Shown here: one piece after another, positions 1 to 64,000 of the stretch | Layout: each line of letters starts with the position of its first letter | Numbering within the stretch: the first letter of the stretch is position 1 | From: Paraburkholderia rhizosphaerae | GTDB lineage: Bacteria; Pseudomonadota; Gammaproteobacteria; Burkholderiales; Burkholderiaceae | Direction: 5' to 3' | Length of the DNA: 64,000 nucleotides | NCBI RefSeq assembly: GCF_004366595.1 | Contig: NZ_SORE01000005.1 | Coordinates: forward strand, 186,001-250,000 | Notes under the pieces: generated by a model | Told to the model about the DNA's origin: nothing | What the model saw: the letters and a program-made list of their open reading frames with translations, nothing else | Database searches by the model: none | Made by a program: the position numbers and the translations under genes

Positions 1-2
1 GC

Positions 3-131
3 GTGATGGATACCGCGCCTCTGACGCCGGCCGAACGCGACGAAGGCTTTGCGTGCTTCGGCACTGAAGACTTCCGTACCGGTTATCGCGCGTTTCTCGA
101 CAAGGTCAAACCTGAATTCAAGGGACGTTGA
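3..131 (+). CDS. Enoyl-CoA hydratase/isomerase family protein, C-terminal end (partial)
   Basis: Only the last 42 codons are in the window; the start lies upstream. The fragment has the typical crotonase tail: an acidic 'ER-DEG' helix start, then 'FGTEDF', then a basic 'AFLDKVKPEFKGR' ending, as in enoyl-CoA hydratases where this last helix closes over the acyl-CoA site. The TGA stop is one base from the ATG of the CoA-transferase gene, so the two are probably cotranscribed for the same acyl-CoA degradation route. The family is well supported by the tail; the substrate cannot be told. Confidence 0.75.
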   Translation: MMDTAPLTPAERDEGFACFGTEDFRTGYRAFLDKVKPEFKGR

Positions 132-132
132 C

Positions 133-1371
133 ATGGCAGACACGAAAACACAACCCACGGCGGGCGCTGGTCCGCTCGCCGGTATGCGCGTGATCGAGCT
201 CGCGCACATCATGTCCGGGCCAATCTGCGGAATGATGCTCGCGGATATGGGCGCGGACGTGATCAAGGTCGAGAAAATTCCGGGCGGCGATGACTGCCGC
301 CGCTTTGCGCCGATTACTGATGGTGGCGAATCGGCGTCGTTCATGATCGTCAACCGCAACAAGCGCGGCATCGCACTGAATCTGAAGACCGAAGGCGGCA
401 AGGAAGTGCTGCGCAAAATGCTCGCGAGCGCGGATGTGGTGACCGAGAACTATCGTGGCGGCACGATGGAAAAACTCGGCATGGGTTACGACGCACTGAA
501 GCTTGCGAATCCGGGCCTGATTTATTGCGCGATTTCGGGTTTTGGCCGCAGTGGTCCATACGCGGAAAAAGGCGGTTTCGATCTGATCGCGCAAGGCATG
601 AGCGGCCTGATGAGCATGACCGGCGAGCCGGGCCAGGCGCCGATCAAGGCCGGTTCGCCGGTGACGGATATCAACGCGGGCATTCTTGCCGCGCTTGGCA
701 TCTGTGCCGCCTATGCGAACAAACAGCGGACCGGGCGCGGGCAGATGGTGGACACGTCGTTGTTCGAAGCGGGCTTGCAACAGATGTACTGGGCGTTTGC
801 GAACTATTTCGCGGACGGTACGGTGCTGCCGAAAGCAGGTTCGGCGAATCCGACCAGCGCGCCGTATCAGGCCTTTCGCACACGCGATGGCTGGATCAAT
901 ATCGGCGCCGCAAATCAGAGCAACTATGAGCGGCTTGTCGGTGTGCTGCAAATCCCAAATCTTGAGCGTGACGAACGCTTTAAAACGAATGCGGGGCGTT
1001 TGCAGCATCGCGAAGCACTGGTTGAGATTTTGACCGCGCGTCTCGTTGAACGCACAACGACCGAATGGCTTGCCGTGTTCGATGAAATCGGCTTGCCGTC
1101 GGGGCCGGTGCTCGAGGTGCCTGAAGCCGTTGCCCATGAGCAGGCAGTGGCGCGCGGGATGATCGTCGAGACGCAGCATCCCATCGCAGGAAAGATGCGT
1201 GGGCTCGGTCTGCCGATTCATTTTTCCGAAGGCTGCACGCGCGAATCGCGCGCTGCGCCGCTATTCGGCCAGCATACAAGCGAGGTGCTACGCGAATATG
1301 GCTTCGACGATGCGCGTATTCATGCGTTAAAAGAAGAAGGGGCCGTGCTGGAAAGCGTGGTCGCTGCATAG
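133..1371 (+). CDS. CaiB/BaiF family CoA-transferase
   Basis: 412 aa class III CoA-transferase, which moves CoA between organic acids through an aspartyl-CoA thioester in the cytoplasm. The N-terminal 'GMRVIELAHIMSGP' and 'LADMGADVIKVEKI' blocks form the CoA-binding half. The Asp of 'GGFDLIAQ' (about residue 150) is the expected catalytic residue. An ATG 28 codons further upstream is in frame, but it lies inside the preceding hydratase gene; the ATG at 133 directly follows that gene's stop and starts the usual family length. Adjacency to a crotonase suggests activation and degradation of a short or branched acid. The substrate is unknown, since family members share little specificity signal. 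Confidence 0.9.
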   Translation: MADTKTQPTAGAGPLAGMRVIELAHIMSGPICGMMLADMGADVIKVEKIPGGDDCRRFAPITDGGESASFMIVNRNKRGIALNLKTEGGKEVLRKMLASADVVTENYRGGTMEKLGMGYDALKLANPGLIYCAISGFGRSGPYAEKGGFDLIAQGMSGLMSMTGEPGQAPIKAGSPVTDINAGILAALGICAAYANKQRTGRGQMVDTSLFEAGLQQMYWAFANYFADGTVLPKAGSANPTSAPYQAFRTRDGWINIGAANQSNYERLVGVLQIPNLERDERFKTNAGRLQHREALVEILTARLVERTTTEWLAVFDEIGLPSGPVLEVPEAVAHEQAVARGMIVETQHPIAGKMRGLGLPIHFSEGCTRESRAAPLFGQHTSEVLREYGFDDARIHALKEEGAVLESVVAA

Positions 1372-1556
1372 CGTAACGGTCGATTTTGGGTTGTCGCGGC
1401 GCCGGCGCGTCGCATAACGGGGCAACCACGAAGACAACCATGGGGCGGCATCGGCACGTAGAGCTAAAGTTTTGTAAGCAACGTGCCGATGACCGTAAGG
1501 AGTGCCGCGAAGGTAACTTATTCAATGCGGCACCTGTCTGTTCACGCCGGATAATC

Positions 1557-3128
1557 ATGTCAAAGAACCTGTCGATAAGAACTTGCCTGACCGTCATGGT
1601 GGTTGCGTTCGCAATCACTTTGATGGTGGGCGCAGCCATTGGGCTTGCCGCGTTGCGTTCGGAGAACCACGCGCTTCAACAAACCTATACCGTCGATACA
1701 CCCGCGGTCGCGAATCTGGAAAGCAGTGCTGGGCAGCTGTTGCGTCTGCGTCTTGCGCTGGCAACCTATGCATCGTTGACCGACCTGCACGATGCAAAGG
1801 GTGCTGACGCGGTGCTCAAGCGCTCGGACACCTACCTCGAGATTTCGAACGACAAGCTGAAGAAATATCTCGCTGCAGCAGTGGACAGCGACGAAGCGCG
1901 CAATCAGATTCAACTGATGCAGGCTGCGCGCGACACGTTGCTCAAGGAAGGCATCGAACCCGGATTGGCCGCATTGCGCGCCGGCGACAGGGATACATTT
2001 CTGCAGATTCAGGCGTACAAGCTCCCGAAACTCTATAGCGCATTCGAAAAGGCGATGCTCGCGGTCGAGAAGGTGCAAATGGACCAGGGCGAAGATCGTT
2101 ACCGGAAAGCGCAGGACGAGTTCCGCCTCGTCATGATGCTGGTGGCGGTCGGCCTTGTGGCGGCGCTTGCACTGTCGTGGTTGATGCGCTTTGTGTTGCT
2201 GCGCGCAATCGTTAGACCGGCCGATGCGGCGATCAAGCATTTCGAGCGTATTTCGGCGGGCGATCTGAGTGGCCGGATTGTCGTCGACAGCAGCAATGAA
2301 ATGGGTATGTTGACGGCTGCGTTAAAGCGCATGCAGGAGTCGCTGATCTCGACCGTCGGCAATGTGCGGGGCGGCGTGCAGTCGATTCACACCGGCGTGA
2401 GCGAAATTGCCGCGGGCAATGCGAATCTGTCGCAGCGTACCGAGGAACAAGCGGCGTCGCTCGAAGAAACGGTCGCGAGCATCGAGCAGCTGAGTTCGAC
2501 GCTCAAGCAAACGGCGGACAATGCAAAGGTCGCGAGTTCGCTGGCAACGGGTGCGTCTTCGCTTGCGAGCCAGGGTGGAGATTTGACGCGCGACGTGGTC
2601 GGTGCAATGGAAAATATCGTGACCGATTCGCACAAGATTGGCGAAATCGTCGGCGTGATCGAAGGCATCGCGTTCCAGACGAATATTCTCGCGCTCAATG
2701 CCGCGGTTGAAGCGGCGCGGGCGGGTGAGAATGGCCGTGGTTTTGCGGTGGTTGCGAGCGAAGTGCGCTCGCTTGCGCAGCGTAGTGCGTCGGCGGCAAA
2801 GGAGATCAAGGACCTGATTGGCGAATCGACCGGACGTATCGAATCCGGCGCGCAACTGGTGACGCGTTCGGGTGAGACGATGCGCGAGATTCTCGATTCG
2901 ATCACGCGGGTGAGCGCGATTATGGGCGAGATCGAAACGGCATCGTCCGAGCAAAGCGCGGGGATCGGGCAGATCAATGTCGCGATCGCGCAGATGGATC
3001 AGGTGACGCAGCAGAATGCGGCTTTGGTGGAACAGGCGGCGGCAGCGGCCGGAGCGCTGGAGGATCAGGCGAACCGGTTGAATGCAGCGGTGGCGATATT
3101 TGAGTTGGGTGGGTCTAGCCGCCACTAG
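1557..3128 (+). CDS. Methyl-accepting chemotaxis protein
   Basis: 523 aa inner-membrane chemoreceptor. Residues 11-33 form TM1, 34-190 a periplasmic four-helix-bundle type sensor, 191-216 TM2, then a HAMP domain (about 215-268) and a cytoplasmic signalling coiled coil (about 285-500). The kinase-contact hairpin '[22 protein letters not shown]...[12 protein letters not shown]' is intact, so it should couple to CheA/CheW. It ends 'LGGSSRH' without the NWETF receptor-modification pentapeptide. Open frame extends upstream to 1386, but the ATG at 1557 gives the usual short cytoplasmic N-terminus ahead of TM1. The ligand is unknown, and no che genes are nearby. Confidence 0.93.
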
Positions 3129-3132
3129 AATG

Positions 3133-3159
3133 CGCGCGCCGGCTCATAGCCGGCGCGCG
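3133..3159. terminator. Strong hairpin between convergent MCP and tonB genes
   Basis: Perfect inverted repeat: 11-base arms CGCGCGCCGGC / GCCGGCGCGCG around a TCATA loop, five bases after the chemoreceptor stop and 72 bases beyond the tonB stop on the other strand. No U-tract follows on either side, so it may act as a bidirectional barrier or RNA end-protector rather than a classic intrinsic terminator. Confidence 0.6.
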
Positions 3160-3230
3160 AACATCCGAATCAGCGCAGAACTGCAGGTCCGCAGTCCCAC
3201 GCTACGAGCCACAGATCATCGGCGTCGGCC

Positions 3231-3998
3231 CTACTCATCATCCGACGCCGTGGTCTTGAACGAAAATTCCACTTCGCCGACATAAGGCTCCGCGTTTTTC
3301 TCGCACTTATACGCACGTCCTGCCGCAATAACCGCCTGATTGAACACGGAAGTCGGCGGCGTCACGCGTACGATCTTCACGTCACCGACGCTACCATCCG
3401 TATTAATCGCCAGATGTGCGATCACGTCCGCGGAAATCCCATCCTGCAGCGCTTTGCGCGGAATCTGCGGCTGCACCGACTGGCAATGACCACGACCGTC
3501 GACCACACCATGCAGCGCCGGCGGGGCAGTGGGCGCCGCGCCCGCTCCGGCGGTCGGTGTCGACGGCGCTGACGTCGCAGGCGCCGTGGCCAATGCCGGC
3601 GCGTTCTGCGCAGGGTCCGCCGCAGCCGGAATGACCGCTTCCTTCTGCACCGGCGCAGGCTTCGCAGGCGGTGGCTTCGGTGTCGGCAACGGCTTTGGCT
3701 GAATCTTTTGCACCGGTTTCTGCGGCACGGGCGGTGCCGGCGGCGGCTCCAGCTTCTTGACCTCGGGCGGCGGAGGCGGTGGTGCGATCTGCACACGCAT
3801 TTCCTTCGGCGCAGGCGGTGGCTCCTGCTGGAACTTCACCCGCGACAAGCCCGCAATCAGCAGCACTTCAACCAGAAGCGCAACGCCGATCGCAGTCTTC
3901 ATCGAAAGACCGTTATGACGCGCGGGCGCGGACGAAGCCCAAAGCGCGCCGGACAGCGGCCGTCGCGGTACGTTCGTATCGATAGCTGGCGAGTTCAT
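3231..3998 (-). CDS. tonB: Energy transducer TonB
   Basis: 255 aa. A cytoplasmic start, one TM anchor (about residues 33-53), a long Pro/Lys-rich spacer (about 60-125, runs of P with KP and EP repeats), an Ala/Pro linker and a C-terminal TonB domain (about 170-250, 'IPRKALQDGISADVIAHLAINTDGSVGDVKIV'). It carries proton-motive energy from ExbBD to outer-membrane receptors. Two Cys in the C-terminal domain (in 'GRGHCQ' and 'YKCE') could form a disulfide. Its ATG overlaps the exbD stop (ATGA), so it is the last gene of exbB-exbD-tonB. The receptor at 6080 is the obvious partner. Confidence 0.93.
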   Translation of the reverse strand: MNSPAIDTNVPRRPLSGALWASSAPARHNGLSMKTAIGVALLVEVLLIAGLSRVKFQQEPPPAPKEMRVQIAPPPPPPEVKKLEPPPAPPVPQKPVQKIQPKPLPTPKPPPAKPAPVQKEAVIPAAADPAQNAPALATAPATSAPSTPTAGAGAAPTAPPALHGVVDGRGHCQSVQPQIPRKALQDGISADVIAHLAINTDGSVGDVKIVRVTPPTSVFNQAVIAAGRAYKCEKNAEPYVGEVEFSFKTTASDDE

Positions 3999-4414
3999 GT
4001 GGTCGGATTCGTTGCCAGTGCGACCGAACTGATGCCCGCCGCGCGCACCAGGTCCATCACCTTGACGATGTTCTTGTAGCTCGTGCCCTCATCGCCCGCG
4101 ATCGCGACGTCGACTTTCTTCGAGTCGTGCACCAGCTCCTGCAGATGCGCGGTAAGGGCCTCCGGCGTGATTTCCTTTGCGTCCAGATAAAGCTGATCGC
4201 TCTTCGTGACACCGATCGATACCTTGACGGTCTGCTGCAGTTGCTCGGCGGTGCTCGATTGCGGCAAGTCCAGCTTGATGCCCGCGCCCTGGATCATCTT
4301 CAACGTTGCGAGCATGAAGAACACCAGCAGGAACATCATGATGTCGATCATCGGGATAATCTCGATGCGGGCCTTCTCTTCGCCGCCGAGATAGTGATTG
4401 CGATGGTTGCGCAT
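3995..4414 (-). CDS. exbD: Biopolymer transport protein ExbD
   Basis: 139 aa, inner-membrane proton-channel subunit of the TonB complex. It has a short cytoplasmic N-terminus, a single TM starting 'IPMIDIMMFLLVFFML' with the essential Asp at residue 24 (E. coli ExbD Asp25), and a periplasmic domain with 'ADKEITPEALTAHLQEL'-type fold. The ATG at 4414 has a strong GAGGAGG site eight bases upstream, 20 bp after the exbB stop. The upstream in-frame extension is antisense-like reading of exbB and was rejected. The stop overlaps the tonB start by four bases. Confidence 0.93.
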   Translation of the reverse strand: MRNHRNHYLGGEEKARIEIIPMIDIMMFLLVFFMLATLKMIQGAGIKLDLPQSSTAEQLQQTVKVSIGVTKSDQLYLDAKEITPEALTAHLQELVHDSKKVDVAIAGDEGTSYKNIVKVMDLVRAAGISSVALATNPTT

Positions 4415-4434
4415 GATTCTGTCCTCCTCGTCGC

Positions 4435-5046
4435 TTACGCGGCAAAGCGCGATACGAGCAACGATTTGATCAGGTCGAACTGGTTGACCGTCATCCGGAT
4501 CCGCTTGTTGAAGTAATTGAGGAACACCACGCAGATGATCGCGATGGTCAGGCCGCACGCGGTCGCGGTCAGCGCGTGACCAATACCGCCCGTCACGCCG
4601 TTCGGGTTCGCGGTGCCGCTGGTGCCGAGTACATTGAACGATTCGACCATCCCGATGATCGTGCCAAGCAATCCGAGCAACGGCCCAAGCGTGACAGCAG
4701 TGTCGAGAATCCACAGGTTGCGATCGAGGCGCGGCAACTGGAACATGATCGTCTCCTCGATCTCGCGTTCGACTAGCGCTTCGCTCTTGCCCTTCGCCTT
4801 CATCGCGGTTCTGACCAGTTCGGCCTGCACGGTGCGGCTGTAGTGTTCAGCGACCTTTGCAGCATCGTCGGGATTAGCCGGATCGACGAGCTTCAGATCG
4901 TGCTCGAGCGTATGGCCCGCACGTACCGCTCGCGAAAAGAACATGAAGCGTTCGATGATGATCGCGATGCCGATCAGAAAGATAAACGCGAGCAGCGGGA
5001 TGAGACCCATCGACTGGATCGAGTAGGTGATAAGCGTGTTCAGCAC
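4435..5046 (-). CDS. exbB: TonB-system proton channel ExbB (MotA/TolQ/ExbB family)
   Basis: 203 aa with a GTG start chosen because AGGAG lies six bases upstream and the protein then begins 'MLNTLITYSIQSMG', like ExbB orthologues; open frame extends to 5223 without a better site. Three TMs: residues about 14-33, and two in the C-terminal half spanning 'LGPLLGLLGTIIGMVESFNVL' and 'GIGHALTATACGLTIAIICVVFLNYF'. With ExbD it forms the pentamer that energises TonB. First gene of exbB-exbD-tonB; the upstream promoter must lie in the long AT-rich spacer toward 6080. Confidence 0.9.
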   Translation of the reverse strand: MLNTLITYSIQSMGLIPLLAFIFLIGIAIIIERFMFFSRAVRAGHTLEHDLKLVDPANPDDAAKVAEHYSRTVQAELVRTAMKAKGKSEALVEREIEETIMFQLPRLDRNLWILDTAVTLGPLLGLLGTIIGMVESFNVLGTSGTANPNGVTGGIGHALTATACGLTIAIICVVFLNYFNKRIRMTVNQFDLIKSLLVSRFAA

Positions 5047-5700
5047 TGCGGACTCCTGTTGGCACGTAACGGCCGTTGCATAACGGCAGGGTTTTCTCGT
5101 TGTCGGTTCCCTTGTGGGTAGCCGGCTTGAAAGCAGGCGCAAGCAATGCAAATGGCGTACCAGCGGAAAGCCATTTGTCGTCGTTTGGAGATGTGCGACG
5201 AATCGCTGAAAGGAAAAGATCAAGGTGCCACGGGCTTTAGCGGGATGTCCTCATGCAGCCAGCATCGCTTTAAAGCGCGATGTCGCGCGTGCAATCGGCG
5301 GATTGAATCATCAATGCGAGATCCCGCCAAAAGAAGATTCCTGGAATTGCAAAGCGTGATTAAAGATTTCGTGGTGCTGATTTGGTGCGAATGATTACAA
5401 AAGCAGCGACATGGTGCAAAACCACTATTCGCCCTAGACATGTTTCTTACAAATATTTTAATGGGAAAGGTTGCTAAAACGAGAATGTAAAGGCGCCAAA
5501 CGTAGATGTGGCGGGCTAAACAACATGTAATTACAAATAAATTACAATTATATATTACAGCGGTTTTCTGCTCGATTTCGGTGAATTAATCGAATCCGGA
5601 TAATCCTAAATCCAATGCACCGCTTCGAAAATTAACGCATTCGGCAGGTGCGGATAATGCACCACATCTGAAATAGAATAAAAATTCTAAAGGTCGGTGC

Positions 5701-5727
5701 ACACAACGCTTTTGATTTGCGTTGTGT
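5701..5727. repeat. 9-bp-arm inverted repeat in the exbB/receptor spacer
   Basis: ACACAACGC, nine-base loop TTTTGATTT, GCGTTGTGT. The arms are perfect. It could be an operator for a dimeric regulator or an RNA hairpin; it lies about 150 bp upstream of the sigma-54-like promoter, a distance typical of enhancer sites. Confidence 0.45.
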
Positions 5728-5860
5728 TATTCGCGCGAAAGAGCGGAGGCCGGCTTCCATTCGTCTTCATCGCACGCCAACGAAAGCGCGATCAATCAAA
5801 CACTTGCATGGAAATCAATAGCGCTGGACGAAGCGGTTGTGTCTGCAACTTGCTTTAAGT

Positions 5861-5876
5861 TGGCATGCGACCTGCT
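5861..5876 (+). promoter_or_regulatory. Sigma-54-like promoter for the TonB-dependent receptor
   Basis: TGGCAT-N5-CTGCT with GG and GC exactly 12 bases apart, matching the RpoN -24/-12 pattern (TGGCAY-N5-TTGCW) at the invariant positions. Predicted start near 5887, giving a leader of about 190 nt before the GTG at 6080. Pattern match only. Confidence 0.5.
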
Positions 5877-6079
5877 TACGCTGCGCTCGCTTTAGAAACC
5901 AGTACGCACTCGACACGATCGGCAAAGCGTTCTGGACGGGACGTGCGGGACCTGGGGGTAAGGACCGGCGGCGACGAACTCGCTGTTCACAACGGACTTC
6001 GCACGGCTGCACGGCGCGCAACTCGCGCGCCGTGCGGATCGTTCAATAAAGGTAGCCTCAACAACAAGCAGGAGAGCAA

Positions 6080-8767
6080 GTGAAGAAGAAGAAATTGGTC
6101 TCGGCGATGACGAGAATCATAGGTGCCGAGCTCGTGTTGACGGCAGCTTGCATACCGGTCGCGTATGCGCAAAGTCAACCGGATAGCGCCGCCGCCCCCG
6201 CAGCAGCGGCAAGCAGCGCACCGGCCGCGTCGGCGCCGGTCAGCAAACTGGAAAAAGTGGAAGTCACCGGTTCGCTGATCCGCACGTCGGACAAGGTCGG
6301 CAATATCGAAGTTCAAACCATCACCCCGAAGGAAATCCAGCAAAGCGGTTACACGACGGTTGCCGATTTTTTGCGCGGCCTGGCGGCGAACTCCGGCAGC
6401 AGCTGGTCGCAATCGACGATGAACAGTTCCGCGCCCGGCGGCGCCGGCATCGCGCTGCGTGGCCTGAGCGAGAAGTACACGCTGGTGCTGGTCGACGGCC
6501 AGCGCGTTGCAAACTACGCGGTGCCGGTAAACTTCACCGATACGTTCTTCGACGTCAACGCAATTCCGCTTAATATCGTCGACCACATCGAGGTGGTGAA
6601 GACGGGCTCCGTGTCGGAATACGGCTCGGATGCGATTGCGGGCGTGGTGAACATCATCACGAAGAAGAATTTCCAGGGCTTGCAGATCGATGCGCAGGCT
6701 GGCAAGACCCAGCATCCGGGCGACGGCCAGGGCAGCTTCAGCGTGCTCGGTGGCTTCGGCGACCTGAACGCGGACCGCTTCAACATCACGGGTGCGGCCA
6801 GCTGGTATCGCGACTCCGGCTCGACGCTGGCGGACCGCTCGATGACTGCGAATCAGGACTTCTCGCAGTTTCCCGGCGGCCACATGGCTCCGCTCGGGCC
6901 AAACCAGCAGTCGAATTGGGAGCTTGCGGACGGCAGCACCGCGCCGATCAATCCGTGTCCGCCGAATACGAATTCGAACGGCCAGGTGTGCGTGCACAAC
7001 CCGGCGTCGCAGACCTCGCTAATGCCGCAGATCACGCGCCTGAACGCGAAGTTGCACGGCGCATTCAAGATTAACGACGACACCCAGGCGTACGCGGACC
7101 TGTGGTTTAGTCACGATGAGAACGTTCAGTTGCAAGGGCCTGCGGCGATCAGTAGCCTGTCGAATGTGTTCGACCCGGCGACGGGCTCGGTGGCGCCGAT
7201 CTCGCGGACCGTCCCGGCGAGCAATCCGTTCAACCCGTTTGGCGTTCCGACTGACATCAACTACACGTTCCCCGGTCATACGATCGTCGCGGATACCGTA
7301 TCGACGTTCTGGAAGGCGTCGACGGGCGTAAAGGGCGCGTTTACCACGCCCAAGATCGGCGACTGGGACTGGTCGGTCGATTACGGCCATTCGCAAAGCA
7401 CGGTCGATACGAGTTACTCGAACGAGTTGAGCGTCGCGGGGGTGCAGAACATTCTCCAGAACGGCGTGTTCAACTTCGCGAACCCGGCAGCGACGCCGAA
7501 CGGCACCAATGGTTTGTTTCTGACCGATGATCAACAGGCGATCTCGAAGCTCGACGACGTGACCGCAAAGATGTCGACGGGCAATCTGTTCACGTTGCCG
7601 ACTGGCAACGTCGGCCTTGGCCTCGGCACCGAGTTCCGCCATGAAAGCTCGCTGATCAACCCGCGCACGCTGTCGTCGCAGGGCATCGTTACGCCGGCGC
7701 AAGTGCAGACGGTCGACGGTACGCGCAATGTCGCAGCGGTCTACTACCAGGTCGACATTCCGATTGTGCGTAACTTGACGTTCACGCAATCGGGACGCTA
7801 CGACCATTACAGCGATTTTGGCGGCGCTTTCTCGCCAAACTTCGCGTTGCGTTTCCAGCCAGTCCAGGCATTCACCGCGTATGCATCGTATGCCCGAGGC
7901 TTCCGCGCGCCGACGCTGGTCGAGAACTCGCAAGCGGTGTATCTCGCGCACCAGAACCTGACCGATCCGAACGACCCGAGCGGCACGCCGACCAAGCACT
8001 TCACGACCGAGCAGGTCAACGGCAACCCGGATTTGCAGCCGGAGCATACGAAGAACTACACCATCGGCTTCCAGCTATCGCCGGACCGTTCGACCGATAT
8101 CGGCGCGGCGTTCTACAAAATTCATATTGACGGTGTGATCGGCACGAACGATCCGAACGCGGTGCTGCATGCAAACGATCCGTCGACCGTGGTCCGCAAT
8201 CCGGACGGCTCGATCCGCTTTATCAACCAGCAGTTCGTGAATCTCGGTTCGCTGGATACTGATGGCTTCGACTTCAACTTCCGCAAGTCGGTCGGCACGA
8301 AGTACGGCACGTTTACGCTCGCAGGCGATTGGGCGTACGTGTGGCACTTCAAGCTGGATCAGCCGGGCGCGCCGACGCAGGATTTCGCCGGCAACAACCT
8401 GGCGTTCCTGCAGCCGTTCGGCGCAAGCAATCCGCGCTGGAAGGGCAATACGAGCCTTACCTGGGACTATCGCAAGTTCACCACGACGCTCACGTGGCAG
8501 TACACGGGGCCGTACACGAACGCGGTGGCGGCGGAATTCGGCGATGGCGGCACGCTGGCGGTCGCATCGTATAGCCAGTTCAACCTGATCGCGACGTATA
8601 CGGGCTTCAAGCACTGGACGATTTACGGCGGGATCACGAACCTATTCGACCGCTCGCCGCCGTTCGACGTCGAATGGCAGGCGCAACCGGACATCACCGG
8701 TTACGACCAGTCGCTTTACACCGACCTGGGACGTACTTTCCAGATCGGCGCGACGTATCGCTTCTAA
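6080..8767 (+). CDS. TonB-dependent outer-membrane receptor
   Basis: 895 aa from a GTG start with AGGAGA four bases upstream. Signal peptide to about residue 30 ('PVAYA|QSQ'), then an Ala/Pro-rich stretch, a TonB-box-like 'EKVEVTGS' (about 58-65), a plug domain ('GIALRGLSEKYTLVLVDGQRVANY', 'VDHIEVVKTGSVSEYGSDAIAGVVNIITKK') and a 22-strand-type barrel ending in 'IGATYRF' with the C-terminal Phe needed for BAM insertion. It imports a large or scarce ligand using the nearby TonB-ExbBD. The plug resembles the group that includes carbohydrate/vitamin as well as siderophore receptors, so the ligand is open. Followed by an intrinsic terminator at 8876. Confidence 0.92.
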   Translation: MKKKKLVSAMTRIIGAELVLTAACIPVAYAQSQPDSAAAPAAAASSAPAASAPVSKLEKVEVTGSLIRTSDKVGNIEVQTITPKEIQQSGYTTVADFLRGLAANSGSSWSQSTMNSSAPGGAGIALRGLSEKYTLVLVDGQRVANYAVPVNFTDTFFDVNAIPLNIVDHIEVVKTGSVSEYGSDAIAGVVNIITKKNFQGLQIDAQAGKTQHPGDGQGSFSVLGGFGDLNADRFNITGAASWYRDSGSTLADRSMTANQDFSQFPGGHMAPLGPNQQSNWELADGSTAPINPCPPNTNSNGQVCVHNPASQTSLMPQITRLNAKLHGAFKINDDTQAYADLWFSHDENVQLQGPAAISSLSNVFDPATGSVAPISRTVPASNPFNPFGVPTDINYTFPGHTIVADTVSTFWKASTGVKGAFTTPKIGDWDWSVDYGHSQSTVDTSYSNELSVAGVQNILQNGVFNFANPAATPNGTNGLFLTDDQQAISKLDDVTAKMSTGNLFTLPTGNVGLGLGTEFRHESSLINPRTLSSQGIVTPAQVQTVDGTRNVAAVYYQVDIPIVRNLTFTQSGRYDHYSDFGGAFSPNFALRFQPVQAFTAYASYARGFRAPTLVENSQAVYLAHQNLTDPNDPSGTPTKHFTTEQVNGNPDLQPEHTKNYTIGFQLSPDRSTDIGAAFYKIHIDGVIGTNDPNAVLHANDPSTVVRNPDGSIRFINQQFVNLGSLDTDGFDFNFRKSVGTKYGTFTLAGDWAYVWHFKLDQPGAPTQDFAGNNLAFLQPFGASNPRWKGNTSLTWDYRKFTTTLTWQYTGPYTNAVAAEFGDGGTLAVASYSQFNLIATYTGFKHWTIYGGITNLFDRSPPFDVEWQAQPDITGYDQSLYTDLGRTFQIGATYRF

Positions 8768-8875
8768 GCGAAGCGTGGTAGCACGCCGGCGTGCAGTTTG
8801 CCGGCGGCAGTGCGGTGCTGTTGATGTTGATGTGAATCTCCTCTCGCCCTTTCGGTATCGGATGAAGGGGCTTGG

Positions 8876-8906
8876 CGGCGGTGCTGCGCGCACCGCCGGC
8901 TTTTTT
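8876..8906 (+). terminator. Intrinsic terminator after the TonB-dependent receptor
   Basis: Perfect 9-bp arms CGGCGGTGC / GCACCGCCG around TGCGC, followed two bases later by six T. About 110 bp after the receptor stop and 70 bp before the oppA start. Confidence 0.8.
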
Positions 8907-8976
8907 CGTTTGATGGCTCCGGATCGACGCAGGCGCGCAGCATGGTCCGTTTGTGGAGTTTCCGTTGGAATTGCCT

Positions 8977-10593
8977 ATGAAATTAAAGCTGATGTTCGCG
9001 ACGGCGCTCGGCGCGCTCGTCATGTCGGCGGCAGGTCGCGCGCCGGCTGTCACCCTTCCCGCCGGCGTCACGCTGGCCGCGCAGCAGGAACTGACGCGCG
9101 ATGCGCAAATCGAGGTCGAATCGCTCGACCCCGCCCATATCGAAACCGTGATCACCAGTACGATCGGCAGCGATCTGTTCGAAGGTCTTACGCGCGTCGA
9201 CGCGGCGGGCAACGTCGCGCCCGGTGTCGCGACATCGTGGGAGCGCACCGCGCCCGATACATGGGTTTTCAAGCTGCGTCACGATGCGCGCTGGAGCAAC
9301 GGACAGCCGGTCACTGCAGCCGACTTTGTCTATTCATGGCAGCGGGTCGCCGACCCGAAAACAGGCTCGAAATATACGATCCTTGTCGAGTTCGTCAAGA
9401 ACGCGCGGGCGATCATCGCGGGCAAGGCGGCGCCGACGACGCTCGGCGTGCGTGCGATCGACCCGTACACGCTCGAAGTGAAGACCGAGACGCCTGTGTC
9501 ATTTTTCCTCGACGTGGTTGCAAAGGTGAATATGGCGCCGGTCAATCGCGACACGGTGGCGAAGTTCGGCTCTGCATGGACGCGTGCCGGCAATATGGTC
9601 AGCAACGGCGCGTATGTGCTGAGCGACTGGCAACCGAACAACCATATCGTGATGGTGAAGAACGGCCAGTACTGGGATGCCAAAGACGTCGCCATTACCA
9701 AGGTGACGTACCTGCCAATCGAAAGCGACGAAACCGCGCAGCGGATGTATCAGGCCGGACAGTTCGACTTTACGTACACGATTCCATCTGGCATTTACAC
9801 GCAGCTGCGCAAGCAGTTCGGCAGTGAGCTGAAATCCAGTCCGACGCTTGGCACTTACTACTTCACGCTGAACAATCAGGACCCCGCGTTGCGCGACAAA
9901 CGCGTGCGGCAGGCGCTATCGATGGTGGTCGATCGCGATCTGCTGACTGCGCGGCTGCTGCAGTCGGGCCAACAACCGGCGTATGGTCTGGTGGTGAAGG
10001 GCACGAAGGGCGCCGAGCCGTTCATACCGGATTGGGCATCGTGGCCGATGCAAAAGCGTGTCGATTTTGCGCGTGGCCTGATGAAGCAAGCGGGCTACTC
10101 CGACGCGAAACCGCTTACGCTGACGCTGACGTACAACACGAACGACGAAAACAAGAAAATCTCGCTGTTCCTCGCATCCGAATGGCGCACGAAGCTCGGT
10201 GTGAACACGAAGCTGGAGAACGTCGAATACAAGGTGCTGCTCAAGATGCGCCATGACGGCAAGACGCAGGTCGCGCGCAACGGCTGGTATATCGACTACA
10301 ACGATGCAACGTCCTTCCTCGACCTCGTACGCTGCAACAGTCCTCAAAATGACGCGCAGTATTGCAATCCGCAAGTCGACGCGTTGATCGACCAGGGCAA
10401 CCAGCAACTCGATGAAGCGAAACGGGCCGCGCTGCTGACTCAGGCGCACGTACTCGCGATGAACGACTATCCAGTCATTCCGCTCTATCAGTATTCGAAT
10501 AACCGGCTCGTGAAGCCCTACGTAGGCGGCTATTCGCTGGCGAACTACCTCGACCAGCGCCTGACGCAGGATATGTACATCGTCAAACACTGA
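8977..10593 (+). CDS. oppA: Oligopeptide ABC transporter substrate-binding protein
   Basis: 538 aa, periplasmic. The start at 8977 gives a clean signal peptide 'MKLKLMFATALGALVMSAAGRA'; an in-frame GTG at 8953 is less fitting. It has the SBP_bac_5 fold of OppA/MppA: N-terminal 'ESLDPAHIETVITSTIGSDLFEGL', 'PGVATSWERTAPDTWVFKLRHDARWSNGQPVTAADFVYSW' region, and the C-terminal 'QAHVLAMNDYPVIPLYQYSNNRLVKPYVGGY'. The length and blocks match the enterobacterial OppA/MppA branch rather than dipeptide DppA. First gene of a five-gene operon with gaps of at most 16 bases. Ligand: oligopeptides or murein peptides; not resolved. Confidence 0.9.
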   Translation: MKLKLMFATALGALVMSAAGRAPAVTLPAGVTLAAQQELTRDAQIEVESLDPAHIETVITSTIGSDLFEGLTRVDAAGNVAPGVATSWERTAPDTWVFKLRHDARWSNGQPVTAADFVYSWQRVADPKTGSKYTILVEFVKNARAIIAGKAAPTTLGVRAIDPYTLEVKTETPVSFFLDVVAKVNMAPVNRDTVAKFGSAWTRAGNMVSNGAYVLSDWQPNNHIVMVKNGQYWDAKDVAITKVTYLPIESDETAQRMYQAGQFDFTYTIPSGIYTQLRKQFGSELKSSPTLGTYYFTLNNQDPALRDKRVRQALSMVVDRDLLTARLLQSGQQPAYGLVVKGTKGAEPFIPDWASWPMQKRVDFARGLMKQAGYSDAKPLTLTLTYNTNDENKKISLFLASEWRTKLGVNTKLENVEYKVLLKMRHDGKTQVARNGWYIDYNDATSFLDLVRCNSPQNDAQYCNPQVDALIDQGNQQLDEAKRAALLTQAHVLAMNDYPVIPLYQYSNNRLVKPYVGGYSLANYLDQRLTQDMYIVKH

Positions 10594-10609
10594 GCAACGG
10601 AGCGCGCTG

Positions 10610-11548
10610 ATGTTCGCTTATACGCTACGCCGTACGCTGTGGGCGATTCCGACCGTGCTGGCCGTGATCACCCTCTGCTATCTGTTGCTGCATCTCACAC
10701 CAGGCGGGCCGTTCGACGCTGAACGCAAATTATCGTCGGCGGTGATGCAGAACCTGAACGCGAAATACCACCTCGATGAACCGTTGTGGCGCCAGTATCT
10801 GCGTTACCTCGGCGCACTGCTGCACGGTGATCTTGGGCCGTCGTTCCGCTACAGCGACTGGACCGTCAACGATCTCGTACGCAAGGCGTTGCCGGTCAGT
10901 CTCGGCGTCGGCGGTATTTCGGTGCCAATCGCGCTTGTGCTCGGCGTGGGTTTCGGCACGCTCGCCGCAGTGCGGCGCAACAGCCTGATCGATTACGGCG
11001 TGATGGTGCTTGGCAATATCGGCAACGTGGTGCCGTCGTTCGTGCTGGGCCCGGTGCTCGTATGGATTTTCGCGATTCTTCTGCACACCGCGAGCGGGCA
11101 CGGCTGGTTGCCCGCTGGCGGCTGGGGCGACGGCGCATGGTCATACCGCGTGCTGCCTGTCGCGTTGCTCACGGTGGTCAACATGGCGACGATTGCCCGC
11201 GTGATGCGCGGCAGCATGATTGAAGTGCTGTCGGGCAACTTCATTCGCACCGCGCGAGCGAAAGGGCTGCCGACACGCACGATCGTCTTGCGTCATGCGA
11301 TGAAGCCCGCGTTGATGCCGGTCGTGTCGCTGTTGGGCTCGGTATGCATTTCGTCGATTACCGCCGCGATCGTCACCGAATCGGTGTTCGCGTTGCCGGG
11401 GCTGGGTCAGCTCGTCGTGAACGGCGCGATCAATCGCGACTACACGCTCGTGCTCGGTCTCGTCGTGCTGACCACGGTCGCGGCCGTTCTGTTCAATCTG
11501 CTCGTCGATCTTGCGTACGCATGGCTCGACCCGCGCATCCGGTACTGA
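10610..11548 (+). CDS. oppB: Oligopeptide ABC transporter permease OppB
   Basis: 312 aa, six-TM inner-membrane permease. It starts 'MFAYTLRRTLWAIPTVLAVITLCYLLLHLTPGGPFD', the usual OppB first TM and 'TPGGPF' block, and carries the coupling-helix motif 'FIRTARAKGLPTRTIVLRHAMKPAL' that docks on OppD/OppF. Starts 16 bp after oppA with a GGAG-type site. Forms the peptide channel with OppC. Confidence 0.92.
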   Translation: MFAYTLRRTLWAIPTVLAVITLCYLLLHLTPGGPFDAERKLSSAVMQNLNAKYHLDEPLWRQYLRYLGALLHGDLGPSFRYSDWTVNDLVRKALPVSLGVGGISVPIALVLGVGFGTLAAVRRNSLIDYGVMVLGNIGNVVPSFVLGPVLVWIFAILLHTASGHGWLPAGGWGDGAWSYRVLPVALLTVVNMATIARVMRGSMIEVLSGNFIRTARAKGLPTRTIVLRHAMKPALMPVVSLLGSVCISSITAAIVTESVFALPGLGQLVVNGAINRDYTLVLGLVVLTTVAAVLFNLLVDLAYAWLDPRIRY

Positions 11549-11552
11549 CTTT

Positions 11553-12467
11553 ATGACTCGTTCATCCTTCGTTGCCGGTGCGGTTTCACCGTCTTCGTCA
11601 GCGGCGCCTCGGTTGCCGCGCTCGCGTAGCCCGCTTGCGACTGCATGTGCGCGCTTTGTGCGCAATCGCGCGGCCGTGGTTGCGCTCGCGGTGCTGCTGC
11701 TGGTTGTGCTCGCATGCTTTATCGGCCCGCTGCTGCTGCCTAACAACGCAATCGACAACGACTGGTCGGCCATCAGTCTTCCGCCCACGTTACAGGGTGC
11801 GCACTGGTTCGGCACCGACGAGGTTGGCCGCGATCTGCTCGTGCGTACCCTTGAAGGCGGCCGCGTGTCGCTCGAAGTCGGTTTGCTCGGCACATTCGTG
11901 TCGGGCGTATTCGGCGTCGCGTACGGTGCGATTTCCGGTTATGCCGGTGGCCGCACCGATGCGGTGATGATGCGCATCGTCGACATGATGTACGCGATTC
12001 CGTACATGCTGATCGCTATCCTGATGATGACGCTGTTCGGCCGTTCGTTCTATCTGGTCGTGCTGACGATCAGCGCATTTTCGTGGCTCGAGATGGCGCG
12101 CGTCGTGCGCGGCCAGACGCTGACGCTGCGCACGCGTGAGTTCGTCGACGCCGCGCGCGCGACAGGTGTGAAGCCGCGCGCGATCATCGCGCGCCATATC
12201 GTACCGAACCTGATCGGCGTGGTCGTCGTCTATGCGAGTGTGACGGTGCCCGGTATCGTGCTGACCGAATCGGTGCTGTCGTTCCTTGGGCTCGGTGTGC
12301 AGGAGCCGATGACGAGCTGGGGCGTGCTGGTGCAAGACGGCGCGCAGAAGCTTGAAGCGATGCCGTGGCTGCTGCTGTGTCCGGCGACGATGCTTTGCAC
12401 GACACTGTATTGCGTAGGCTTCGTCGGCGACGGCCTGCGCGATGCGTTCGATCCGAAGGAGCGTTGA
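11553..12467 (+). CDS. oppC: Oligopeptide ABC transporter permease OppC
   Basis: 304 aa. A Ser/Pro-rich cytoplasmic N-terminus (about 1-40), TM1 'AAVVALAVLLLVVLACFIGPLLL', then four or five more TMs. The EAA coupling loop 'EFVDAARATGVKPRAIIARHIVPNLIG' is present, as is 'HWFGTDEVGRDLLVRTLEG', a hallmark of OppC/DppC. The ATG at 11553 is four bases after the oppB stop; earlier in-frame Met codons lie inside oppB. The stop is one base from oppD. Confidence 0.92.
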   Translation: MTRSSFVAGAVSPSSSAAPRLPRSRSPLATACARFVRNRAAVVALAVLLLVVLACFIGPLLLPNNAIDNDWSAISLPPTLQGAHWFGTDEVGRDLLVRTLEGGRVSLEVGLLGTFVSGVFGVAYGAISGYAGGRTDAVMMRIVDMMYAIPYMLIAILMMTLFGRSFYLVVLTISAFSWLEMARVVRGQTLTLRTREFVDAARATGVKPRAIIARHIVPNLIGVVVVYASVTVPGIVLTESVLSFLGLGVQEPMTSWGVLVQDGAQKLEAMPWLLLCPATMLCTTLYCVGFVGDGLRDAFDPKER

Positions 12468-12468
12468 A

Positions 12469-13464
12469 ATGGCGCTGCTGGACGTGAAGAACCTGCGCGT
12501 GCGCTTTGCGCGTCACGACGGCGCACCGGTCGATGCGGTGCAGGACGTATCGTTCTCGCTCGACAGCGGGCGCACGCTTGGCATCGTCGGCGAATCCGGG
12601 TCGGGCAAGAGTCAGACGGTGATGGCGCTGCTCGGGCTGATCGCGTCGAACGGCACGGTATCCGGTGAGGCGGCCTATCGCGGGCAGGATCTGTTGAAGC
12701 TGAATCCGCGCGAACTGAACCGTATTCGCGGCGACCGCATCGCGATGATCTTTCAGGACCCGATGACGTCGCTCAACCCGTTCCTGACAATCGAGCGCCA
12801 GATGACCGAGGCGTTGCAGCTGCATCGACAGATGTCGCGCCGTTCGGCGCGGCGTCTCGCGATCGATGCGCTCGATAGCGTGCGGATTCCGGATGCGGCG
12901 CGGCGTATCGGCATGTATCCGCATGAGTTCTCCGGCGGCATGCGCCAACGCGTGATGATTGCGATGGCGCTCTTGTGCGAGCCGGATATTCTGATTGCCG
13001 ACGAACCCACCACCGCACTCGATGTCACCGTGCAGGCGCAAATCATCGAACTGTTGCGCGATCTGAACCGTGAACGCGGCACGGCGATCATTTTGATTAC
13101 GCATGACATGGGTGTCGTCGCGGGGCTTTGCGACGATGTGATGGTGATGTATGGCGGCCGCACGGTCGAGCATGCAAGTGCACAGTCGCTGTTCGCGGCG
13201 CCTCGCCATCCGTACACGATGGGGTTGCTCGATGCGTTGCCGCGTCTCACCGACGAAGGCGATGCGCCGTTGCGCACGATTCCGGGCAATCCGCCGCTGC
13301 CTGGTATGGTTGGCGAAGGTTGCGCGTTCGCGCCGCGCTGTGCGCATGCGAGCGAAGTGTGCCGCGTCGAGCGGCCGCTGTTGCACGCATTCGAAGGCCG
13401 ATCGCGCGCGTGCCATAAAACGGTAGCGGAAATCGCGAGCTTGCGAATCGGAGCACAGACATGA
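12469..13464 (+). CDS. oppD: Oligopeptide ABC transporter ATP-binding protein OppD
   Basis: 331 aa cytoplasmic ATPase. Walker A 'GESGSGKS', Q-loop 'MIFQDPMTSLNP', signature 'SGGMRQRVMIAMAL', Walker B 'DILIADEPTTALD' and H-loop 'LITHDMGVV' are all intact. The C-terminal extension 'GCAFAPRCAHASEVC' carries the Cys cluster common in OppD/DppD, associated with an Fe-S centre in some members. ATG at 12469 follows 'AAGGAG'. It overlaps oppF by ATGA and heterodimerises with it. Confidence 0.93.
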   Translation: MALLDVKNLRVRFARHDGAPVDAVQDVSFSLDSGRTLGIVGESGSGKSQTVMALLGLIASNGTVSGEAAYRGQDLLKLNPRELNRIRGDRIAMIFQDPMTSLNPFLTIERQMTEALQLHRQMSRRSARRLAIDALDSVRIPDAARRIGMYPHEFSGGMRQRVMIAMALLCEPDILIADEPTTALDVTVQAQIIELLRDLNRERGTAIILITHDMGVVAGLCDDVMVMYGGRTVEHASAQSLFAAPRHPYTMGLLDALPRLTDEGDAPLRTIPGNPPLPGMVGEGCAFAPRCAHASEVCRVERPLLHAFEGRSRACHKTVAEIASLRIGAQT

Positions 13465-14504
13465 CAGCACATTCACCGCATAAAAATGTTGAAGATGCCG
13501 ACGCACCCTTGCTGTCAGTCGAAGATCTGACCGTTCATTTCAGCGTTGCTCGCGCCGGACGACGCGCGCTGCCGTGGTCGCCGAAGGCGACGGTGCGCGC
13601 AGTGGAGCGCGTATCGTTCGACGTGCGGCGCGGCGAGACGGTCGGCCTTGTCGGCGAATCCGGCTGTGGCAAGTCGACGCTTGCGCGCGCGCTGATCGGG
13701 CTCGTGCCGGTGACCGGCGGCAGCATCCTCTGGCGCGGCGAGGAAACTGTGCTCGGCGCGCGTCGGGAGTTGGCGCGCTTGCGTCGTGACGTGCAGATGA
13801 TCTTTCAGGACCCGCTCGCATCGCTGGACCCACGGATGACGATTGAGCAGATCGTCGCGGAGCCGTTAAAAGCACATCGTCCCGACATCGCCCGCGCCGA
13901 ATTGCGCAGGCGCGTGCAGACAATGCTCGAACGCGTCGGTCTTAACGCGTACCATCTGCCGCGCTATCCGCATGAATTTTCGGGAGGACAATGCCAGCGT
14001 GTCGGTATTGCGCGTGCGTTGATCAGTGAGCCACGGCTCGTGATTTGTGACGAGCCGGTTTCCGCGCTCGATGTTTCGATTCAGGCGCAAATCGTTAACT
14101 TGTTGCGCGACTTGCAGCGCGAGTTGTCTTTGTCATTGCTGTTTGTCGCGCACGATCTGGCGGTGGTCAAGGCGATCAGCCATCGTGTGCTGGTGATGTA
14201 CCTCGGGCGGGTGATGGAGTTCGGCACGAAAGAGGCCGTGTACGGCGAGCCGATGCACCCTTATACGCGTGCGCTGCTATCGGCGGTGCCGACACCGGAT
14301 CCGGCCGTCGAGCGGGCGCGGAGTCATTTGCTGTTGCGTGGCGAGATTCCGTCGCCGCTCGATCCACCGTCAGGCTGCGTGTTCCGGACACGTTGCCCGC
14401 AGGCGATCGATGCATGCGCGGGGGACGTGCCCGCTGTGCGCGCATGGCCGCCGCGGCCAGGCAAGGTGGCTTGCATTCGGGCAGGTGAACACGACAGACG
14501 CTAG
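13461..14504 (+). CDS. oppF: Oligopeptide ABC transporter ATP-binding protein OppF
   Basis: 347 aa ATPase, last gene of the opp operon, starting inside the oppD stop (ATGA). Walker A 'GESGCGKS', 'MIFQDPLASLDP', signature 'SGGQCQRVGIARAL', Walker B 'RLVICDEPVSALD', H-loop 'FVAHDLAVV', and the C-terminal 'SGCVFRTRCPQAIDAC' Cys cluster. A short insert 'RAGRRALPWSPKAT' before the first beta strand is typical of OppF. Together with OppD it powers peptide import. Confidence 0.93.
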   Translation: MTAHSPHKNVEDADAPLLSVEDLTVHFSVARAGRRALPWSPKATVRAVERVSFDVRRGETVGLVGESGCGKSTLARALIGLVPVTGGSILWRGEETVLGARRELARLRRDVQMIFQDPLASLDPRMTIEQIVAEPLKAHRPDIARAELRRRVQTMLERVGLNAYHLPRYPHEFSGGQCQRVGIARALISEPRLVICDEPVSALDVSIQAQIVNLLRDLQRELSLSLLFVAHDLAVVKAISHRVLVMYLGRVMEFGTKEAVYGEPMHPYTRALLSAVPTPDPAVERARSHLLLRGEIPSPLDPPSGCVFRTRCPQAIDACAGDVPAVRAWPPRPGKVACIRAGEHDRR

Positions 14505-14589
14505 ATGTGCGTTGGCGTTGCTTTGCGTTGCCCTCAAAAATGCATCGCCTGGCATAAAGGAATATCCGCGTCGCGGGCCTGTTATCTGT

Positions 14590-14611
14590 TGTCGGAGAGT
14601 TAATTCCGACA
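14590..14611. repeat. Dyad upstream of folE
   Basis: Perfect 7-base arms TGTCGGA / TCCGACA around eight bases, ending 31 bp before the folE ATG. A plausible operator or small leader hairpin; no T-run follows. Confidence 0.4.
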
Positions 14612-14642
14612 GCAGTGGCTGCCCGATTAACGTGGAGAAGCG

Positions 14643-15299
14643 ATGAGTTATCCTGGACACCAGTATGGGCGAAATGACGCGCCGTGCGTGCCGTCCGCCG
14701 GCGGCATTGCGCGCGTGCGGCCGTTCGATGCGGCCGCATTCGAAACGGCGGTGACCGCGATGTTGACCGCTGCGGGTGTCGACGTCGAAAGCGAACACCT
14801 GCGTCTCTCTGCGCAATGCGTGCGGGAATTATGGCAACAGCGGCTGCTCGACGGCTACGATGTCGACTCTGCTGACGCGCTGGGCAATGGTTTCGCCGAC
14901 GCGCGCCGCGACGTCGTGATCATGCGAGGTATTACCGTGCATGGGATGTGTCCGCATCATCTGCTGCCGTTTCGCGGCGTCGCGCATATCGCCTATCTGC
15001 CGGGCGGGCGCCTGTACGGATTCGGTGGCCTGACCCGCCTGGTCGATGCGGTATGTCACCGGTTCGTCTATCAGGAGTGGGCGACGGATGCGATCGCGAA
15101 TGCGCTGGTCGCGCATGGCCACGCACGCGGCGCGGCCTGCGTGATCGAAGCCGAACAGCTATGCCAACTGATCGGCGAAGTGCGACGTGGTGACGAACGG
15201 GTTGTGACGCAGTCGTTCGCCGGCGAATTCAGTAAGAACAGCGCCGCACGGGCTGAATTTCTCCGCGTAATCGGCACGAGCGGCACGAGCGGCGCTTAG
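14643..15299 (+). CDS. folE: GTP cyclohydrolase I (FolE-type)
   Basis: 218 aa. GTP cyclohydrolase I converts GTP to dihydroneopterin triphosphate for folate or pterin synthesis. The zinc site is visible: 'HGMCPHHLLPF' gives Cys103 and His106, and 'EAEQLC' gives Cys174, matching Cys110/His113/Cys181 of the E. coli enzyme. The motif reads CPHH where the E. coli type has CEHH. The C-terminal 'TQSFAGEFSKNSAARAEFLRVI' fits the family tail. ATG at 14643 has GGAG seven bases upstream. It stands alone between opp and the protease; in Burkholderiaceae such copies may serve pterin cofactors rather than folate (inference). Confidence 0.88.
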   Translation: MSYPGHQYGRNDAPCVPSAGGIARVRPFDAAAFETAVTAMLTAAGVDVESEHLRLSAQCVRELWQQRLLDGYDVDSADALGNGFADARRDVVIMRGITVHGMCPHHLLPFRGVAHIAYLPGGRLYGFGGLTRLVDAVCHRFVYQEWATDAIANALVAHGHARGAACVIEAEQLCQLIGEVRRGDERVVTQSFAGEFSKNSAARAEFLRVIGTSGTSGA

Positions 15300-15387
15300 C
15301 CAGTCCCCGGGTGGTGCGGCGCGCGATACCCTTGAAAAACCGCGGACACACCCTGCATGTGCGGACCCAATTATCTGGAGCCATGCG

Positions 15388-16422
15388 ATGGGAAGCCGTC
15401 CCCGTTTCATCGACGATTTATCAGGCCCAGCGCCGGACTTGCCCGAACCGGCCGGCATCCTTCCTTCCGCGTCATCGGACGATGCCTTGCTCGACGCCTA
15501 TTCGCGAACCGTGATCGGCGCGCTCGACCGCGTGCGCCCGGCGGTCGCGTTTATTGCGGTCGAAAGGCGGCTGCCCGATGGCCGTGCCGCGCATGCGGGG
15601 ACCGGCTCGGGCTTTCTTTTTACACCAGACGGGTATCTGCTCACGAACAGCCACGTTGTACATGGCGCAACGCACATTCGCGTGACGCTCGCCGATGGCG
15701 CGAAGTTCGACGCCGACCTGGTCGGCGACGATCCGCATACCGATCTCGCCGTGCTGCGCATCGGATCCGCCGAACCGCTGCCGCACGTCGAACTCGGCGA
15801 TTCCGGCAAGCTGCGCGTCGGGCAGATCGCGATTGCGGTGGGTAATCCGCTCGGACTCGAGCAGACCGTGACGACCGGCGTCGTTTCGGCGCTTGGCCGG
15901 TCGCTGCGTGCCAATTCGGGCCGGATGATCTACGACGTGATTCAAACCGACGCCGCGTTGAACCCCGGCAATTCGGGTGGCCCGCTCATCAATTCGGCGG
16001 GTCAGGTGATCGGTGTGAATACCGCGATCATTCCAGGTGCGCAGGCGATCTGTTTCGCGACCGCGATCGATACCGCGAAGTGGGTGATCATGCAGATCTT
16101 CGCGCACGGCCGCGTACGGCGCGCGTATATCGGCGTTGCCGGCACGACGGTCGTGTTGCCGCGGCGTGTGCAGCGCTATTTCGGTTTGACGTCCGATAGC
16201 GCGGTGCATGTGATGGAGGTGGTCATCGATAGTCCCGCCGCGCAGGCCGGCATTCGGACCGACGATCGGATCGTCTCGATTGACTCGTTGCCGGTGGACG
16301 GTGTCGATTCGCTGCAGCGAGTGCTCGACGCGTCGAGAATCGATCGCGCGGTGAGTTTGACGACATTGCGCGGCGCGCAGCGGCTCGAATTGACCGTGAC
16401 ACCCGTCGAGCAGACTGGCTAA
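15388..16422 (+). CDS. DegP/HtrA-like serine protease with one PDZ domain
   Basis: 344 aa S1C-family trypsin-like protease. The catalytic triad is complete: His89 in 'LLTNSHVV', Asp119 in 'HTDLAVL', Ser196 in 'NPGNSGGPL'. One PDZ domain follows (about 235-335, 'DSPAAQAGIRTDDRIVSIDSLPVDG'). Unlike DegP/DegS there is no hydrophobic signal or anchor: the first 45 residues are acidic and Pro-rich. It may therefore be cytoplasmic, or the start may be misplaced, although no upstream in-frame hydrophobic segment is seen. Ribosome site GGAG near 15374. Overall it resembles the soluble trypsin-PDZ proteins common in Burkholderiaceae. Confidence 0.88.
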   Translation: MGSRPRFIDDLSGPAPDLPEPAGILPSASSDDALLDAYSRTVIGALDRVRPAVAFIAVERRLPDGRAAHAGTGSGFLFTPDGYLLTNSHVVHGATHIRVTLADGAKFDADLVGDDPHTDLAVLRIGSAEPLPHVELGDSGKLRVGQIAIAVGNPLGLEQTVTTGVVSALGRSLRANSGRMIYDVIQTDAALNPGNSGGPLINSAGQVIGVNTAIIPGAQAICFATAIDTAKWVIMQIFAHGRVRRAYIGVAGTTVVLPRRVQRYFGLTSDSAVHVMEVVIDSPAAQAGIRTDDRIVSIDSLPVDGVDSLQRVLDASRIDRAVSLTTLRGAQRLELTVTPVEQTG

Positions 16423-16449
16423 CGTATCCGCTCAGTAAGTGCTTCGGCA

Positions 16450-16716
16450 TTACAGCACCGCTTGGGGATCGAGCAGCTTATCGAGGCGGCCTGATGTGTC
16501 GAGTGCCTCCAGGTCGTCGAACCCGCCGACGTGATACGTGCCGATATAAATCTGCGGGACCGTACGATCCACATCGCGTTGCCAAAGCGCGATCGCGGAT
16601 CCGCGCGCGCCGGCAATCGTGATTTCGTGAAAACCCAGGTCTTTGCGTTTCAACAGCGCTTTGGCGGCGGCGCAAAGGTCGCAGTCGGGACGCGTGTAAA
16701 TCGTGATCGAGTTCAT
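16450..16716 (-). CDS. grxC: Glutaredoxin (GrxC-like)
   Basis: 88 aa, standard glutaredoxin-3 length. It begins 'MNSITIYTRPDCDLCAAAKALL' with the dithiol motif as CDLC rather than CPYC, then the cis-Pro block 'DRTVPQIYIG' and 'HVGGFDDLEALD', which binds glutathione. Reduces disulfides and GSH-mixed disulfides in the cytoplasm. The ATG at 16716 has GGAAGG upstream; an ATG eight codons earlier is less likely. Convergent with the protease gene. The altered active-site dipeptide may shift redox potential (inference). Confidence 0.87.
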   Translation of the reverse strand: MNSITIYTRPDCDLCAAAKALLKRKDLGFHEITIAGARGSAIALWQRDVDRTVPQIYIGTYHVGGFDDLEALDTSGRLDKLLDPQAVL

Positions 16717-16893
16717 CGTTTTCGCCTTCCGGCGCGGCACGCAGCGCAGTGCATTACTGCAATCGACCGCGCCGCTACGCCTTCCGATAAGCAGGTTACC
16801 GTCGTGACGGCTTGAACCTTACTATAGGCGTGCGTTTGATGCGCGTGAAGCGCGCAACGGATCATCCGCATGCTCGAACGGATCAACGCGCGC

Positions 16894-16954
16894 GGGTGCG
16901 GCGCGTGCGGCGCGTGCGGCGAGTGCGGCGAGTGCGGCGAGTGCGGCGAGTGCG
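16894..16954. repeat. 9-bp tandem repeat just past the AraC gene stop
   Basis: About seven copies of a GTGCGGCG(A/C) unit with period exactly nine, GTGCG recurring at 16896, 16905, 16914, 16923, 16932, 16941 and 16950. It ends one base before the TAA of the minus-strand AraC gene (stop at 16956-16958). If read on the plus strand it would encode Cys-Gly-Glu/Ala repeats, but no ribosome site or partner supports that. A slippage-prone simple repeat. Confidence 0.85.
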
Positions 16955-16955
16955 A

Positions 16956-17969
16956 TTACCCGGCGCTGTCCATTTCCGCATCGTCAGTCAGCTTTGCATG
17001 CGCGTTGCCGCCTGACGTGCGCCAGCGCGACGGCGTGATACCGGTGTGGCGTTTGAAGATACGCTGGAATGCGGCATCCGATTGATAGCCGACGGCTTCG
17101 CCAATGTCGGCGACGGGCCGCGTGGTTTGTAGCAACAGGCGCCCGGCGACCGTCATGCGGACCTCCGTCAGCACGTCAGTGGCGGAGCGGCCGATTGCTT
17201 CCTGAAACTGACGGACGAAAGTCGCGCGCGACATATTGCACAGCGCGGCGAACTGATCGAGCGACCATGGTTCGCCAGGTTTGTCGAACATCGCGGTGAT
17301 GGCCGGTTGCAGACGCGGCCGGCCAGCCAGCGCGAGCAGTCCATGCGGAGGCTGCGCGGAAGTTTCGGTCGCAAAACGCAGCGTCAGTCCGAACAGCGCG
17401 GCCGATAGATGATTGACCAGCGTCTCGCTGCCCGGCCCCTGGTCGGTCGCTTCTTCGCGCATCAGTTCGATCAACCGCGTAAGCCGCGTGCCTGAATTGA
17501 GCGGCTTGGTGTTGTGATTGTCGTTTTCGTACGCGCGCGCGTCTGCGCGTTGCGGTGCGCTATGAACAATCAACCTCCCCGGCAGATGATCGCGCAGCAG
17601 ACGATCGGGTACTGCACCGACAAGAAAGCGACCGCAAAGCAGATCGGCTGCAACACCCGGTGCTCCGTTCTCCACGATGAGCAGCGATTCGTTCTGCCGT
17701 TCGATTGGCGGCCTCGGCAATTTGCCGCTGCCGTCATGTATCCGGTGCGGGCTGCCCGCGGGAAACAGCACGATATCCCCGGGCACCAGTCGCTCGGGCG
17801 GCCCGTTGCCATCTTCGACGACCGCCGTGCCAGAGAGCAGCACGTGATACGGAATCTCGCGCATGCCGGCGGTATCTTCCTCGATTGCCCACGGTGCGCC
17901 GAAGTGACAGCGCACTTCAAGCCGGCCGCTGACTGGCATCAGCGAAAGAAGACGGCTCAACAAATCCAT
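16956..17969 (-). CDS. AraC-family transcriptional regulator with N-terminal cupin
   Basis: 337 aa. Residues about 1-170 are an AraC-binding cupin ('MDLLSRLLSLMPVSGRLEVRCHFGAPW', then 'LVPGDIVLFPAGSPHRI'), and about 235-330 a double helix-turn-helix ('WSLDQFAALCNMSRATFVRQFQEAIG' and 'RPVADIGEAVGYQSDAAFQRIFKRHTGITPSRWR'). The start at 17969 fits the family N-terminus 'MD.LSRLLSL'. The cupin class is that of RclR-like and related regulators. No gene sits divergently close to it, so its target is unknown. The stop lies beside the 9-bp repeat array. Confidence 0.9.
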   Translation of the reverse strand: MDLLSRLLSLMPVSGRLEVRCHFGAPWAIEEDTAGMREIPYHVLLSGTAVVEDGNGPPERLVPGDIVLFPAGSPHRIHDGSGKLPRPPIERQNESLLIVENGAPGVAADLLCGRFLVGAVPDRLLRDHLPGRLIVHSAPQRADARAYENDNHNTKPLNSGTRLTRLIELMREEATDQGPGSETLVNHLSAALFGLTLRFATETSAQPPHGLLALAGRPRLQPAITAMFDKPGEPWSLDQFAALCNMSRATFVRQFQEAIGRSATDVLTEVRMTVAGRLLLQTTRPVADIGEAVGYQSDAAFQRIFKRHTGITPSRWRTSGGNAHAKLTDDAEMDSAG

Positions 17970-18166
17970 AAGAACGGGCGCATGTTTTGTAGTCGTTTGG
18001 AGGGTGACATCTGCGCTGCGTCGCTGCACGGTTCGCAACGGCGAGCAGTCTCGTCTGAGTGTTGTCAGATTTTACTGGAACGAGGGAGCGGTCGCAGCGA
18101 GGGGCTGCGCGTTCAGATCGCGGGCGCGCTGCGCGATCGGGAGGGCGGCCAGGTTTGGAGCCCCAC

Positions 18167-18204
18167 GCCCGTGCCTGCCGCATTGGTCAGCGGCTGGCAC
18201 GGGC
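18167..18204. terminator. Long hairpin downstream of the one-TM protein gene
   Basis: Left arm GCCCGTGCC-T-GCCGC, eight-base loop, right arm GCGGC-T-GGCACGGGC: 14 paired bases with one T-T mismatch. It begins 16 bases past the stop of the minus-strand gene ending at 18220. No U-tract. Confidence 0.55.
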
Positions 18205-18219
18205 TATTCCATGCATGCG

Positions 18220-18882
18220 TTATTCTTCGTCGTTTGAAGATTTTCCGCGTGCCGCAGTGTGCCAATGCCGCCGCGCGTGAGACCGCGGTACCGGTGCGGC
18301 TGCCGCGCTACTTGCCGCGCCGGCCGTTTGACGCGTGATCGACGATGTCTCGTTGGTCCAGCCGCCGTTGACGATCGCGCGTTGCAGCAACGACTGTGCT
18401 TCCGTATTGCCTTCCTGAATGGCCAGCGCGCTACTTGCCGCATCGAGTACGCAATTCCAGTGCGACGCAGCCGCGCATGCGCGGGCGCGCGCGAGTGAAG
18501 TCTCGATTGCCGGTGCTGGCGTCGCGGTGCTTTGTGCGGCAACCGGCATCGGGATGGCCGACGGACTGCTGCCGGGTGCATCGCCTTGCGTAACTGCTGG
18601 CGTGTCTTCAGCTTGTGAGTTCTGCGCAGCTGTTTGGGCGCTGGACGGTTCGTCGAGAACCGCGCGCTTTTCTCCTTCGCGCTGGAAAAAAACGACTGCG
18701 CCGAGAATCAATATGAAGCATGCGATGCTGAGCGCCGCGCTGCTGCCCGGGCCCCACGAGATCCAGCGCACGGGCGTTTGTGGGGCTATACCAGATGGAT
18801 TCGCCGCCGGCGCCGCGGGTTTCGAGCCAGTCGTTACGCTCACGGGCGTTGGCGTGTCTGAGGAAAGTCTGTCGGTAGTCAC
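18220..18882 (-). CDS. Predicted single-TM protein, unknown function
   Basis: 220 aa from a GTG with GGAG seven bases upstream. A Thr/Pro/Ala-rich cytoplasmic N-terminus (1-45), one TM (about 48-66, 'SAALSIACFILILGAVVFF'), a low-complexity Ala/Ser/Pro linker, then a short TPR-like helix pair around 133-175 ('ARACAAASHWNCVLDAASSALAIQEGNTEAQSLLQRAI') with two Cys ten residues apart. The C-terminus is basic. I do not recognise a family. It lies 1.3 kb upstream of pgaA on the opposite strand and may belong to the matrix locus only by position. Confidence 0.65.
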   Translation of the reverse strand: MTTDRLSSDTPTPVSVTTGSKPAAPAANPSGIAPQTPVRWISWGPGSSAALSIACFILILGAVVFFQREGEKRAVLDEPSSAQTAAQNSQAEDTPAVTQGDAPGSSPSAIPMPVAAQSTATPAPAIETSLARARACAAASHWNCVLDAASSALAIQEGNTEAQSLLQRAIVNGGWTNETSSITRQTAGAASSAAAAPVPRSHARRHWHTAARGKSSNDEE

Positions 18883-19063
18883 GATGTTGCTCCGGCAGGC
18901 AAACGCATCACCGCGGCAACGGTCGCGTCCGCGGCTGTCGACGCCGGGACTACGCAGTTGCTTCTTATGAACGGACGCGCATGCAACCTGTTACGAGAGG
19001 CGATAATCCCTGTGCGATGGCGGTGACCGCGTAACACGGCATCGTCGGTGCACAGGGGACGAT

Positions 19064-19534
19064 TTACCACTTGATCTGCGTGTCAAACGTTCCTGTTTCG
19101 ACAATCTCGAACTTCATTTCGCCGCGGAAAGTGCCTTCGATACGGTAACTGGCCGATGGCACTGAAAACAGGCAATGCGGGCCGCCCGCGACGAAATCCA
19201 TCAGCACTCTTCCGTGACGCCGCAGCCGCACAGCGACGTCCGAAGCGGGCGCGCCATTCTGCTGCGCAAACGTGACGCCAAGATTGAACGGATGTTTCGG
19301 GTCCGGTGACGTGACAGTCTTCTCGAGCCCTGCCTGGCCGCACACGTAGTACAGCATTTCCTGTGCATCGGACTCGGGGCCTGATACGGCTTGCGGCGCG
19401 GACGCGCTTTGAGCGGCGGCAAACGTACAGCCGCACAGCGCGATACCCATCATGACCAGCGTGCACACCTGTCTGGACGGAATTGTAGTTTTGCGAATAT
19501 TTGTACTTGTGATTGCACACCTGACGGCACACAT
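19064..19534 (-). CDS. Predicted secreted protein, unknown function
   Basis: 156 aa. The ATG at 19534 is preceded by GGGAGG with five-base spacing, which excludes the longer open frame to 19792. N-terminal basic stretch, then the hydrophobic core 'VCTLVMMGIALCGCTFAAAQSA', a signal peptide with either AAA|Q cleavage or an irregular lipobox at LCGC. The mature part (about 55-156) looks like a beta-rich transthyretin or carboxypeptidase-regulatory-like domain ('VAVRLRRHGRVLMDFVAGGPHCLF', 'SYRIEGTFRGEMKFEIVETG'). The fold assignment is tentative. Divergent from pgaA across 653 bp. Confidence 0.7.
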   Translation of the reverse strand: MCAVRCAITSTNIRKTTIPSRQVCTLVMMGIALCGCTFAAAQSASAPQAVSGPESDAQEMLYYVCGQAGLEKTVTSPDPKHPFNLGVTFAQQNGAPASDVAVRLRRHGRVLMDFVAGGPHCLFSVPSASYRIEGTFRGEMKFEIVETGTFDTQIKW

Positions 19535-20187
19535 GACGACCTCCCTGGGATCGTGGAAAGGAAAGAATACGAACAGGCACGATAAAACGCAATCGGAAAG
19601 CACCAGCAAAAATTGCTTCATATTATTAAGGGATGCGTAGCATATCTCGATAGGTCTATTTTCACCGTATGGACGGTTGTAACGAAAGGTTACCCGTGTA
19701 AGCGGGTGAGTCGGTTCTCGGTTGTATCGGCTAACGCGGGTGAAACCATGAATCAAAAATGAAACATCTTGGACACTTTTGGCAAAACTCAACGAGTCTT
19801 GTGATCAATGACGCGATTGGCAATGTTCAGCGGCGTCAAAAATAGTACGTATATCGGGTTATCAGTTCGAATGCCTGACGAAGCGTGTGTCCGACCTCGC
19901 TCGATGATCGTCAGTAACACGCACAACATGCACGAGTCTGTTCGTTGTTTCCGGAGCGCCTTCATCGTTGTGTTTTCGTGTAAATCCGTTGATCGCAAAG
20001 GGATGACGATCACGTCGGGGATGTATCGCAAATGAAACGCAAGCATCGCGAAATGACTGTCAATCCTATTTAGGAAAGCGCATGGTTCGGTGTGTGTGTT
20101 GTGGCATAGATGTAGCTTGTACGGAGCGGTCTCAACTCAGGGAAAAGTAGTCCTTCAGAACAATGCACTCAACGTTAAGGACAAATC
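19535..20187. other. 653-bp regulatory spacer upstream of pgaABCD
   Basis: No gene supported. Near the left gene it has two small stem-loops, GTAAC-GAAAG-GTTAC (19679-19693) and ACCCG-N6-CGGGT (19692-19707), sharing two bases so that only one can form at a time. The octamer GCGGGTGA occurs twice, at 19702 and 19736. Nearer pgaA lies a sigma-54-like promoter (20102-20117). The length of the spacer leaves room for enhancer sites of the downstream enhancer-binding protein. Confidence 0.55.
20102..20117 (+). promoter_or_regulatory. Sigma-54-like promoter for pgaABCD
   Basis: TGGCAT-N5-TAGCT with GG and GC exactly 12 bases apart. Predicted start near 20128, about 60 nt before the pgaA GTG. It fits the presence of an enhancer-binding-protein gene (27371-28759) in the same locus. 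The -12 element is imperfect (TAGC for TTGC). Confidence 0.5.
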
Positions 20188-22449
20188 GTGAACGCTCAAC
20201 CAAAGCGTCTGTATGCAGTGCTTGCTCAGCCGAAGAGGCTTCATCCAGCCAACTGCATCACGCTAGCGGCCTGTGCGCCCGTTATGCTGCTGTTTCTTTC
20301 GTCGGTGTGTTCCGCCATGGAGGCGGACAATGGAGGCTCCCGCGAACCCAATGATGTCGCCGAAGCACCGTCGATCACTCAGACTCCAACCATCGCACAA
20401 CCGATTCAGCAAGCTCAGCAACCTGCCGAGCAAATGCCTGAACCGCAGACTCAACAACCGGCGCAGCCGGCTACTCAGCCCGCGACGCCCGATCAGCAAA
20501 CGCCCGGTCAACCTGCTCCGGCGGCCACTCCTGCGCCTCCCACCGGAGCGGGCGGCGCGCAGTCCGCTAGCGCATTGCGCACGGAAGTGTTCGGCCTTGC
20601 TACAGGCGGTGGTGCGGTGCAGGCGCTTGAGGAGGCCAAGGCGCGGCCCGATGTCTTTACGCCAGTAGATATTGCACAACTTGAAGAACTTTCTATTCGT
20701 CAGCAGGTTCGTGGTGGACGCGATAAAGCACGTGCTATGACGAGTCCTGACCGCTTCGATGGGATCGATAGCGCACTTAAGGCGGCGGACAATCTCGAAG
20801 CTCGTCTGCCGGATACACCGGAGTATCAACAGGTGCGTTACGCGCTCGCCGGAGATCGCGTCGTTGCATACGCCGGCCGCGGCGAGATGGAGAAAGCAGT
20901 AACGTCATATGTGTCGATTCCCGCGGACCAGCCGATTTCAGTCGAAGCACTTGCTTCGGCGGGTGAAGCGTATAGCTACCTGAACGAACCGGGTAAAGCG
21001 GAAGTTGCGTATCGACGTGCGATTCAACAGCAAGCGGCAGCGAGTACCGATGTAGCGACTCGCGGCTATCAATACGGCGCGCGGACCCGCCCGATCGACC
21101 TGCGCGAAGGGCTCTTCTATGCGCTGACTGATCAGAACAAATTTGTCGAAGCTGGCAAGGTCCTCGACGATATCGCCGCATCGTTGCCGCCGCCCAACCA
21201 GGTGAGACCATGGGATCTTGCCAACGACGATTATCTGAGGCTCAATCGATTGCGTGCGCAGTATCTGATTTATGTTGGTCAGACGGATGCGGGCCTGGCG
21301 GAGTTGAAGCGCCTTGAAGAACAGGTGCCATTTAGCGCGGAGGTGCGCAACGCGGAAGCGGACGCACAGCTCGGCAAGGGACGCAACCGTCTGGCGAAAG
21401 ATATGTATGTGGCTGCGCTGAACGATCATCCAGACAATATCGAAGCACTCGCGGGGCTCGGACGCACATCGCTCAATACCGGTGACTATGCGAACGCAAC
21501 GGCAATCAACACCGCGTTCGGCAACACGTTTCCCGAGAACGGCTCGGTCAGGAACTTCAAGCGCGATTACGACGCATGGCGTGCACCGACCGTCTCGACC
21601 GAGCTGACTGGCGAGCACGGCGCGGCCGCGATTGCCGATGAGCAGTTCACTGCGGATACCTATATCTACTCGCCGCCGATCTACGACTACTGGCGAGTGT
21701 TTGGGCACAACTTCTATGAGTGGGCGCTGACCGATATCGGCAGGCTACAGCGCATTCGAAACGGTATCGGCGCCGATTTTCGCCGCGGGCCGCTGACCGT
21801 GCAAGGAGAGGTATCGCGTTCGACGGGCGGCGATGGAAGAACGGGAGGCAACGGCCAGGTCGAATACGCAATCAATGACTTTTTCAAGGCGACGGCCGGT
21901 TTTGACAGCGATGCCAACGATCTACCGTCGAAGGCCTACGTTGCTCATATCTGGGGGCGCACAGGGCAGGTTGCATTCACGTATACCGATGGCGATCGTC
22001 GTTCTGCGGACATTGGCTACAACATCGGCCGCTATAGCGACGAGAACTTCCATCAGGAGTTTACGGTCGGCGGTTCGCAACGCTTGTTCACGTTTCCGAA
22101 TCAGCAGATCAATGGGACGCTACGTTTTGGTACCAGCAGCAATACGCTGCAGAACACGCCGTACTTCAGTCCGTCGCGTGATTACTCAGCGGAGGTCGGC
22201 ATGTCGCATCAATGGGCGATATGGAGAAGCGGGGAGCGTTCATTGCTGCAACGTTTTTACATATCGGGAGGCGCATATAACCAACGGGGGTTCGGCACAA
22301 GCGGTTTTTGGGCCGCGCGGCTGGAACATGCATGGACGTTCCACCACGATATCACCTTGACTTATGGCATCGGTGTCGGCCGGCACGCCTATGACGGAGA
22401 ACAGGAACTTTCAGAAACCGCATACGTATTGCTCACCGTACCGTTCTAA
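20188..22449 (+). CDS. pgaA: Poly-beta-1,6-N-acetyl-D-glucosamine export porin PgaA
   Basis: 753 aa from a GTG with AAGGA upstream. Signal region to about residue 43 ('MLLFLSSVCSAMEA'), a Gln/Pro-rich linker (55-125), TPR-containing periplasmic half (about 130-470; 'AEARLPDT' helices, 'PEDN..A'-type repeats) and a C-terminal outer-membrane barrel of about 16 strands ('TADTYIYSPPIYDYWRVFGHNFYEWALTDIG' ... 'YVLLTVPF'). It threads partly deacetylated PNAG across the outer membrane. First gene of pgaABCD; the order and spacing match the E. coli operon. The long Q/P linker is longer than in E. coli. Confidence 0.93.
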   Translation: MNAQPKRLYAVLAQPKRLHPANCITLAACAPVMLLFLSSVCSAMEADNGGSREPNDVAEAPSITQTPTIAQPIQQAQQPAEQMPEPQTQQPAQPATQPATPDQQTPGQPAPAATPAPPTGAGGAQSASALRTEVFGLATGGGAVQALEEAKARPDVFTPVDIAQLEELSIRQQVRGGRDKARAMTSPDRFDGIDSALKAADNLEARLPDTPEYQQVRYALAGDRVVAYAGRGEMEKAVTSYVSIPADQPISVEALASAGEAYSYLNEPGKAEVAYRRAIQQQAAASTDVATRGYQYGARTRPIDLREGLFYALTDQNKFVEAGKVLDDIAASLPPPNQVRPWDLANDDYLRLNRLRAQYLIYVGQTDAGLAELKRLEEQVPFSAEVRNAEADAQLGKGRNRLAKDMYVAALNDHPDNIEALAGLGRTSLNTGDYANATAINTAFGNTFPENGSVRNFKRDYDAWRAPTVSTELTGEHGAAAIADEQFTADTYIYSPPIYDYWRVFGHNFYEWALTDIGRLQRIRNGIGADFRRGPLTVQGEVSRSTGGDGRTGGNGQVEYAINDFFKATAGFDSDANDLPSKAYVAHIWGRTGQVAFTYTDGDRRSADIGYNIGRYSDENFHQEFTVGGSQRLFTFPNQQINGTLRFGTSSNTLQNTPYFSPSRDYSAEVGMSHQWAIWRSGERSLLQRFYISGGAYNQRGFGTSGFWAARLEHAWTFHHDITLTYGIGVGRHAYDGEQELSETAYVLLTVPF

Positions 22450-22467
22450 CGTTTTGGGGGTTCGACG

Positions 22468-24555
22468 ATGCAGTCGCGCAGACGTTTTATTTGTGGTTGT
22501 CTCGGAGCGATGGCAGGTTGTTCGTTGTTTTCTGGGCTGGCGCCAGCGAAGCTGGTTGATATTCTTCCGCCGTCGGACCCAGCCGACGGCAAGACTTTCA
22601 GGGTCATCTGCTTTCACGATGTGCGGGATAACCTGCTGGCTTCGTTTAACTCGCAAAACATGATCGACCCGTACGCTGTCGATACGGGAACCTTGACTTC
22701 GATCTTTTCATGGCTTCAGAGCAGCGGCTATCATCCGATCACGGTGAAGGATGTCGAAGCATCGCGCAACGGCGGCAAGCCGTTGCCGCCACGCGCAGTT
22801 ATGCTGACTTTCGACGACGGCTTTCGTAGTCACTACACGAAAGTGTTGCCGCTGCTCGAGCGTTTCAAATTCCCGGCGGTGATGGGTATCGTTACATCAT
22901 GGGTCGATACGCCGCCGAACCAGAAGATCCGTCTTGCGATCAACCTCGAAGTACCGAGGGACACGTTCATGTCATGGGATGAGGTCTCACAGCTGGCGAA
23001 ATCGCCGCTAGTGGAACTCGCGTCGCACACGCACGACCTGCATCACGGCGCCATCGCGAATCCTCAGGGCAATGAATTGCCGGCTGCGACTTCGCACCTG
23101 TATTTGCAGGATCAGAAGCGCTACGAAACCGATGAGGAATTCGAAGCGCGCGTGCAAAACGATCTGTCCGCGTGTCTTCGCCGCTTGCATGATCATGCGG
23201 GCGTCACGATTCGTTCGATGGTCTGGCCTTATGGCGCCGAGAACCAGCCGGTGCGCAAGATTTCCAGATCGCTTGGCATGCACACACAATTCAGCCTCGA
23301 AGCAGGGCCGAATACGCCTGATGTGCCGCTTGACCGGCTGCGTCGCAATCTGATGACCTATGACGTCGACGTCGGCGGGTTCGAGCGGGCGATGCGTGAG
23401 CCGGCGACCAACCGCGGTCAGGTCAATCCGGTTGAACGCGTGGTGCGCGTCAGTCTGGACGATGTTTATGATCCGGATGGCGCCGTGCAGGAAAAGAAAC
23501 TCGGCGTTCTGATCCAGCGCATTTATGACATGCGGCCGAGTTCCGTTTACCTGCAGGCCTATTCCGATCCGAACAATACCGGCGCTGCGGAAGCGCTGTA
23601 CTTCCCGAATCGCCATCTGCCGATGCGCGCCGATCTGTTCTCGCGTGCCGCGTGGCAGTTGAATACGCGCTCGCAAGTGCAGGTCTACGCATGGATGCCG
23701 TTGCTGGCGTTCCGCTTGCCCGCGGACCAGGCGGGGCGTGTCGAACTGGTGACGGCAGCCGCGGGCGCGCCCGCCGACCGGCGTGCAGCGAAGATGGTTC
23801 GCTTGAGTCCATTCGATCCAGCGGCGCAGACGATGATCCGCGAAATCTATGCAGATATGGGCAAGTACTCCGCGTTTACCGGGCTGCTGTTCGGTGGAGA
23901 CGCGATGCTCGACGATTACGAGGACGCCGGTCGCCATGCGGCGCAAACGTTTCAACGCTGGGGGCTGCCTGCCGATATCGGCACGATCCGCTCGACCCCT
24001 GAGTTAATGACACGCTGGACGGCCGCGAAGACCAGGTATCTGGTCGATTTTTCGATGGAACTGGAGAAGATTGTTCTGGACAGCCAGAACGGCGGCGACG
24101 TGCTGACCGCTCGCGATCTGTATGCGGATGTATTGCTCGACCGGGCGGCGGAAGCGCGTTTTTCGCAGAACTACGATTCGTTCCTGCATGCGTACGACTT
24201 CGTTGCGTTGCTCGCGATGCCACCCGGTGAGCGTTACGGAAGCATCAATGGTCGGCTCGACTCGCTCGCGGATATTACGTCGACCGTACCGGACGGTTTG
24301 CGCAAGACGGTGTATCAGTTGCCAGTGATCGATCCGCAGACCGGCCAGGATATTTCGTCTGACCGTCTGCTCGAAGAAATGCGCTATCTGCGGCAGCGCG
24401 GCGTGGTGAACTTCGGCTACTACCCGGACCGGTTCTCTGCGGATATGCCTCAAATGGTGACGATGCGCGATGTGATGTCGCTGCGCGCACGGCTCGATCC
24501 GACCTCGATCAACGCGCTCCTTCAGGCGCAACAGCGTAAAGGAGTGACCCGCTAA
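22468..24555 (+). CDS. pgaB: Poly-beta-1,6-N-acetyl-D-glucosamine N-deacetylase PgaB
   Basis: 695 aa periplasmic lipoprotein. It starts 'MQSRRRFICGCLGAMAGC', a Tat-like RRRF followed by a lipobox with Cys18. The CE4 deacetylase domain (about 40-290) shows 'TFDDG' (Asp116/Asp117) and 'SHTHDLHHG', which supply the base and the metal ligands. The C-terminal glycoside-hydrolase-like GHL13 domain (about 310-660, 'SLDDVYDPDG', 'YAWMPLLAF', 'FGGDAMLDDYED') binds and cleaves PNAG. Partial deacetylation is needed for export through PgaA. The stop shares one base with the pgaC start. Confidence 0.94.
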   Translation: MQSRRRFICGCLGAMAGCSLFSGLAPAKLVDILPPSDPADGKTFRVICFHDVRDNLLASFNSQNMIDPYAVDTGTLTSIFSWLQSSGYHPITVKDVEASRNGGKPLPPRAVMLTFDDGFRSHYTKVLPLLERFKFPAVMGIVTSWVDTPPNQKIRLAINLEVPRDTFMSWDEVSQLAKSPLVELASHTHDLHHGAIANPQGNELPAATSHLYLQDQKRYETDEEFEARVQNDLSACLRRLHDHAGVTIRSMVWPYGAENQPVRKISRSLGMHTQFSLEAGPNTPDVPLDRLRRNLMTYDVDVGGFERAMREPATNRGQVNPVERVVRVSLDDVYDPDGAVQEKKLGVLIQRIYDMRPSSVYLQAYSDPNNTGAAEALYFPNRHLPMRADLFSRAAWQLNTRSQVQVYAWMPLLAFRLPADQAGRVELVTAAAGAPADRRAAKMVRLSPFDPAAQTMIREIYADMGKYSAFTGLLFGGDAMLDDYEDAGRHAAQTFQRWGLPADIGTIRSTPELMTRWTAAKTRYLVDFSMELEKIVLDSQNGGDVLTARDLYADVLLDRAAEARFSQNYDSFLHAYDFVALLAMPPGERYGSINGRLDSLADITSTVPDGLRKTVYQLPVIDPQTGQDISSDRLLEEMRYLRQRGVVNFGYYPDRFSADMPQMVTMRDVMSLRARLDPTSINALLQAQQRKGVTR

Positions 24556-25808
24556 TGACGCACGATCTGATCGCCCGTCTACAGGATTTCATTTTCTTCT
24601 ACCCGTTCTTTATGTCGTATTTCTGGATGATTGGAGGCGTCGTTCACTATCTCGCGCTGGAGAAGGGCCGGACCCGGTCGCATCGGGCACTCGTCGCAGC
24701 CGGCATGCCGAAGGTGTCGGTGGTTGTGCCGTGCTTCAACGAGGAATCGAATGTTCGCCGCGTGATCTACCACCTCGCGAATCTCGGCTACGCGAATTAC
24801 GACATCATCGCGGTGAACGACGGCAGCAAGGACGGCACGGGTGCGATTCTGAACGAACTAGCCAAGGAGATTCCACGCCTGACCGTGATCCATCATTCGA
24901 AGAACGAAGGGAAGGCGATCGGCCTGACGACCGCTGCAACCGTTAGCGATGCGCCATACCTGATGTGTATCGACGGCGACTCGCTGCTTGGTCGCGATGC
25001 GATCGAATGGATGCTGGAGCACTTCATTTCCGATCCGAACGTTGGGGCGGTCACCGGGAATCCGCGCATCCGCACGCGCACGTCGTTGCTCGGGCGGATG
25101 CAGGTCGGCGAATTTTCGTCGATTGTCGGGTTGATCAAGCGTACGCAGCAGGTGTATGGACGCATTTTCACGGTGTCCGGTGTGATTACGATGTTCCGCA
25201 AGGCGGCGCTTGCGGATGTCGGTTACTGGAGCTCGGACATGCTGACCGAGGACATCGATATCAGCTGGAAGCTGCAGACCCGCGACTGGCGGGTCGCATA
25301 CGAGCCGCACGCGCTAAGCTGGATTCTGATGCCCGAGACGCTGACTGGTCTGTACCGTCAGCGTCTGCGCTGGGCGAAAGGCGGCATTCAGGTGCTGATG
25401 AAGTACGCACCGGAAATCGCGAAGCCGTCGATGATCATGATGTGGCCGTTGTTCCTCGAATATCTGGTAGGCATTGCATGGGCGTATTCGATGTCGTTCG
25501 TGATGGTGCTCGGCCTCGTCAACATGCTCGTGCCGTTGCCGCCCGACTGGCACATTTCGCTGCTGCCGCACTGGCACGGCATGCTGCTTGTCGCAACCTG
25601 CGTGCTGCAACTGATCATCGGCTGCCTGATCGATCGCCGTTACGACGAGAAGTTGTTGTTCTATTTCATGGATACCGTGTGGTACCCGCTTGCTTTCTGG
25701 TTGATCAACATGATCACCACTGTCGTTGCATTGCCTTCCATCGTCCTGCGCCGGCGCGGCAAGCGCGCGGTATGGACAAGCCCAGACCGAGGAATCCAGC
25801 ATGAATAA
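24555..25808 (+). CDS. pgaC: Poly-beta-1,6-N-acetyl-D-glucosamine synthase PgaC
   Basis: 417 aa processive family-2 glycosyltransferase of the inner membrane. N-terminal TM, then the GT-A core with 'VVPCFNEESNVRRVI', the DxD-type 'CIDGDSLLG', 'MLTEDIDISWKL' (TED catalytic Asp) and 'YRQRLRWAKGG' (QxxRW), then two or more C-terminal TMs ('YLVGIAWAYSMSFVMVLGLVNMLV', 'MLLVATCVLQLIIGCLI'). Polymerises UDP-GlcNAc; in E. coli PgaC and PgaD together are activated by cyclic di-GMP. Starts at TAATG with pgaB and overlaps pgaD by eight bases, so it is tightly coupled. Confidence 0.95.
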   Translation: MTHDLIARLQDFIFFYPFFMSYFWMIGGVVHYLALEKGRTRSHRALVAAGMPKVSVVVPCFNEESNVRRVIYHLANLGYANYDIIAVNDGSKDGTGAILNELAKEIPRLTVIHHSKNEGKAIGLTTAATVSDAPYLMCIDGDSLLGRDAIEWMLEHFISDPNVGAVTGNPRIRTRTSLLGRMQVGEFSSIVGLIKRTQQVYGRIFTVSGVITMFRKAALADVGYWSSDMLTEDIDISWKLQTRDWRVAYEPHALSWILMPETLTGLYRQRLRWAKGGIQVLMKYAPEIAKPSMIMMWPLFLEYLVGIAWAYSMSFVMVLGLVNMLVPLPPDWHISLLPHWHGMLLVATCVLQLIIGCLIDRRYDEKLLFYFMDTVWYPLAFWLINMITTVVALPSIVLRRRGKRAVWTSPDRGIQHE

Positions 25809-26427
25809 CGCCCCAGTCATCGACCTGTCTCTACGCACGCCCAGTCAGATCATCGCGGATAAAGGAGTCAAACTAGGTCTGATGCAGGTCGTGTGGTTTC
25901 GCCTGATACGTCCTGCAACCGTGGGTTCGTTGTGGGCGGCGATTGGTGTCTATACGTATCGGTATCTGATGCCGTTCAATGAAAACGAACTGCCGCTCGA
26001 GCAGTTGCTGTCGTATATGGCCGCGATTGGGACCATCGCCGCCGCGCTAGTCGTGTGGATGATCGTGTCGCGCGTTGCTCACCCGTTCGCATCGCGTTCG
26101 CGCATGCAACGGCTGTTGCGGAGAACGGCAGGCCTGACCGTCGAGCCTGGTCCGTTCGCGGCCGCGTCATTGCGAACGCGTGGCGCGGTCGCGCGGGTCT
26201 TTATCGCATCGCACGATGCCAACGGGTTTATTGCCGCGCTGCGCGCGATGTCCGAGCCTGAAGTGGAGGGCGACGACGACGGACCGGCCGACGTACCGAT
26301 CGGCGTTGACCCCGCCCATGCGCGCTGGTACGACGTGCAGGATGGGGCGATGCACATGCCGGTCAATATGCCGATCCGGGTTCGGTATGTAATGGGGAGT
26401 CGTCCGATGACCGATACAGAGCTTTGA
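25801..26427 (+). CDS. pgaD: PNAG biosynthesis accessory protein PgaD
   Basis: 208 aa, longer than the E. coli protein (about 137). Two TMs (about 36-55 and 70-91) and an extended cytoplasmic C-terminus. The N-terminal 'APVIDLSLRTPSQIIADKG' and 'WFRLIRP' are recognisable PgaD features. It pairs with PgaC to form the cyclic-di-GMP-responsive synthase. The ATG at 25801 follows 'GAGGAATCCAGC'. The last 65 bases overlap, tail to tail, the 3' end of the Crp-like gene on the other strand. The C-terminal extension (about 100-208) is of unknown role. Confidence 0.88.
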   Translation: MNNAPVIDLSLRTPSQIIADKGVKLGLMQVVWFRLIRPATVGSLWAAIGVYTYRYLMPFNENELPLEQLLSYMAAIGTIAAALVVWMIVSRVAHPFASRSRMQRLLRRTAGLTVEPGPFAAASLRTRGAVARVFIASHDANGFIAALRAMSEPEVEGDDDGPADVPIGVDPAHARWYDVQDGAMHMPVNMPIRVRYVMGSRPMTDTEL

Positions 26428-27178
26428 GGACCCGGTAACATTCGCACGAACGCTGCTCGAGCGCCGCGCGTTGCTGGACCATCACGCCATGTCGATCGTG
26501 CGTGACGATGCCCGCGACGCCGAGCGCGTGCAACGCGGAGCGCACCGAGCGCGCGGTTACGCCAAGTGCACGCGACAGCGACACGGCCGAGGTTTCGATG
26601 CGTGCGCAAGGGTGGTTGTCCGCGAGCGTGAGCAGACGGCATGCAACCTGCTGTTCGATCGAATGGAGTCTCGCACATGAGGCCATTTGCGACATTTCGG
26701 CGAACATCAGTTCGACGTACTGCAACATGCGCGCTTCGACCCATGGCTCTTCTTTCAGGCAGGCGAGCAACGACGCTTCACTGCAGCGAAACGCCGTGCC
26801 CGATGCTGTGACGATAGTGCGAAACGGCATCGACCCGGTACGCGTGACAACCGGCCAGCCCGCGAAGCCGTTGCGGCCGATGGTCACGAGTTCGATCGAG
26901 CGGCCGTCGTCGAGTATGCACTCGTACGCGAGACGGGCCGTTAGCGGGAAATACACGTGATGAAAGACTTCGTTGCAATCGCATACCACCTGGCCGGCAT
27001 GCAGGTCGATGCAAACGAAGTCGTCAACGCGTTCGAGCAGGTGCAGGCGGCGCGACAGCAACGTGAGCACGCTGTCGTAGTCGGCAAAGCGCACGCCGGA
27101 CGTGACGGATTGACCGGACACGAGGGGTTCGGACGCATGCTTCATCTGGGCAGGGGCAAGCAGCTTGTCTCGATTCAT
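26363..27178 (-). CDS. Crp/Fnr-family transcriptional regulator
   Basis: 271 aa. An N-terminal cyclic-nucleotide-type beta-barrel (about 45-165; 'VFHHVYFPLTARLAYECILDDGRSIELVTIGRNGFAG') and a C-terminal winged helix (about 180-255; 'QQVACRLLTLADNH', 'VSLSRALGVTARSVRSALHALGVAGIVTHDRHGVMV'). The phosphate-binding Arg-Ser pair of true CRP is not evident, so the effector is uncertain. The long N-terminus may begin later, but no better ribosome site was found. It is divergent from the enhancer-binding-protein gene and overlaps pgaD by 65 bp, placing it within the PNAG locus; BcsR/ClrA-like regulation of EPS is plausible but not shown. Confidence 0.85.
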   Translation of the reverse strand: MNRDKLLAPAQMKHASEPLVSGQSVTSGVRFADYDSVLTLLSRRLHLLERVDDFVCIDLHAGQVVCDCNEVFHHVYFPLTARLAYECILDDGRSIELVTIGRNGFAGWPVVTRTGSMPFRTIVTASGTAFRCSEASLLACLKEEPWVEARMLQYVELMFAEMSQMASCARLHSIEQQVACRLLTLADNHPCARIETSAVSLSRALGVTARSVRSALHALGVAGIVTHDRHGVMVQQRAALEQRSCECYRVLKALYRSSDDSPLHTEPGSAY

Positions 27179-27370
27179 GGTGCTTTGCTCGTGAGATGTT
27201 GAGCGCGCGCAGCGAACACGCGGCGGCGGGACGGAGTGTCATTGTACGTTTGTCCGGGTTGCGAAAGAAAGTCATTGGGCGCGCGTATTGCTCGACGCGA
27301 ACCGAACGCATTGATTCGTTGTTGTGGCAACGACAGTGAATGAAAGCGGACTCGTGAGGAGGATGACGTC

Positions 27371-28759
27371 GTGCCGAAAAGGAACCGTGATGCGCCGGCG
27401 CTCGTATACGCGTCGGTCTCACATGACCCGAGCCTGTGCGACCGTCTGCGCGAAGCCGGATGGTCAGTCGAGCTGATCGGCAGTGTGCATGAGCTGGAGC
27501 GCACATTGCGGCACGCGCCGGCGCCCAATGTGGGCCTGCTCGAGCTCGGCGACGAGCACGCCGGCACGATGGGCGCAATTGTCGAGCACTGCGTCGGCGC
27601 GCCGCAAGTGCACTGGATCGCGGCCGTCACGACAAACCAGTTGCGGCGGGCCGCAACGCGCGAGTTGATCGGGTGCTACTGCCTCGATTATGTGTTTTTG
27701 CCATATGCGTTCGATGTCGTCGAGTCTGCGTTGCGGCGTGCGTTACGTCTTGCTTCGCTGCTGCGGGCCGTTCCGCATGCGCCGTCGGTGGCCGGCGGTC
27801 AAGCCATCGTCGGGCGCAGCGAACCGATGCAGGCATTGCAGCGTGAAATGCAGAAAGTTGCCTATACCGACGCGCCGCTCTTTATCGCCGGCGAATCGGG
27901 CAGCGGCAAGGAACTGACCGCGCGCGCTGTTCACGACGCTTCGCCCCGCGCGCAGGGGCCGTTCGTCGCGATCAACTGCTGCGCGATTCCGCCGACGCTC
28001 GTGCAAAGCGAACTGTTCGGCCACGAGCGCGGCGCGTTCACCGATGCCGAGCGCCGCAAGATCGGCCATATCGAGGCGGCCAATGGCGGCACGTTGTTTC
28101 TCGACGAAATAGGCGATCTGCCGCTCGAATGCCAGGCGACGCTGCTGCGTTTCGCTCAGGACGGCACGATCCAGCGGCTCGGTAGCGATGTATCGATTCC
28201 ACTCGATGTGCGCATCATTTCGGCGACTCATGTCGATCTCGAAGACGCCGTGCGCGGCCAGTCGTTCCGCTTCGATCTCTACCACCGGCTGTGCGTGCTG
28301 CGCATCGATGTGCCGCCACTGCGCGAACGCAGCACCGACATCCATTTGCTCGCGTTTCATCTGCTGGGTCTGTACGCGGGCGAACGAAAGTCGCGGATTC
28401 ACGGTTTCACCCCTTCCGCATTACGCGCGATGCTGCTGCACGACTGGCCGGGCAATGTCCGGGAACTTGCGAACAAGGTGCGGCGCGCGATCGTCATGGC
28501 CGACGGCGCGTATATCCGCGCCGTCGATCTCGGCCTTGCAGAACCGCCGGCGCGCCGCGCGTTGACACTTGCCGACGCGCGCGATCAAGCGGAGCGCAAC
28601 TGCCTGATTGAGGCGCTGATCGCGCATGGCAATCGGTCAGGCGAGGTGGCGGAAGAGCTCGACATATCACGCATAACGCTTTATCGACTCAGAATGCGGC
28701 ACGGGCTGCAGGATATCGCCGGGCTTGTGCCACCAAATTTTCCGGAGCGGCGCAAGTGA
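27371..28759 (+). CDS. VpsR/BerB-like sigma-54-type transcriptional activator
   Basis: 462 aa from a GTG with GAGGAGG eight bases upstream. Residues about 1-125 form a degenerate receiver in which Glu58 occupies the phospho-Asp position. Residues about 140-370 form an AAA+ domain with Walker A 'GESGSGKE', Walker B 'GGTLFLDEIGDL' and 'LYHRLCVLRIDVPPLRER'. The C-terminal Fis-type helix-turn-helix (about 405-450) reads 'NRSGEVAEELDISRITLYRLRMRHGL'. The sigma-54-contact loop is GAFTDA rather than GAFTGA. VpsR (Vibrio) and BerB (Burkholderia cenocepacia) are cyclic-di-GMP-responsive exopolysaccharide activators of this architecture. It is followed by a GTGA-overlapping gene. Likely controls pga (inference). 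Confidence 0.88.
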   Translation: MPKRNRDAPALVYASVSHDPSLCDRLREAGWSVELIGSVHELERTLRHAPAPNVGLLELGDEHAGTMGAIVEHCVGAPQVHWIAAVTTNQLRRAATRELIGCYCLDYVFLPYAFDVVESALRRALRLASLLRAVPHAPSVAGGQAIVGRSEPMQALQREMQKVAYTDAPLFIAGESGSGKELTARAVHDASPRAQGPFVAINCCAIPPTLVQSELFGHERGAFTDAERRKIGHIEAANGGTLFLDEIGDLPLECQATLLRFAQDGTIQRLGSDVSIPLDVRIISATHVDLEDAVRGQSFRFDLYHRLCVLRIDVPPLRERSTDIHLLAFHLLGLYAGERKSRIHGFTPSALRAMLLHDWPGNVRELANKVRRAIVMADGAYIRAVDLGLAEPPARRALTLADARDQAERNCLIEALIAHGNRSGEVAEELDISRITLYRLRMRHGLQDIAGLVPPNFPERRK

Positions 28760-30135
28760 GACCGATTCAAATCCCGAGCCCCGTGGGGCGTGCAATGCGT
28801 ATGCCGTTATCGGTAATCGGCATCGCCATGTTGTTATTGCCGATGTCTGCCGCGGTGCGCGCGCAAGCGCCGCAGGCCGTACCGATCGTTGCAGCCGCAT
28901 CGACTCCCGCAGCGGCGCCTGCCTCCACGTCGGCCCCGACTCGCGGATCTCATCCGGCTTCGACCGCCTTTGTCGCGCCGGTCGGCGCAGTAATGGCCGT
29001 GCCGGCGCCGGGCGTTCGGGATGAGCGCAGTTTCATGCATGGCATCGGCCAGGCAGATGGGGGTGATGGCAAGACGTGGGTGTTCTTCAGCAGTTCAGGC
29101 GTGCCGCCGCACGGCGCGGGCCGCAATGGCAGCTGGCCGCACGACGTCTATGTCGGGCAGTGGGAACCGGGTACTGCGCATCTGTCGAACGTGCGCATCT
29201 TTATCAAACGGCCCGAAGCGCAGGAGCCGGCATCGGTCGCGCAGAACACGAAGGGGACCATCTTCATCACGTTTGAGGATGGCTGGAATGCGCCGCGCAA
29301 CGTCAGCCAGCGCTATGGCGTGTATCGGCAAAACCTCAAGCCGATCCGGCCTTACCCGAGAGACGTCGAGTCCGGCGGGCATTCAGGGCACGTCGCGGCG
29401 GTCGGCGACCAGTTCGTCGTGTTTTATTCGGCTGACTGGGTGCAGGGCGGCGGCGTCGACAATCTCGGCACAGGGGGCGGTGTCTACGCGAACGTCTATG
29501 ACGGAAATGGCCGCTTTTTACGGCACGTGAACGTCGCAGCTCACGTGCGCGAATGGTGGCCGGTCGTTGCCGGTTCGCCGACCCAGGCGCTCTTTGTCTG
29601 GCAAAAGTACATTCCAGGCAGCACGATCGCGTCGTTGCAATACGCGTTGTTCGATCCGCGTACCGGCAAGCTGACGCGTACACAGGAAAGCGTCGATCCG
29701 TACCGCGTGCAGTACTACGTTTATGCGAGCGCCTATGTGCCCGCTGTCGACCGGTTCGTTGTGCTCGCAACACTCGATACCGGTCGCGCCGTGGCCTTTC
29801 TGGTCGATGGACAGGGACGCCGAACGGCCGAACTGGACTGCCTGCCTGCGCTGGTGCGTGAAAGCAATATTGCCGTCGAAGGCAATGCGGTGTTCGTCCC
29901 TACTCAGGACGGCCGGATGATGACACTCGGGCTTGAAGGCGACCACATCGTGCTGCGCGGCACGCAACGCGCGCCGTTCGCATGGGGCAATACCGGCGTA
30001 ACCGGAATCGTGAGCGGAGATATGGTGCATTTTGTATCGCTGTCGCCCGACGGTCTGCGTGAAGCGGACTTCAGCACGCAAAAGCAGATAGCGGCGAGCC
30101 CGGGTGATCGTTGCGTGGTGCGGGCATCGAAATAA
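28756..30135 (+). CDS. Predicted secreted protein, possible beta-propeller
   Basis: 459 aa. Starts at the GTGA overlap with the activator gene, so translation is coupled. A signal peptide ends near residue 37 ('AMLLLPMSAAVRAQA'), then an Ala/Pro/Thr linker (38-85) and a large beta-rich domain with regularly spaced 'W.FFSSSG', 'VYVGQWEPGTAHLSNVRIF', 'GTIFITFEDGW', 'HVAAVGDQFVVFYSADW', 'QALFVWQKYI', 'VDRFVVLATLDTG', 'GNAVFVPTQDGRMMTLG' blades. The blade periodicity suggests a 6- or 7-blade propeller; I do not recognise a named family. Position between a matrix regulator and glmS points to a secreted role in the PNAG matrix. Confidence 0.75.
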   Translation: MRPIQIPSPVGRAMRMPLSVIGIAMLLLPMSAAVRAQAPQAVPIVAAASTPAAAPASTSAPTRGSHPASTAFVAPVGAVMAVPAPGVRDERSFMHGIGQADGGDGKTWVFFSSSGVPPHGAGRNGSWPHDVYVGQWEPGTAHLSNVRIFIKRPEAQEPASVAQNTKGTIFITFEDGWNAPRNVSQRYGVYRQNLKPIRPYPRDVESGGHSGHVAAVGDQFVVFYSADWVQGGGVDNLGTGGGVYANVYDGNGRFLRHVNVAAHVREWWPVVAGSPTQALFVWQKYIPGSTIASLQYALFDPRTGKLTRTQESVDPYRVQYYVYASAYVPAVDRFVVLATLDTGRAVAFLVDGQGRRTAELDCLPALVRESNIAVEGNAVFVPTQDGRMMTLGLEGDHIVLRGTQRAPFAWGNTGVTGIVSGDMVHFVSLSPDGLREADFSTQKQIAASPGDRCVVRASK

Positions 30136-30221
30136 TCAATTCGATCAGGGAAGACGGAGGGTTCACGTGATGTAACGCAGTTCTCATTAGAGCAATTTGA
30201 GCAGTCCCAGTGGAGGCGAAT

Positions 30222-32039
30222 ATGTGTGGAATCGTGGCAGGAGTAACCCAGCGCAATATTGTGCCGATGTTGCTGGACGGGCTGAAACGCCTCGAATATC
30301 GCGGCTATGATTCGTGCGGTGTCGCGGTGCTTCAACAGGGCGCGCCACGGCGCGTGCGGACGCTCGCGCGGGTGCGGGCGCTCGAGACCGACGTGACCGC
30401 CGAAGCGCTGGACGGGTCGACCGGCGTCGCACATACGCGCTGGGCCACGCACGGCGTACCCGCAATTGATAATGCTCATCCGATTTTTTCGCGGGACCAG
30501 ATCGCGGTGGTGCATAACGGCATTATCGAAAATTACGAGGAACTGCGCGAATCGTTGCGCGCGCAAGGGTACGAATTCAATAGCCAGACTGACACGGAAG
30601 TGATTGCGCACCTGATTCACAGTCACTACTGCGGCGACCTGCTCGCCGCCGTGCACAACACCACTCGCGTGTTGCGCGGCGCCTATGCGATTGCTGTGAT
30701 TTGCCGGGACGAACCACGGCGCGTGATTGGCGCGCGGCAAGGTTCGCCGCTCGTCGTCGGACTGGACGACGACAGCGCATTTCTCGCGTCCGATACGTTT
30801 GCGCTCGCCAATTGCGCGCGGCGGTTTATTTATCTCGAAGATGGCGACATTGCCGATATCGTGCGCGGCCATGTCCGCATCATCGACCCGACCGGCGGTG
30901 ATGTTGCGCGCGACGTCCGTGCGGTCGCCAAGCAGGAGGACGACGCGGAACTCGGCGCGTACCGCCACTATATGCAGAAGGAAATTTTCGAGCAGCCGGT
31001 CGCAGTCGCGCGCACCGCGGGGCATGTTCATTCGCTTGATACCGAGCCGTTCGGCACAGCCGCACCCGAGATGCTGACGGGCATCGAACGCGTGCTAATG
31101 CTCGGCTGCGGGACGAGCCACTACGCGGCGCTTACCGCGCGCGGCTGGTTCGAGCGTCTCGCCGGTGTCACCGCGCACGCGGAGATATCGAGCGAGTTCC
31201 GCTATCGCGATCATGTGAAGGAGCGCGGCACGCTCGTCGTGCCGATCTCGCAGTCGGGCGAGACCGCCGATACGCTTGCCGCGCTACGCTACGCGCAGTC
31301 AATGGGGGAAGCGCTCACGCTCACCCTCTGTAATGTCGCGGCAAGCGCGATGGTCCGGCAAAGCCGATGGGCGTTCATTACCCAGGCTGGGCCGGAAATC
31401 GGCGTCGCGTCGACGAAGGCATTCACGACACAACTGGCCGCGCTGTTTCTGCTTGCGCTGACGATTGGCCGGCGGCGCGGCCGCATCAACGACGACGAGG
31501 CCGTCGTCTATCTGCGCCAACTCGCGGGCTTGCCCGACGCATTGCGCAGCGTGCTCGCACGCGAGCCGCAAATCATGGCGTGGGCGGAGGAGCTGCATCG
31601 CAAGGAGAATGCGCTATTCCTCGGGCGCGGACTGCATTTTCCGATCGCGCTCGAGGGTGCCCTTAAGCTCAAGGAGATTTCATATATCCATGCCGAGGGC
31701 TATCCGGCGGGCGAACTGAAGCATGGGCCGCTTGCGCTCGTCACCGAAGCGATGCCGGTAATTGTCACCGCGCCGAACGACGTGCTGCTCGACAAACTCA
31801 AGTCAAACGTCCAGGAAGTGCGCGCGCGCGGCGGTCAGCTTTATGTCATCGCGGATACCGATACGCAGTTCGCGAGTTCGCCCGGGGTGCGGGTGATCCA
31901 GATGCCTGCGTACTATGGGCCGCTATCGCCTGTACTGCACGTGATCGCGTTCCAGTTGCTCGCTTATCACGTCGCGTGTCTACGCGGCACCGACGTTGAC
32001 AAGCCGCGCAATCTGGCGAAATCGGTGACGGTTGAATGA
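30222..32039 (+). CDS. glmS: Glutamine--fructose-6-phosphate aminotransferase (isomerizing)
   Basis: 605 aa. The start was moved to 30222 so that the mature N-terminus is Cys, as required for the Ntn glutaminase nucleophile ('MCGIVAG'); GGAGG lies five bases upstream. The glutaminase domain (1-235) has 'TRWATHGVP' and '[12 protein letters not shown]'. Two SIS domains follow ('[17 protein letters not shown]', '[16 protein letters not shown]') and the C-terminus ends 'NLAKSVTVE'. It makes glucosamine-6-phosphate, the entry to UDP-GlcNAc, which is the PgaC substrate. Its place 86 bp after the secreted-protein gene suggests a dedicated, co-regulated copy beside a presumed housekeeping glmS elsewhere (inference). 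Confidence 0.95.
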
Positions 32040-32043
32040 CCGC

Positions 32044-32862
32044 TCAGTGGTGCAGATAGGTGGTCGATGTGCGCGGCGGCGCAACGGAGGACTCGCCGTG
32101 CCACTGCATCGGCCCATCAAAGTCGCGTTGTACGCGGCGCGGGCCGTTTGCTGCCGCGCCGCCGAACGGATCGATTGGCGGCGCTTTCGTCGCGTACTTG
32201 CGCACGCAGCCCCGCTGGTCCTTGCTCGCGCACGGATTGGCTGCCCGCGCCGAGGCTTCGTCGCGGGTAGCGCCTGACGCGGGCCGTGTCTTCTCACGTG
32301 CCGACCGCGTGACCGCCGCGGTACCGTCCTTCCCGGATGTGAGCTGTCTGTCCGCGAGCGGATCGGCGTCGGGCGCGGATGCGGCGGCCGGTGCGGCCAC
32401 TGCAGCCGGCAATTCGGGGAACGCCGCGAGATCTCCCGGCAACCACGCCATTCCCATCACTGTGCGCGGCATCAACGCTTCGGCGCGGCGCAGTGTGTCG
32501 GGATTTCCCATTCCCACGATCGCGACGTAGCCGCCGAATACCAGGACGAATGCGCTGACCGCTACGCCCAACCCCATCCATGCCGCCGCGTTATTGTTCG
32601 GATCAATAGGATCGGAAAAAGGGCCGTTGCTAAACGGATGATTCGCAGCACCAGGTATTACGTATCCGATCGGCCTCCGCGGAATGATAATTTCATCAGA
32701 CCGTTTCTTTTCGTGAGATGTTTCAGGTAGCGGATCGCCGTGGTCCAGGCTCACGCATTCGTCGCGATCGAACTGGGCGCGATCTAACGGGGAACGATTG
32801 CGGTGCAACAGGTGGTTGGAAACGGATGCGAGGTAACTACCGATGTGAACGGGGATTTTCAT
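32044..32862 (-). CDS. Predicted single-TM protein, unknown function
   Basis: 272 aa, convergent with glmS (four bases between stops). A charged N-terminus (1-94) with an 'EIIIPRRPIGYVIPGAANHPFSNGPFSDPIDPNN' segment, one TM (about 95-117), then Ala/Pro-rich disorder and a C-terminal 'NPCASKDQRGCVRKYATKAPPIDPFGG' with two Cys seven residues apart. Start preceded by GACGACGAG. It resembles the other flanking gene (18220-18882) in layout: one TM, disordered outside part, late Cys pair; but I see no clear sequence homology. No known family. Confidence 0.65.
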   Translation of the reverse strand: MKIPVHIGSYLASVSNHLLHRNRSPLDRAQFDRDECVSLDHGDPLPETSHEKKRSDEIIIPRRPIGYVIPGAANHPFSNGPFSDPIDPNNNAAAWMGLGVAVSAFVLVFGGYVAIVGMGNPDTLRRAEALMPRTVMGMAWLPGDLAAFPELPAAVAAPAAASAPDADPLADRQLTSGKDGTAAVTRSAREKTRPASGATRDEASARAANPCASKDQRGCVRKYATKAPPIDPFGGAAANGPRRVQRDFDGPMQWHGESSVAPPRTSTTYLHH

Positions 32863-33371
32863 CTCGTCGTCCTGCGTTTTAGTTACTTTTTCACTCTAGC
32901 AGACCCTCGTCGTTTTCACGACAAAAGATTCGACGTTTTGCGGTCTTGGCCCCCTAAAAAAATTATATAGGGATGCTACGTAACTCCTTCCATTCAGACC
33001 CTAAACGAACGCGATGCGAGGTCATAATTTCAGAACTGACCAGAGCATTTTATGTTCCTGAGGGTTTATTTTTCCGATAAGCGCGGGTATTCTCCAGGCT
33101 CTTTTGTCTGTCGTTAGGTGCCGTTAACTAGCTCAGCGGCTAGGAAACGATGCCTGCCACCCCGAAAGGAACGAAGGTTCGTGCCGGTTTTTGACGGCGC
33201 GGACTCCTGAATTCCTTTCATTCAGCTTCGCCAACTTCACCGAATTGGCGTTTTTTTCCTCGGCATCGATCCGAGTGGCGGAGCTTTTTTCCTTGAAAAA
33301 GGAAATCGGACAAATTTACTCGTCCACGTCAATCGGATTCGAGCGGCCATTTATCATAGGAATACTGAATT
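32863..33371. other. 509-bp spacer holding a structured leader with terminator
   Basis: The left third (32880-33080) is AT-rich and probably holds promoters for both divergent genes. From about 33120 on, several stems appear: CTAGC-N6-GCTAG (33128-33143), GCCG-N8-CGGC (33183-33198), then the intrinsic terminator at 33229 and a second stem CTCGG-N7-CCGAG (33259-33275) with T6 at 33285. This is more structure than a simple leader needs. It did not match any riboswitch class I know. Confidence 0.5.
33229..33257 (+). terminator. Intrinsic terminator inside the leader of the discoidin-domain gene
   Basis: CGCCAA, ten-base loop, TTGGCG, then seven T. It lies 115 bp upstream of the start of the next plus-strand gene, and no plus-strand gene lies between it and glmS, so it can only act on a transcript that leads into that gene: an attenuator arrangement. 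Confidence 0.65.
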
Positions 33372-34793
33372 TTGCGCCTCACCTCTCCCGCCCTTCGTAT
33401 CGCCGCAGCTGGTTTTGCCCTCTCCGCACTTGCCGTACAGGTCCAGGCGGCCTGTGTGAACAGCCCCGCTGACCAGTCAAGTTCCACTTTGCCTTCGACG
33501 CTCACCGGCAAGCTCGCGTACCACAGCTACGTCAGCTACGGCGACGGCACGAGCCAGCTTTTTATTTACGACTTCACGGCACGCACGCTCACGCAAGTGT
33601 CGAAAAGCTCGTGGGGCATCAAAGATCCGATGAATGCGGTGTTCAGTCCTGACGGCAAATGGATCGCGTTCATGGGCGTCACGAACAACGCGTGGAACGT
33701 GTTCATCTGGCAGGTCGGCTCGACTAGCGCGCCGATCAACATGACGAACAGCACTGGCCAGACCCGCAATGAAGACCCGAAATTCAGCAGCGACGGCAGC
33801 AAGCTGTTCTTCAAGCAGAACGGCGACGTGATGGAAGCGACGCTGTCGTTCACGAGCGGTGGTCCGCAGTTCACGTCGGTGGTCGATGTGACGAACACGG
33901 CGCCGGGCATCGAAAGCTCGATGCCGTTCCCGTCACCGGACAGCAGTGCGGTGTACTTCGCGACCGGCACCGGCGCGGGTCTTGGCCTGTACAAGGAAAC
34001 CATCGCGACGCATCAGAAGGTCGCGTTCGACGCGCCGCAGGGGCTGCAAACCTACTATCCGATGGTGCGGAAGGACGGTACGGTGTTCTACGCGCGTTGG
34101 CTCAGCGCTGCCAGCCAGCTCGATCAGATCTATTCGAAGGTCAACCCGGGCGACACGCCTAACCAGCTATCGATCAACGACTGCCGCGGCAATAACTCGG
34201 ATCCGGCGCCGGTTGATAACACGAACTACCTGTTCATGTCGTCGACGACGGATGGCGGGTATCAGCTGTACCTCGCGGATGTCAGCACCGGCAAGCGCTG
34301 GAATTTGTCGCAACTCGGCGTGAACTCGGACAAGACGAAGGCAAAGCTTGGCTCGAACTACTGGAGCGGCACGACCACGTCGACACCGGGCAAGACGCTG
34401 CTGTCGCAGGGCAAGCCCGCAACCGCTTCGTCGAGCTACAACTCGAGCCTGACGGCGGACAAGGCGTTCGACGGCAATACGTCGAGCACGCGCTGGGATT
34501 CGATCGAAGGCAATTCGGCGGGCACGCAGTGGATCACGGTCGATCTCGGCGCGGTGAAGACCGTCACTGCAGTCGACCTGTATTGGGATGCGGGCGCGAG
34601 TGCGTATCAGATCCAGACGTCGAACGACAACGCGAACTGGACCACGATCTACTCGACGTCGAGTGGTGTCGGCTCGGGTCACGTGTCGCTTGCGAACCTG
34701 AAGGGCAGTGGCCGCTATGTGCGCATGTTCGGCACGAAGCGCGCGACCCCGTGGGGCTACTCGCTCGACGAGATGCAGGTGTGGGGTTCGTAA
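33372..34793 (+). CDS. Secreted beta-propeller (PD40-like) protein with C-terminal F5/8C discoidin domain
   Basis: 473 aa from a TTG; the protein then starts with a clean signal peptide (1-26, 'AAAGFALSALAVQVQAA'). Residues about 45-320 contain TolB/WD40-like propeller repeats ('AVFSPDGKWIAFMG', 'PKFSSDGSKLFFKQ', 'PFPSPDSSAVYFATG', 'LYLADVSTGKRWNLSQL'). Residues about 340-473 are an F5/8 type C domain: 'LLSQGKPATASSSYNSSLTADKAFDGNTSSTRWDS...WITVDLGAVKTVTAVDLYWD' to 'GRYVRMFGTKR..PWGYSLDEMQVWG', which binds carbohydrate or cell surfaces. Likely an exported glycan-binding protein; its place beyond the PNAG genes suggests a matrix protein. Controlled through the leader at 33120-33290 (inference). 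Confidence 0.87.
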   Translation: MRLTSPALRIAAAGFALSALAVQVQAACVNSPADQSSSTLPSTLTGKLAYHSYVSYGDGTSQLFIYDFTARTLTQVSKSSWGIKDPMNAVFSPDGKWIAFMGVTNNAWNVFIWQVGSTSAPINMTNSTGQTRNEDPKFSSDGSKLFFKQNGDVMEATLSFTSGGPQFTSVVDVTNTAPGIESSMPFPSPDSSAVYFATGTGAGLGLYKETIATHQKVAFDAPQGLQTYYPMVRKDGTVFYARWLSAASQLDQIYSKVNPGDTPNQLSINDCRGNNSDPAPVDNTNYLFMSSTTDGGYQLYLADVSTGKRWNLSQLGVNSDKTKAKLGSNYWSGTTTSTPGKTLLSQGKPATASSSYNSSLTADKAFDGNTSSTRWDSIEGNSAGTQWITVDLGAVKTVTAVDLYWDAGASAYQIQTSNDNANWTTIYSTSSGVGSGHVSLANLKGSGRYVRMFGTKRATPWGYSLDEMQVWGS

Positions 34794-34814
34794 TCCCGCT
34801 GCACCGGCTGGCTT

Positions 34815-34833
34815 AGGCGCCGTTACGGCGCCT
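34815..34833. terminator. Hairpin between convergent genes
   Basis: Perfect 8-base arms AGGCGCCG / CGGCGCCT around TTA, between the discoidin-domain gene and the oppositely transcribed oxidoreductase gene. No U-tract on either strand. Confidence 0.6.
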
Positions 34834-34849
34834 GACGGCCGATGCGCTG

Positions 34850-35836
34850 TCAGCCGATATCGACGACCAGCTTGCCGCGTGCGCTGCCGTCGGAGAGTGC
34901 CTGGTACGCGTATTCGGCCGAAGCGGGATCGAAGCGGCGCGGATCGACGCGCGGCATCAGTTTGCCGCTGTCGACGAGACGCGCCGCTTCGCGAAGCATC
35001 TCACCGTGATGCGAGCGATGTTGTCCGCTTAATAACGGGTGCAGCGTGAACACGCCCGAGTAGGTCGCTTCGCGAAACGACAATGGCGCGAGCGCGTGTG
35101 TGCCCCAGCCGAGCGCGCTGACCACGTGCCCGAAATGTTTGACAGCGGCGAACGACGCGTCGAGCGTCGCGCCGCCGACCGTATCGACGACCACGTCGAA
35201 GCCCGCACCCGCGGTGCAGGACGCAACATACTGGTCGACCGTCTGCGTGCGATAGTCGATCGGCGTAGCCCCCAATTGCGCAACGTAGTCGAGATCGCGC
35301 GCGCTTGCGGTAGCGAAGACGGTCGCGCCAATCGCGACCGCGAGCTGCACCGCGAGGTGACCGACACCTCCCGCGCCGCCTTGCACGAGCACGTTCTGCG
35401 CGGCTTGCAGATGGGCGCGATCGACGATGCCCGACCACGCGGTGATGAATGCGAGCGGCAGCGCGGCAGCATCATGAAACGACAGACTCCGCGGCTTCAG
35501 CGCAATCAGGCGTGCGTCCACGGCCGCGTATTGCGCGAGCGACCCTTGAATGCCGCCGACGCCGCCAGTCATTCCGAATACCTGATCTCCCACATTGAAC
35601 GCGGTGACACCGGGCCCCACGGATTCGACGGTACCGGCGAGGTCGATGCCCAACACAAGCGGTAAAGGATGCTTTGCATGCGCGGCCTGTCCTGCGCGAA
35701 TTTTTGCGTCGAGCGGGTTCAAGCCACTTGCCGCAATGCGCACCAGCACTTGTCCGGTGGCGGGTGCGGGCTTCGGCAAGCGGGTCCATTCAAGCGGACC
35801 GTTGTGACGATTCAGTACGAGTGCCTGCATGGACAT
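34850..35836 (-). CDS. Zinc-free NADPH:quinone oxidoreductase-type MDR protein
   Basis: 328 aa medium-chain dehydrogenase/reductase. N-terminal catalytic fold 'QVLVRIAASGLNPLDAKIRAG', 'PLVLGIDLAGTVESVGPGVTAFNVGDQVFG', then a Rossmann fold 'VLVQGGAGGVGHLAVQLAVAIGATVFATAS', the AxxGxxG-type NADPH site of the zeta-crystallin/quinone-reductase group. No zinc-binding Cys cluster. Start at 35836 has AAGGA seven bases upstream. Divergent from a LysR gene across 92 bp, so probably its target. The physiological substrate (quinone or enone) is not determined. Confidence 0.9.
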   Translation of the reverse strand: MSMQALVLNRHNGPLEWTRLPKPAPATGQVLVRIAASGLNPLDAKIRAGQAAHAKHPLPLVLGIDLAGTVESVGPGVTAFNVGDQVFGMTGGVGGIQGSLAQYAAVDARLIALKPRSLSFHDAAALPLAFITAWSGIVDRAHLQAAQNVLVQGGAGGVGHLAVQLAVAIGATVFATASARDLDYVAQLGATPIDYRTQTVDQYVASCTAGAGFDVVVDTVGGATLDASFAAVKHFGHVVSALGWGTHALAPLSFREATYSGVFTLHPLLSGQHRSHHGEMLREAARLVDSGKLMPRVDPRRFDPASAEYAYQALSDGSARGKLVVDIG

Positions 35837-35861
35837 GACCGTTTCCTTGATGAGCCAGCGA

Positions 35862-35881
35862 ATAGACGCATCGTCGCCTAT
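35862..35881. promoter_or_regulatory. Candidate LysR box in the divergent promoter
   Basis: ATAG-N12-CTAT dyad with an inner GACG-CAT-CGTC dyad, in the 92-bp gap between the oxidoreductase and its divergent LysR gene. Fits the interrupted-dyad form of LysR sites, but is short. Confidence 0.4.
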
Positions 35882-35928
35882 GCTTGAATGAATGTAAATC
35901 GACGTTTTCGCATGGTGCTCAAACGAAA

Positions 35929-36798
35929 ATGAATGACTTCGCGTTCGAATGGGGCGACGTACGTATCTTTCTGGCGATCGCCCGTAACGGCACGCTTGGC
36001 GCTGCCGCGCGCACGGTTGGGCAGACTCAGCCGACGATGGGGCGGCGCTTGCGCGCACTGGAAGAGGCAGTGGGCCACGCATTGTTCCAACGCACGCCCG
36101 ATGGCTTTGTACTGACCGATGAGGGCAACGCGGTGTTGAGCTACGCCGAACGGATGGAGGAAGAAGCGCTTGGCTTCACGCGCACGCTGGCGGGCGAAGA
36201 AAAAGAACTGACAGGCGTATTGCGCGTGTCCTCGTCGGACTGGTTCGGCGTGCATGTATTGACACCCGTGTTCGCGCGCTTCGGTGCGAAGCACCCGCAA
36301 GTCACGGTCGAACTGGTGACCGCATCTCGCCGCTATAGCCTCGCGCGCCGTGAAGCGGACCTTGCCTTTCGTATCACTCCATTCGACGAGCCGGACGTGA
36401 TCCAGCGCAAGCTCATGCACGTCGACTACGCGCTCTACGCGCAACGCGGACTCGAAATGCCGCGAGCTGGCGATGGACGCGGCAGCCGGATAATCAGCAT
36501 GGACGCCGAATTCGGCACGCTACCCGATGTTGTGTGGATCAAGCAGATGCTGCCGCATGCGCACATCGGCTTTAGTAGCAACAATCGTGGTGCGCAGGCG
36601 CGCATGTGCGCCGAAGGCGGCGGCGTGGCGGTGCTGCCATGTCCGCTCGGTGACACGACACGTGGACTCGTACGCGTCGACCTCGGCGAATCGCCGCCCG
36701 GCCGCGACGTATGGCTGGGCTTCCACCGCGATCTACGGCGGCTCGCGCGCCTGCGCGCATTGCTCGATACCACCATCGAGCAGTTGTCCCATTTATAA
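35929..36798 (+). CDS. LysR-family transcriptional regulator
   Basis: 289 aa. N-terminal winged helix 'WGDVRIFLAIARNGTLGAAARTVGQTQPTMGRRLRALEEAVGHALF' (about 8-54) and a C-terminal periplasmic-binding-like effector domain (about 95-285). The first helix reads 'FEWGDVRIFLAIA', a subgroup common for quinone-oxidoreductase regulators. The ATG at 35929 is preceded by only a weak purine-rich stretch (ACGAAA). Divergent from the oxidoreductase gene, which is the likely target. Confidence 0.9.
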   Translation: MNDFAFEWGDVRIFLAIARNGTLGAAARTVGQTQPTMGRRLRALEEAVGHALFQRTPDGFVLTDEGNAVLSYAERMEEEALGFTRTLAGEEKELTGVLRVSSSDWFGVHVLTPVFARFGAKHPQVTVELVTASRRYSLARREADLAFRITPFDEPDVIQRKLMHVDYALYAQRGLEMPRAGDGRGSRIISMDAEFGTLPDVVWIKQMLPHAHIGFSSNNRGAQARMCAEGGGVAVLPCPLGDTTRGLVRVDLGESPPGRDVWLGFHRDLRRLARLRALLDTTIEQLSHL

Positions 36799-37078
36799 AT
36801 ATAAAGCGACGCTTAAATTCCCATTCAGAAACAGTAGCGCGTCGCGTTTATTCCGCAATAGAAAGGGATTGCATGGGTTTTTTTTAAATCGCACGGAAAT
36901 ACCCGTTGGTCGATCACGAATATGCTTCCGAAAAGGGCCGGCAGACAGGGAAAGAGACAACAGAAAGCGGTGATACGCAAATAATTTTCGGACGCCGGAA
37001 TAGTGGCCGTGATCGCGATGTTCACACTGATGTGGGCAACGTTGAACAAGCCCCCCACTATCACCGATGGAGTCTAAG

Positions 37079-37429
37079 ATGAAGATGCTTGCGATGCTCA
37101 CGATGTCCGCTGCCGTTCTTGCTTCGACAACGGTTTTTACCAACGCCTTTGCGCAGGAAACGACGCGTGCGGAAGTGCGTCAGGAACTGATTCAGGCTGA
37201 AAACAATGGATCGCGCTTCGTATCCAATACGTCGTATCCCGACGTTGCGCCGATCTTCGAGAATCAGGTCGCGCGCCTGAAAGCGCAACACGCGGATAGC
37301 GGCGAAGGCCCGGCGATGTCGGGTACGAGCCAGAGCGGCCATCGCATCGCGATGCCTGGCAGCACGTCCAGCAAGCCCCAGACGTGTGTTGGTCCGGTGA
37401 GCTTCTGCAATATCTACTTCGGTAGCTGA
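37079..37429 (+). CDS. DUF4148-type small secreted protein with CVGPxSFC tail
   Basis: 116 aa. Signal peptide (1-25, 'MLTMSAAVLASTTVFTNAFA|QE'), a DUF4148 helix ('TRAEVRQELIQAENNGSRF', residues 28-46; then 'YPDVAPIFENQVARL'), a Ser/Gly linker, and the C-terminal 'CVGPVSFCNIYFGS'. DUF4148 proteins are abundant and periplasmic in Burkholderiaceae; function unknown. GGAG eight bases upstream of the ATG at 37079. Tandem with a paralogue 53 bp downstream. The tail recurs in two other genes of this window. Confidence 0.85.
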   Translation: MKMLAMLTMSAAVLASTTVFTNAFAQETTRAEVRQELIQAENNGSRFVSNTSYPDVAPIFENQVARLKAQHADSGEGPAMSGTSQSGHRIAMPGSTSSKPQTCVGPVSFCNIYFGS

Positions 37430-37482
37430 TGCATAACGCTTCCGGTTCACGAAATCCCTTTGGCCAATCAAGGAATCGAACC

Positions 37483-37818
37483 ATGAAGACGCTTATCTAT
37501 CTGACGCTGGCTGCCAGCGCGATTGCGGCTCCTGCTTTGTCGTTCGCACAAAGCCCGATTACGCGTGCACAAGTGAACGCGGAGCTCGCGCAAGTCGAGC
37601 ATGCCGGCTACGATCCTTCAAATGGTGAAAACGTGAATTATCCGGCCGATATTCAGGCTGCTGAAGCGAAGATATGGGCGCAAAACGCGTCGACGAATAG
37701 CGTTGGCGGCAGCATGGCGGGTTCCAGTGCAAGTGGTTCGCGCATGGCAAACCGTAATCATCCCGCAAACCAATGTGTCGGCCCGGTCAGCTTCTGCGAT
37801 CCTTACGTTGGCGGTTGA
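37483..37818 (+). CDS. DUF4148-type small secreted protein, paralogue
   Basis: 111 aa. Signal peptide 'MKTLIYLTLAASAIAAPALSFA|QS', DUF4148 helix 'TRAQVNAELAQVEHAGYDP' followed by 'NYPADIQAAEAKIW', a Ser/Gly/Ala linker and the tail 'CVGPVSFCDPYVGG'. AAGGAAT upstream of the ATG at 37483. Together with the gene at 37079 it forms a tandem duplication that has diverged in the middle but kept the DUF4148 helix and the two-Cys tail. Confidence 0.85.
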   Translation: MKTLIYLTLAASAIAAPALSFAQSPITRAQVNAELAQVEHAGYDPSNGENVNYPADIQAAEAKIWAQNASTNSVGGSMAGSSASGSRMANRNHPANQCVGPVSFCDPYVGG

Positions 37819-37841
37819 TCGATGAACATGCGTGAAGGAGA

Positions 37842-37862
37842 CGGGGGCCGGCTTTGCCCCCG
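37842..37862. terminator. Hairpin after the DUF4148 pair
   Basis: Perfect 7-base arms CGGGGGC / GCCCCCG around CGGCTTT, 23 bases past the second DUF4148 stop and before the convergent MocR gene. No long U-tract. Confidence 0.55.
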
Positions 37863-37981
37863 CTCCATCGTCGCAATTGAATGAACCGGGTTTTGTGAAA
37901 TACGCGTTTGCGTTACCTGTCGATCGATTCGACAAATACCTTTGCAACCGCTTCCAGCCCTTGACGATAAAGCAACGCCCC

Positions 37982-39412
37982 TCAGCGTTGCGCGGGCGAT
38001 ACCGTACGGCGCACCAGTTGGCCCAGCACACGCAGTGCGTCGTCGATTTTCGCATTCCACGGATGGCCGAAATTGAGCCGCACGCAATTTGCAAATGCGC
38101 GAGCCGCGGAAAACATCGGTCCCGGCGCAACACTGATACCGTGCTCGATCGCGAGACGGTGCAGTTCCATCGCATCGATGGGGTCCGGAAACTCGAGCCA
38201 TATGAAGTATCCGCCTTCGGGACGCGACCACTTCACGCCGGCCGGCATCCAGCGACGGATCGCGGCATCCATATCGGCCAGCTGTGCAATCAACGCCGAG
38301 CGCAGCTTGCGCAAATGCCGGTCATAGCCGCCGTGCTGCAGGTAGTCGGCAAGTCCGGCCTGCGCCGGAATACTGGATGACAGCGTGGTCATCAGCTTGA
38401 GCTTTTGCACCTTGTCCGCGAACTTGCCTGCTGCGACCCAGCCGACCCGGTAGCCGGGCGCGAGCGTCTTGGAGAACGAACTGCAGTGCATCACCATGCC
38501 GCGTTTGTCGAACGCGCGTGCCGGCAGTGGATAGTCGGCGTCGAAATGCAGTTCGCCGTACACGTCGTCTTCGATCAGCGGCACGTCGTGCCGCGCGAGC
38601 AATTCGACCAGCACCTTCTTTTTCTCGATCGACAGCGTGACGCCGGTCGGATTCTGGAAATTGGTCATCAACCAGCACGCGCGAACCGGATAGATTTGCA
38701 GCGTGTGCGCGAGTGCGTCGAGGTCGAGTCCGGTGCGTGGGTCAACGGGAATTTCGCAGGCCCGCAGGTCGAGCCGTTCGATCGCCTGCAACGCCGCATA
38801 GAAACCGGGCGATTCGATCGCGACGACATCGCCTGGCCGAGTCACCGCCATCAGGCACAGGTTCAGCGCTTCGAGCGCGCCGTTCGTGACAACGATTTCG
38901 TCGATCGGTTGCGCGATGCCCATGCCGAGGTAGCGCAAAGCGATCTGGCTGCGCAACGTTTCATTGCCGGGCGGCAGGTCGGCGACGGTATTCCATGGGT
39001 TCACAAACCGCGCGGATTGCCCAAGCGACTTCGCGAGACGCTGCAGCGGAAACAGCATCGGCGACGGAAACGCGGAGCCCAGCGGCACGATGTCCGGATG
39101 TTTGGCGGCTTCGAGCACCGAGAAGACGAGATTGCTGATGTCGACCTTGGCCGGTTCGGCGGGTGTTTTGACTGGCGGGCGCGCGGAGTCGCGGGCGACG
39201 GCCGCGCCTCGCGCGACATAGTAGCCAGAGCGCTCCTGCGCGCGGATCAAGCCCCATTCCTCGAGCAGGTAGTACGCGCGAAACACGGTCGACTGGCTTA
39301 CGCCGTGCTGCGCGATGATCTGACGCAGCGATGGCATGCGTGCGCCGACCGCGAGACTCCCGGAACGGATCTGCGCGGCCATCGTATTGGCGAGTTGTTC
39401 GTATCTTGTCAT
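37982..39412 (-). CDS. MocR-type GntR regulator with aminotransferase domain
   Basis: 476 aa. N-terminal GntR winged helix (1-70; 'ARMPSLRQIIAQHGVSQSTVFRAYYLLEEWGLI'), a linker, and a fold-type-I PLP aminotransferase domain (about 95-470). The PLP-binding Lys lies in 'CSSFSKTLAPGYRVGW' and the conserved 'NFQNPTG' and 'DDVYGELHF' are present. Such proteins sense PLP or an amino-acid-like ligand. It lies 39 bp downstream of the MFS gene on the same strand, so the two may be co-transcribed. A paralogue sits at 45682. Confidence 0.92.
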   Translation of the reverse strand: MTRYEQLANTMAAQIRSGSLAVGARMPSLRQIIAQHGVSQSTVFRAYYLLEEWGLIRAQERSGYYVARGAAVARDSARPPVKTPAEPAKVDISNLVFSVLEAAKHPDIVPLGSAFPSPMLFPLQRLAKSLGQSARFVNPWNTVADLPPGNETLRSQIALRYLGMGIAQPIDEIVVTNGALEALNLCLMAVTRPGDVVAIESPGFYAALQAIERLDLRACEIPVDPRTGLDLDALAHTLQIYPVRACWLMTNFQNPTGVTLSIEKKKVLVELLARHDVPLIEDDVYGELHFDADYPLPARAFDKRGMVMHCSSFSKTLAPGYRVGWVAAGKFADKVQKLKLMTTLSSSIPAQAGLADYLQHGGYDRHLRKLRSALIAQLADMDAAIRRWMPAGVKWSRPEGGYFIWLEFPDPIDAMELHRLAIEHGISVAPGPMFSAARAFANCVRLNFGHPWNAKIDDALRVLGQLVRRTVSPAQR

Positions 39413-39451
39413 CGCGATTGCCGTCGTGAACGCGCGAATGCGCGTACGACA

Positions 39452-40975
39452 TTATCGCGCGCCGCGCCGCATCGAGCAGAAGACGATTACCGCGGCAGTC
39501 AGCGCGACCGCTGACGCTGCGACGAACGCGTTGCCGAAACCCGCGCCATAGCCGGCTCGCGCAAGCTGAGTGACGTTTTGCACTACTGCTTGCGGATACA
39601 ACTGTGTTGCACGTTCGAAGTCGCCTGCGACGATCCGGTCGACGAAGCCCGGTGCAATCGGTACATGCGCGTCGATCAGGTTGCGCCGCACCGCTTCGCG
39701 CACGCTGACCGCCAGTACCGCGCCGAGCCCCGAAAAACCGAGCAGGATGCCTGAGAAGCGCGAGGTCGTGCTGATGCCGGACGCCATGCCCGCGCGATCG
39801 CGTGGCACGGTGCCCATGATCGCCTTTTGCGTTTCGCCATTGAGCAGACCACCGCCGCTGCCGAGCACCGCCATGCCGGTCAACAGCACAGTGAAACTGC
39901 CCGAGCGCGCGGCCACGCTCATGATCGCGCTGCCGACACAGACCACAACGAGTCCGAGCGTGAGAATCTGATACGACGCGAGATAGTGGCCGAGCCGGCG
40001 GCCGACCATCGGCAGAAACAGCATCGCGAGCGCGAACGGCAGCATGCCGACGCCCGCGTCGAGCGCGCTTTCGCCGCGCGCGTTCTGCAGAAACAGTGGC
40101 AGCAACGACGCCATCACCTGCGCGCAAGCCGCATACGCGAACATCGCGACGATCGCGCCGACAAACGGCCACGCGCGAAACAGCGTGAGATCGAGCATCG
40201 GAAGCGCACGGCGGCGCTCGACGGCGGCGAACAGCGCGAACAGACATACGCCCGCGAACGCGCGCAGCAGCACCGTTGCGCTGGTCCAGCCGTGGTCCGG
40301 GCCAAGAATCAGCGCCCATGTGAGTGCGAACATCGCGGACGCAAACAGGACGATGCCCGGGAAGTCGACCGTGCGCGGCGTCGGGTCGCGCGATTCGTCG
40401 ACGATCTTCAACACCGCGACGGCGAGCGCCGCGCAAATCGGCACATTGATATTGAAGGCCCAGCGCCAGCCGAGATACGCATTGACCACACCGCCGATCA
40501 GCGGCGACACGACCATCGTCAGCCCCATAATGCCGCCCCAGATGGCCCATGCGCGTGCGCGTTCGCTTTCGCCGTGAAACGCGTGGCCGATGATCGCAAG
40601 TGCGGGTGCGAGCTGAAACGCGGCGCCGACGCCTTGCAGCGCGCGCGCGACGTAGAGCGCCTGGGCGGTCGGCGCCATTCCGCACGCGAGCGACGCGAGC
40701 GCGAACAGCGCAATGCCGGCGAGAAATACGCGCTTACGCCCAAACCGGTCGGCGATCGAGCCGGCCGGCAGCAGCAGCGACGCAAAGCACAACACGTACG
40801 CGCTGATCACCCACTCGATGTCCGCGAACGACGCGTTGAGGTCTCGCGCGATGGTCGGCAGCACAATGCCGACCACATTCGTGTCGAGCACGGTCATCGC
40901 ACAGCCGAACGAAGCGGTCAGCAGCAGCGGGGTATTGCGAGACGTCGTCGTCTGCGCGGCGGAAATGGAACTCAT
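39452..40975 (-). CDS. MFS drug-efflux transporter, DHA2 (EmrB/QacA) type
   Basis: 507 aa with about 14 TMs. Motif C-like and motif A-like blocks: 'TVLDTNVVGIVLPTIARDLNASFADIEWVISAYVL' at the N-terminus and 'GSIADRFGRKRVFLAGI' after TM2 are typical of 14-TM proton antiporters. ATG at 40975 with AAGG upstream, rather than the earlier in-frame Met. Divergent from a LysR gene with two dyads in the gap, suggesting inducible export. Substrate unknown. Confidence 0.92.
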   Translation of the reverse strand: MSSISAAQTTTSRNTPLLLTASFGCAMTVLDTNVVGIVLPTIARDLNASFADIEWVISAYVLCFASLLLPAGSIADRFGRKRVFLAGIALFALASLACGMAPTAQALYVARALQGVGAAFQLAPALAIIGHAFHGESERARAWAIWGGIMGLTMVVSPLIGGVVNAYLGWRWAFNINVPICAALAVAVLKIVDESRDPTPRTVDFPGIVLFASAMFALTWALILGPDHGWTSATVLLRAFAGVCLFALFAAVERRRALPMLDLTLFRAWPFVGAIVAMFAYAACAQVMASLLPLFLQNARGESALDAGVGMLPFALAMLFLPMVGRRLGHYLASYQILTLGLVVVCVGSAIMSVAARSGSFTVLLTGMAVLGSGGGLLNGETQKAIMGTVPRDRAGMASGISTTSRFSGILLGFSGLGAVLAVSVREAVRRNLIDAHVPIAPGFVDRIVAGDFERATQLYPQAVVQNVTQLARAGYGAGFGNAFVAASAVALTAAVIVFCSMRRGAR

Positions 40976-41090
40976 CGGGGACCTTGGGTGCTGCGCTCGC
41001 GGAATGCAAGCGCGTAGTCGAAGACGTGAATGCCGCGAGGCGCGCGGCGGCACAGGTCACATTCAACCAGCTTCCGCTGTTAACTTCATT

Positions 41091-41106
41091 ATTGGCGTTT
41101 GCCAAT
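41091..41106. promoter_or_regulatory. Candidate LysR box 1 (ATTGGC-N4-GCCAAT)
   Basis: Perfect palindrome with 6-base arms that contains the T-N11-A pattern, in the spacer between the MFS gene and its divergent LysR gene, about 40-55 bp upstream of the LysR start. Confidence 0.55.
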
Positions 41107-41109
41107 ATA

Positions 41110-41126
41110 ATTAGTTTTTGCCTAAT
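41110..41126. promoter_or_regulatory. Candidate LysR box 2 (ATTAG-N7-CTAAT)
   Basis: Second dyad with T-N11-A, four bases after box 1. Two adjacent sites are what a LysR tetramer needs (recognition and activation half-sites). It touches the LysR ribosome region, consistent with autorepression. Confidence 0.5.
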
Positions 41127-41146
41127 GGAATTCGGTGAGGGAGGCT

Positions 41147-42031
41147 GTGGAGCTAAGACACTTGCGTTACTTCATCGCCGTTGCCGAACAGCTGCACTTT
41201 GGCCGGGCGGCCGACCTGCTTGGTATTGCGCCACCCACGTTGACCGTGCAAATCCAGCAGATCGAAAGCGCGCTCGATGCGCAGCTGTTCAGCCGTACGA
41301 GGCGATCGGTCGCGCTGACGCAGGCCGGCGAAGCGTTTCTGATCGAAGCGCGCGCTGCGCTCGAGCAGTTCGAGCGCGCGCTCAATACCGGCCGCCGCGC
41401 GGGCCGCGGGGAACTGGGGCGTGTCAATCTGGGTTTCGTCGGTTCCGCCGCGTTCAGCGGCGTGCTGCAGCATCCTGTGCGTACGTTTCGCGAGGCGCGG
41501 CCACAGGTGCTGATCGATGCGCGCGAGTTTCCGATGGGCGAATTGCCCGCGCTGGTCGAAGACGGACGCGTCGATATCGCGTTCGTCCGGATGCCGGTCG
41601 ATCTGCCGGATTCGTTGCGCACGCACGTGTTGTTCCGCGATCGCTTTTGCGCGGCGCTACCGGCCGAGCATCCGCTTGCGCAGGTGGAGTCGCCGCTCAA
41701 ATCGAGGGTGTTTGCCGGCGAGACCTTCGTCGTGCCGGAACAGCGCGAGGGCACGCTCGAAGTCGGGCGACGCGGCCGCTTCACGCCGGTGATTGGCAGC
41801 GCGCCCGGAGGCCTTGTTGCGGTGCTGACCGAAGTGTCGCTGGGTGTAGGCGTCGCGATCGTGCCGAACGTGCTGACGCAAGCGGTCGCGTTGCCGAACG
41901 TCGTGTTCAAGGAGATTGCCGGCGAGCCGATCGCGTCGGAAGTCGCGGCCGTGTTTCGCCGGTTCGAGCGTGCGCCGGCGGTCAAAAGCCTGATCGATCA
42001 GATTACGCGAACGCCGGCAAGGGCGGGGTGA
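41147..42031 (+). CDS. LysR-family transcriptional regulator
   Basis: 294 aa if started at the GTG at 41147 ('MELRHLRYFIAVAEQLHFGRAADLLGIAPPTLTVQIQQIE'), the usual LysR beginning; a GTG at 41135 adds four residues and has its own weak site, and the strong AGGGAGG is only two bases from 41147, so the start is uncertain. Effector domain about 90-290 ('LGFVGSAAFSGVLQHPVRTFREARP'). Divergent from the MFS exporter, the probable target. Effector unknown. Confidence 0.88.
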   Translation: MELRHLRYFIAVAEQLHFGRAADLLGIAPPTLTVQIQQIESALDAQLFSRTRRSVALTQAGEAFLIEARAALEQFERALNTGRRAGRGELGRVNLGFVGSAAFSGVLQHPVRTFREARPQVLIDAREFPMGELPALVEDGRVDIAFVRMPVDLPDSLRTHVLFRDRFCAALPAEHPLAQVESPLKSRVFAGETFVVPEQREGTLEVGRRGRFTPVIGSAPGGLVAVLTEVSLGVGVAIVPNVLTQAVALPNVVFKEIAGEPIASEVAAVFRRFERAPAVKSLIDQITRTPARAG

Positions 42032-42062
42032 CGCACGCGCAGCACGCGTACGCAGTGCGTCG

Positions 42063-42980
42063 CTATGTCAACTGGTATCCGGGTCCGACCGTCAGCTCCG
42101 CCGGCATCGCTTCGCCGCACTGCTCGAGCAGCGACCGTTCGAAGTTGCGCGTCAATGCATCGAGCGGCAGGCTGTTCGGCAGTTTGCCGAACGGTTCGGC
42201 CACCTCGCTCGCGATCGCTTCCAGCGCGATCAGCGTGTACGCGACGAACAAAGAGATGATCGGTGTCGCGACGCCGATCGAATCGACGAGACCGAATGGC
42301 AACAACAGACAATACGCGTAGACCGTCCGGTGTAGCAGCACGCCATACGGGTACGGAATCGGCGTCGACGCGATACGCTCGCAGCCGGTCACGGCGGCCG
42401 TCAGATGGTTGATCTGATTGTCCAGCATCATCAACTGCTGGCTCGAGATCGCGCCGCTTGTGTGCCGTTCGGCGAGCGCGCCACGCAGGTCTGTCAGCAA
42501 CGAGACCGGCCGGAAATGGGTTTGCAGCAACGCCGCGCTGCGCTGCGGCGGCACGTAGCGCGCGATATCCTCAAACGGTTCGGTTCCGCGCAGCTGATGT
42601 TTCATCACATACGTGAAAGCGATCAGCTTGTGGATGAAACCGCGCCGCTCGAAATGCGCGTCCGCGGGCACGTAGGCGGACACTTGCGATGCGAGCACGC
42701 GGCCCGCGGTCATCACCTCGCCCCACAATTGGCGCGCTTCCCAATAGCGGCTATATGAAGCATTGTTGCGAAACGCGAGGAAGATGGTCAGCGCGACGCC
42801 GACGAGCGTGAACGGCGTCGCGTTTAGCGGCACTTTCTCGCCGAAGATACTGCCGTGGGTTGTTACGGCGACGATGTCGACAAGCGCGACAAACATCAGC
42901 TGCGGAATAATCGACTGTAAGACTGAGCCGTTCCAGATGAACAGCATGCGAAACCAGTTTTCCTGCGGTCTGACGATCAC
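42063..42980 (-). CDS. Bestrophin-like (YneE-type) membrane protein
   Basis: 305 aa. It starts 'MIVRPQENWFRMLFIWNGSVLQSIIPQL' from a GTG, closely like the bacterial YneE/bestrophin N-terminus. TMs near 25-45, 53-72 and two in the C-terminal half ('VYAYCLLLPFGLVDSIGVATPIISLFVAYTLIALEAIA'). The 'FRNNASYSRYWEARQLWGEV' block and late 'EVAEPFG' are family hallmarks. Bacterial homologues form pentameric ion channels. No obvious partner gene. Confidence 0.9.
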   Translation of the reverse strand: MIVRPQENWFRMLFIWNGSVLQSIIPQLMFVALVDIVAVTTHGSIFGEKVPLNATPFTLVGVALTIFLAFRNNASYSRYWEARQLWGEVMTAGRVLASQVSAYVPADAHFERRGFIHKLIAFTYVMKHQLRGTEPFEDIARYVPPQRSAALLQTHFRPVSLLTDLRGALAERHTSGAISSQQLMMLDNQINHLTAAVTGCERIASTPIPYPYGVLLHRTVYAYCLLLPFGLVDSIGVATPIISLFVAYTLIALEAIASEVAEPFGKLPNSLPLDALTRNFERSLLEQCGEAMPAELTVGPGYQLT

Positions 42981-43080
42981 GATGGGCGGCGCGAAGATTA
43001 CGCGCCGCCTCTAATCGAAGCGGCGCGTGTAAGGTTGTGCGTGCATCGGTTTGCTGCGCGGCAGCGATGCAGCCGGGATT

Positions 43081-45387
43081 CTACGCCGCGTGCCGATGCA
43101 ACAGCACCGGAATCGACTTCGATGTCGGCGTATTGCAGATATCGCCGACGCTATGCAACGGCACGAGCGGATTGGTTTCCGGGTAATACGCGCCAAGGCA
43201 GCCGCGCGGAATGTCGTATTCGACCAGCAGGAAGCGGTCTGCGCGGCGCTCGATGCCGTCGTCCCAGACCGTTTCCATATCGACCCATTCGCCAGCCGCG
43301 AGGCCCAGCGCCTTCAGATCTTCCGCGTTGGCGAACACCACGCGCCGCTGGCCGTACACACCGCGATAGCGGTCGTCGAGCGCGTAGATGGTCGTGTTGT
43401 ATTGGTCGTGAGAGCGCGTCGTCATCAGTGTCATCACGCGGTCGCCGTGCAGTTCGCGCGCGCGTTTAATCGGCGTATCGCGTGCGATCGGGTGCACGAC
43501 GAACTGTGCCTTGCCGGTCGGCGTGAGCCAGATCCGCTCGCTCGACGCGATAGGCAAGCGGAAGCCGCCGGGGTGCGTAATGCGCTCGTTGTAGCCGTCG
43601 AAGCCGTCAATGCTTTTTTCAACCGCATCGCGAATGCGCGCGTAGTCTTCCGCATACCAGCGCCACGGCACCTTCTTGCTGCCGAGCGTCGCATCCGCGA
43701 TGCCCGCGACAATCGCGGTTTCCGACTGCAGGTTCTTCGACGCCGGAATGTTCATCCCGTACGACACGTGCACCATCGACATCGAATCTTCGACCGTCAC
43801 GCCTTGCGAATAGCCGCCTTGAATGTCGATCTCGGTGCGGCCGAGCGTCGGCAGGATTAGCGCGTCCTTGCCGTGCACGAGGTGGCTACGGTTCAGCTTG
43901 GTCGTAATGTGCACCGTCAGGTCGCAGGTGCGCAGCGCTTCCCACGTGCGCGGCGTGTCCGGTGTCGCAATCGAGAAATTGCCGCCCAGACCGATCAGCA
44001 CCTTGACCTTGCCTTCGATCATCTCCGCGATGGTCTCGACGACGTCGAGGCCGTGCTCGCGCGGCGGTTCGAAGTCGAATGCGTTGCCGAGCTTGTCGAG
44101 GAACGCCTGGGTCGGCTTGTCTTCGATGCCGACCGTGCGGTTGCCCTGCACGTTCGAGTGGCCGCGCACCGGGCACAGCCCCGCGCCTTCACGGCCGATA
44201 TTGCCGCGCATCATCATCACATTCGACAACATATGGATGGTCGCGACCGAATGCTTGTGCTGCGTGAGGCCCATGCCCCAGCATGAAATCACGCGGCGGC
44301 CTTTCGCGTAGATCTGCGTGAGCGTGTCGATGTCCTCGAACGGCACGCCCGATTCCTCGACCAGCAGGTCCCATGATTCGTCACGCAGGTCGTTGGCGAA
44401 CGCGGCGAAGTTCGAAGTGTGCGTTTCGATGAATTCGGCGTCGAGCACGCGTTCGGCACCATCCGCCTGCGCGGCGTCGTCCATCTCGATCAGACGTTTG
44501 CCGACGCCTTTCAGCAGCGCGAAATCACCGCCGAGCTTCGGCCGGATAAACGTCGACGCGATTTTCGTGCTGCCGCCGGTCAGCATTTCAACCGGATGCT
44601 GCGGGCTCGCAAAGCGCTCGAGGCCGCGCTCGCGCAGCGGGTTGATCGACACGATCGTCGCGCCGCGTTTCGCGCATTCGCGCAGTTCGCCGAGCATGCG
44701 CGGATGGTTGGTGGCCGGGTTCTGGCCGAACACGAGGATCGTATCCGCATGCTCGAAATCGTCGAGCGTCACTGTGCCTTTGCCGACACCGACCGTAACC
44801 GGCAAGCCGCGGCTGGTTGCCTCATGGCACATGTTCGAGCAATCGGGGAAGTTGTTGGTGCCGTACATCCGCACGAACAACTGATACAGAAACGCCGCTT
44901 CGTTGCTGGTGCGGCCCGACGTGTAAAACGCGGCCTGGTTCGGGTCGTCGAGCCGGTTCAGATGGTGGGCGATCAGCTGATAGGCGTCATCCCAGCCGAT
45001 TGGCTTGTACTTGTCCGATGCGGCGTCATACACCACCGGGTCGGTCAGGCGGCCGTGCTGTTCGAGTGTGTAGTCGTCCTGCTCCATCAGTTGGGCAACC
45101 GTGTGCGCGTCGAAGAACTCGGGCGTTACACGCTTGCCGGTTGCTTCGGCCGCCACGGCCTTGACGCCGTTTTCGCAGAATTCGAACGTCGATGCCTTCT
45201 CGCGATCGGGCCATGCGCAGCCTGGACAGTCGAATCCATCCGGCTGATTCTGGCGGAACAGCGTCCGGTAGTTCGTGCCCGCGACCTTTTCCTTGATCAG
45301 GTTCAGCGCGACGTATTTGAGCGCGCCCCAGCCGGCGGCCGCGTGTTTGTATGGCTCGATGCGGCCTTGCGTTTTCGTTTCTTCCAC
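43081..45387 (-). CDS. FdhF/YdeP-family molybdopterin oxidoreductase
   Basis: 768 aa. N-terminal 'FDCPGCAWPD' (Cys54, Cys57), Mo-bisPGD domains with 'AAFYTSGRTSNEAAFLYQLFVRMYGTNNFPDCSNMCHEAT'; Cys187 is the likely molybdenum ligand. Further blocks are 'TILVFGQNPATNHPRM' and 'ISCWGMGLTQHKHSVATIHMLSNVMMMRGNIGREGAGLCPVRGHSNVQGNRTVGI'. YdeP is linked to acid resistance in E. coli; the reaction is not established. It has only two N-terminal Cys close together, so a full 4Fe-4S site would need others (for example Cys71). GTG start with GGAG nine bases upstream. Divergent from a MocR gene. Confidence 0.9.
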   Translation of the reverse strand: MEETKTQGRIEPYKHAAAGWGALKYVALNLIKEKVAGTNYRTLFRQNQPDGFDCPGCAWPDREKASTFEFCENGVKAVAAEATGKRVTPEFFDAHTVAQLMEQDDYTLEQHGRLTDPVVYDAASDKYKPIGWDDAYQLIAHHLNRLDDPNQAAFYTSGRTSNEAAFLYQLFVRMYGTNNFPDCSNMCHEATSRGLPVTVGVGKGTVTLDDFEHADTILVFGQNPATNHPRMLGELRECAKRGATIVSINPLRERGLERFASPQHPVEMLTGGSTKIASTFIRPKLGGDFALLKGVGKRLIEMDDAAQADGAERVLDAEFIETHTSNFAAFANDLRDESWDLLVEESGVPFEDIDTLTQIYAKGRRVISCWGMGLTQHKHSVATIHMLSNVMMMRGNIGREGAGLCPVRGHSNVQGNRTVGIEDKPTQAFLDKLGNAFDFEPPREHGLDVVETIAEMIEGKVKVLIGLGGNFSIATPDTPRTWEALRTCDLTVHITTKLNRSHLVHGKDALILPTLGRTEIDIQGGYSQGVTVEDSMSMVHVSYGMNIPASKNLQSETAIVAGIADATLGSKKVPWRWYAEDYARIRDAVEKSIDGFDGYNERITHPGGFRLPIASSERIWLTPTGKAQFVVHPIARDTPIKRARELHGDRVMTLMTTRSHDQYNTTIYALDDRYRGVYGQRRVVFANAEDLKALGLAAGEWVDMETVWDDGIERRADRFLLVEYDIPRGCLGAYYPETNPLVPLHSVGDICNTPTSKSIPVLLHRHAA

Positions 45388-45681
45388 GACGCTTCACTCC
45401 AGGATGCATTCGGCAGTGACCGTCGTGCCGGCTCGAGTTGCCGGTGCCGCTTTGCATGCGCACGACGCACTGCATTCATGACACCCATGGTAGGGGCGCG
45501 CCGGTCTAGCGGGCAGACACACAATCGACGATCAGGAAAGAGCACAGTTTGGCTTCGCGCCGCACCAAAAAGAAACACAGCACCGGCAGGCGGGGCGCAA
45601 GCGGTGGCACAATGCGGCTATTTGCCCCGATCTGCGCCGCTTCCGGCGAGCGGGGAGCGTCCGTAACCGGGGGGAAGGGCG
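45388..45681. other. 294-bp divergent spacer between ydeP-like and MocR genes
   Basis: Promoters for both genes should lie here. I found no convincing dyad or sigma-54 site: one TGGCAC is followed by a GC at 11, not 12, bases. Nothing else stands out. Confidence 0.4.
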
Positions 45682-47106
45682 TTGAAACTGTATGAGAAGC
45701 TTGCCGACGACATCGAGGCACTCGTCACGCAGGGCGTATACCGGCCCGGCGAGAAGATCCCTTCGGTGCGCCGCACGAGCCAGCATCACCGTTTGAGCAT
45801 TACCACCGTGCTACGCGCTTACGCGCTGCTTGAAAGCCGCGGCGTGATCGAAAGCCGCCCGCAATCCGGCCATGTAGTGCGCCCGCAGGGGCCGGCCGTC
45901 GCCGCCGAGCTTGCGCCGACAAGGCCGCTGGCGATTTCCGCGTCGGTGGATGTGAGCCGCCTCGTGCTGTCTACGCTGCGTTCGATTCGCAGCGACGAAG
46001 CAGTGCCGCTCGGTTCGCCGTATCCGGACCCGTCCGCGTTTCCGTATCAGCGGATCAACCAGTACGCGAATGCGATCGCGCGGCGTCCGGGCTTGTGGCA
46101 CGGCTCGGAAGAGCTACCGCCCGGCGCGCGGCCGTTGATCGGCCAGATCGCGAAACGCTATCTGGAGAACGGGCTGTCGATTGATCCGAACGAGATCGTG
46201 ATTACCGTTGGCGCGACCGAGGCGATCAATCTGTGTCTGCAGGCCGTCGCCAAACCGGGCGACGTGATCGCGGTCGAGTCGCCGACTTTCTACGCGATGC
46301 TGCATGCGATCGAGCGGATGGGGATGCGCGCGATCGAGGTTGCCACGCATCCGCGCGAAGGCATCGATCTCGGCGCGCTCGCGCATATTCTCGAAACCCA
46401 GCGGATCGGCGCGTGCATGGTGATGCCGAATTTCCAGAATCCGCTGGGCTTTCAGATGCCGGATGAAAAGAAGCGCGAGCTGGTCGAACTGCTCGCGCGC
46501 TACGACGTGCCGGCCATCGAAAACGACGTGTATCACGAGCTGTACTACGGCAGCTCGCATCCGACGTCGCTGAAGTCCTTCGACGAAAAGGGCCTCGTGT
46601 TGCATTGCGCGTCGTTTTCAAAAAGCCTGTCGGCGATGTACCGGATCGGTTGGGCTATTACCGGGCGATACCGCGAGCAGGTGGAAAAGCTTAAGTTCCT
46701 CAATACGCTGACCACGCCGTCGATTCCGCAGCTCGCGATTGCCGAGTATCTGAAGAACGATAGCTACGACCATCACTTGCGCAAGCTGCGCAAAGCGTAC
46801 GCGCAGCAGGCGAATCTGATGAAGGCGATGGTCAAGCGCTTCTTTCCTGAAGGCACGAAGATGTCGGAGCCGGTCGGCGGTTACGTGCTGTGGGTCGAGA
46901 TGCCGGACGAGGTCGATTCGATGCAGGTTTACCAACGGGCGCTCGAGAACGGCATTACGGTGGGGCCCGGCTATATGTTCTCGACCACGCCCAGCTATCG
47001 GAACTTTATCCGGCTCAATTACAGCTACCCTTGGGATGAGCGGGTCGAGAAGGCGGTGATTACGCTGGGCAAACTGATTGCGTCGTGTATGAGGTCGGCG
47101 GCGTGA
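45682..47106 (+). CDS. MocR-type GntR regulator with aminotransferase domain
   Basis: 474 aa from a TTG preceded by GGGGAAGGG. GntR winged helix (1-70; 'EKIPSVRRTSQHHRLSITTVLRAYALLESRGVI') and fold-type-I PLP domain (about 95-470). The PLP Lys is in 'CASFSKSLSAMYRIGW', with 'NFQNPLGF' and 'ENDVYHELYY'. Paralogue of the protein at 37982. The two share architecture but differ in the first helices, so they should read different sites. Divergent from the ydeP-like gene, which may be its target. Confidence 0.92.
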   Translation: MKLYEKLADDIEALVTQGVYRPGEKIPSVRRTSQHHRLSITTVLRAYALLESRGVIESRPQSGHVVRPQGPAVAAELAPTRPLAISASVDVSRLVLSTLRSIRSDEAVPLGSPYPDPSAFPYQRINQYANAIARRPGLWHGSEELPPGARPLIGQIAKRYLENGLSIDPNEIVITVGATEAINLCLQAVAKPGDVIAVESPTFYAMLHAIERMGMRAIEVATHPREGIDLGALAHILETQRIGACMVMPNFQNPLGFQMPDEKKRELVELLARYDVPAIENDVYHELYYGSSHPTSLKSFDEKGLVLHCASFSKSLSAMYRIGWAITGRYREQVEKLKFLNTLTTPSIPQLAIAEYLKNDSYDHHLRKLRKAYAQQANLMKAMVKRFFPEGTKMSEPVGGYVLWVEMPDEVDSMQVYQRALENGITVGPGYMFSTTPSYRNFIRLNYSYPWDERVEKAVITLGKLIASCMRSAA

Positions 47107-47208
47107 TTGGGCAACGCGCGAGGAACGCGCGGTGAAGACCGGTAGCGCCGTGAGCGCAGCCCACACTGCAGTTCACCCCGCAGTTCACGCATTGGATACG
47201 AGGCAACG

Positions 47209-47559
47209 ATGACTTCGAACCGAGACGATGCGCAAACGCCGCAAACGCCGCAAACGCCGCAAACGCCGCAAACGCCGCAAGAGCACGGCGATGCGCCGGA
47301 TATGAGCGACCCGCAGGTACAGCTCGTCGTCGTGCTTGGCGAGCTTTGGGGCGCGCGTCAGGAATCGCCGGACAAGCCATGGTCGCTTGCGAAGCTCAGC
47401 AAGCGCACGCAGTTGCCGATGAGCACGCTGCGGCGATTATTGACCGAGTTGTCGTCCGCGAGTCTCGTCGATGTCGAAACGCGGCCTGACGGCACAGGTT
47501 CCGCGGCGCTCACCGCGCAAGGCGCGCAAGTGTGCGCCGATCTGTTCGACAAAGCGTGA
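47209..47559 (+). CDS. Winged-helix DNA-binding protein with N-terminal QTP repeats
   Basis: 116 aa. Residues 9-23 are five copies of Gln-Thr-Pro encoded by a 9-bp tandem DNA repeat. Residues about 33-113 form a small winged helix resembling MarR/IclR types: 'VVLGELWGARQESPDKPWSLAKLSKRTQLPMSTLRRLLTELSSASLVDVETRPDGTGSAALTAQGAQVCADL'. Similar small regulators occur next to formate-dehydrogenase-like genes in Burkholderiaceae, which fits the nearby ydeP-like gene (inference). ATG at 47209 with GAGGCAACG upstream. No effector domain. Confidence 0.8.
   Translation: MTSNRDDAQTPQTPQTPQTPQTPQEHGDAPDMSDPQVQLVVVLGELWGARQESPDKPWSLAKLSKRTQLPMSTLRRLLTELSSASLVDVETRPDGTGSAALTAQGAQVCADLFDKA
47231..47280. 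repeat. In-frame 9-bp tandem repeat (CGCAAACGC units)
   Basis: Five identical copies plus a partial sixth, period nine, coding for Gln-Thr-Pro repeats. Gain or loss of units would keep the reading frame. It is the second period-9 array in the window (the other at 16894). Confidence 0.9.
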
Positions 47560-47607
47560 CAGGCGGGCGCGCATATCGGGCCCCTCCTCTACCGCGCGTC
47601 GCGGCAG

Positions 47608-47985
47608 TCAATGCCCCGCGCCTCCATACATCACGCAACTGATCACCAGCGTGCTGCCGTTGCCGGCATCGCCGTTGACGCGCGCGACGTGCGACTCCGC
47701 GTTGCCGCACTGCCATTCCATCACGAAGCCTTTCTGGTGACAGGCGGCTGGCGCCGCGTCGGCCACATCGGGCACGACATACGCGCATGTATCGCGGTTG
47801 TCGCAGTACGACGCGGCGTCGCGCGTCAGATTGCCGGCGCGCGCGCCACACGCTTCGCCATAGGTTGCGGATGCGATGTGGATCGGTGCGGCGGCCAGAC
47901 CGGGAGCAATGGCCGCGAGCACAACGGCTGCGGCCAGCGTGACGGGACGTGTGCGCTCAGACGTCCTTCGTAGGGAGTACGACAT
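47608..47985 (-). CDS. Secreted Cys-rich protein, SUEL/rhamnose-binding-lectin-like
   Basis: 125 aa. Signal peptide 1-32 ('VTLAAAVVLAAIAPGLAAA|PI'). The mature part has six Cys in an arrangement like galactose/rhamnose-binding SUEL lectins: 'IHIASATYGEAC' (SUEL: YG block), 'YCDNRDTCAYVV', 'ACHQKGFVMEWQCG', final 'VISC'. Such domains bind sugars outside the cell. The ATG at 47985 has GGAGA five bases upstream and lies 29 bases inside the 3' end of the SRPBCC gene, so the two are translationally coupled. The lectin assignment rests on Cys spacing and a few residues; moderate confidence. Confidence 0.7.
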   Translation of the reverse strand: MSYSLRRTSERTRPVTLAAAVVLAAIAPGLAAAPIHIASATYGEACGARAGNLTRDAASYCDNRDTCAYVVPDVADAAPAACHQKGFVMEWQCGNAESHVARVNGDAGNGSTLVISCVMYGGAGH

Positions 47986-48409
47986 GGCCTGTCTCCAGCA
48001 GCGACTTGAGGTTCGACAGGATGCGCGGCCAGCCGCCCGATACCGCGCGGATAAAGTTCGAATCTTCTTTGTCGATGGAATGGGTGATCGTCAGTTTCGA
48101 CGCGTCGCCAACCGGTTCGATTTCCATCACGCATAGTGATGGGCCCTCGGCCTTGAGCTCGGGCCTGAACTCGTTGTGCCAGCGGATGACGAGCCGCTTC
48201 GGCGGTGTACTTTCGACGATTTCTCCCGTATCGGCGACGCGCCCGTCCGGAAACACCATGCGCCACGACGAACCGGCCTGCCAGTCTGACTCGCAATGCA
48301 TGTCGAACCAGTATTGCCGCTGGAAATCGGGGCTGGTCAGCGCCGCCCAGATTTTCTCCGCCGACGAGCGGATATACGTCACATACACGAACGTGTCGCT
48401 TCCTTTCAT
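47957..48409 (-). CDS. SRPBCC (START/Bet v1-like, AHSA1-type) protein
   Basis: 150 aa. 'FVYVTYIRSSAEKIWAALTSPDFQRQYWFDMHCESDWQAGSSWRMVFPDGRVADTGEIVESTPPKRLVIRW' is a standard AHSA1-like N-terminus; the hydrophobic cavity of this fold binds lipids or aromatics. The ATG at 48409 has GAGGG six bases upstream, which excludes the longer frame to 48841. Lies 65 bp downstream of an ArsR gene, the widespread ArsR-SRPBCC pair. The 3' end overlaps the secreted lectin-like gene. Confidence 0.88.
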   Translation of the reverse strand: MKGSDTFVYVTYIRSSAEKIWAALTSPDFQRQYWFDMHCESDWQAGSSWRMVFPDGRVADTGEIVESTPPKRLVIRWHNEFRPELKAEGPSLCVMEIEPVGDASKLTITHSIDKEDSNFIRAVSGGWPRILSNLKSLLETGHVVLPTKDV

Positions 48410-48474
48410 GGTAGCCCTCGCTGTATCGCATTGCACGGCCGGGCGCGGCGGCGGCGCTGTGGCGCGGGCGCGCG

Positions 48475-48807
48475 TCAACGGGTGGAGTCGCCCTCCGGGC
48501 GCTCGAGTTCCTGCCTCAGATCGGACAACGCCGCGAGACGCGGGCGCTCGAACTTGCCGATCCAGCGCTCCGCAATTTCGTTGATGGGCACCGGATTCAG
48601 GAAATGCAGCTTCTCGCGACCCTGGCGCTGCGTCGACACGAGATTCGCGTGCTCGAGCAGCGTCAGGTGTTTCGCGACAGCCTGGCGGGTCATGTCGAGC
48701 CCCTCGCACAACTGCACCAGCGTCTGGCCGTTGCGTTGATGCAGCCGGTCGAGCAGCAGGCGGCGGCTCGCGTCGGCCAGAGCGCGGAAAACAGCGTCGT
48801 CGTCCAT
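48475..48807 (-). CDS. ArsR-family transcriptional repressor
   Basis: 110 aa from the ATG at 48807; a TTG 15 bases upstream is an alternative. Compact winged helix 'DDAVFRALADASRRLLLDRLHQRNGQTLVQLCEGLDMTRQAVAKHLTLLEHANLVSTQRQGREKLHFLNPVPI'. No metal-binding Cys pair ('CVC'-type) is seen; one Cys in 'QLCEGL' only, so it is not an arsenic sensor of the classic kind. The usual partner, an SRPBCC protein, is the next gene. A dyad lies at its start. Confidence 0.88.
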   Translation of the reverse strand: MDDDAVFRALADASRRLLLDRLHQRNGQTLVQLCEGLDMTRQAVAKHLTLLEHANLVSTQRQGREKLHFLNPVPINEIAERWIGKFERPRLAALSDLRQELERPEGDSTR

Positions 48808-48820
48808 GTCGATAATAGGC

Positions 48821-48832
48821 AACCATTTGGTT
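48821..48832. promoter_or_regulatory. Candidate ArsR operator
   Basis: AACCA-TT-TGGTT, a perfect dyad 14 bases upstream of the ArsR ATG, suiting autorepression of the ArsR-SRPBCC operon. Short, so modest support. Confidence 0.4.
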
Positions 48833-48976
48833 ACGTGTCAAGGCCGATTATAGTCGTTCGCGCGACGCACGTGTGATGCGTGCGGTACAGCGTTTCGTTC
48901 GGCGCGGCCTTGCAGTGCACGCGGGCGTCAGCGGCATAATCTCGTGGCGTCGTCGCGACGCTTGCCGGAGATGACT

Positions 48977-49498
48977 ATGTCCTTCGAACAGATCGTGCGC
49001 GGTACGCCCGTTTGGGTGTGGATTCTGCTGGTCTATCTGCTGTCGCGCGGCATCAGCGCGCTCAAGGGCGGCACGGTGCCGCTCGGCAAGCTCGCGACCG
49101 TGCCGGTGGTGTTTGCCGTCTGGGGCATCGTGCATCTCGTCAAGGAACCGGCCGCCGGCTGGCAGGCGGCATGTGCGTGGGTGCTCGGCGCGGGCGCCGG
49201 GTTGATCGTCGGCGCGTGGATTGCGCGTAAAAGCCGCTTCAGCGTTGACCGTGAGCACAAGACTGTCACGCTGGCGGGCTCGGCGGTGCCGTTGATCCTG
49301 ATTCTTGTGACGTTCGCGTCGAAGTTCTGGCTTGGCGTTGAACTCGCGGTGTCGGCGCCGGTGCCGACCGATTCGGGCTACGTGGTGCTCGATGGGCTGA
49401 TTTCGGGCATCGTCGCGGGCATTTTCGCCGGGCGGTTTCTGGTCTACTGCATGCGGTTTCGGGCGCAGCCGGCGTTGCAGCCTAACGACAATATTTAG
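48977..49498 (+). CDS. Predicted multi-TM inner-membrane protein
   Basis: 173 aa. The start at 48977 has GGAG exactly six bases upstream; the ATG at 48971 directly abuts the same GGAG and is less likely. About four or five TMs: 'TPVWVWILLVYLLSRGI', 'LATVPVVFAVWGIVHLV', 'AACAWVLGAGAGLIVGAWI', 'VPLILILVTFASKFWLGVEL', 'VLDGLISGIVAGIFAGRFL'. It resembles the DUF6622-like small membrane proteins but I am not sure. No functional context. Confidence 0.75.
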   Translation: MSFEQIVRGTPVWVWILLVYLLSRGISALKGGTVPLGKLATVPVVFAVWGIVHLVKEPAAGWQAACAWVLGAGAGLIVGAWIARKSRFSVDREHKTVTLAGSAVPLILILVTFASKFWLGVELAVSAPVPTDSGYVVLDGLISGIVAGIFAGRFLVYCMRFRAQPALQPNDNI

Positions 49499-49516
49499 GC
49501 ATCCGTCTGGTTCGAA

Positions 49517-49560
49517 CGGCGCGGGCCGGAACCGGTGGGATCCGGTTCCGGCCCGCGCCG
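49517..49560. terminator. Very strong bidirectional hairpin
   Basis: 19-base perfect arms CGGCGCGGGCCGGAACCGG / CCGGTTCCGGCCCGCGCCG with the loop TGGGAT, between two convergent genes (stops at 49498 and 49628). No U-tract on either side. The longest perfect hairpin I found in the window. Confidence 0.7.
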
Positions 49561-49627
49561 CTGTTGCGTCCTGCTTCCAGGCGTGTCGCGTTTTGCTGGC
49601 GTTCCTCCGTTTCGCCCCATTCGCCGC

Positions 49628-50650
49628 TCACGCCCAGTGAGCCGGAATCCACACGCGGCCAACCCAGTGACCCGGCACCCACACCACGGGCCGCGGCTTC
49701 GGGGCGACATATACAACCGGGGCCGGCGCGACATACACGACAGCTTTCGGCGGCGGAGGCGGCGCAACGTAGACGGTCTTCGGTGCAGGCGCGACATAAA
49801 CCGTCTTCGGCGGGGGCGGCGGCGTCACCACGACAGCGGGCGCGGGCGGCGGCACATAAACAGCAGGCGGCGGCGCGTAGACAGCAGGCGCAGGCGCTAC
49901 AACCACCGGCGCGCTGCCCACCGCAACCGTCGCACCGACGGTGGTCACCGAGCCGCTCGTCGTGACTGTCGTGCCGTGCGTGCCGGTCACCGTGCCCGTC
50001 GTGACGACAGTGCCGGTCGATACGCGCGTTGCGCTGCCCGCATGCGTGACAGTGCCGCCATCGTTACCGGTCACGGTGCCCGACCGGTAGCACGAATTGC
50101 CTGCGCAATTCGTCGACGCGGAATGGGTGGTCGTGTTGCCGTTCGATCCGGTGACCGTACCCGACGATGAATACTGGCCCGGCGCCGTGCGCGTCACGCT
50201 GCCCGACGTGGTGGCCGTGTTGCCGTTGGAACCCGTCATCGTGCCGTTGTGCGAGCAAGTGCCGCTCGCGCAGCTGGTGTTGCCGGAATGCTGAACCGAG
50301 TTGCCCCACGGGCCGACGGCCGTGCCGGAGTTCGAGAACTGGCCCGGCGCGGTGCGCGTGACGGTGCCGCTATTGGTGCCGACGCCGCCCCACGGGCCGA
50401 CCACACCACCCGCATGCGAGCAGCTGCTGCCGCCGCACGACGTGTAGTGCCCGCCGCTGTACGTACCGTGCGACGTGTACGCGGTGCCGCCGTGCGCCCA
50501 GCCGGCCGATGCGGACGCGCTGCCGAGCGCGAGCATGGCTGCCGCGGCCGTCATGACCAGGTGACGCACGGCATGGCGCGAGCGCTTGACCGTTGCGGTG
50601 GAGGCCGGCGTAACGCGGTCGGCGGGAGCGACGTTCGATAAGATGTTCAC
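49628..50650 (-). CDS. Secreted low-complexity repeat protein, unknown function
   Basis: 340 aa from a GTG with AAGGA six bases upstream. A long basic N-terminus (1-32) then signal segment 'MTAAAAMLALGSASASA'. Residues about 50-235 are Gly/Ser/Thr/Asn repeats: imperfect copies of 'GTVTRTAPGQ(F/Y)S.SGT' followed by 'VTGSNGNT', with three short 'C(A/G)..(S/T)C' cysteine pairs. Residues about 245-320 are Val/Ala/Pro with 'APPPPPK.VYVAP' repeats. It ends 'VWVPGHWVGRVWIPAHWA', a YXWGXW-like motif seen in Burkholderia surface proteins. Probably an exported structural or cell-surface protein. Confidence 0.75.
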   Translation of the reverse strand: MNILSNVAPADRVTPASTATVKRSRHAVRHLVMTAAAAMLALGSASASAGWAHGGTAYTSHGTYSGGHYTSCGGSSCSHAGGVVGPWGGVGTNSGTVTRTAPGQFSNSGTAVGPWGNSVQHSGNTSCASGTCSHNGTMTGSNGNTATTSGSVTRTAPGQYSSSGTVTGSNGNTTTHSASTNCAGNSCYRSGTVTGNDGGTVTHAGSATRVSTGTVVTTGTVTGTHGTTVTTSGSVTTVGATVAVGSAPVVVAPAPAVYAPPPAVYVPPPAPAVVVTPPPPPKTVYVAPAPKTVYVAPPPPPKAVVYVAPAPVVYVAPKPRPVVWVPGHWVGRVWIPAHWA

Positions 50651-50985
50651 GGAAAGTCCTTCGCGGTTCGGTCAGTTCGGGCCACTCGGTATTGCCGGTG
50701 CTGCATTGCGTGGCGACGGAACGAACTATAGAAGGACGGTCCCGCGAAGTCTGTTAGAAAACTATGTCGCGCGGTTTCACGGGCCGGACACGCTTGCTGC
50801 GCGGGGCTCACGCGTTGATGAGAAGGGCCGCGTCGGCGAATCTGCTTTGCGGTAAAGGGGTAGCCACGCGTGCCGCGCAACGCTATGTTCGGATGAGCGC
50901 GGTATCCGAGGTATCCGGTGTTGCGGCAGAGTCCGGCGTCGCGCCTGTTTCATGTTTTCCTTATTCCCGCTACCGGTCAATCTCC
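50651..50985. other. 335-bp divergent spacer
   Basis: Separates the repeat-protein gene from the LysR gene. Open frames on the plus strand run through it, but they lack ribosome sites and family features. The nonamer GGTATCCG(A/G) occurs twice close together (near 50901 and 50911). Nothing else was recognised. Confidence 0.4.
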
Positions 50986-51951
50986 ATGGATTACTTTGCT
51001 GCAGTGCGTGCCTTTCTTCATGCGGCGGAACTTGGCAGCTTCAGCAAGGCGGCCGCGCAAATGGAGATCAAGACGTCGACGGTGTCGCGGCATATCAACG
51101 AGCTCGAAGCCGATCTCGGTATCGCGCTCTTCAACCGCTCGACGCGCGGGCTCGTGCTGACCGAAGGCGGACAGGTATTTCGCGGCCATGCACTGGCCGC
51201 GATGCAAAGCCTCGATGAAGCGCGGCAGTCGGCATCGTCGCTCAACGCGTCGCCGAAAGGCGTGCTGCGCGTGACGATGCCCGCTTCGTTCGGACGGCGC
51301 CATGTGATTCCGCACGTGCCCGAATTCATCAAGCGTTATCCGCATATCGACGTCGATGCGGTGGTCACCGATGAACCGTTGAATATCATCGAAGCGCGCA
51401 TCGATCTGGCGATTCGCATCGGTGCGCTGCCCGATTCGCAACTGGTCGCGCGCCGGCTCGCCGAGCATCGACGCATTATCTGCGCGAGCCCTGCGTATCT
51501 CGCACATTATCGCGCGCCGCAAGCGCCTGCCGAGTTGGCCGCGCATAGCGCATTGCGTTTTTCGCTTGTCCCGGACGACCGATGGATACTCGTGAAACGC
51601 ACCGGCAGCGCCAGCGCAACACGCGCGGCGGCAGGCCGTTCAGGACAGCAAGCGCATGATGAAGTCGCGGTGCAACTGCAAGGCCGGATTCGCGCGAACG
51701 ATACCGACGCGCTGCTGGAACTCGCGATCGCCGGCTGTGGCATCGCGCTGCTGCCCGCATGGAGCGTCACCGACGCGATGCGGCAAGGCCAACTCGTGCA
51801 GCTGCTGCCGGACTGGGAAGCGCAGACTTCACGCGCCGAGCCGGCGGTCTGGGCCGTGTATCCGCCGAAGAAGACGGTGTCGTCGAAGGTGCGCGCGTTC
51901 CTCGATTTCTACGCGGCGCTGTTCGCAGACGATGCGTATTGGAAGATCTGA
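50986..51951 (+). CDS. LysR-family transcriptional regulator
   Basis: 321 aa. 'MDYFAAVRAFLHAAELGSFSKAAAQMEIKTSTVSRHINELEADLGIALFNRSTRGLVLTEGG' is the CrgA/TfdR-like LysR N-terminus; the effector domain covers about 90-300. An 18-residue low-complexity insert around 210-228 ('GSASATRAAAGRSGQQAH') interrupts the effector domain. Open frame extends upstream but the ATG at 50986 is the family start. The target may be the divergent repeat-protein gene or none nearby. Confidence 0.88.
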   Translation: MDYFAAVRAFLHAAELGSFSKAAAQMEIKTSTVSRHINELEADLGIALFNRSTRGLVLTEGGQVFRGHALAAMQSLDEARQSASSLNASPKGVLRVTMPASFGRRHVIPHVPEFIKRYPHIDVDAVVTDEPLNIIEARIDLAIRIGALPDSQLVARRLAEHRRIICASPAYLAHYRAPQAPAELAAHSALRFSLVPDDRWILVKRTGSASATRAAAGRSGQQAHDEVAVQLQGRIRANDTDALLELAIAGCGIALLPAWSVTDAMRQGQLVQLLPDWEAQTSRAEPAVWAVYPPKKTVSSKVRAFLDFYAALFADDAYWKI

Positions 51952-52020
51952 TCGGGAACGCGCGAGCGGGTGGCATAAGCGGGCAAAACCCGCTCAGGCT
52001 GCCGGTGCCCGCCCGCATCG

Positions 52021-52335
52021 CTACTTGCCGATCGTCTGAATGACCTCGAAGCCCTCGAATTCCGGGTGCCCAAGATAGAGCGGCCGATTGTTGCCTGCGT
52101 CGCGGTGCGCTGCACGAAACGCGTCGGAGCGCGTCCAGTCTTCGAATGCTTGCTGACTTGCCCAGATCGTGTGGCTCGAATACAGCACGTGGTCCTCCTT
52201 TTGCGGACCCTTCAGCAAGTGAAATTCGACAAAACCGGGCACCTGTTCCAGATGCGAGTCGCGGCTCTTCCAGACCTGCTCGAACGCGGCCTCGGAACCG
52301 AGGGTGACCTTGAAGCGATTCATCGCGATATACAT
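52021..52335 (-). CDS. ABM-fold monooxygenase, IsdG/HmoA-like haem-degrading candidate
   Basis: 104 aa, dimeric alpha+beta barrel type. 'MYIAMNRFKVTLGSEAAFEQVWKSRDSHLEQVPGFVEFHLLKG' begins it. The IsdG catalytic triad Asn-Trp-His is conserved in place: Asn6, Trp67 and His77 (IsdG Asn7, Trp67, His77). Such enzymes cleave haem to release iron. The ATG at 52335 was preferred over an earlier Met because the barrel starts there. No haem-uptake gene is adjacent, although a TonB system is in the window 47 kb away. Antibiotic-biosynthesis monooxygenase is the alternative. Confidence 0.8.
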   Translation of the reverse strand: MYIAMNRFKVTLGSEAAFEQVWKSRDSHLEQVPGFVEFHLLKGPQKEDHVLYSSHTIWASQQAFEDWTRSDAFRAAHRDAGNNRPLYLGHPEFEGFEVIQTIGK

Positions 52336-52632
52336 GGGATCGATCCTGTGAGGCGCGGAAATGACACAAAGCGGATGCAAAAGCGGACGAATAGCGGGCG
52401 CATCGCGGCGCTGGCGTCAACGCAACCGGCGGCTGGCGGCTCGCACTTCGACACGCCCGAGTCCGATTATAGAGCGGCTATTGTGCGACTTCAGCGAACG
52501 GCATAGGCTGTCCAGTGTCGCTCGCGCGGAGCATGTTGCCGCGCCGTAGCATCGTCCGCTGACCGTGCGGGAGCGTTCCTTGCTGCGCGACGATTTCATC
52601 GTGAATGGATTCGGCACACGAGGAAAAGCAAA

Positions 52633-52893
52633 ATGACGATTGAATTTACCGGCCGGCGCCATGTCGTCGCGGCATCGCGCGTCGCATTCGAAGCAAAGGT
52701 GAGCGGCAAGGAAGTGTGGTGCAGCATCTCGATGGATGCGTTGAACGATCATTTCGGCAACACAGGTACGTCCTCCCATGAGTTGATTCAGTCATTCGAA
52801 GCGAATCGCCCACGCATTGAGGCCGCCGCGCAGCGCGTGCTGGAGCGCAACGGCGGCCAGTCGGTCGAACTGGAAACGGGCGACCTCGATTAA
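52633..52893 (+). CDS. DUF1488 domain protein
   Basis: 86 aa. 'IEFTGRRHVVAASRVAFEAKVSGKEVWCSISMDALNDHFGNTGTSSHELIQSFEANRPRIEAAAQRVLERNG' matches the small DUF1488 family of Burkholderiales: a short beta-sheet followed by helices. Function unknown. ATG at 52633 with GAGGAAAAGC upstream. 403 bp before hpnR. Confidence 0.8.
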   Translation: MTIEFTGRRHVVAASRVAFEAKVSGKEVWCSISMDALNDHFGNTGTSSHELIQSFEANRPRIEAAAQRVLERNGGQSVELETGDLD

Positions 52894-53295
52894 GCGCGTT
52901 GCGTCGCGCCACGCGCCTCGGTGCATCTTTTGAAGAACAAACCTGCTCCGGACGAGTCCGATTACCGGTGATATAAAGGTGGCAGCCTGTGCCGTACGGC
53001 CTGCCGGCAGCATGAAGCTGTGCCGCCTCTTACGCATGCGGCAAGTCGCGACCAGCCGGCTGCAGACCGGATACAAGCGGTTTCCAACCCGGGCTTGCGT
53101 GCGCTTCAGCGCAGACTTGCCCGCTTCGACAGTAGAATCGTCCTGACGAGGAGATCTGACGGGGGAGCAGACCCTCGCCAATATCCACTACCGCCGCATG
53201 ACGGGCAGCGGATTATGCGCAGGAAATTTCATCGTAACCGGCAGCAGATGACCGCTGCTGCACTTGGCGTGCCGTTGCGGCCGCGAGGAGTTTGC
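52894..53295. other. 402-bp spacer before hpnR
   Basis: An open frame from 53020 continues into hpnR but its first 92 codons look non-coding, with no ribosome site at 53020. The hpnR promoter should lie here; no regulator site was recognised. Confidence 0.4.
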
Positions 53296-54843
53296 ATGAA
53301 AGTACTTGCGGTTCACCCCAGTGGCTTGATGTACACCCGTGTGTTCCTGCGTCTGGAGCCTCTGGGTCTCGAAACCGTGGCGGCGGTGATCCGCGAAGCG
53401 GGCCACGATGTGCGCCTGCTTGACCTGCAGGTCGAGACGCATCGCGACTTCGATCGTTGGCTACGCGACTGGCGACCGGACATGATTTGTTTCTCCGGCA
53501 ACTATCTCGCCAATATTCCCGAAATCATCGATCTGTCCAAAGCGATCAAGAAGACGCTGCCGAACTGCTTCGTGTTTGTCGGCGGCCATAGCGTGTCGTT
53601 TACCGCGCCGGACCTGCTGCGCCATTCCGAAGGCGCGATCGATTGCGTGCTCAAAGGCGAAGGCGAGTCGTCGGTCGCGCAACTGCTCGACACGGTGCAA
53701 CAGCGCGGCGATCTGCTGCGCGTGCCGGGTGTCGTTACGCGCGACGGTTCCGGGCCACCGCCGGGTTTTGTCGAATCGCTCGATCACATTCGTCCTGCGC
53801 GCGACCTGTTAAGGCATCGGCGCAAATACTTTATCGGTGTGCTGGACCCCTGCGCGTCGATCGAATTTGCGCGCGGTTGCCCGTGGGATTGCACGTTCTG
53901 CAGTGCATGGACGTTCTACGGACGCACGTATCGATCGCGCAGCCCCGCAGTGATCGCGGACGAACTCGAGTCGATTCGCGAGCCGGGTATCTTTATCGTC
54001 GATGACGTAGCATTTGTGCATGCGGATCACGGCATGGAAATCGGCCGCGAAATCGAGCGGCGCAACATCCGCAAGCGCTACTACCTCGAGACGCGCGGCG
54101 ACGTTCTGTTGCGCAACAAGGAGGTCTTCAAGTTCTGGCGCAAGCTCGGCCTCGAATACATGTTCATCGGTATGGAAGCGATCGATGCCGAAGGGCTCGA
54201 ATTATTTCGCAAGCGCATCGATATCGACAAGAACTTCGAGGCGCTCGAGTTCGCGCGCTCGCTCGGCATCGTGGTTGCGATCAATCTGATTGCGGACCCG
54301 GACTGGGATCACGACCGCTTCGAAGCCGTGCGGCAGTGGTGCCTCGAGATTCCAGAAATCGTGAATATCAGTGTGAATACGCCTTATCCGGGCACCGAGA
54401 TCTGGCTGCGAGAGCGCCGCCGGCTGACGAGCCTCGACTATCGTCTGTACGACATTCAGCACGCGGTGTTGCCAACCCGTTTGCCATTGCCTGAGTTTTA
54501 CCGGGAGTTGGTCAACACGCAGCAGGTGCTCAACCGCAAACATCTCGGTTGGGCTGCGTTGCGCGGCGCGCTCGGAAAAGCATGCCAGCACCTGTTGCAC
54601 GGCCAGACGAATTTCGTGCGGATGCTGTGGCGTTTCAACTCGGTGTTCGATCCGCGCTTGCAGCTTGCCGATCATGCACGCGAAGTGCGCTATGAAATGA
54701 CACCGCCGCCCGATGCGGAAAGCGTGGAGGCGCGCGTCAGTGCGAAGACCCTCTACATACACGGTCCGGTCGGCCGCAAGGGCCGGAAGATTGACGACGC
54801 GACCGAGCAATTCGTCGATCAGACGCGCATGGGAACCGGCTGA
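53296..54843 (+). CDS. hpnR: Hopanoid C-3 methylase (B12-binding radical SAM)
   Basis: 515 aa. A cobalamin-binding N-terminal domain (about 1-145; 'MKVLAVHPSGLMYTRVFLRLEPLGLETVAAVIREAGHDVRLLDLQVE'), then a radical SAM domain with the cluster Cys195-xxx-Cys199-xx-Cys202 in 'RGCPWDCTFCSAWTFYG'. The N-terminus and length match HpnR, which methylates the hopanoid A-ring at C-3 and makes 3-methylhopanoids in the membrane. ATG at 53296 follows GAGGAGTTTGC. No other hpn gene is visible here, so the squalene-hopene genes must be elsewhere. Followed by a strong terminator. Confidence 0.88.
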   Translation: MKVLAVHPSGLMYTRVFLRLEPLGLETVAAVIREAGHDVRLLDLQVETHRDFDRWLRDWRPDMICFSGNYLANIPEIIDLSKAIKKTLPNCFVFVGGHSVSFTAPDLLRHSEGAIDCVLKGEGESSVAQLLDTVQQRGDLLRVPGVVTRDGSGPPPGFVESLDHIRPARDLLRHRRKYFIGVLDPCASIEFARGCPWDCTFCSAWTFYGRTYRSRSPAVIADELESIREPGIFIVDDVAFVHADHGMEIGREIERRNIRKRYYLETRGDVLLRNKEVFKFWRKLGLEYMFIGMEAIDAEGLELFRKRIDIDKNFEALEFARSLGIVVAINLIADPDWDHDRFEAVRQWCLEIPEIVNISVNTPYPGTEIWLRERRRLTSLDYRLYDIQHAVLPTRLPLPEFYRELVNTQQVLNRKHLGWAALRGALGKACQHLLHGQTNFVRMLWRFNSVFDPRLQLADHAREVRYEMTPPPDAESVEARVSAKTLYIHGPVGRKGRKIDDATEQFVDQTRMGTG

Positions 54844-54868
54844 CGCACAACGCCGTTTCGCTGCATAC

Positions 54869-54903
54869 CGAAGGGCCGGCATGACGTGCATGCCGGCCCT
54901 TCG
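54869..54903. terminator. Terminator hairpin after hpnR
   Basis: 14-base perfect arms CGAAGGGCCGGCAT / ATGCCGGCCCTTCG around GACGTGC (the outer G-C of the loop can also pair). It lies 25 bases past the hpnR stop and 59 bases past the end of the convergent gene at 54962. Confidence 0.75.
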
Positions 54904-54961
54904 TTTCATTGCGCGCTGTGTCTGTCGACACGAGTGCGGCGCGCGCTATCGGGCAGACCGG

Positions 54962-55231
54962 CTAGTGTTTGTCGCCTGCGGTCAGCATCGCGTCCGCGAC
55001 GTCACGCTGCGTGGCATCCGCAGTGTCCGTTTCATTCATTGAATAGCCGGTTTTCTGTTCCGCGGCCAACGTTTGTGCGCTGATGCCGCGCTGGGAAACG
55101 GGAGCGCCGACGCCTGGCTGGTAGTAAGGCGAAGGGCCGTACCCGCTTGCGAAGACGGGCGCGCTGAGCGCACACAGTGCGCCCGCGACGGCGAGCGAGC
55201 GGGCGATTGGGATGAGACGGCTGCGAGTCAT
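54962..55231 (-). CDS. Small secreted protein, unknown function
   Basis: 89 aa. The ATG at 55231 has AGGAG with good spacing. Signal peptide 'IARSLAVAGALCALSAPVFA|SG', then 'YGPSPYYQPGVGAPVSQRGISAQTLAAEQKTG' and an acidic Asp/Ala/Thr tail. Tyr/Pro/Gly-rich in the mature N-terminus. Looks like the many DUF4148-like small Burkholderia secreted proteins but lacks both the DUF4148 helix and the CVGPxSFC tail. Confidence 0.7.
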   Translation of the reverse strand: MTRSRLIPIARSLAVAGALCALSAPVFASGYGPSPYYQPGVGAPVSQRGISAQTLAAEQKTGYSMNETDTADATQRDVADAMLTAGDKH

Positions 55232-55516
55232 GATAGTGCTCCTGAATAGTCGAACGATCGGATGTCGGAGTGCTGCGCAACTGATATCGATCAACCCTCC
55301 GGAACGTGTAAAAAACGTACGTGTTGATCGTTCAACTTCAATACACGGATGACCGTTTCCGCGTGCATCGTCGTTTTGTGACGGATGCATGCTGTTGCAG
55401 CTGTACGTGGGAGTAGTATCTTGACGAAGTCCTCATCGATGAATGATCTGGCGTCCAGATTTTTTGTGCGGAACGCCGGAACCGGAAATCAACGCGGTTT
55501 GCTGGGTTCACTGAAC

Positions 55517-56554
55517 ATGGATGCCGTATCCGATGTGCTGCGTTTCGTTCGCCTGTCCGGCGCGCTCTATTTGAATGGAGAGTTCACTGCACCATGGTGC
55601 GTGAGCGGTGAACCGGACGCGGCGTTGTGCACCAGCTTTCTGCCGCGCGCGGAACGTGTGGTCTCGTATCATCTGATCACAGAAGGGCAATGCTGGGCGC
55701 AGCTGCCGGGCGATCCTGCTTCGGCCCTTCGTGTTGAAGCGGGCGAATTGCTGGTCGTGCCGCAAGGCGAAGCGCACCTGATGGGCAGTGCGCTCGACAT
55801 CTCGCCGGTGGCCGCCGCACCGTTGCTGGCGAGCCAGGTGCAAGCGGCGCCGGGTGAAGTGCTGCGCCTGTCGTACGGCGGCGGTGGCGAGCGTACGCGG
55901 TTGCTATGCGGCTTTCTTGCTTGCGACGAAACGCTGAACAATCCGGTGCTGTCCGCGCTGCCGCGCATCTTCAAGATCGACATGCGTAACGACCCGCGCT
56001 CCGCGTGGCTCGAGGCGTCGCTCGAATTCGCCACGGACGAGGCTGCGCAATGGCGTGCGGGCAGTGCAACTGTGCTCGCCAGGCTCTCCGAATTGCTGTT
56101 CGTCGAAGCGGTGCGCCGCTGTATCGATGCGTTGCCGCAGGACCGCAAAGGTTGGCTTGCTGGCGTGCGCGATCGTTTCGTCGGCCGCGCGCTCGCAAGC
56201 CTGCATGCGCAGCCCGCATACGGTTGGACTGTCGACGAACTCGCGCGCAAAGTCGGTCTGTCGCGTTCCGCCCTTGCACAACGTTTTACTGACCTGCTTG
56301 GACAGCCTCCGATGCAATATCTGGCGAGCTGGCGCCTCAGGATGGCCGCGCAGGAACTCGCATCCGGCAGCAAGACACTGGCGGCGGTCGCGGAGCAGGT
56401 CGGCTATGAGTCGGAAGCCGCATTCAATCGCGCGTTCAAGCGCGAGTTCGGCATGCCGCCCGCCGGCTGGCGCAGAAACCGCGTACAAGCGGATGGCGTC
56501 GATCATGCGGTTCAGCACACGGAACCCAAACGCTCGCACAATCTTTCCGTTTGA
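55517..56554 (+). CDS. AraC-family regulator with cupin domain
   Basis: 345 aa from 55517 ('MDAVSDVLRFVRLSGALYLNGEFTAPWCV'), the usual start for this family; an upstream Met at 55439 is possible but has no better site. Cupin (about 40-120, 'LRVEAGELLVVPQGEAHLM') and C-terminal helix-turn-helix pair ('WTVDELARKVGLSRSALAQRFTDLLGQPPMQYLASWRLRMAAQEL' and 'KTLAAVAEQVGYESEAAFNRAFKREFGMPPAGWR'). Same class as the regulator at 16956. No neighbouring target is clear. Confidence 0.88.
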   Translation: MDAVSDVLRFVRLSGALYLNGEFTAPWCVSGEPDAALCTSFLPRAERVVSYHLITEGQCWAQLPGDPASALRVEAGELLVVPQGEAHLMGSALDISPVAAAPLLASQVQAAPGEVLRLSYGGGGERTRLLCGFLACDETLNNPVLSALPRIFKIDMRNDPRSAWLEASLEFATDEAAQWRAGSATVLARLSELLFVEAVRRCIDALPQDRKGWLAGVRDRFVGRALASLHAQPAYGWTVDELARKVGLSRSALAQRFTDLLGQPPMQYLASWRLRMAAQELASGSKTLAAVAEQVGYESEAAFNRAFKREFGMPPAGWRRNRVQADGVDHAVQHTEPKRSHNLSV

Positions 56555-56572
56555 CGCCGTCTGCGCGCGTGC

Positions 56573-56610
56573 AAAAAAAACGCCGCCCGCAGTGAGTTTG
56601 CGAGCGGCGC
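56573..56610 (-). terminator. Minus-strand intrinsic terminator without an obvious gene
   Basis: On the minus strand: CGCCGCTCGC...GCGGGCGGCG stem (one mismatch) followed by an eight-T run (read as eight A on the plus strand at 56573-56580). It is oriented to end a minus-strand transcript coming from about 56660 or beyond; on the plus strand it has no U-tract, so it does not serve the AraC gene. Confidence 0.6.
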
Positions 56611-56664
56611 GAAGGGGACCATTGGCATGGTCCCTGGGAGGATGTCCGCTTCAGAGAAGCGATG

Positions 56665-56853
56665 TCAAACGCAGCGTGTGCTCCATCTGCGGCGATTCGC
56701 GAAGCCGTAACCGTTGTTGCTGAATGCATGCACGGCGCTGTACGAAAAGTCCTTGTGGCCAATGCTGCGAAACTTGACAATAGTGTTCAACCGGGTATCT
56801 GCAATGTTCGAATGTGATGCTCCCGTCGTGCGTCCGATCCAAACATAGCGCAT
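56665..56853 (-). CDS. Possible small protein, very uncertain
   Basis: 62 aa frame 'MRYVWIGRTTGASHSNIADTRL...' that ends 55 bases before the minus-strand terminator. Composition is plausible (Asn, Ser, Gly rich middle), but no ribosome site or family is visible, and a longer frame in another register (56651-56905) competes. It may instead be a non-coding RNA. Recorded because the terminator needs a transcript. Confidence 0.2.
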   Translation of the reverse strand: MRYVWIGRTTGASHSNIADTRLNTIVKFRSIGHKDFSYSAVHAFSNNGYGFANRRRWSTRCV

Positions 56854-57348
56854 GCGTTGCGATGTAACGCGCGGTAACGTTCAATGCAGGCATGCAGGCA
56901 TGCACGCATTCGCGCAGGAAGCGCTTTCACTTGATGCTTGCGGGAACGCGCTCGCTTGTTACGGCGCGCATCCATATGACGCATGCAGGTGTGTTAACGA
57001 GGAAAACGGCCATCTATTCCCACTCCGCGTTTTTTTCAACTGCAGCTGTGGGTGCGACGGACCATGCGTCGCGTGTAGCGTCGCGAACTGCATGATGTTT
57101 TACAGTGCGCCTGTCGAAGCAAGCGCGAGTTGCGAGTCAGATCGCTCGCTTCAATGCGCGGAAGGATCGGGCGGAGCAGTACGTAGGTGAGGCCGATACG
57201 CTTAACGATGTTAGCTATATAACCGATGCATCATTGGCTTCATACTTACATATGATTTACGCTCAAAACCCTTGCAGATAGATTGAATTTTGAAGTCTCA
57301 ACGGGCGCGATGTCAGCCCTTCGTCAATCCTCATGAAGGATGTGCAGC

Positions 57349-57729
57349 TTGCCCAACGCTCCCATTATTACGATCGTTGACGACGACGAGTCGGTCAGGC
57401 TTGCAACCGCCAGCCTGATCCGCTCGTTGGGCTGGTGCGTGCAGGCTTATGCATCGGCTGAGGCGTTCCTGGGCTCCCCTGGATTTGCACACACGGCATG
57501 CGTCGTCTGCGATATCCAGATGCCCGGCATGAATGGTCTCGAGTTACAGGCGCATCTGGTCGGCACGGGCAATCCGCTGCCGATCATCTTCGTAACCGCG
57601 TTTCCTTCCGACGCCGCGAAGCGGCGCGCGAGCGAAAACGGCGCGCGTTTCTTCCTTCATAAGCCGGTCGATGCCGCCGAGTTCATGCGGTGCCTGCAAT
57701 CCGTCCTCGGCTCCGAGCAGGCTCAATGA
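57349..57729 (+). CDS. Stand-alone FixJ-type response-regulator receiver
   Basis: 126 aa from the TTG at 57349, for which AAGGA is eight bases upstream; the ATG at 57340 directly abuts that site. Receiver 'NAPIITIVDDDESVRLATASLIRSLGWCVQAYASAEAFL', phospho-Asp in 'CVVCDIQMPGMNGLEL', 'IFVTAF' and conserved Lys in 'FFLHKPVD'. It is the FixJ/LuxR class by sequence but ends just after the receiver, with no helix-turn-helix; no remnant of one is readable downstream. It may sequester a kinase or bind protein partners. Confidence 0.88.
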   Translation: MPNAPIITIVDDDESVRLATASLIRSLGWCVQAYASAEAFLGSPGFAHTACVVCDIQMPGMNGLELQAHLVGTGNPLPIIFVTAFPSDAAKRRASENGARFFLHKPVDAAEFMRCLQSVLGSEQAQ

Positions 57730-57967
57730 GCGCTCCTCGCGAAACCGCGAGCCAGCCGACAAATTCCTGACGATCTCATCCGCAGCCATCATCCGCGTTG
57801 CAATCCCAGGCGAGACAACCCGTTGCGAAGCTCGATGCACATGTCCGTGCGGATTTGAAATTGCGCGGCGATTGGTGGCTGCCGTCGCCGCCTTTTTTGG
57901 CTAATTTTCGAAGTGACGGGTGCGGCGTGCCGGACTTGTGGCGTCCTGCTTGGCGAAGGAGGTGGAA

Positions 57968-58249
57968 ATGAGAAAACTTGTATTGATTGCGACGTCAGCG
58001 GCTGCGCTCGCGCTGATGGGTGGTTTCACGAGCGCATCCGCCCAGTCGACCGGTGCGCAGCCGTCGGCCGCGCAACCGACGAGCGCTGGCGCATCCAGCG
58101 GCACCGGGTCCGGAGAAGGACCCGGCACGGCGGGCATGACGGCGAGCGGCAAACATCGGAGCGGATGGCCGTGGTACAGCCAGGGCAATAACAGCATGAA
58201 TTGCGTGGGCCCGATCAGCTTTTGCAACGTTTATTTCGGCGGAGGCTGA
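57968..58249 (+). CDS. Small secreted protein with CVGPxSFC tail
   Basis: 93 aa. Signal peptide 'MRKLVLIATSAAALALMGGFTSASA|QS', a Ser/Thr/Gly/Pro-rich linker without the DUF4148 helix, and 'NCVGPISFCNVYFGGG' at the end. The tail nearly repeats that of the DUF4148 pair at 37079 and 37483. AAGGAGG five bases upstream. Function unknown; the shared tail is the only recognisable element. Confidence 0.8.
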   Translation: MRKLVLIATSAAALALMGGFTSASAQSTGAQPSAAQPTSAGASSGTGSGEGPGTAGMTASGKHRSGWPWYSQGNNSMNCVGPISFCNVYFGGG

Positions 58250-58370
58250 AGCGGGTACAGATGCTTCTTCAGCTGGCCGGCTTGCGCACTGCCGAGCCGG
58301 CGGCGCTTTCTTCGTCGAACCGCGATCGTTCCCGAAACATGCGCGCTGCCGCGACGCACCGCGCAACGCG

Positions 58371-58402
58371 CACCTGACTCGCCGAGACTGACGAGTCAGG
58401 TG
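58371..58402. repeat. Hairpin upstream of the bacterioferritin-like gene
   Basis: Perfect 11-base arms CACCTGACTCG / CGAGTCAGGTG around ten bases. It lies 120 bp after the small secreted gene and 149 bp before the ferritin-like gene; terminator-like but without U-tract, or an operator. Confidence 0.5.
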
Positions 58403-58550
58403 AAGAGCCCTTAAATGCGGTGTTGCGGCGCGCCAATCCGTCTGCTTGATCAATACCGCTCGCGCGGCGCACTATGAACGGCTCTGGCCGGATTCACCGG
58501 CTGGCTCGAGCGCGCGCGCCGATCGCACGCACGCGTGTGGGGAGGGAACC

Positions 58551-59018
58551 ATGTCCGAACTCGATCAGCGGAGTGTGGTTGGCGTGCTCAATCACATTCT
58601 CGAATCGGAGTTGGCCGGCGTCGTGCGCTATACGCACTACTCGTTTCTCGTGTTCGGCTTCGGCCGCATTCCGATCGTCGCGTGGCTTCGGCAACAGGCG
58701 GATGAATCGCTGCTGCACGCGCAGCAGGCGGGCGAGTGGATCACCACGCTTGGCGCCTATCCGTCGCTCGAAATCGGGCCGTTGCTCGATTCGCACACGT
58801 TCGATATCGGTTCGATTCTGCGTGAATCGCTTGAAGCGGAGAACGTCGCGCTCGAGCTTTATCGCGAGTTGCTCACGCTCGTGCAGGATCGCTCGGTGGC
58901 GCTCGAGGAATACGCGCGTCAGATGATTCACGCGGAAGAAATGCACGCGGGTGAAGTCGACAAGATGCTGCGCAGGCCCGGCGCGCTTGCCACGTCATCG
59001 GGTGCGCCGCCCGCGTGA
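58551..59018 (+). CDS. Bacterioferritin-like di-iron protein
   Basis: 155 aa four-helix bundle. Ferroxidase residues are present in order: 'LESELAGVVRYTHYSF' (Glu), 'DESLLHAQQAGEWI' (Glu, His), 'LEAENVALELYREL' (Glu) and 'MIHAEEMHAGEV' (Glu, Glu, His). The Met that binds haem in bacterioferritin is replaced in 'QQAGEWITTLG', so haem binding is doubtful. ATG at 58551 after GGGAGGGAACC. Stores or detoxifies iron. Stands alone. Confidence 0.82.
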   Translation: MSELDQRSVVGVLNHILESELAGVVRYTHYSFLVFGFGRIPIVAWLRQQADESLLHAQQAGEWITTLGAYPSLEIGPLLDSHTFDIGSILRESLEAENVALELYRELLTLVQDRSVALEEYARQMIHAEEMHAGEVDKMLRRPGALATSSGAPPA

Positions 59019-59053
59019 GCGTGTCGGGTTGCTGTGCTGCGTCATTGAGCCCG

Positions 59054-59998
59054 TCATTGAGCTGTTTGCTGACGCTCGTATTCGTGGTGCTTCATCTGGA
59101 TGTAATCGTCCTTCTCGACTTCGTGCAACTGCCGAGGGTACTGTTCCGTCGCGTCGAACCAGTGATTCAGCCGGGCATCGAGTTGCTGTCCCGCCGGGGC
59201 GGACAACGACGCCAGATATGCATCGATCGCGAGGTAGTAGCGCATCGTATTGCGTTCGACAAGGCCCCGCACGCCACCGACATAGTCGCCGTTCCCGGCT
59301 GATCGGGAAAACCCCACTTTGTCGCTGCCAATGGTCGCCAGATAGGTTTTCATCGCAAGCCGTCCAGCGGTGCCATAGCCGTACGAATAGGTCAGGTGGA
59401 TAAACGTGCGCGCGCTGTCGATCGCGACCGCTTCGAGCATGATGTGATAGTCGCGGGTGCTCATCGGCCCCTTGTCCGCGCTCAGATCGACCCTGAAGTA
59501 GTCCGGCCGCGTGACGTCCGGGCGATAGTTGAACGCGACGCGGAACGTCGAAGACAGATTCTCTTCCGTCTTCTTCCCGAGATTGACGTTGAGCGTGCTC
59601 CCGCCATCGCTACCCGTCGACACGTGGCAATACTTGGTGTTCAGGTGCAGGATCAGCACATCGCACCAGTTCGCGGGACCTTTCGTCGGATCGTTCAGCG
59701 CGCTGTTCACCGTAGCGAACGGATAATCGATCACCGCATAAATGCTGCCTTTTAGCGAGTCCGGCGCTTCCGTCGAATCAAGATAAAGCGGGCGATGAAA
59801 CGGGTTGTTCGCAAGCTGCGGCGCGAGGCTCTGATATCGGGCGCGAAGCGCGGCGGCCGCATCGTCCGCGGCGAATGACGGCGTGAGTGGCGTGATGCAT
59901 GCAAGCGCAAGCGTGAATAGCGAGGCGAGCACTCGCATTACCGCGACCGTACGGCTGAATGATGCGCGTCTCTCCTTCCATTGAGCAATCGGGTTCAT
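59054..59998 (-). CDS. Predicted secreted protein, unknown function
   Basis: 314 aa from the ATG at 59998, which has GGGGAGG nine bases upstream; a Met at 59938 is a weaker alternative. Signal segment 'VMRVLASLFTLALACITPLTPSFA|AD'. The mature part (about 45-314) includes 'ADDAAAALRARYQSLAPQLANNPFHRPLYLDSTEAPDSLKGSIYAVIDYPFATV', a Cys pair in 'WCDVLILHLNTKYC' and 'IMLEAVAIDSARTFIHLTYSYGYGTAGRLAMKTYLAT'; a START-like or lipid-binding fold is possible. No family recognised. Confidence 0.8.
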   Translation of the reverse strand: MNPIAQWKERRASFSRTVAVMRVLASLFTLALACITPLTPSFAADDAAAALRARYQSLAPQLANNPFHRPLYLDSTEAPDSLKGSIYAVIDYPFATVNSALNDPTKGPANWCDVLILHLNTKYCHVSTGSDGGSTLNVNLGKKTEENLSSTFRVAFNYRPDVTRPDYFRVDLSADKGPMSTRDYHIMLEAVAIDSARTFIHLTYSYGYGTAGRLAMKTYLATIGSDKVGFSRSAGNGDYVGGVRGLVERNTMRYYLAIDAYLASLSAPAGQQLDARLNHWFDATEQYPRQLHEVEKDDYIQMKHHEYERQQTAQ

Positions 59999-60309
59999 GT
60001 GCCCAAGCCTCCCCCAGATTGTTTGTGATTGGGTATCAGCAATCGCCGTGCTACGCGAACGCAATAAGAATCAAGCATACGCCACCGGCATATGTCACAC
60101 GGATAACATTAATTGAGCCCGCAAAATGCGATCGCACCCATCGCGCTGTTGTGACGCACACATTAGTCAGGACTGGGAATAGTCACGGCAAGTCAGGTGT
60201 TCTGTTGACACCGCATGACGATCGAGATTGCGTGTTCGACTGAACGGCATTCGTCGATGCGGGCGGGCCGATTTACGCATGCGCCCGGACAGGCCAGAAA
60301 GGAGGCAGG
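59999..60309. other. 311-bp spacer
   Basis: Between the secreted protein at 59054 and the DUF2917 gene, which diverge from it. A somewhat AT-rich stretch lies at 60060-60130, fitting promoters for both. No dyad recognised. Confidence 0.35.
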
Positions 60310-60669
60310 ATGCAACACTTGGCACAGCACGTCCATGCGAATGTGCGACTTCCGAAAATTACCTATCACTTCGCGGTCCAACCCGGCGAGGTGTTCTACT
60401 GGGACTGCACGCCGGGGGCCGAAGTGCGCACGCTCAGTGAACGCGTGTGGCTGACGCGCGCGGATTGCGACTATGACTACTGGCTCGAACCCGGCGGCGT
60501 GCTTCGCTTGCCGAAGGGCGAACGCCTTCGCATTAGCACCGACGCCGATTGTGCCGCAGAAATTTCGGTGACCAGCGACTACTTCAGCGTGCAGGCCGCG
60601 GGCGGTTGGTTCGATCGCTTGAAGTCGGTTTTCCGCAGCCGGCCGGGGCCGTTGCTGCGGCATATGTGA
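60310..60669 (+). CDS. DUF2917 domain protein
   Basis: 119 aa. 'FHFAVQPGEVFYWDCTPGAEVRTLSERVWLTRADCDYDYWLEPGGVLRLPKGERLRISTDADCAAEISV' is the cupin-like DUF2917 fold of Burkholderiales. AGGAGG upstream of the ATG at 60310. Function unknown. The neighbouring GNAT fragment on the other strand points back at it. Confidence 0.82.
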   Translation: MQHLAQHVHANVRLPKITYHFAVQPGEVFYWDCTPGAEVRTLSERVWLTRADCDYDYWLEPGGVLRLPKGERLRISTDADCAAEISVTSDYFSVQAAGGWFDRLKSVFRSRPGPLLRHM

Positions 60670-60750
60670 CGAGGCTTCACGACGGAGTTCGCCGACTACA
60701 GGCCGAAAAGCGCGATAACGTGTATTTCGGCCGTCGCGTTCGCGCCGCAC

Positions 60751-60924
60751 CACGCCTCGCGCGACACCCTGCCAGAATTCGAGCGCCCGCTCGCGTGGCA
60801 GCGGCAGCATAAAGCTGACCGACGCGCCGCCTTCGACGCAGTCGATCAGTACGTCTGCGAGCGCTTCGACGTAGCGCGTCGCCTCGTCCCCAGCGACCCG
60901 ACGTACGGTTATTTCTTCGTTCAT
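60751..60924 (-). pseudogene. Truncated GNAT N-acetyltransferase (N-terminal fragment)
   Basis: The frame begins 'MNEEITVRRVAGDEATRYVEALADVLIDCVEGGASVSFMLPLPRERALEFWQGVARGV', the first about 58 residues of a GNAT acetyltransferase. After that the frame stays open but the sequence turns into Arg-rich non-coding text and then antisense to the DUF2917 gene. The catalytic acetyl-CoA-binding part is absent. Either the rest was lost, or the locus was rearranged. End coordinate approximate. Confidence 0.65.
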
Positions 60925-61365
60925 GTTGATTGTCCGATGGCATGGCATCGTTGTCAGTTTATCGCCTTTGCACGCGTGAACGGCCAGCCTTTGACCGTGC
61001 GTATCGGACAGTCGTTGTGCAAAATGATAGAAGCTCGGCGCATTGCTGACTCATCATGCTGGATGCTCAGAAACCATCGATTGTCATATCGACGTAGCAA
61101 CGCATTGATAGCGTCTATTGCTCCGATAACGCCAATATGTTGCAAGTGCAACCATCAGCCTCGTGGCCGGCGGTCCGTTGCAGCCGGAAACGGCCTCCTG
61201 GCAGAATCTGCTGTGCGATTGGCACGGATCGATGGAACGAACTCATTGAGTCAAATCGGCCGGCAACCGAAACTTGTTGCGTAGTCCAGACAGGGTGCGT
61301 CACCCGCTTCAAACTAGCGAGCGAGCGGCGAACCGGAGACCTTCTACTTCTTTGGAGTAACCGCA
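60925..61365. other. 441-bp spacer
   Basis: No gene. It lies between the GNAT fragment and the HD-domain gene. Only ordinary promoter-type AT-rich patches are seen near 61020-61130. Confidence 0.35.
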
Positions 61366-62055
61366 ATGAGCAAGATCATCGCCGGCATCAAGATCCCCGA
61401 CAGCAAGATGGCGCGTGAAGCGACCGAACTGGTTCGGGATACCGAATCAGAACTGCTGTTTCATCACTCGACTCGCGTGTTCCTGTTCGGTGCGTTGACC
61501 GGCGAGCGCAAGAAGCTGAAGTACGATCCGGAACTGCTCTACATCGGCGGCATGTTTCACGACATGGGACTCACGCACAAGTACCGCGCCTCGCAAAACC
61601 GGTTCGAAGTGGATAGTGCGAATGCCGCCGCGGAATTTCTCCGCCAGCATGGCATCGCCGAAACGGATGTCGAACTCGTCTGGGACGCCATTTCGCTGCA
61701 CACGACACCCGGCATTCCGCCGTTCAAGAAACCGGTTGTGCAACTGGTGACGGCCGGCGTCGAAATGGACGTGCTCGGCCTTGCATACAACGAATTCAGC
61801 GAAGAACAGCGCCGTCAGGTGGTGGCCGCGCACCCGCGTGCAGTGAACTTCAAGGAACAGATTATCGATGCGTTCAATGAAGGGATGAAGCATCGTCCGG
61901 AGTCGACGTTCGGCACCGTCAACGACGATGTGCTCGCGCTGAAGGACCCGGCATTCCGACGCATGAACTTTTGCAGCATCATTCTCGGCAACGCGTGGGT
62001 GGATGATGCACACGGTTGCGTGCATTGCGATGATCCGTCGCATAAGCACGGCTGA
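61366..62055 (+). CDS. HD-domain phosphohydrolase (cyanamide hydratase-like)
   Basis: 229 aa. HD metal ligands: 'ELLFHHSTRVFLFG' (His33/His34), 'GGMFHDMGLTHKY' (His65-Asp66) and 'DAISLHTTPGIPPF'. This family contains cyanamide hydratases and related hydrolases of unknown substrate. The C-terminus ends 'HGCVHCDDPSHKHG', a Cys/His cluster that could bind another metal and is unusual for the domain. ATG at 61366 with GGAG upstream. 81 bp before katA-like catalase; co-transcription is possible. Confidence 0.85.
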   Translation: MSKIIAGIKIPDSKMAREATELVRDTESELLFHHSTRVFLFGALTGERKKLKYDPELLYIGGMFHDMGLTHKYRASQNRFEVDSANAAAEFLRQHGIAETDVELVWDAISLHTTPGIPPFKKPVVQLVTAGVEMDVLGLAYNEFSEEQRRQVVAAHPRAVNFKEQIIDAFNEGMKHRPESTFGTVNDDVLALKDPAFRRMNFCSIILGNAWVDDAHGCVHCDDPSHKHG

Positions 62056-62136
62056 GCCAGGTGCCGGCGTCGATCACGCCGGCACACAAGCTGGATGTGT
62101 TCGAAGTCAATTGATCGATATTCAAAAGGAAACCCC

Positions 62137-63588
62137 ATGAGCAAACTCACCACGGCATTCGGCGCTCCCGTCGTCGACAATCAGAATACGCAGACGGCAG
62201 GCCCGCGCGGCCCGGCACTGTTACAGGATGTCTGGCTAATCGAGAAGCTCGCGCACTTCGCGCGCGAAGTGATTCCCGAGCGGCGCATGCATGCGAAAGG
62301 TGCGGGCGCTCATGGCACGTTCACGGTCACGCATGACATCACGAAGTACACGCGCGCGAAGATCTTTTCGCAGATCGGCAAGAAGACGCCGATGTTTGCG
62401 CGCTTTTCGACGGTAGCGGGCGAACGCGGTGCGGCGGACGCCGAGCGCGATATCCGAGGTTTCGCGCTAAAGTTTTATACGGAAGAAGGTAACTGGGATA
62501 TGGTCGGCAATAACACGCCGGTGTTCTTTTTCCGCGATCCGCTGAAATTCCCGGACCTGAATCACGCGATCAAGCGTGACCCGCGCACCGGCTTGCGCAG
62601 CGCGCAAAACCAGTGGGACTTCTGGACGCAACTGCCCGAAGCGTTCCATCAGGTGACGATCGTGATGAGCGATCGCGGCATTCCGAAAAGCTTCCGCCAT
62701 ATGCATGGCTTCGGCAGCCACACGTACAGCTTTATCAATGCGAGTAACGAGCGCTTCTGGGTGAAGTTCCATTTCCGCACGCAGCAGGGCATCCAGAACC
62801 TGACGGACGCGGAAGCGGCAGCTGTGTGCGCGACCGATCGCGAGAGCAACCAGCGCGACCTGTACGAGTCGATCGAGCGCGGCGAATTCCCGCGCTGGAC
62901 GCTGTACGTGCAGATCATGCCGGAGAAAGATGCGGGCTCGTACCACGTGAACCCGTTCGACCTGACCAAGGTATGGCCGAAGAAGGACTATCCGCTGATC
63001 GAAGTCGGCGTGGTGGAACTGAATCGCAACCCGGACAACTTCTTCGCTGAGACCGAGCAGTCCGGCTTTGCGCCGTCGAACGTCGTGCCTGGTATTAGCT
63101 TCTCGCCGGACAAGATGCTGCAAGGGCGTCTGTTCTCGTATGCCGATGCGCAGCGTTACCGGCTGGGCGCGAACTACTTCCAGATTCCGGTCAATGCGCC
63201 GAAGAGCCCGGTGCATAGCTACCACCGCGACGGCATGATGCGGGTGGACGGCAACAAGGGCGGTACGGCCTCGTATGAGCCGAATACGGTCGGCGAATGG
63301 CAGGAGCAACCGGATTTCCGCGAGCCGCCGCTGTCGATCGAAGGGGCGGCCGACCACTGGAATCATCGCGTCGACGACGACTATTTCTCGCAGCCCGGCG
63401 CGCTGTTTCGCAAGATGTCGCCGGCGCAGCAGCAGGTGCTGTTCGATAACACGGCGCGTGCGCTGCAAGGTACGACGGCGGCTGTGCAGAATCTGCACGT
63501 CGAGCATTGCACGAAGGCTGACCCGGCGTATGGTGCTGGCGTTACCAAGGCGCTAGCCGCGATTGAGGCGAGCAAGAACGCACGCTAA
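62137..63588 (+). CDS. katA: Monofunctional haem catalase (clade 3)
   Basis: 483 aa, small-subunit catalase. Distal His in '[14 protein letters not shown]' (about residue 59), distal Asn in '[10 protein letters not shown]' (about 125), and haem-ligand Tyr in '[13 protein letters not shown]'. Removes hydrogen peroxide in the cytoplasm. AAGGA seven bases upstream of the ATG at 62137; an earlier in-frame Met is less likely. Followed by a textbook terminator. The gene symbol is by type (clade 3, KatA-like), not by proven orthology. Confidence 0.92.
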
Positions 63589-63634
63589 ACGGCGCTTGCG
63601 GTTTGCGCTTGTGAAGTCTGAAGTCGTTGCCCGG

Positions 63635-63668
63635 CCCGCTAACGCGAACTTGCGTTAGCGGGTTTTTT
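63635..63668 (+). terminator. Intrinsic terminator after the catalase gene
   Basis: Perfect 11-base arms CCCGCTAACGC / GCGTTAGCGGG around GAACTT followed by six T. It starts 46 bases past the catalase stop. Confidence 0.9.
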
Positions 63669-63794
63669 GTCGTCCAGGCACGCAAGCCGGACAAGCGATT
63701 CGCGCAGCAGGCTTTTCGCGCGGGCGGGTTCGTGCGAACCCGTTTTTCGCGGTTCTCGTGTGCATATAAATGTCACGTCCGCAGAGTCGCGTTC

Positions 63795-63815
63795 CGGGCC
63801 GCGTTGCGCGGCCCG
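63795..63815. terminator. Hairpin beyond the CBS-domain gene
   Basis: Perfect 9-base arms CGGGCCGCG / CGCGGCCCG around TTG, 25 bases past the stop of the minus-strand gene at 63840. No U-tract. Confidence 0.5.
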
Positions 63816-63839
63816 TCTACGAAGACGGCGAGGGGCGGA

Positions 63840-64000
63840 CTAGCTGTGCGAGGGCGTTTCCTTTTGCGCTGCGGCAAGCGTCTGTTTGCCGGCGTTCGAC
63901 CAGAAGCCGATACGACGGAAGCGTTCGCGCTTCTGTTCTTCTTCGAAGTGCCCGAGCGACGGTTTGATCAGATCGCTGCGCGACACGATGCCGATCAGCC
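63840..64000 (-). CDS. CBS-domain protein, C-terminal end (partial)
   Basis: The last 53 codons of a minus-strand gene that continues past the window edge. 'LIGIVSRSDLIKPSLGHFEEEQKRERFRRIGFWSN' is the end of a second CBS motif ('GIVSRSDL') plus a basic tail, as in the HPP/CBS-pair proteins of Burkholderia. CBS pairs bind adenosyl nucleotides. Too little is present to name the protein. Confidence 0.7.
   Translation of the reverse strand, partial: LIGIVSRSDLIKPSLGHFEEEQKRERFRRIGFWSNAGKQTLAAAQKETPSHS

Follow-up and report, generated by a model that had tools for sequence, protein, structure and literature searches.

The polysaccharide PNAG (poly-beta-1,6-N-acetylglucosamine) occurs commonly in biofilms, and accounts of the machinery behind it usually list four genes. 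In Paraburkholderia rhizosphaerae the four pga genes are followed by regulatory genes, a gene for a putative secreted protein (SecP), a copy of glmS, and a gene for a propeller-discoidin protein, which raises the question of whether these additions belong to the PNAG system or only lie beside it. The first-pass annotation had read the whole as a self-contained module of control, precursor supply, polymer synthesis, and matrix proteins. Here we analyzed the locus within a stretch of 64,000 nucleotides (the window) from a 7.5-Mb genome (G000) and compared it with related loci. With moderate confidence, we read it as a complete operon predicted to synthesize and export PNAG, with layers added: GlmS and SecP, a form of control specific to one clade, and a propeller-discoidin partner. 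The precursor enzyme and the secreted partner of the proposed module held across genomes; the regulators are only local.

The pga operon and its neighbors

All of the genes named in the first-pass annotation were found with open frames. The pgaABCD operon spans 20188-26427 on the plus strand, and PgaA, PgaB, and PgaC all score above curated cut-offs within this one operon. The PNAG export porin gene pgaA (20188-22449) scores 372.3 bits with TIGR03939 against a cut-off of 366.65 and also exceeds the cut-off of PgaA_barrel (PF21197). Next, pgaB (22468-24555) encodes the PNAG N-deacetylase with a C-terminal hydrolase-like domain, with matches to TIGR03938 (769.7 bits), PF14883, and PF01522, the first two above cut-off. 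The synthase gene pgaC (24555-25808) scores 597.2 bits with TIGR03937 against a cut-off of 422. The gene in the pgaD position (25801-26427; 208 aa) is assigned by position and synteny, and its protein has zero Pfam or NCBIfam family matches. Together, PgaABCD would make, partly deacetylate, and export PNAG.

Downstream, a Crp/FNR-like regulator gene (26363-27178) lies on the minus strand, antisense to and converging on pgaD, whose 3' end it overlaps by 65 bp. Its protein shows cNMP_binding (PF00027) followed by HTH_Crp_2 (PF13545), with E values of about 4e-4 and both below the Pfam cut-off. A VpsR/BerB-type enhancer-binding activator gene follows on the plus strand (27371-28759), and its stop overlaps the start of secP (28756-30135, plus strand) in an exact GTGA, as had been described. 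The second-copy glmS (30222-32039, plus strand) scores 767.4 bits with TIGR01135 against 418, and PF01380 matches in two stretches, giving a GATase and two SIS domains. A minus-strand ORF (32044-32862) that belongs to no family and has one hydrophobic segment by eye separates glmS from the propeller-discoidin gene (33372-34793, plus strand); among the loci compared, this ORF is confined to those that bear VpsR. The propeller-discoidin protein combines a PD40 propeller (PF07676) with F5/8-type C (discoidin) matches (PF00754, PF22633) and is probably secreted. The gene order first described is therefore right as a list of genes, with the corrections that the Crp-like gene is on the minus strand and that a minus-strand ORF interrupts the stretch after glmS. 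On the left, pgaA begins at 20188 and not at 19535. The leader before pgaA is lower in GC (53% for 19000-19999).

Compared with E. coli-type pgaABCD, the locus has the same PgaA, PgaB, and PgaC in the same order. It differs in secP and glmS, which are found in many Burkholderiaceae, and in the Crp/VpsR-type genes, which are found in one clade. In a genus sample of 117 genomes searched at a pgaC threshold of 1e-60, pgaC was present in 27 genomes, at 30 loci. We divided these by PgaC identity to the window's protein into class I (15 loci, window counted; 81-100%) and class II (14 loci; 62-64%), with one remaining locus, in G089, at 42%. The classes also differ in gene order: SecP precedes glmS in class I, and glmS precedes SecP in class II. 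Judged on the genes present and their identity, the window's genome has its closest named relatives in Paraburkholderia humisilvae LMG 29542 and P. solisilvae LMG 29739 (among the best 80 of 88 loci in the named-genome scan). The genus, family, and named-genome samples overlap (for example, G149 and G331 have identical coordinates), and all co-occurrence counts and Fisher values given here ignore phylogeny.

We found no description of glmS or a propeller protein in pga operons in a literature search that covered subscription journals little. One paper classifies pga operons, with no mention of glmS in its main text (PMC7112194); another mentions pgaABC in B. terrae (PMC4122924), and the available text of a third held nothing useful on pga genes (PMC8231446). 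The PNAG locus carries a fifth, apparently undescribed secreted protein beyond the usual four genes.

Distribution and predicted fold of SecP

The neighborhood comparison proposed in the first-pass annotation gave its clearest result for the secreted partner: SecP lies within 4 kb of pgaC in all 29 class I and class II loci of the genus sample. In Burkholderia-like bacteria pga travels with SecP and with an extra glmS, so the PNAG systems here appear to have a part that the literature searched does not describe. In the same sample, SecP was not found in G089, the genome with the 42% PgaC. A match in G034 (E 7.8e-4, query residues 13-106) was taken as chance and left out, and G086 has only a SecP fragment, with no pgaC match.

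In a family sample of 220 genomes, SecP occurs in 44, PgaC in 59, and both in 43. Every genome with a PgaC that shares at least 60% identity with that of the window has SecP (43 of 43), as does 1 of the 177 others; this lone copy without PgaC (G165) is split over two frames. It is missing from the 16 family genomes with PgaC at 43-51% identity. The two genes lie within 4 kb of each other in 28 of the 43 genomes and on separate contigs in 15, all of genus g24. Since these 15 genomes hold SecP and PgaC on different contigs, the tie is more than linkage, with the reservation that separate contigs are no proof of distance, as draft contigs end near pga in several genomes. SecP follows one synthase branch almost perfectly, even without adjacency.

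The named-genome scan, run with alignment A1 and covering the best 80 of 88 loci, extends this pattern to Burkholderia. Among these, 26 of the 28 Burkholderia-titled loci read pgaABCD-glmS-SecP, 25 with a class I-like pgaC (78-81%) and one (L087) with a class II pgaC; the other two (L084 and L096) are interrupted by contig ends. SecP is also found in species of the Burkholderia cepacia complex. Bradyrhizobium diazoefficiens SZCCT0423 carries a SecP that is 69% identical to the window's, on the same strand as, and ahead of, a pga operon with a PgaC of only 43% identity. We read this SecP as a probable horizontal arrival next to a resident pga operon.

The breadth of SecP beyond these groups is known from genome scans alone. 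Eighteen SecP genomes among the matches listed were probed with TIGR03937, and 10 of them have PgaC above the cut-off, all Proteobacteria by title. The other 8 have no PgaC over the cut-off and are titled as other phyla or as unclassified, several being MAGs, which may be incomplete; on these eight genomes we rejected the idea that SecP is exclusive to PNAG. Across 149 Pseudomonas genomes, PgaC occurs in 59 and SecP in one, the genome used to center the sample. The idea that SecP is a requirement for PNAG was likewise rejected, with 58 of 59 PgaC-bearing Pseudomonas genomes lacking it. Because these 58 and the 16 family genomes have PgaC without SecP, SecP is dispensable for PNAG in general. 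Where Pseudomonas has SecP, PgaC is present in 3 of 3 genomes, which is weak against a base rate of 59/149 (0.06). A scan of viral contigs returned zero SecP relatives.

Two genomes, the window's own and that of P. humisilvae, record a natural deletion: each has an additional class II SecP next to the last 43-50 codons of a glmS. Relative to an intact class II locus (L035), approximately 8.6 kb comprising pgaABCD and most of glmS is gone at this orphan SecP. Both genomes still hold class I pga. The dN/dS of the orphan SecP is 0.11, and that of linked SecP is 0.08-0.14, indicating purifying selection. These values would fit a protein serving the remaining class I PNAG system, among other possible roles. 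As an observation in its own right, a SecP copy kept after the loss of its own pga operon counts against a strict tie between SecP and PNAG.

The window's SecP has zero Pfam, NCBIfam, or PHROGs matches over threshold, and a PDB sequence search with SecP profiles gave a best match of only E 0.2 or worse. The structure models predict a seven-bladed propeller. Across 26 members, from Burkholderia to Lachnospiraceae, ten charged or His residues are invariant, all in the first half of the protein and none repeated blade by blade; the second half also has near-invariant charged residues, R249, R284, and E285 (A2 numbering). The invariant residues in the first half suggest one active site. Residues of SecP that are invariant include H129, D130, E154, E157, H209, H212, and R265. 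The predicted fold matches that of PLL-like lectins, and the blade-repeated sugar-binding motifs of these lectins are not mirrored by the invariant residues of SecP. No sequence relationship to the seven-bladed lectins PLL, PHL, and BP39L was found, the identity being 8-11%. On this pattern of conservation, SecP looks more enzyme-like than lectin-like.

In other polysaccharide systems, AlgL, BcsZ, and PslG trim or clear polymer. Their likeness to SecP, as an idea of role, is that of a secreted protein kept in a synthase-dependent polysaccharide operon; their folds are presumably unlike that of SecP. We propose that SecP would act on the PNAG/glucosamine polymer itself, most likely through one active site that trims or clears it, either periplasmically or on the cell surface, and otherwise by binding. 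A point of difference from those systems is that PgaB already has a hydrolase-like domain (PF14883). A further pointer comes from a MAG without PgaC, in which two SecP relatives lie between a GH2 enzyme, a polysaccharide deacetylase-domain protein, a transporter, and a ROK kinase. This GH2 enzyme is close to a solved exo-beta-D-glucosaminidase (2vzs, E 7e-179). The SecP neighbors in L126, L127, and L130 showed no clear pathway, L130 having a weak glycoside-hydrolase-like protein.

Tentatively, SecP could be the first member of a family of secreted seven-bladed propeller enzymes that process beta-1,6-linked GlcNAc/GlcN polymer, which evolved with one Burkholderiaceae branch of the PNAG synthase, moved horizontally to other pga operons such as that of Bradyrhizobium, and is used by unrelated bacteria to digest glucosamine polymers. 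An equally tentative alternative is that SecP is a lectin-like matrix protein that binds PNAG at several sites and cross-links the polymer or tethers it to the cell without catalysis. If SecP cuts or binds PNAG, it would offer a new handle on biofilms.

glmS and the propeller-discoidin gene

The precursor enzyme is the other recurrent partner. glmS is linked to pga in 26 of 29 class I and class II loci of the genus sample (glmS among the matches listed). It is absent beside pga at three of the 15 class I loci (G051, G010, and G032), and the G032 contig ends about 4 kb after SecP. A second glmS was looked for in the window's genome and is present at G000:C6:277454-279268, 66% identical (among the matches listed); the locus copy is not the only one. 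GlmS would raise glucosamine-6-phosphate for UDP-GlcNAc when the operon is on.

Trees of glmS were built from 79 and 50 of 108 extracted rows. In the 50-row tree, the pga-linked copies occupy three separate positions: one for class I, one for class II together with Cupriavidus, and one for Burkholderia. Forcing all pga-linked copies into one clade in this tree cost 324 log-likelihood units and was rejected (p-AU 7e-6). The exact place of the Burkholderia glmS is unsure because of its long branch, and the 79-row tree, in which the pga-linked L155 (identical to L103) is labelled "other", also carries the caution that long branches meet at the Burkholderia group. Between class I Paraburkholderia and Burkholderia, pgaC is similar (78-81%), and the glmS lineages and gene order are different. 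From the separate places and lineages it follows that glmS joined pga operons more than once, or was replaced in situ. From the repeated recruitment, precursor supply seems to limit PNAG production recurrently.

These data also bear on whether glmS and secP are passive passengers, riding on a mobile or rearranging replicon with no role in PNAG. The flanks outside the core vary between loci, glmS is sometimes missing, and extra glmS copies are common in the genus (among the matches listed), all as expected of passengers. However, SecP is tied to PgaC in two pga classes, in the 15 g24 genomes where the genes are on different contigs, and beside a distant pga lineage in Bradyrhizobium; glmS joined more than once; and the seven genes tested have dN/dS values of 0.04-0.14. 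We disfavor the passive cluster and consider it very unlikely.

The propeller-discoidin gene was searched for in the 117 genus genomes at a threshold of 1e-40. It was found in 11 of the 15 genomes that have class I pga and in none of the 102 others (Fisher 1.6e-12, phylogeny ignored). The gene is beside pga in 6 genomes and on another contig in 5, one of which (G015) has an incomplete copy. The protein has no PHROGs match. We take it as a likely partner of class I PNAG at the cell surface. Both secreted proteins had been taken for glycan-binding matrix proteins; for the propeller-discoidin protein, which co-occurs with class I pga (11 of 15), glycan binding is putative, and the conservation pattern of SecP looks more enzyme-like.

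The pgaA promoter region and linked regulators

An alignment (MAFFT) of the upstream regions of the five VpsR-bearing loci showed TGGCAY-N5-TMGCT conserved at approximately -88 upstream of pgaA, with further conserved blocks upstream. In the window, this is an RpoN-type -24/-12 site, TGGCATAGATGTAGCT (GG-N10-GC; 20102-20117, plus strand), whose position is shared by all five loci; class II loci have the site too. Of the further blocks, a 27-bp block (19744-19770, plus strand) is invariant across the five loci, and a second (20015-20059, plus strand) has AAATGAAAC, which is common to the first; both are candidate activator-binding sites.

The pattern TGGYAY-N5-TMGCT has a single match in the 64-kb window, with 0.21 expected and 18 of 100 shuffles having at least one. 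A search of both strands of 28 genus loci (0.53 Mb) gave 18 matches, every one of them upstream of pgaA. The loci with a match were 4 of 4 that bear VpsR, 14 of 14 of class II, and none of the 10 of class I that lack VpsR, although one of these ten (G099) misses the pattern by a single base at the corresponding position. With the window included, the pattern precedes pgaA in 19 of 29 loci and is found nowhere else in them, a count that is descriptive because the pattern was derived from these loci.

Permutation tests on subsets of the loci used an independent consensus, weighted scores, and 400 permuted motifs as control. Permuted motifs did as well or better in 1 of 400 cases for 4 VpsR-bearing loci (window counted), 0 of 400 for 8 class II loci, 0 of 400 for 6 class I loci without VpsR, 46 of 400 for 9 Burkholderia loci, and 242 of 400 for 5 other pga lineages. 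For class II and for the clade of the window, pga is likely to be under RpoN control, and the site bears on how PNAG is turned on in this genus. For the ten VpsR-less class I loci we claim no sigma-54 sites, even with 0 of 400 in the subset of 6, since the best-scoring positions vary and some fall inside the gene. Separately, the nine Burkholderia loci did little better than permuted motifs.

The linked activator has the VpsR domain PF20161 (60.7 bits against a cut-off of 23.7), AAA+ PF00158 above cut-off with a Walker A motif, and HTH_8 (PF02954). Its loop departs from the exact GAFTGA, being GAFTDA in the window and in L019-L021 (4 copies) and GAFTNA in L022; both paralogs at G000:C12 carry GAFTGA. 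The closest known parallel is the Bep system of B. cenocepacia. According to the available parts of PMC5552954 and PMC3584217, the enhancer-binding protein BerB (GAFTGA) activates berA, whose product is a c-di-GMP effector of the CRP/FNR family. The berA RpoN site has the same form as the one here, and its mutation or deletion cut reporter expression (PMC5552954, available part). The likeness to this system comprises an enhancer-binding protein with the same AAA+ core, an adjoining Crp-like gene, and an RpoN-type site of the same shape upstream. In contrast to Bep, the site here precedes the polymer operon and not the Crp-like gene, the linked protein has GAFTDA, and the Crp-like protein and the linked activator are only candidate orthologs of BerA and BerB. 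The activator resembles VpsR of Vibrio in PF20161 and the AAA+ domain, and differs in having a PNAG rather than a VPS operon nearby and an RpoN-type site present. We propose that pga would be driven from the RpoN-type promoter by an activator of the BerB/VpsR family, with a linked copy of its own beside the Crp-like gene in this clade, resembling the BerB-BerA pair. The berA-like site makes such BerB-type control plausible.

There is a real, if lesser, chance that the linked protein works without RpoN or represses, and that the RpoN site is read by unlinked GAFTGA paralogs. VpsR is said not to need RpoN (PMC5552954, available part). The altered loops of all five linked copies, set against GAFTGA in both G000:C12 paralogs, favor this, as do class II operons with the site and no linked activator. 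The literature on GAFTDA points both ways: for VfmH of Dickeya, sigma-54 was not found by pull-down and the matter was left open (PMC10714721, accessible text), but the available text of PMC4641369 names GAFTDA among variants reported to keep sigma-54 activation and lists DVU2106 of Desulfovibrio, which has GAFTDA, with sigma-54-regulome target operons. Also against it, the five loci with the linked gene all have the site at one position. BerB/VpsR-type activation through RpoN remains our preferred reading.

The "own activator" of the first-pass annotation exists as a linked VpsR/BerB gene, with a narrow range. Among the matches listed, 5 of 117 genus genomes have a VpsR ortholog (at least 89% identical; the next best match is at 53%). 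The linked activator is therefore an addition specific to one clade, and on this count we rejected a general module of pga with VpsR. The Crp-like gene, moreover, is antisense to the rest. In all five genomes VpsR and the Crp-like gene are found together in the interval from pgaD to SecP. In G099 this interval has a C-terminal Crp-like remnant and lacks VpsR, which points to a probable loss of the pair.

Remnant of a class II pga operon

Orphan class II copies of SecP, the secreted protein with a predicted seven-bladed propeller, retain an open frame in the window's own genome, G000 (contig C13, locus L018:9968-11377), and in G055 (L047:9701-11080). Both lie beside a glmS remnant of 43-50 codons, and comparison with the intact class II pga locus L035 indicates that approximately 8.6 kb is absent at these loci. 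In the window's own genome, the orphan SecP and glmS remnant are the scar of a second pga operon, of class II, that has been lost.

Relatives of SecP and the propeller-discoidin protein

In Bradyrhizobium diazoefficiens SZCCT0423 (L061:8854-15846), a SecP with 69% identity to that of the window adjoins a distant pga lineage (PgaC 43%). In a metagenome-assembled genome, the locus L124:1313-15886 holds two SecP relatives, neighbored by an exo-glucosaminidase-like GH2, a polysaccharide deacetylase-domain protein, an MFS protein, a ROK kinase, and a TonB-receptor plug protein; from this gene content, the locus looks like one for glucosamine-polymer utilization. SecP relatives from Lachnospiraceae (L128:8959-10161 and L129:5703-6899) share 32-33% identity, in genomes without PgaC over the cut-off.

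Propeller-discoidin relatives on non-pga contigs are confined to class I pga genomes (G062:C79, G038:C8, G063:C7, G018:C9, and G015:C99; 62-71% identity, with pga on a different contig). In Burkholderia sp. Ac-20379, a relative (62%; L084:132-2315) sits immediately next to SecP on the opposite strand.

VpsR/BerB-type paralogues and other genes

Contig C12 of G000 encodes two VpsR/BerB-type paralogues with GAFTGA (L195:5613-7013 and L195:14348-15859), on opposite strands and facing apart, with ~7.3 kb between them. Both are candidates for reading the RpoN-type -24/-12 site before pgaA (window 20102-20117).

A class I-type glmS, 76% identical to the window's, occurs in a class II pga genome (L050:8545-10362, G005:C48), with no pga genes around it within the 17 kb fetched. 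Upstream of the window's pga locus lies a gene for a trypsin-PDZ (HtrA/Deg-type) protease (window 15388-16422).
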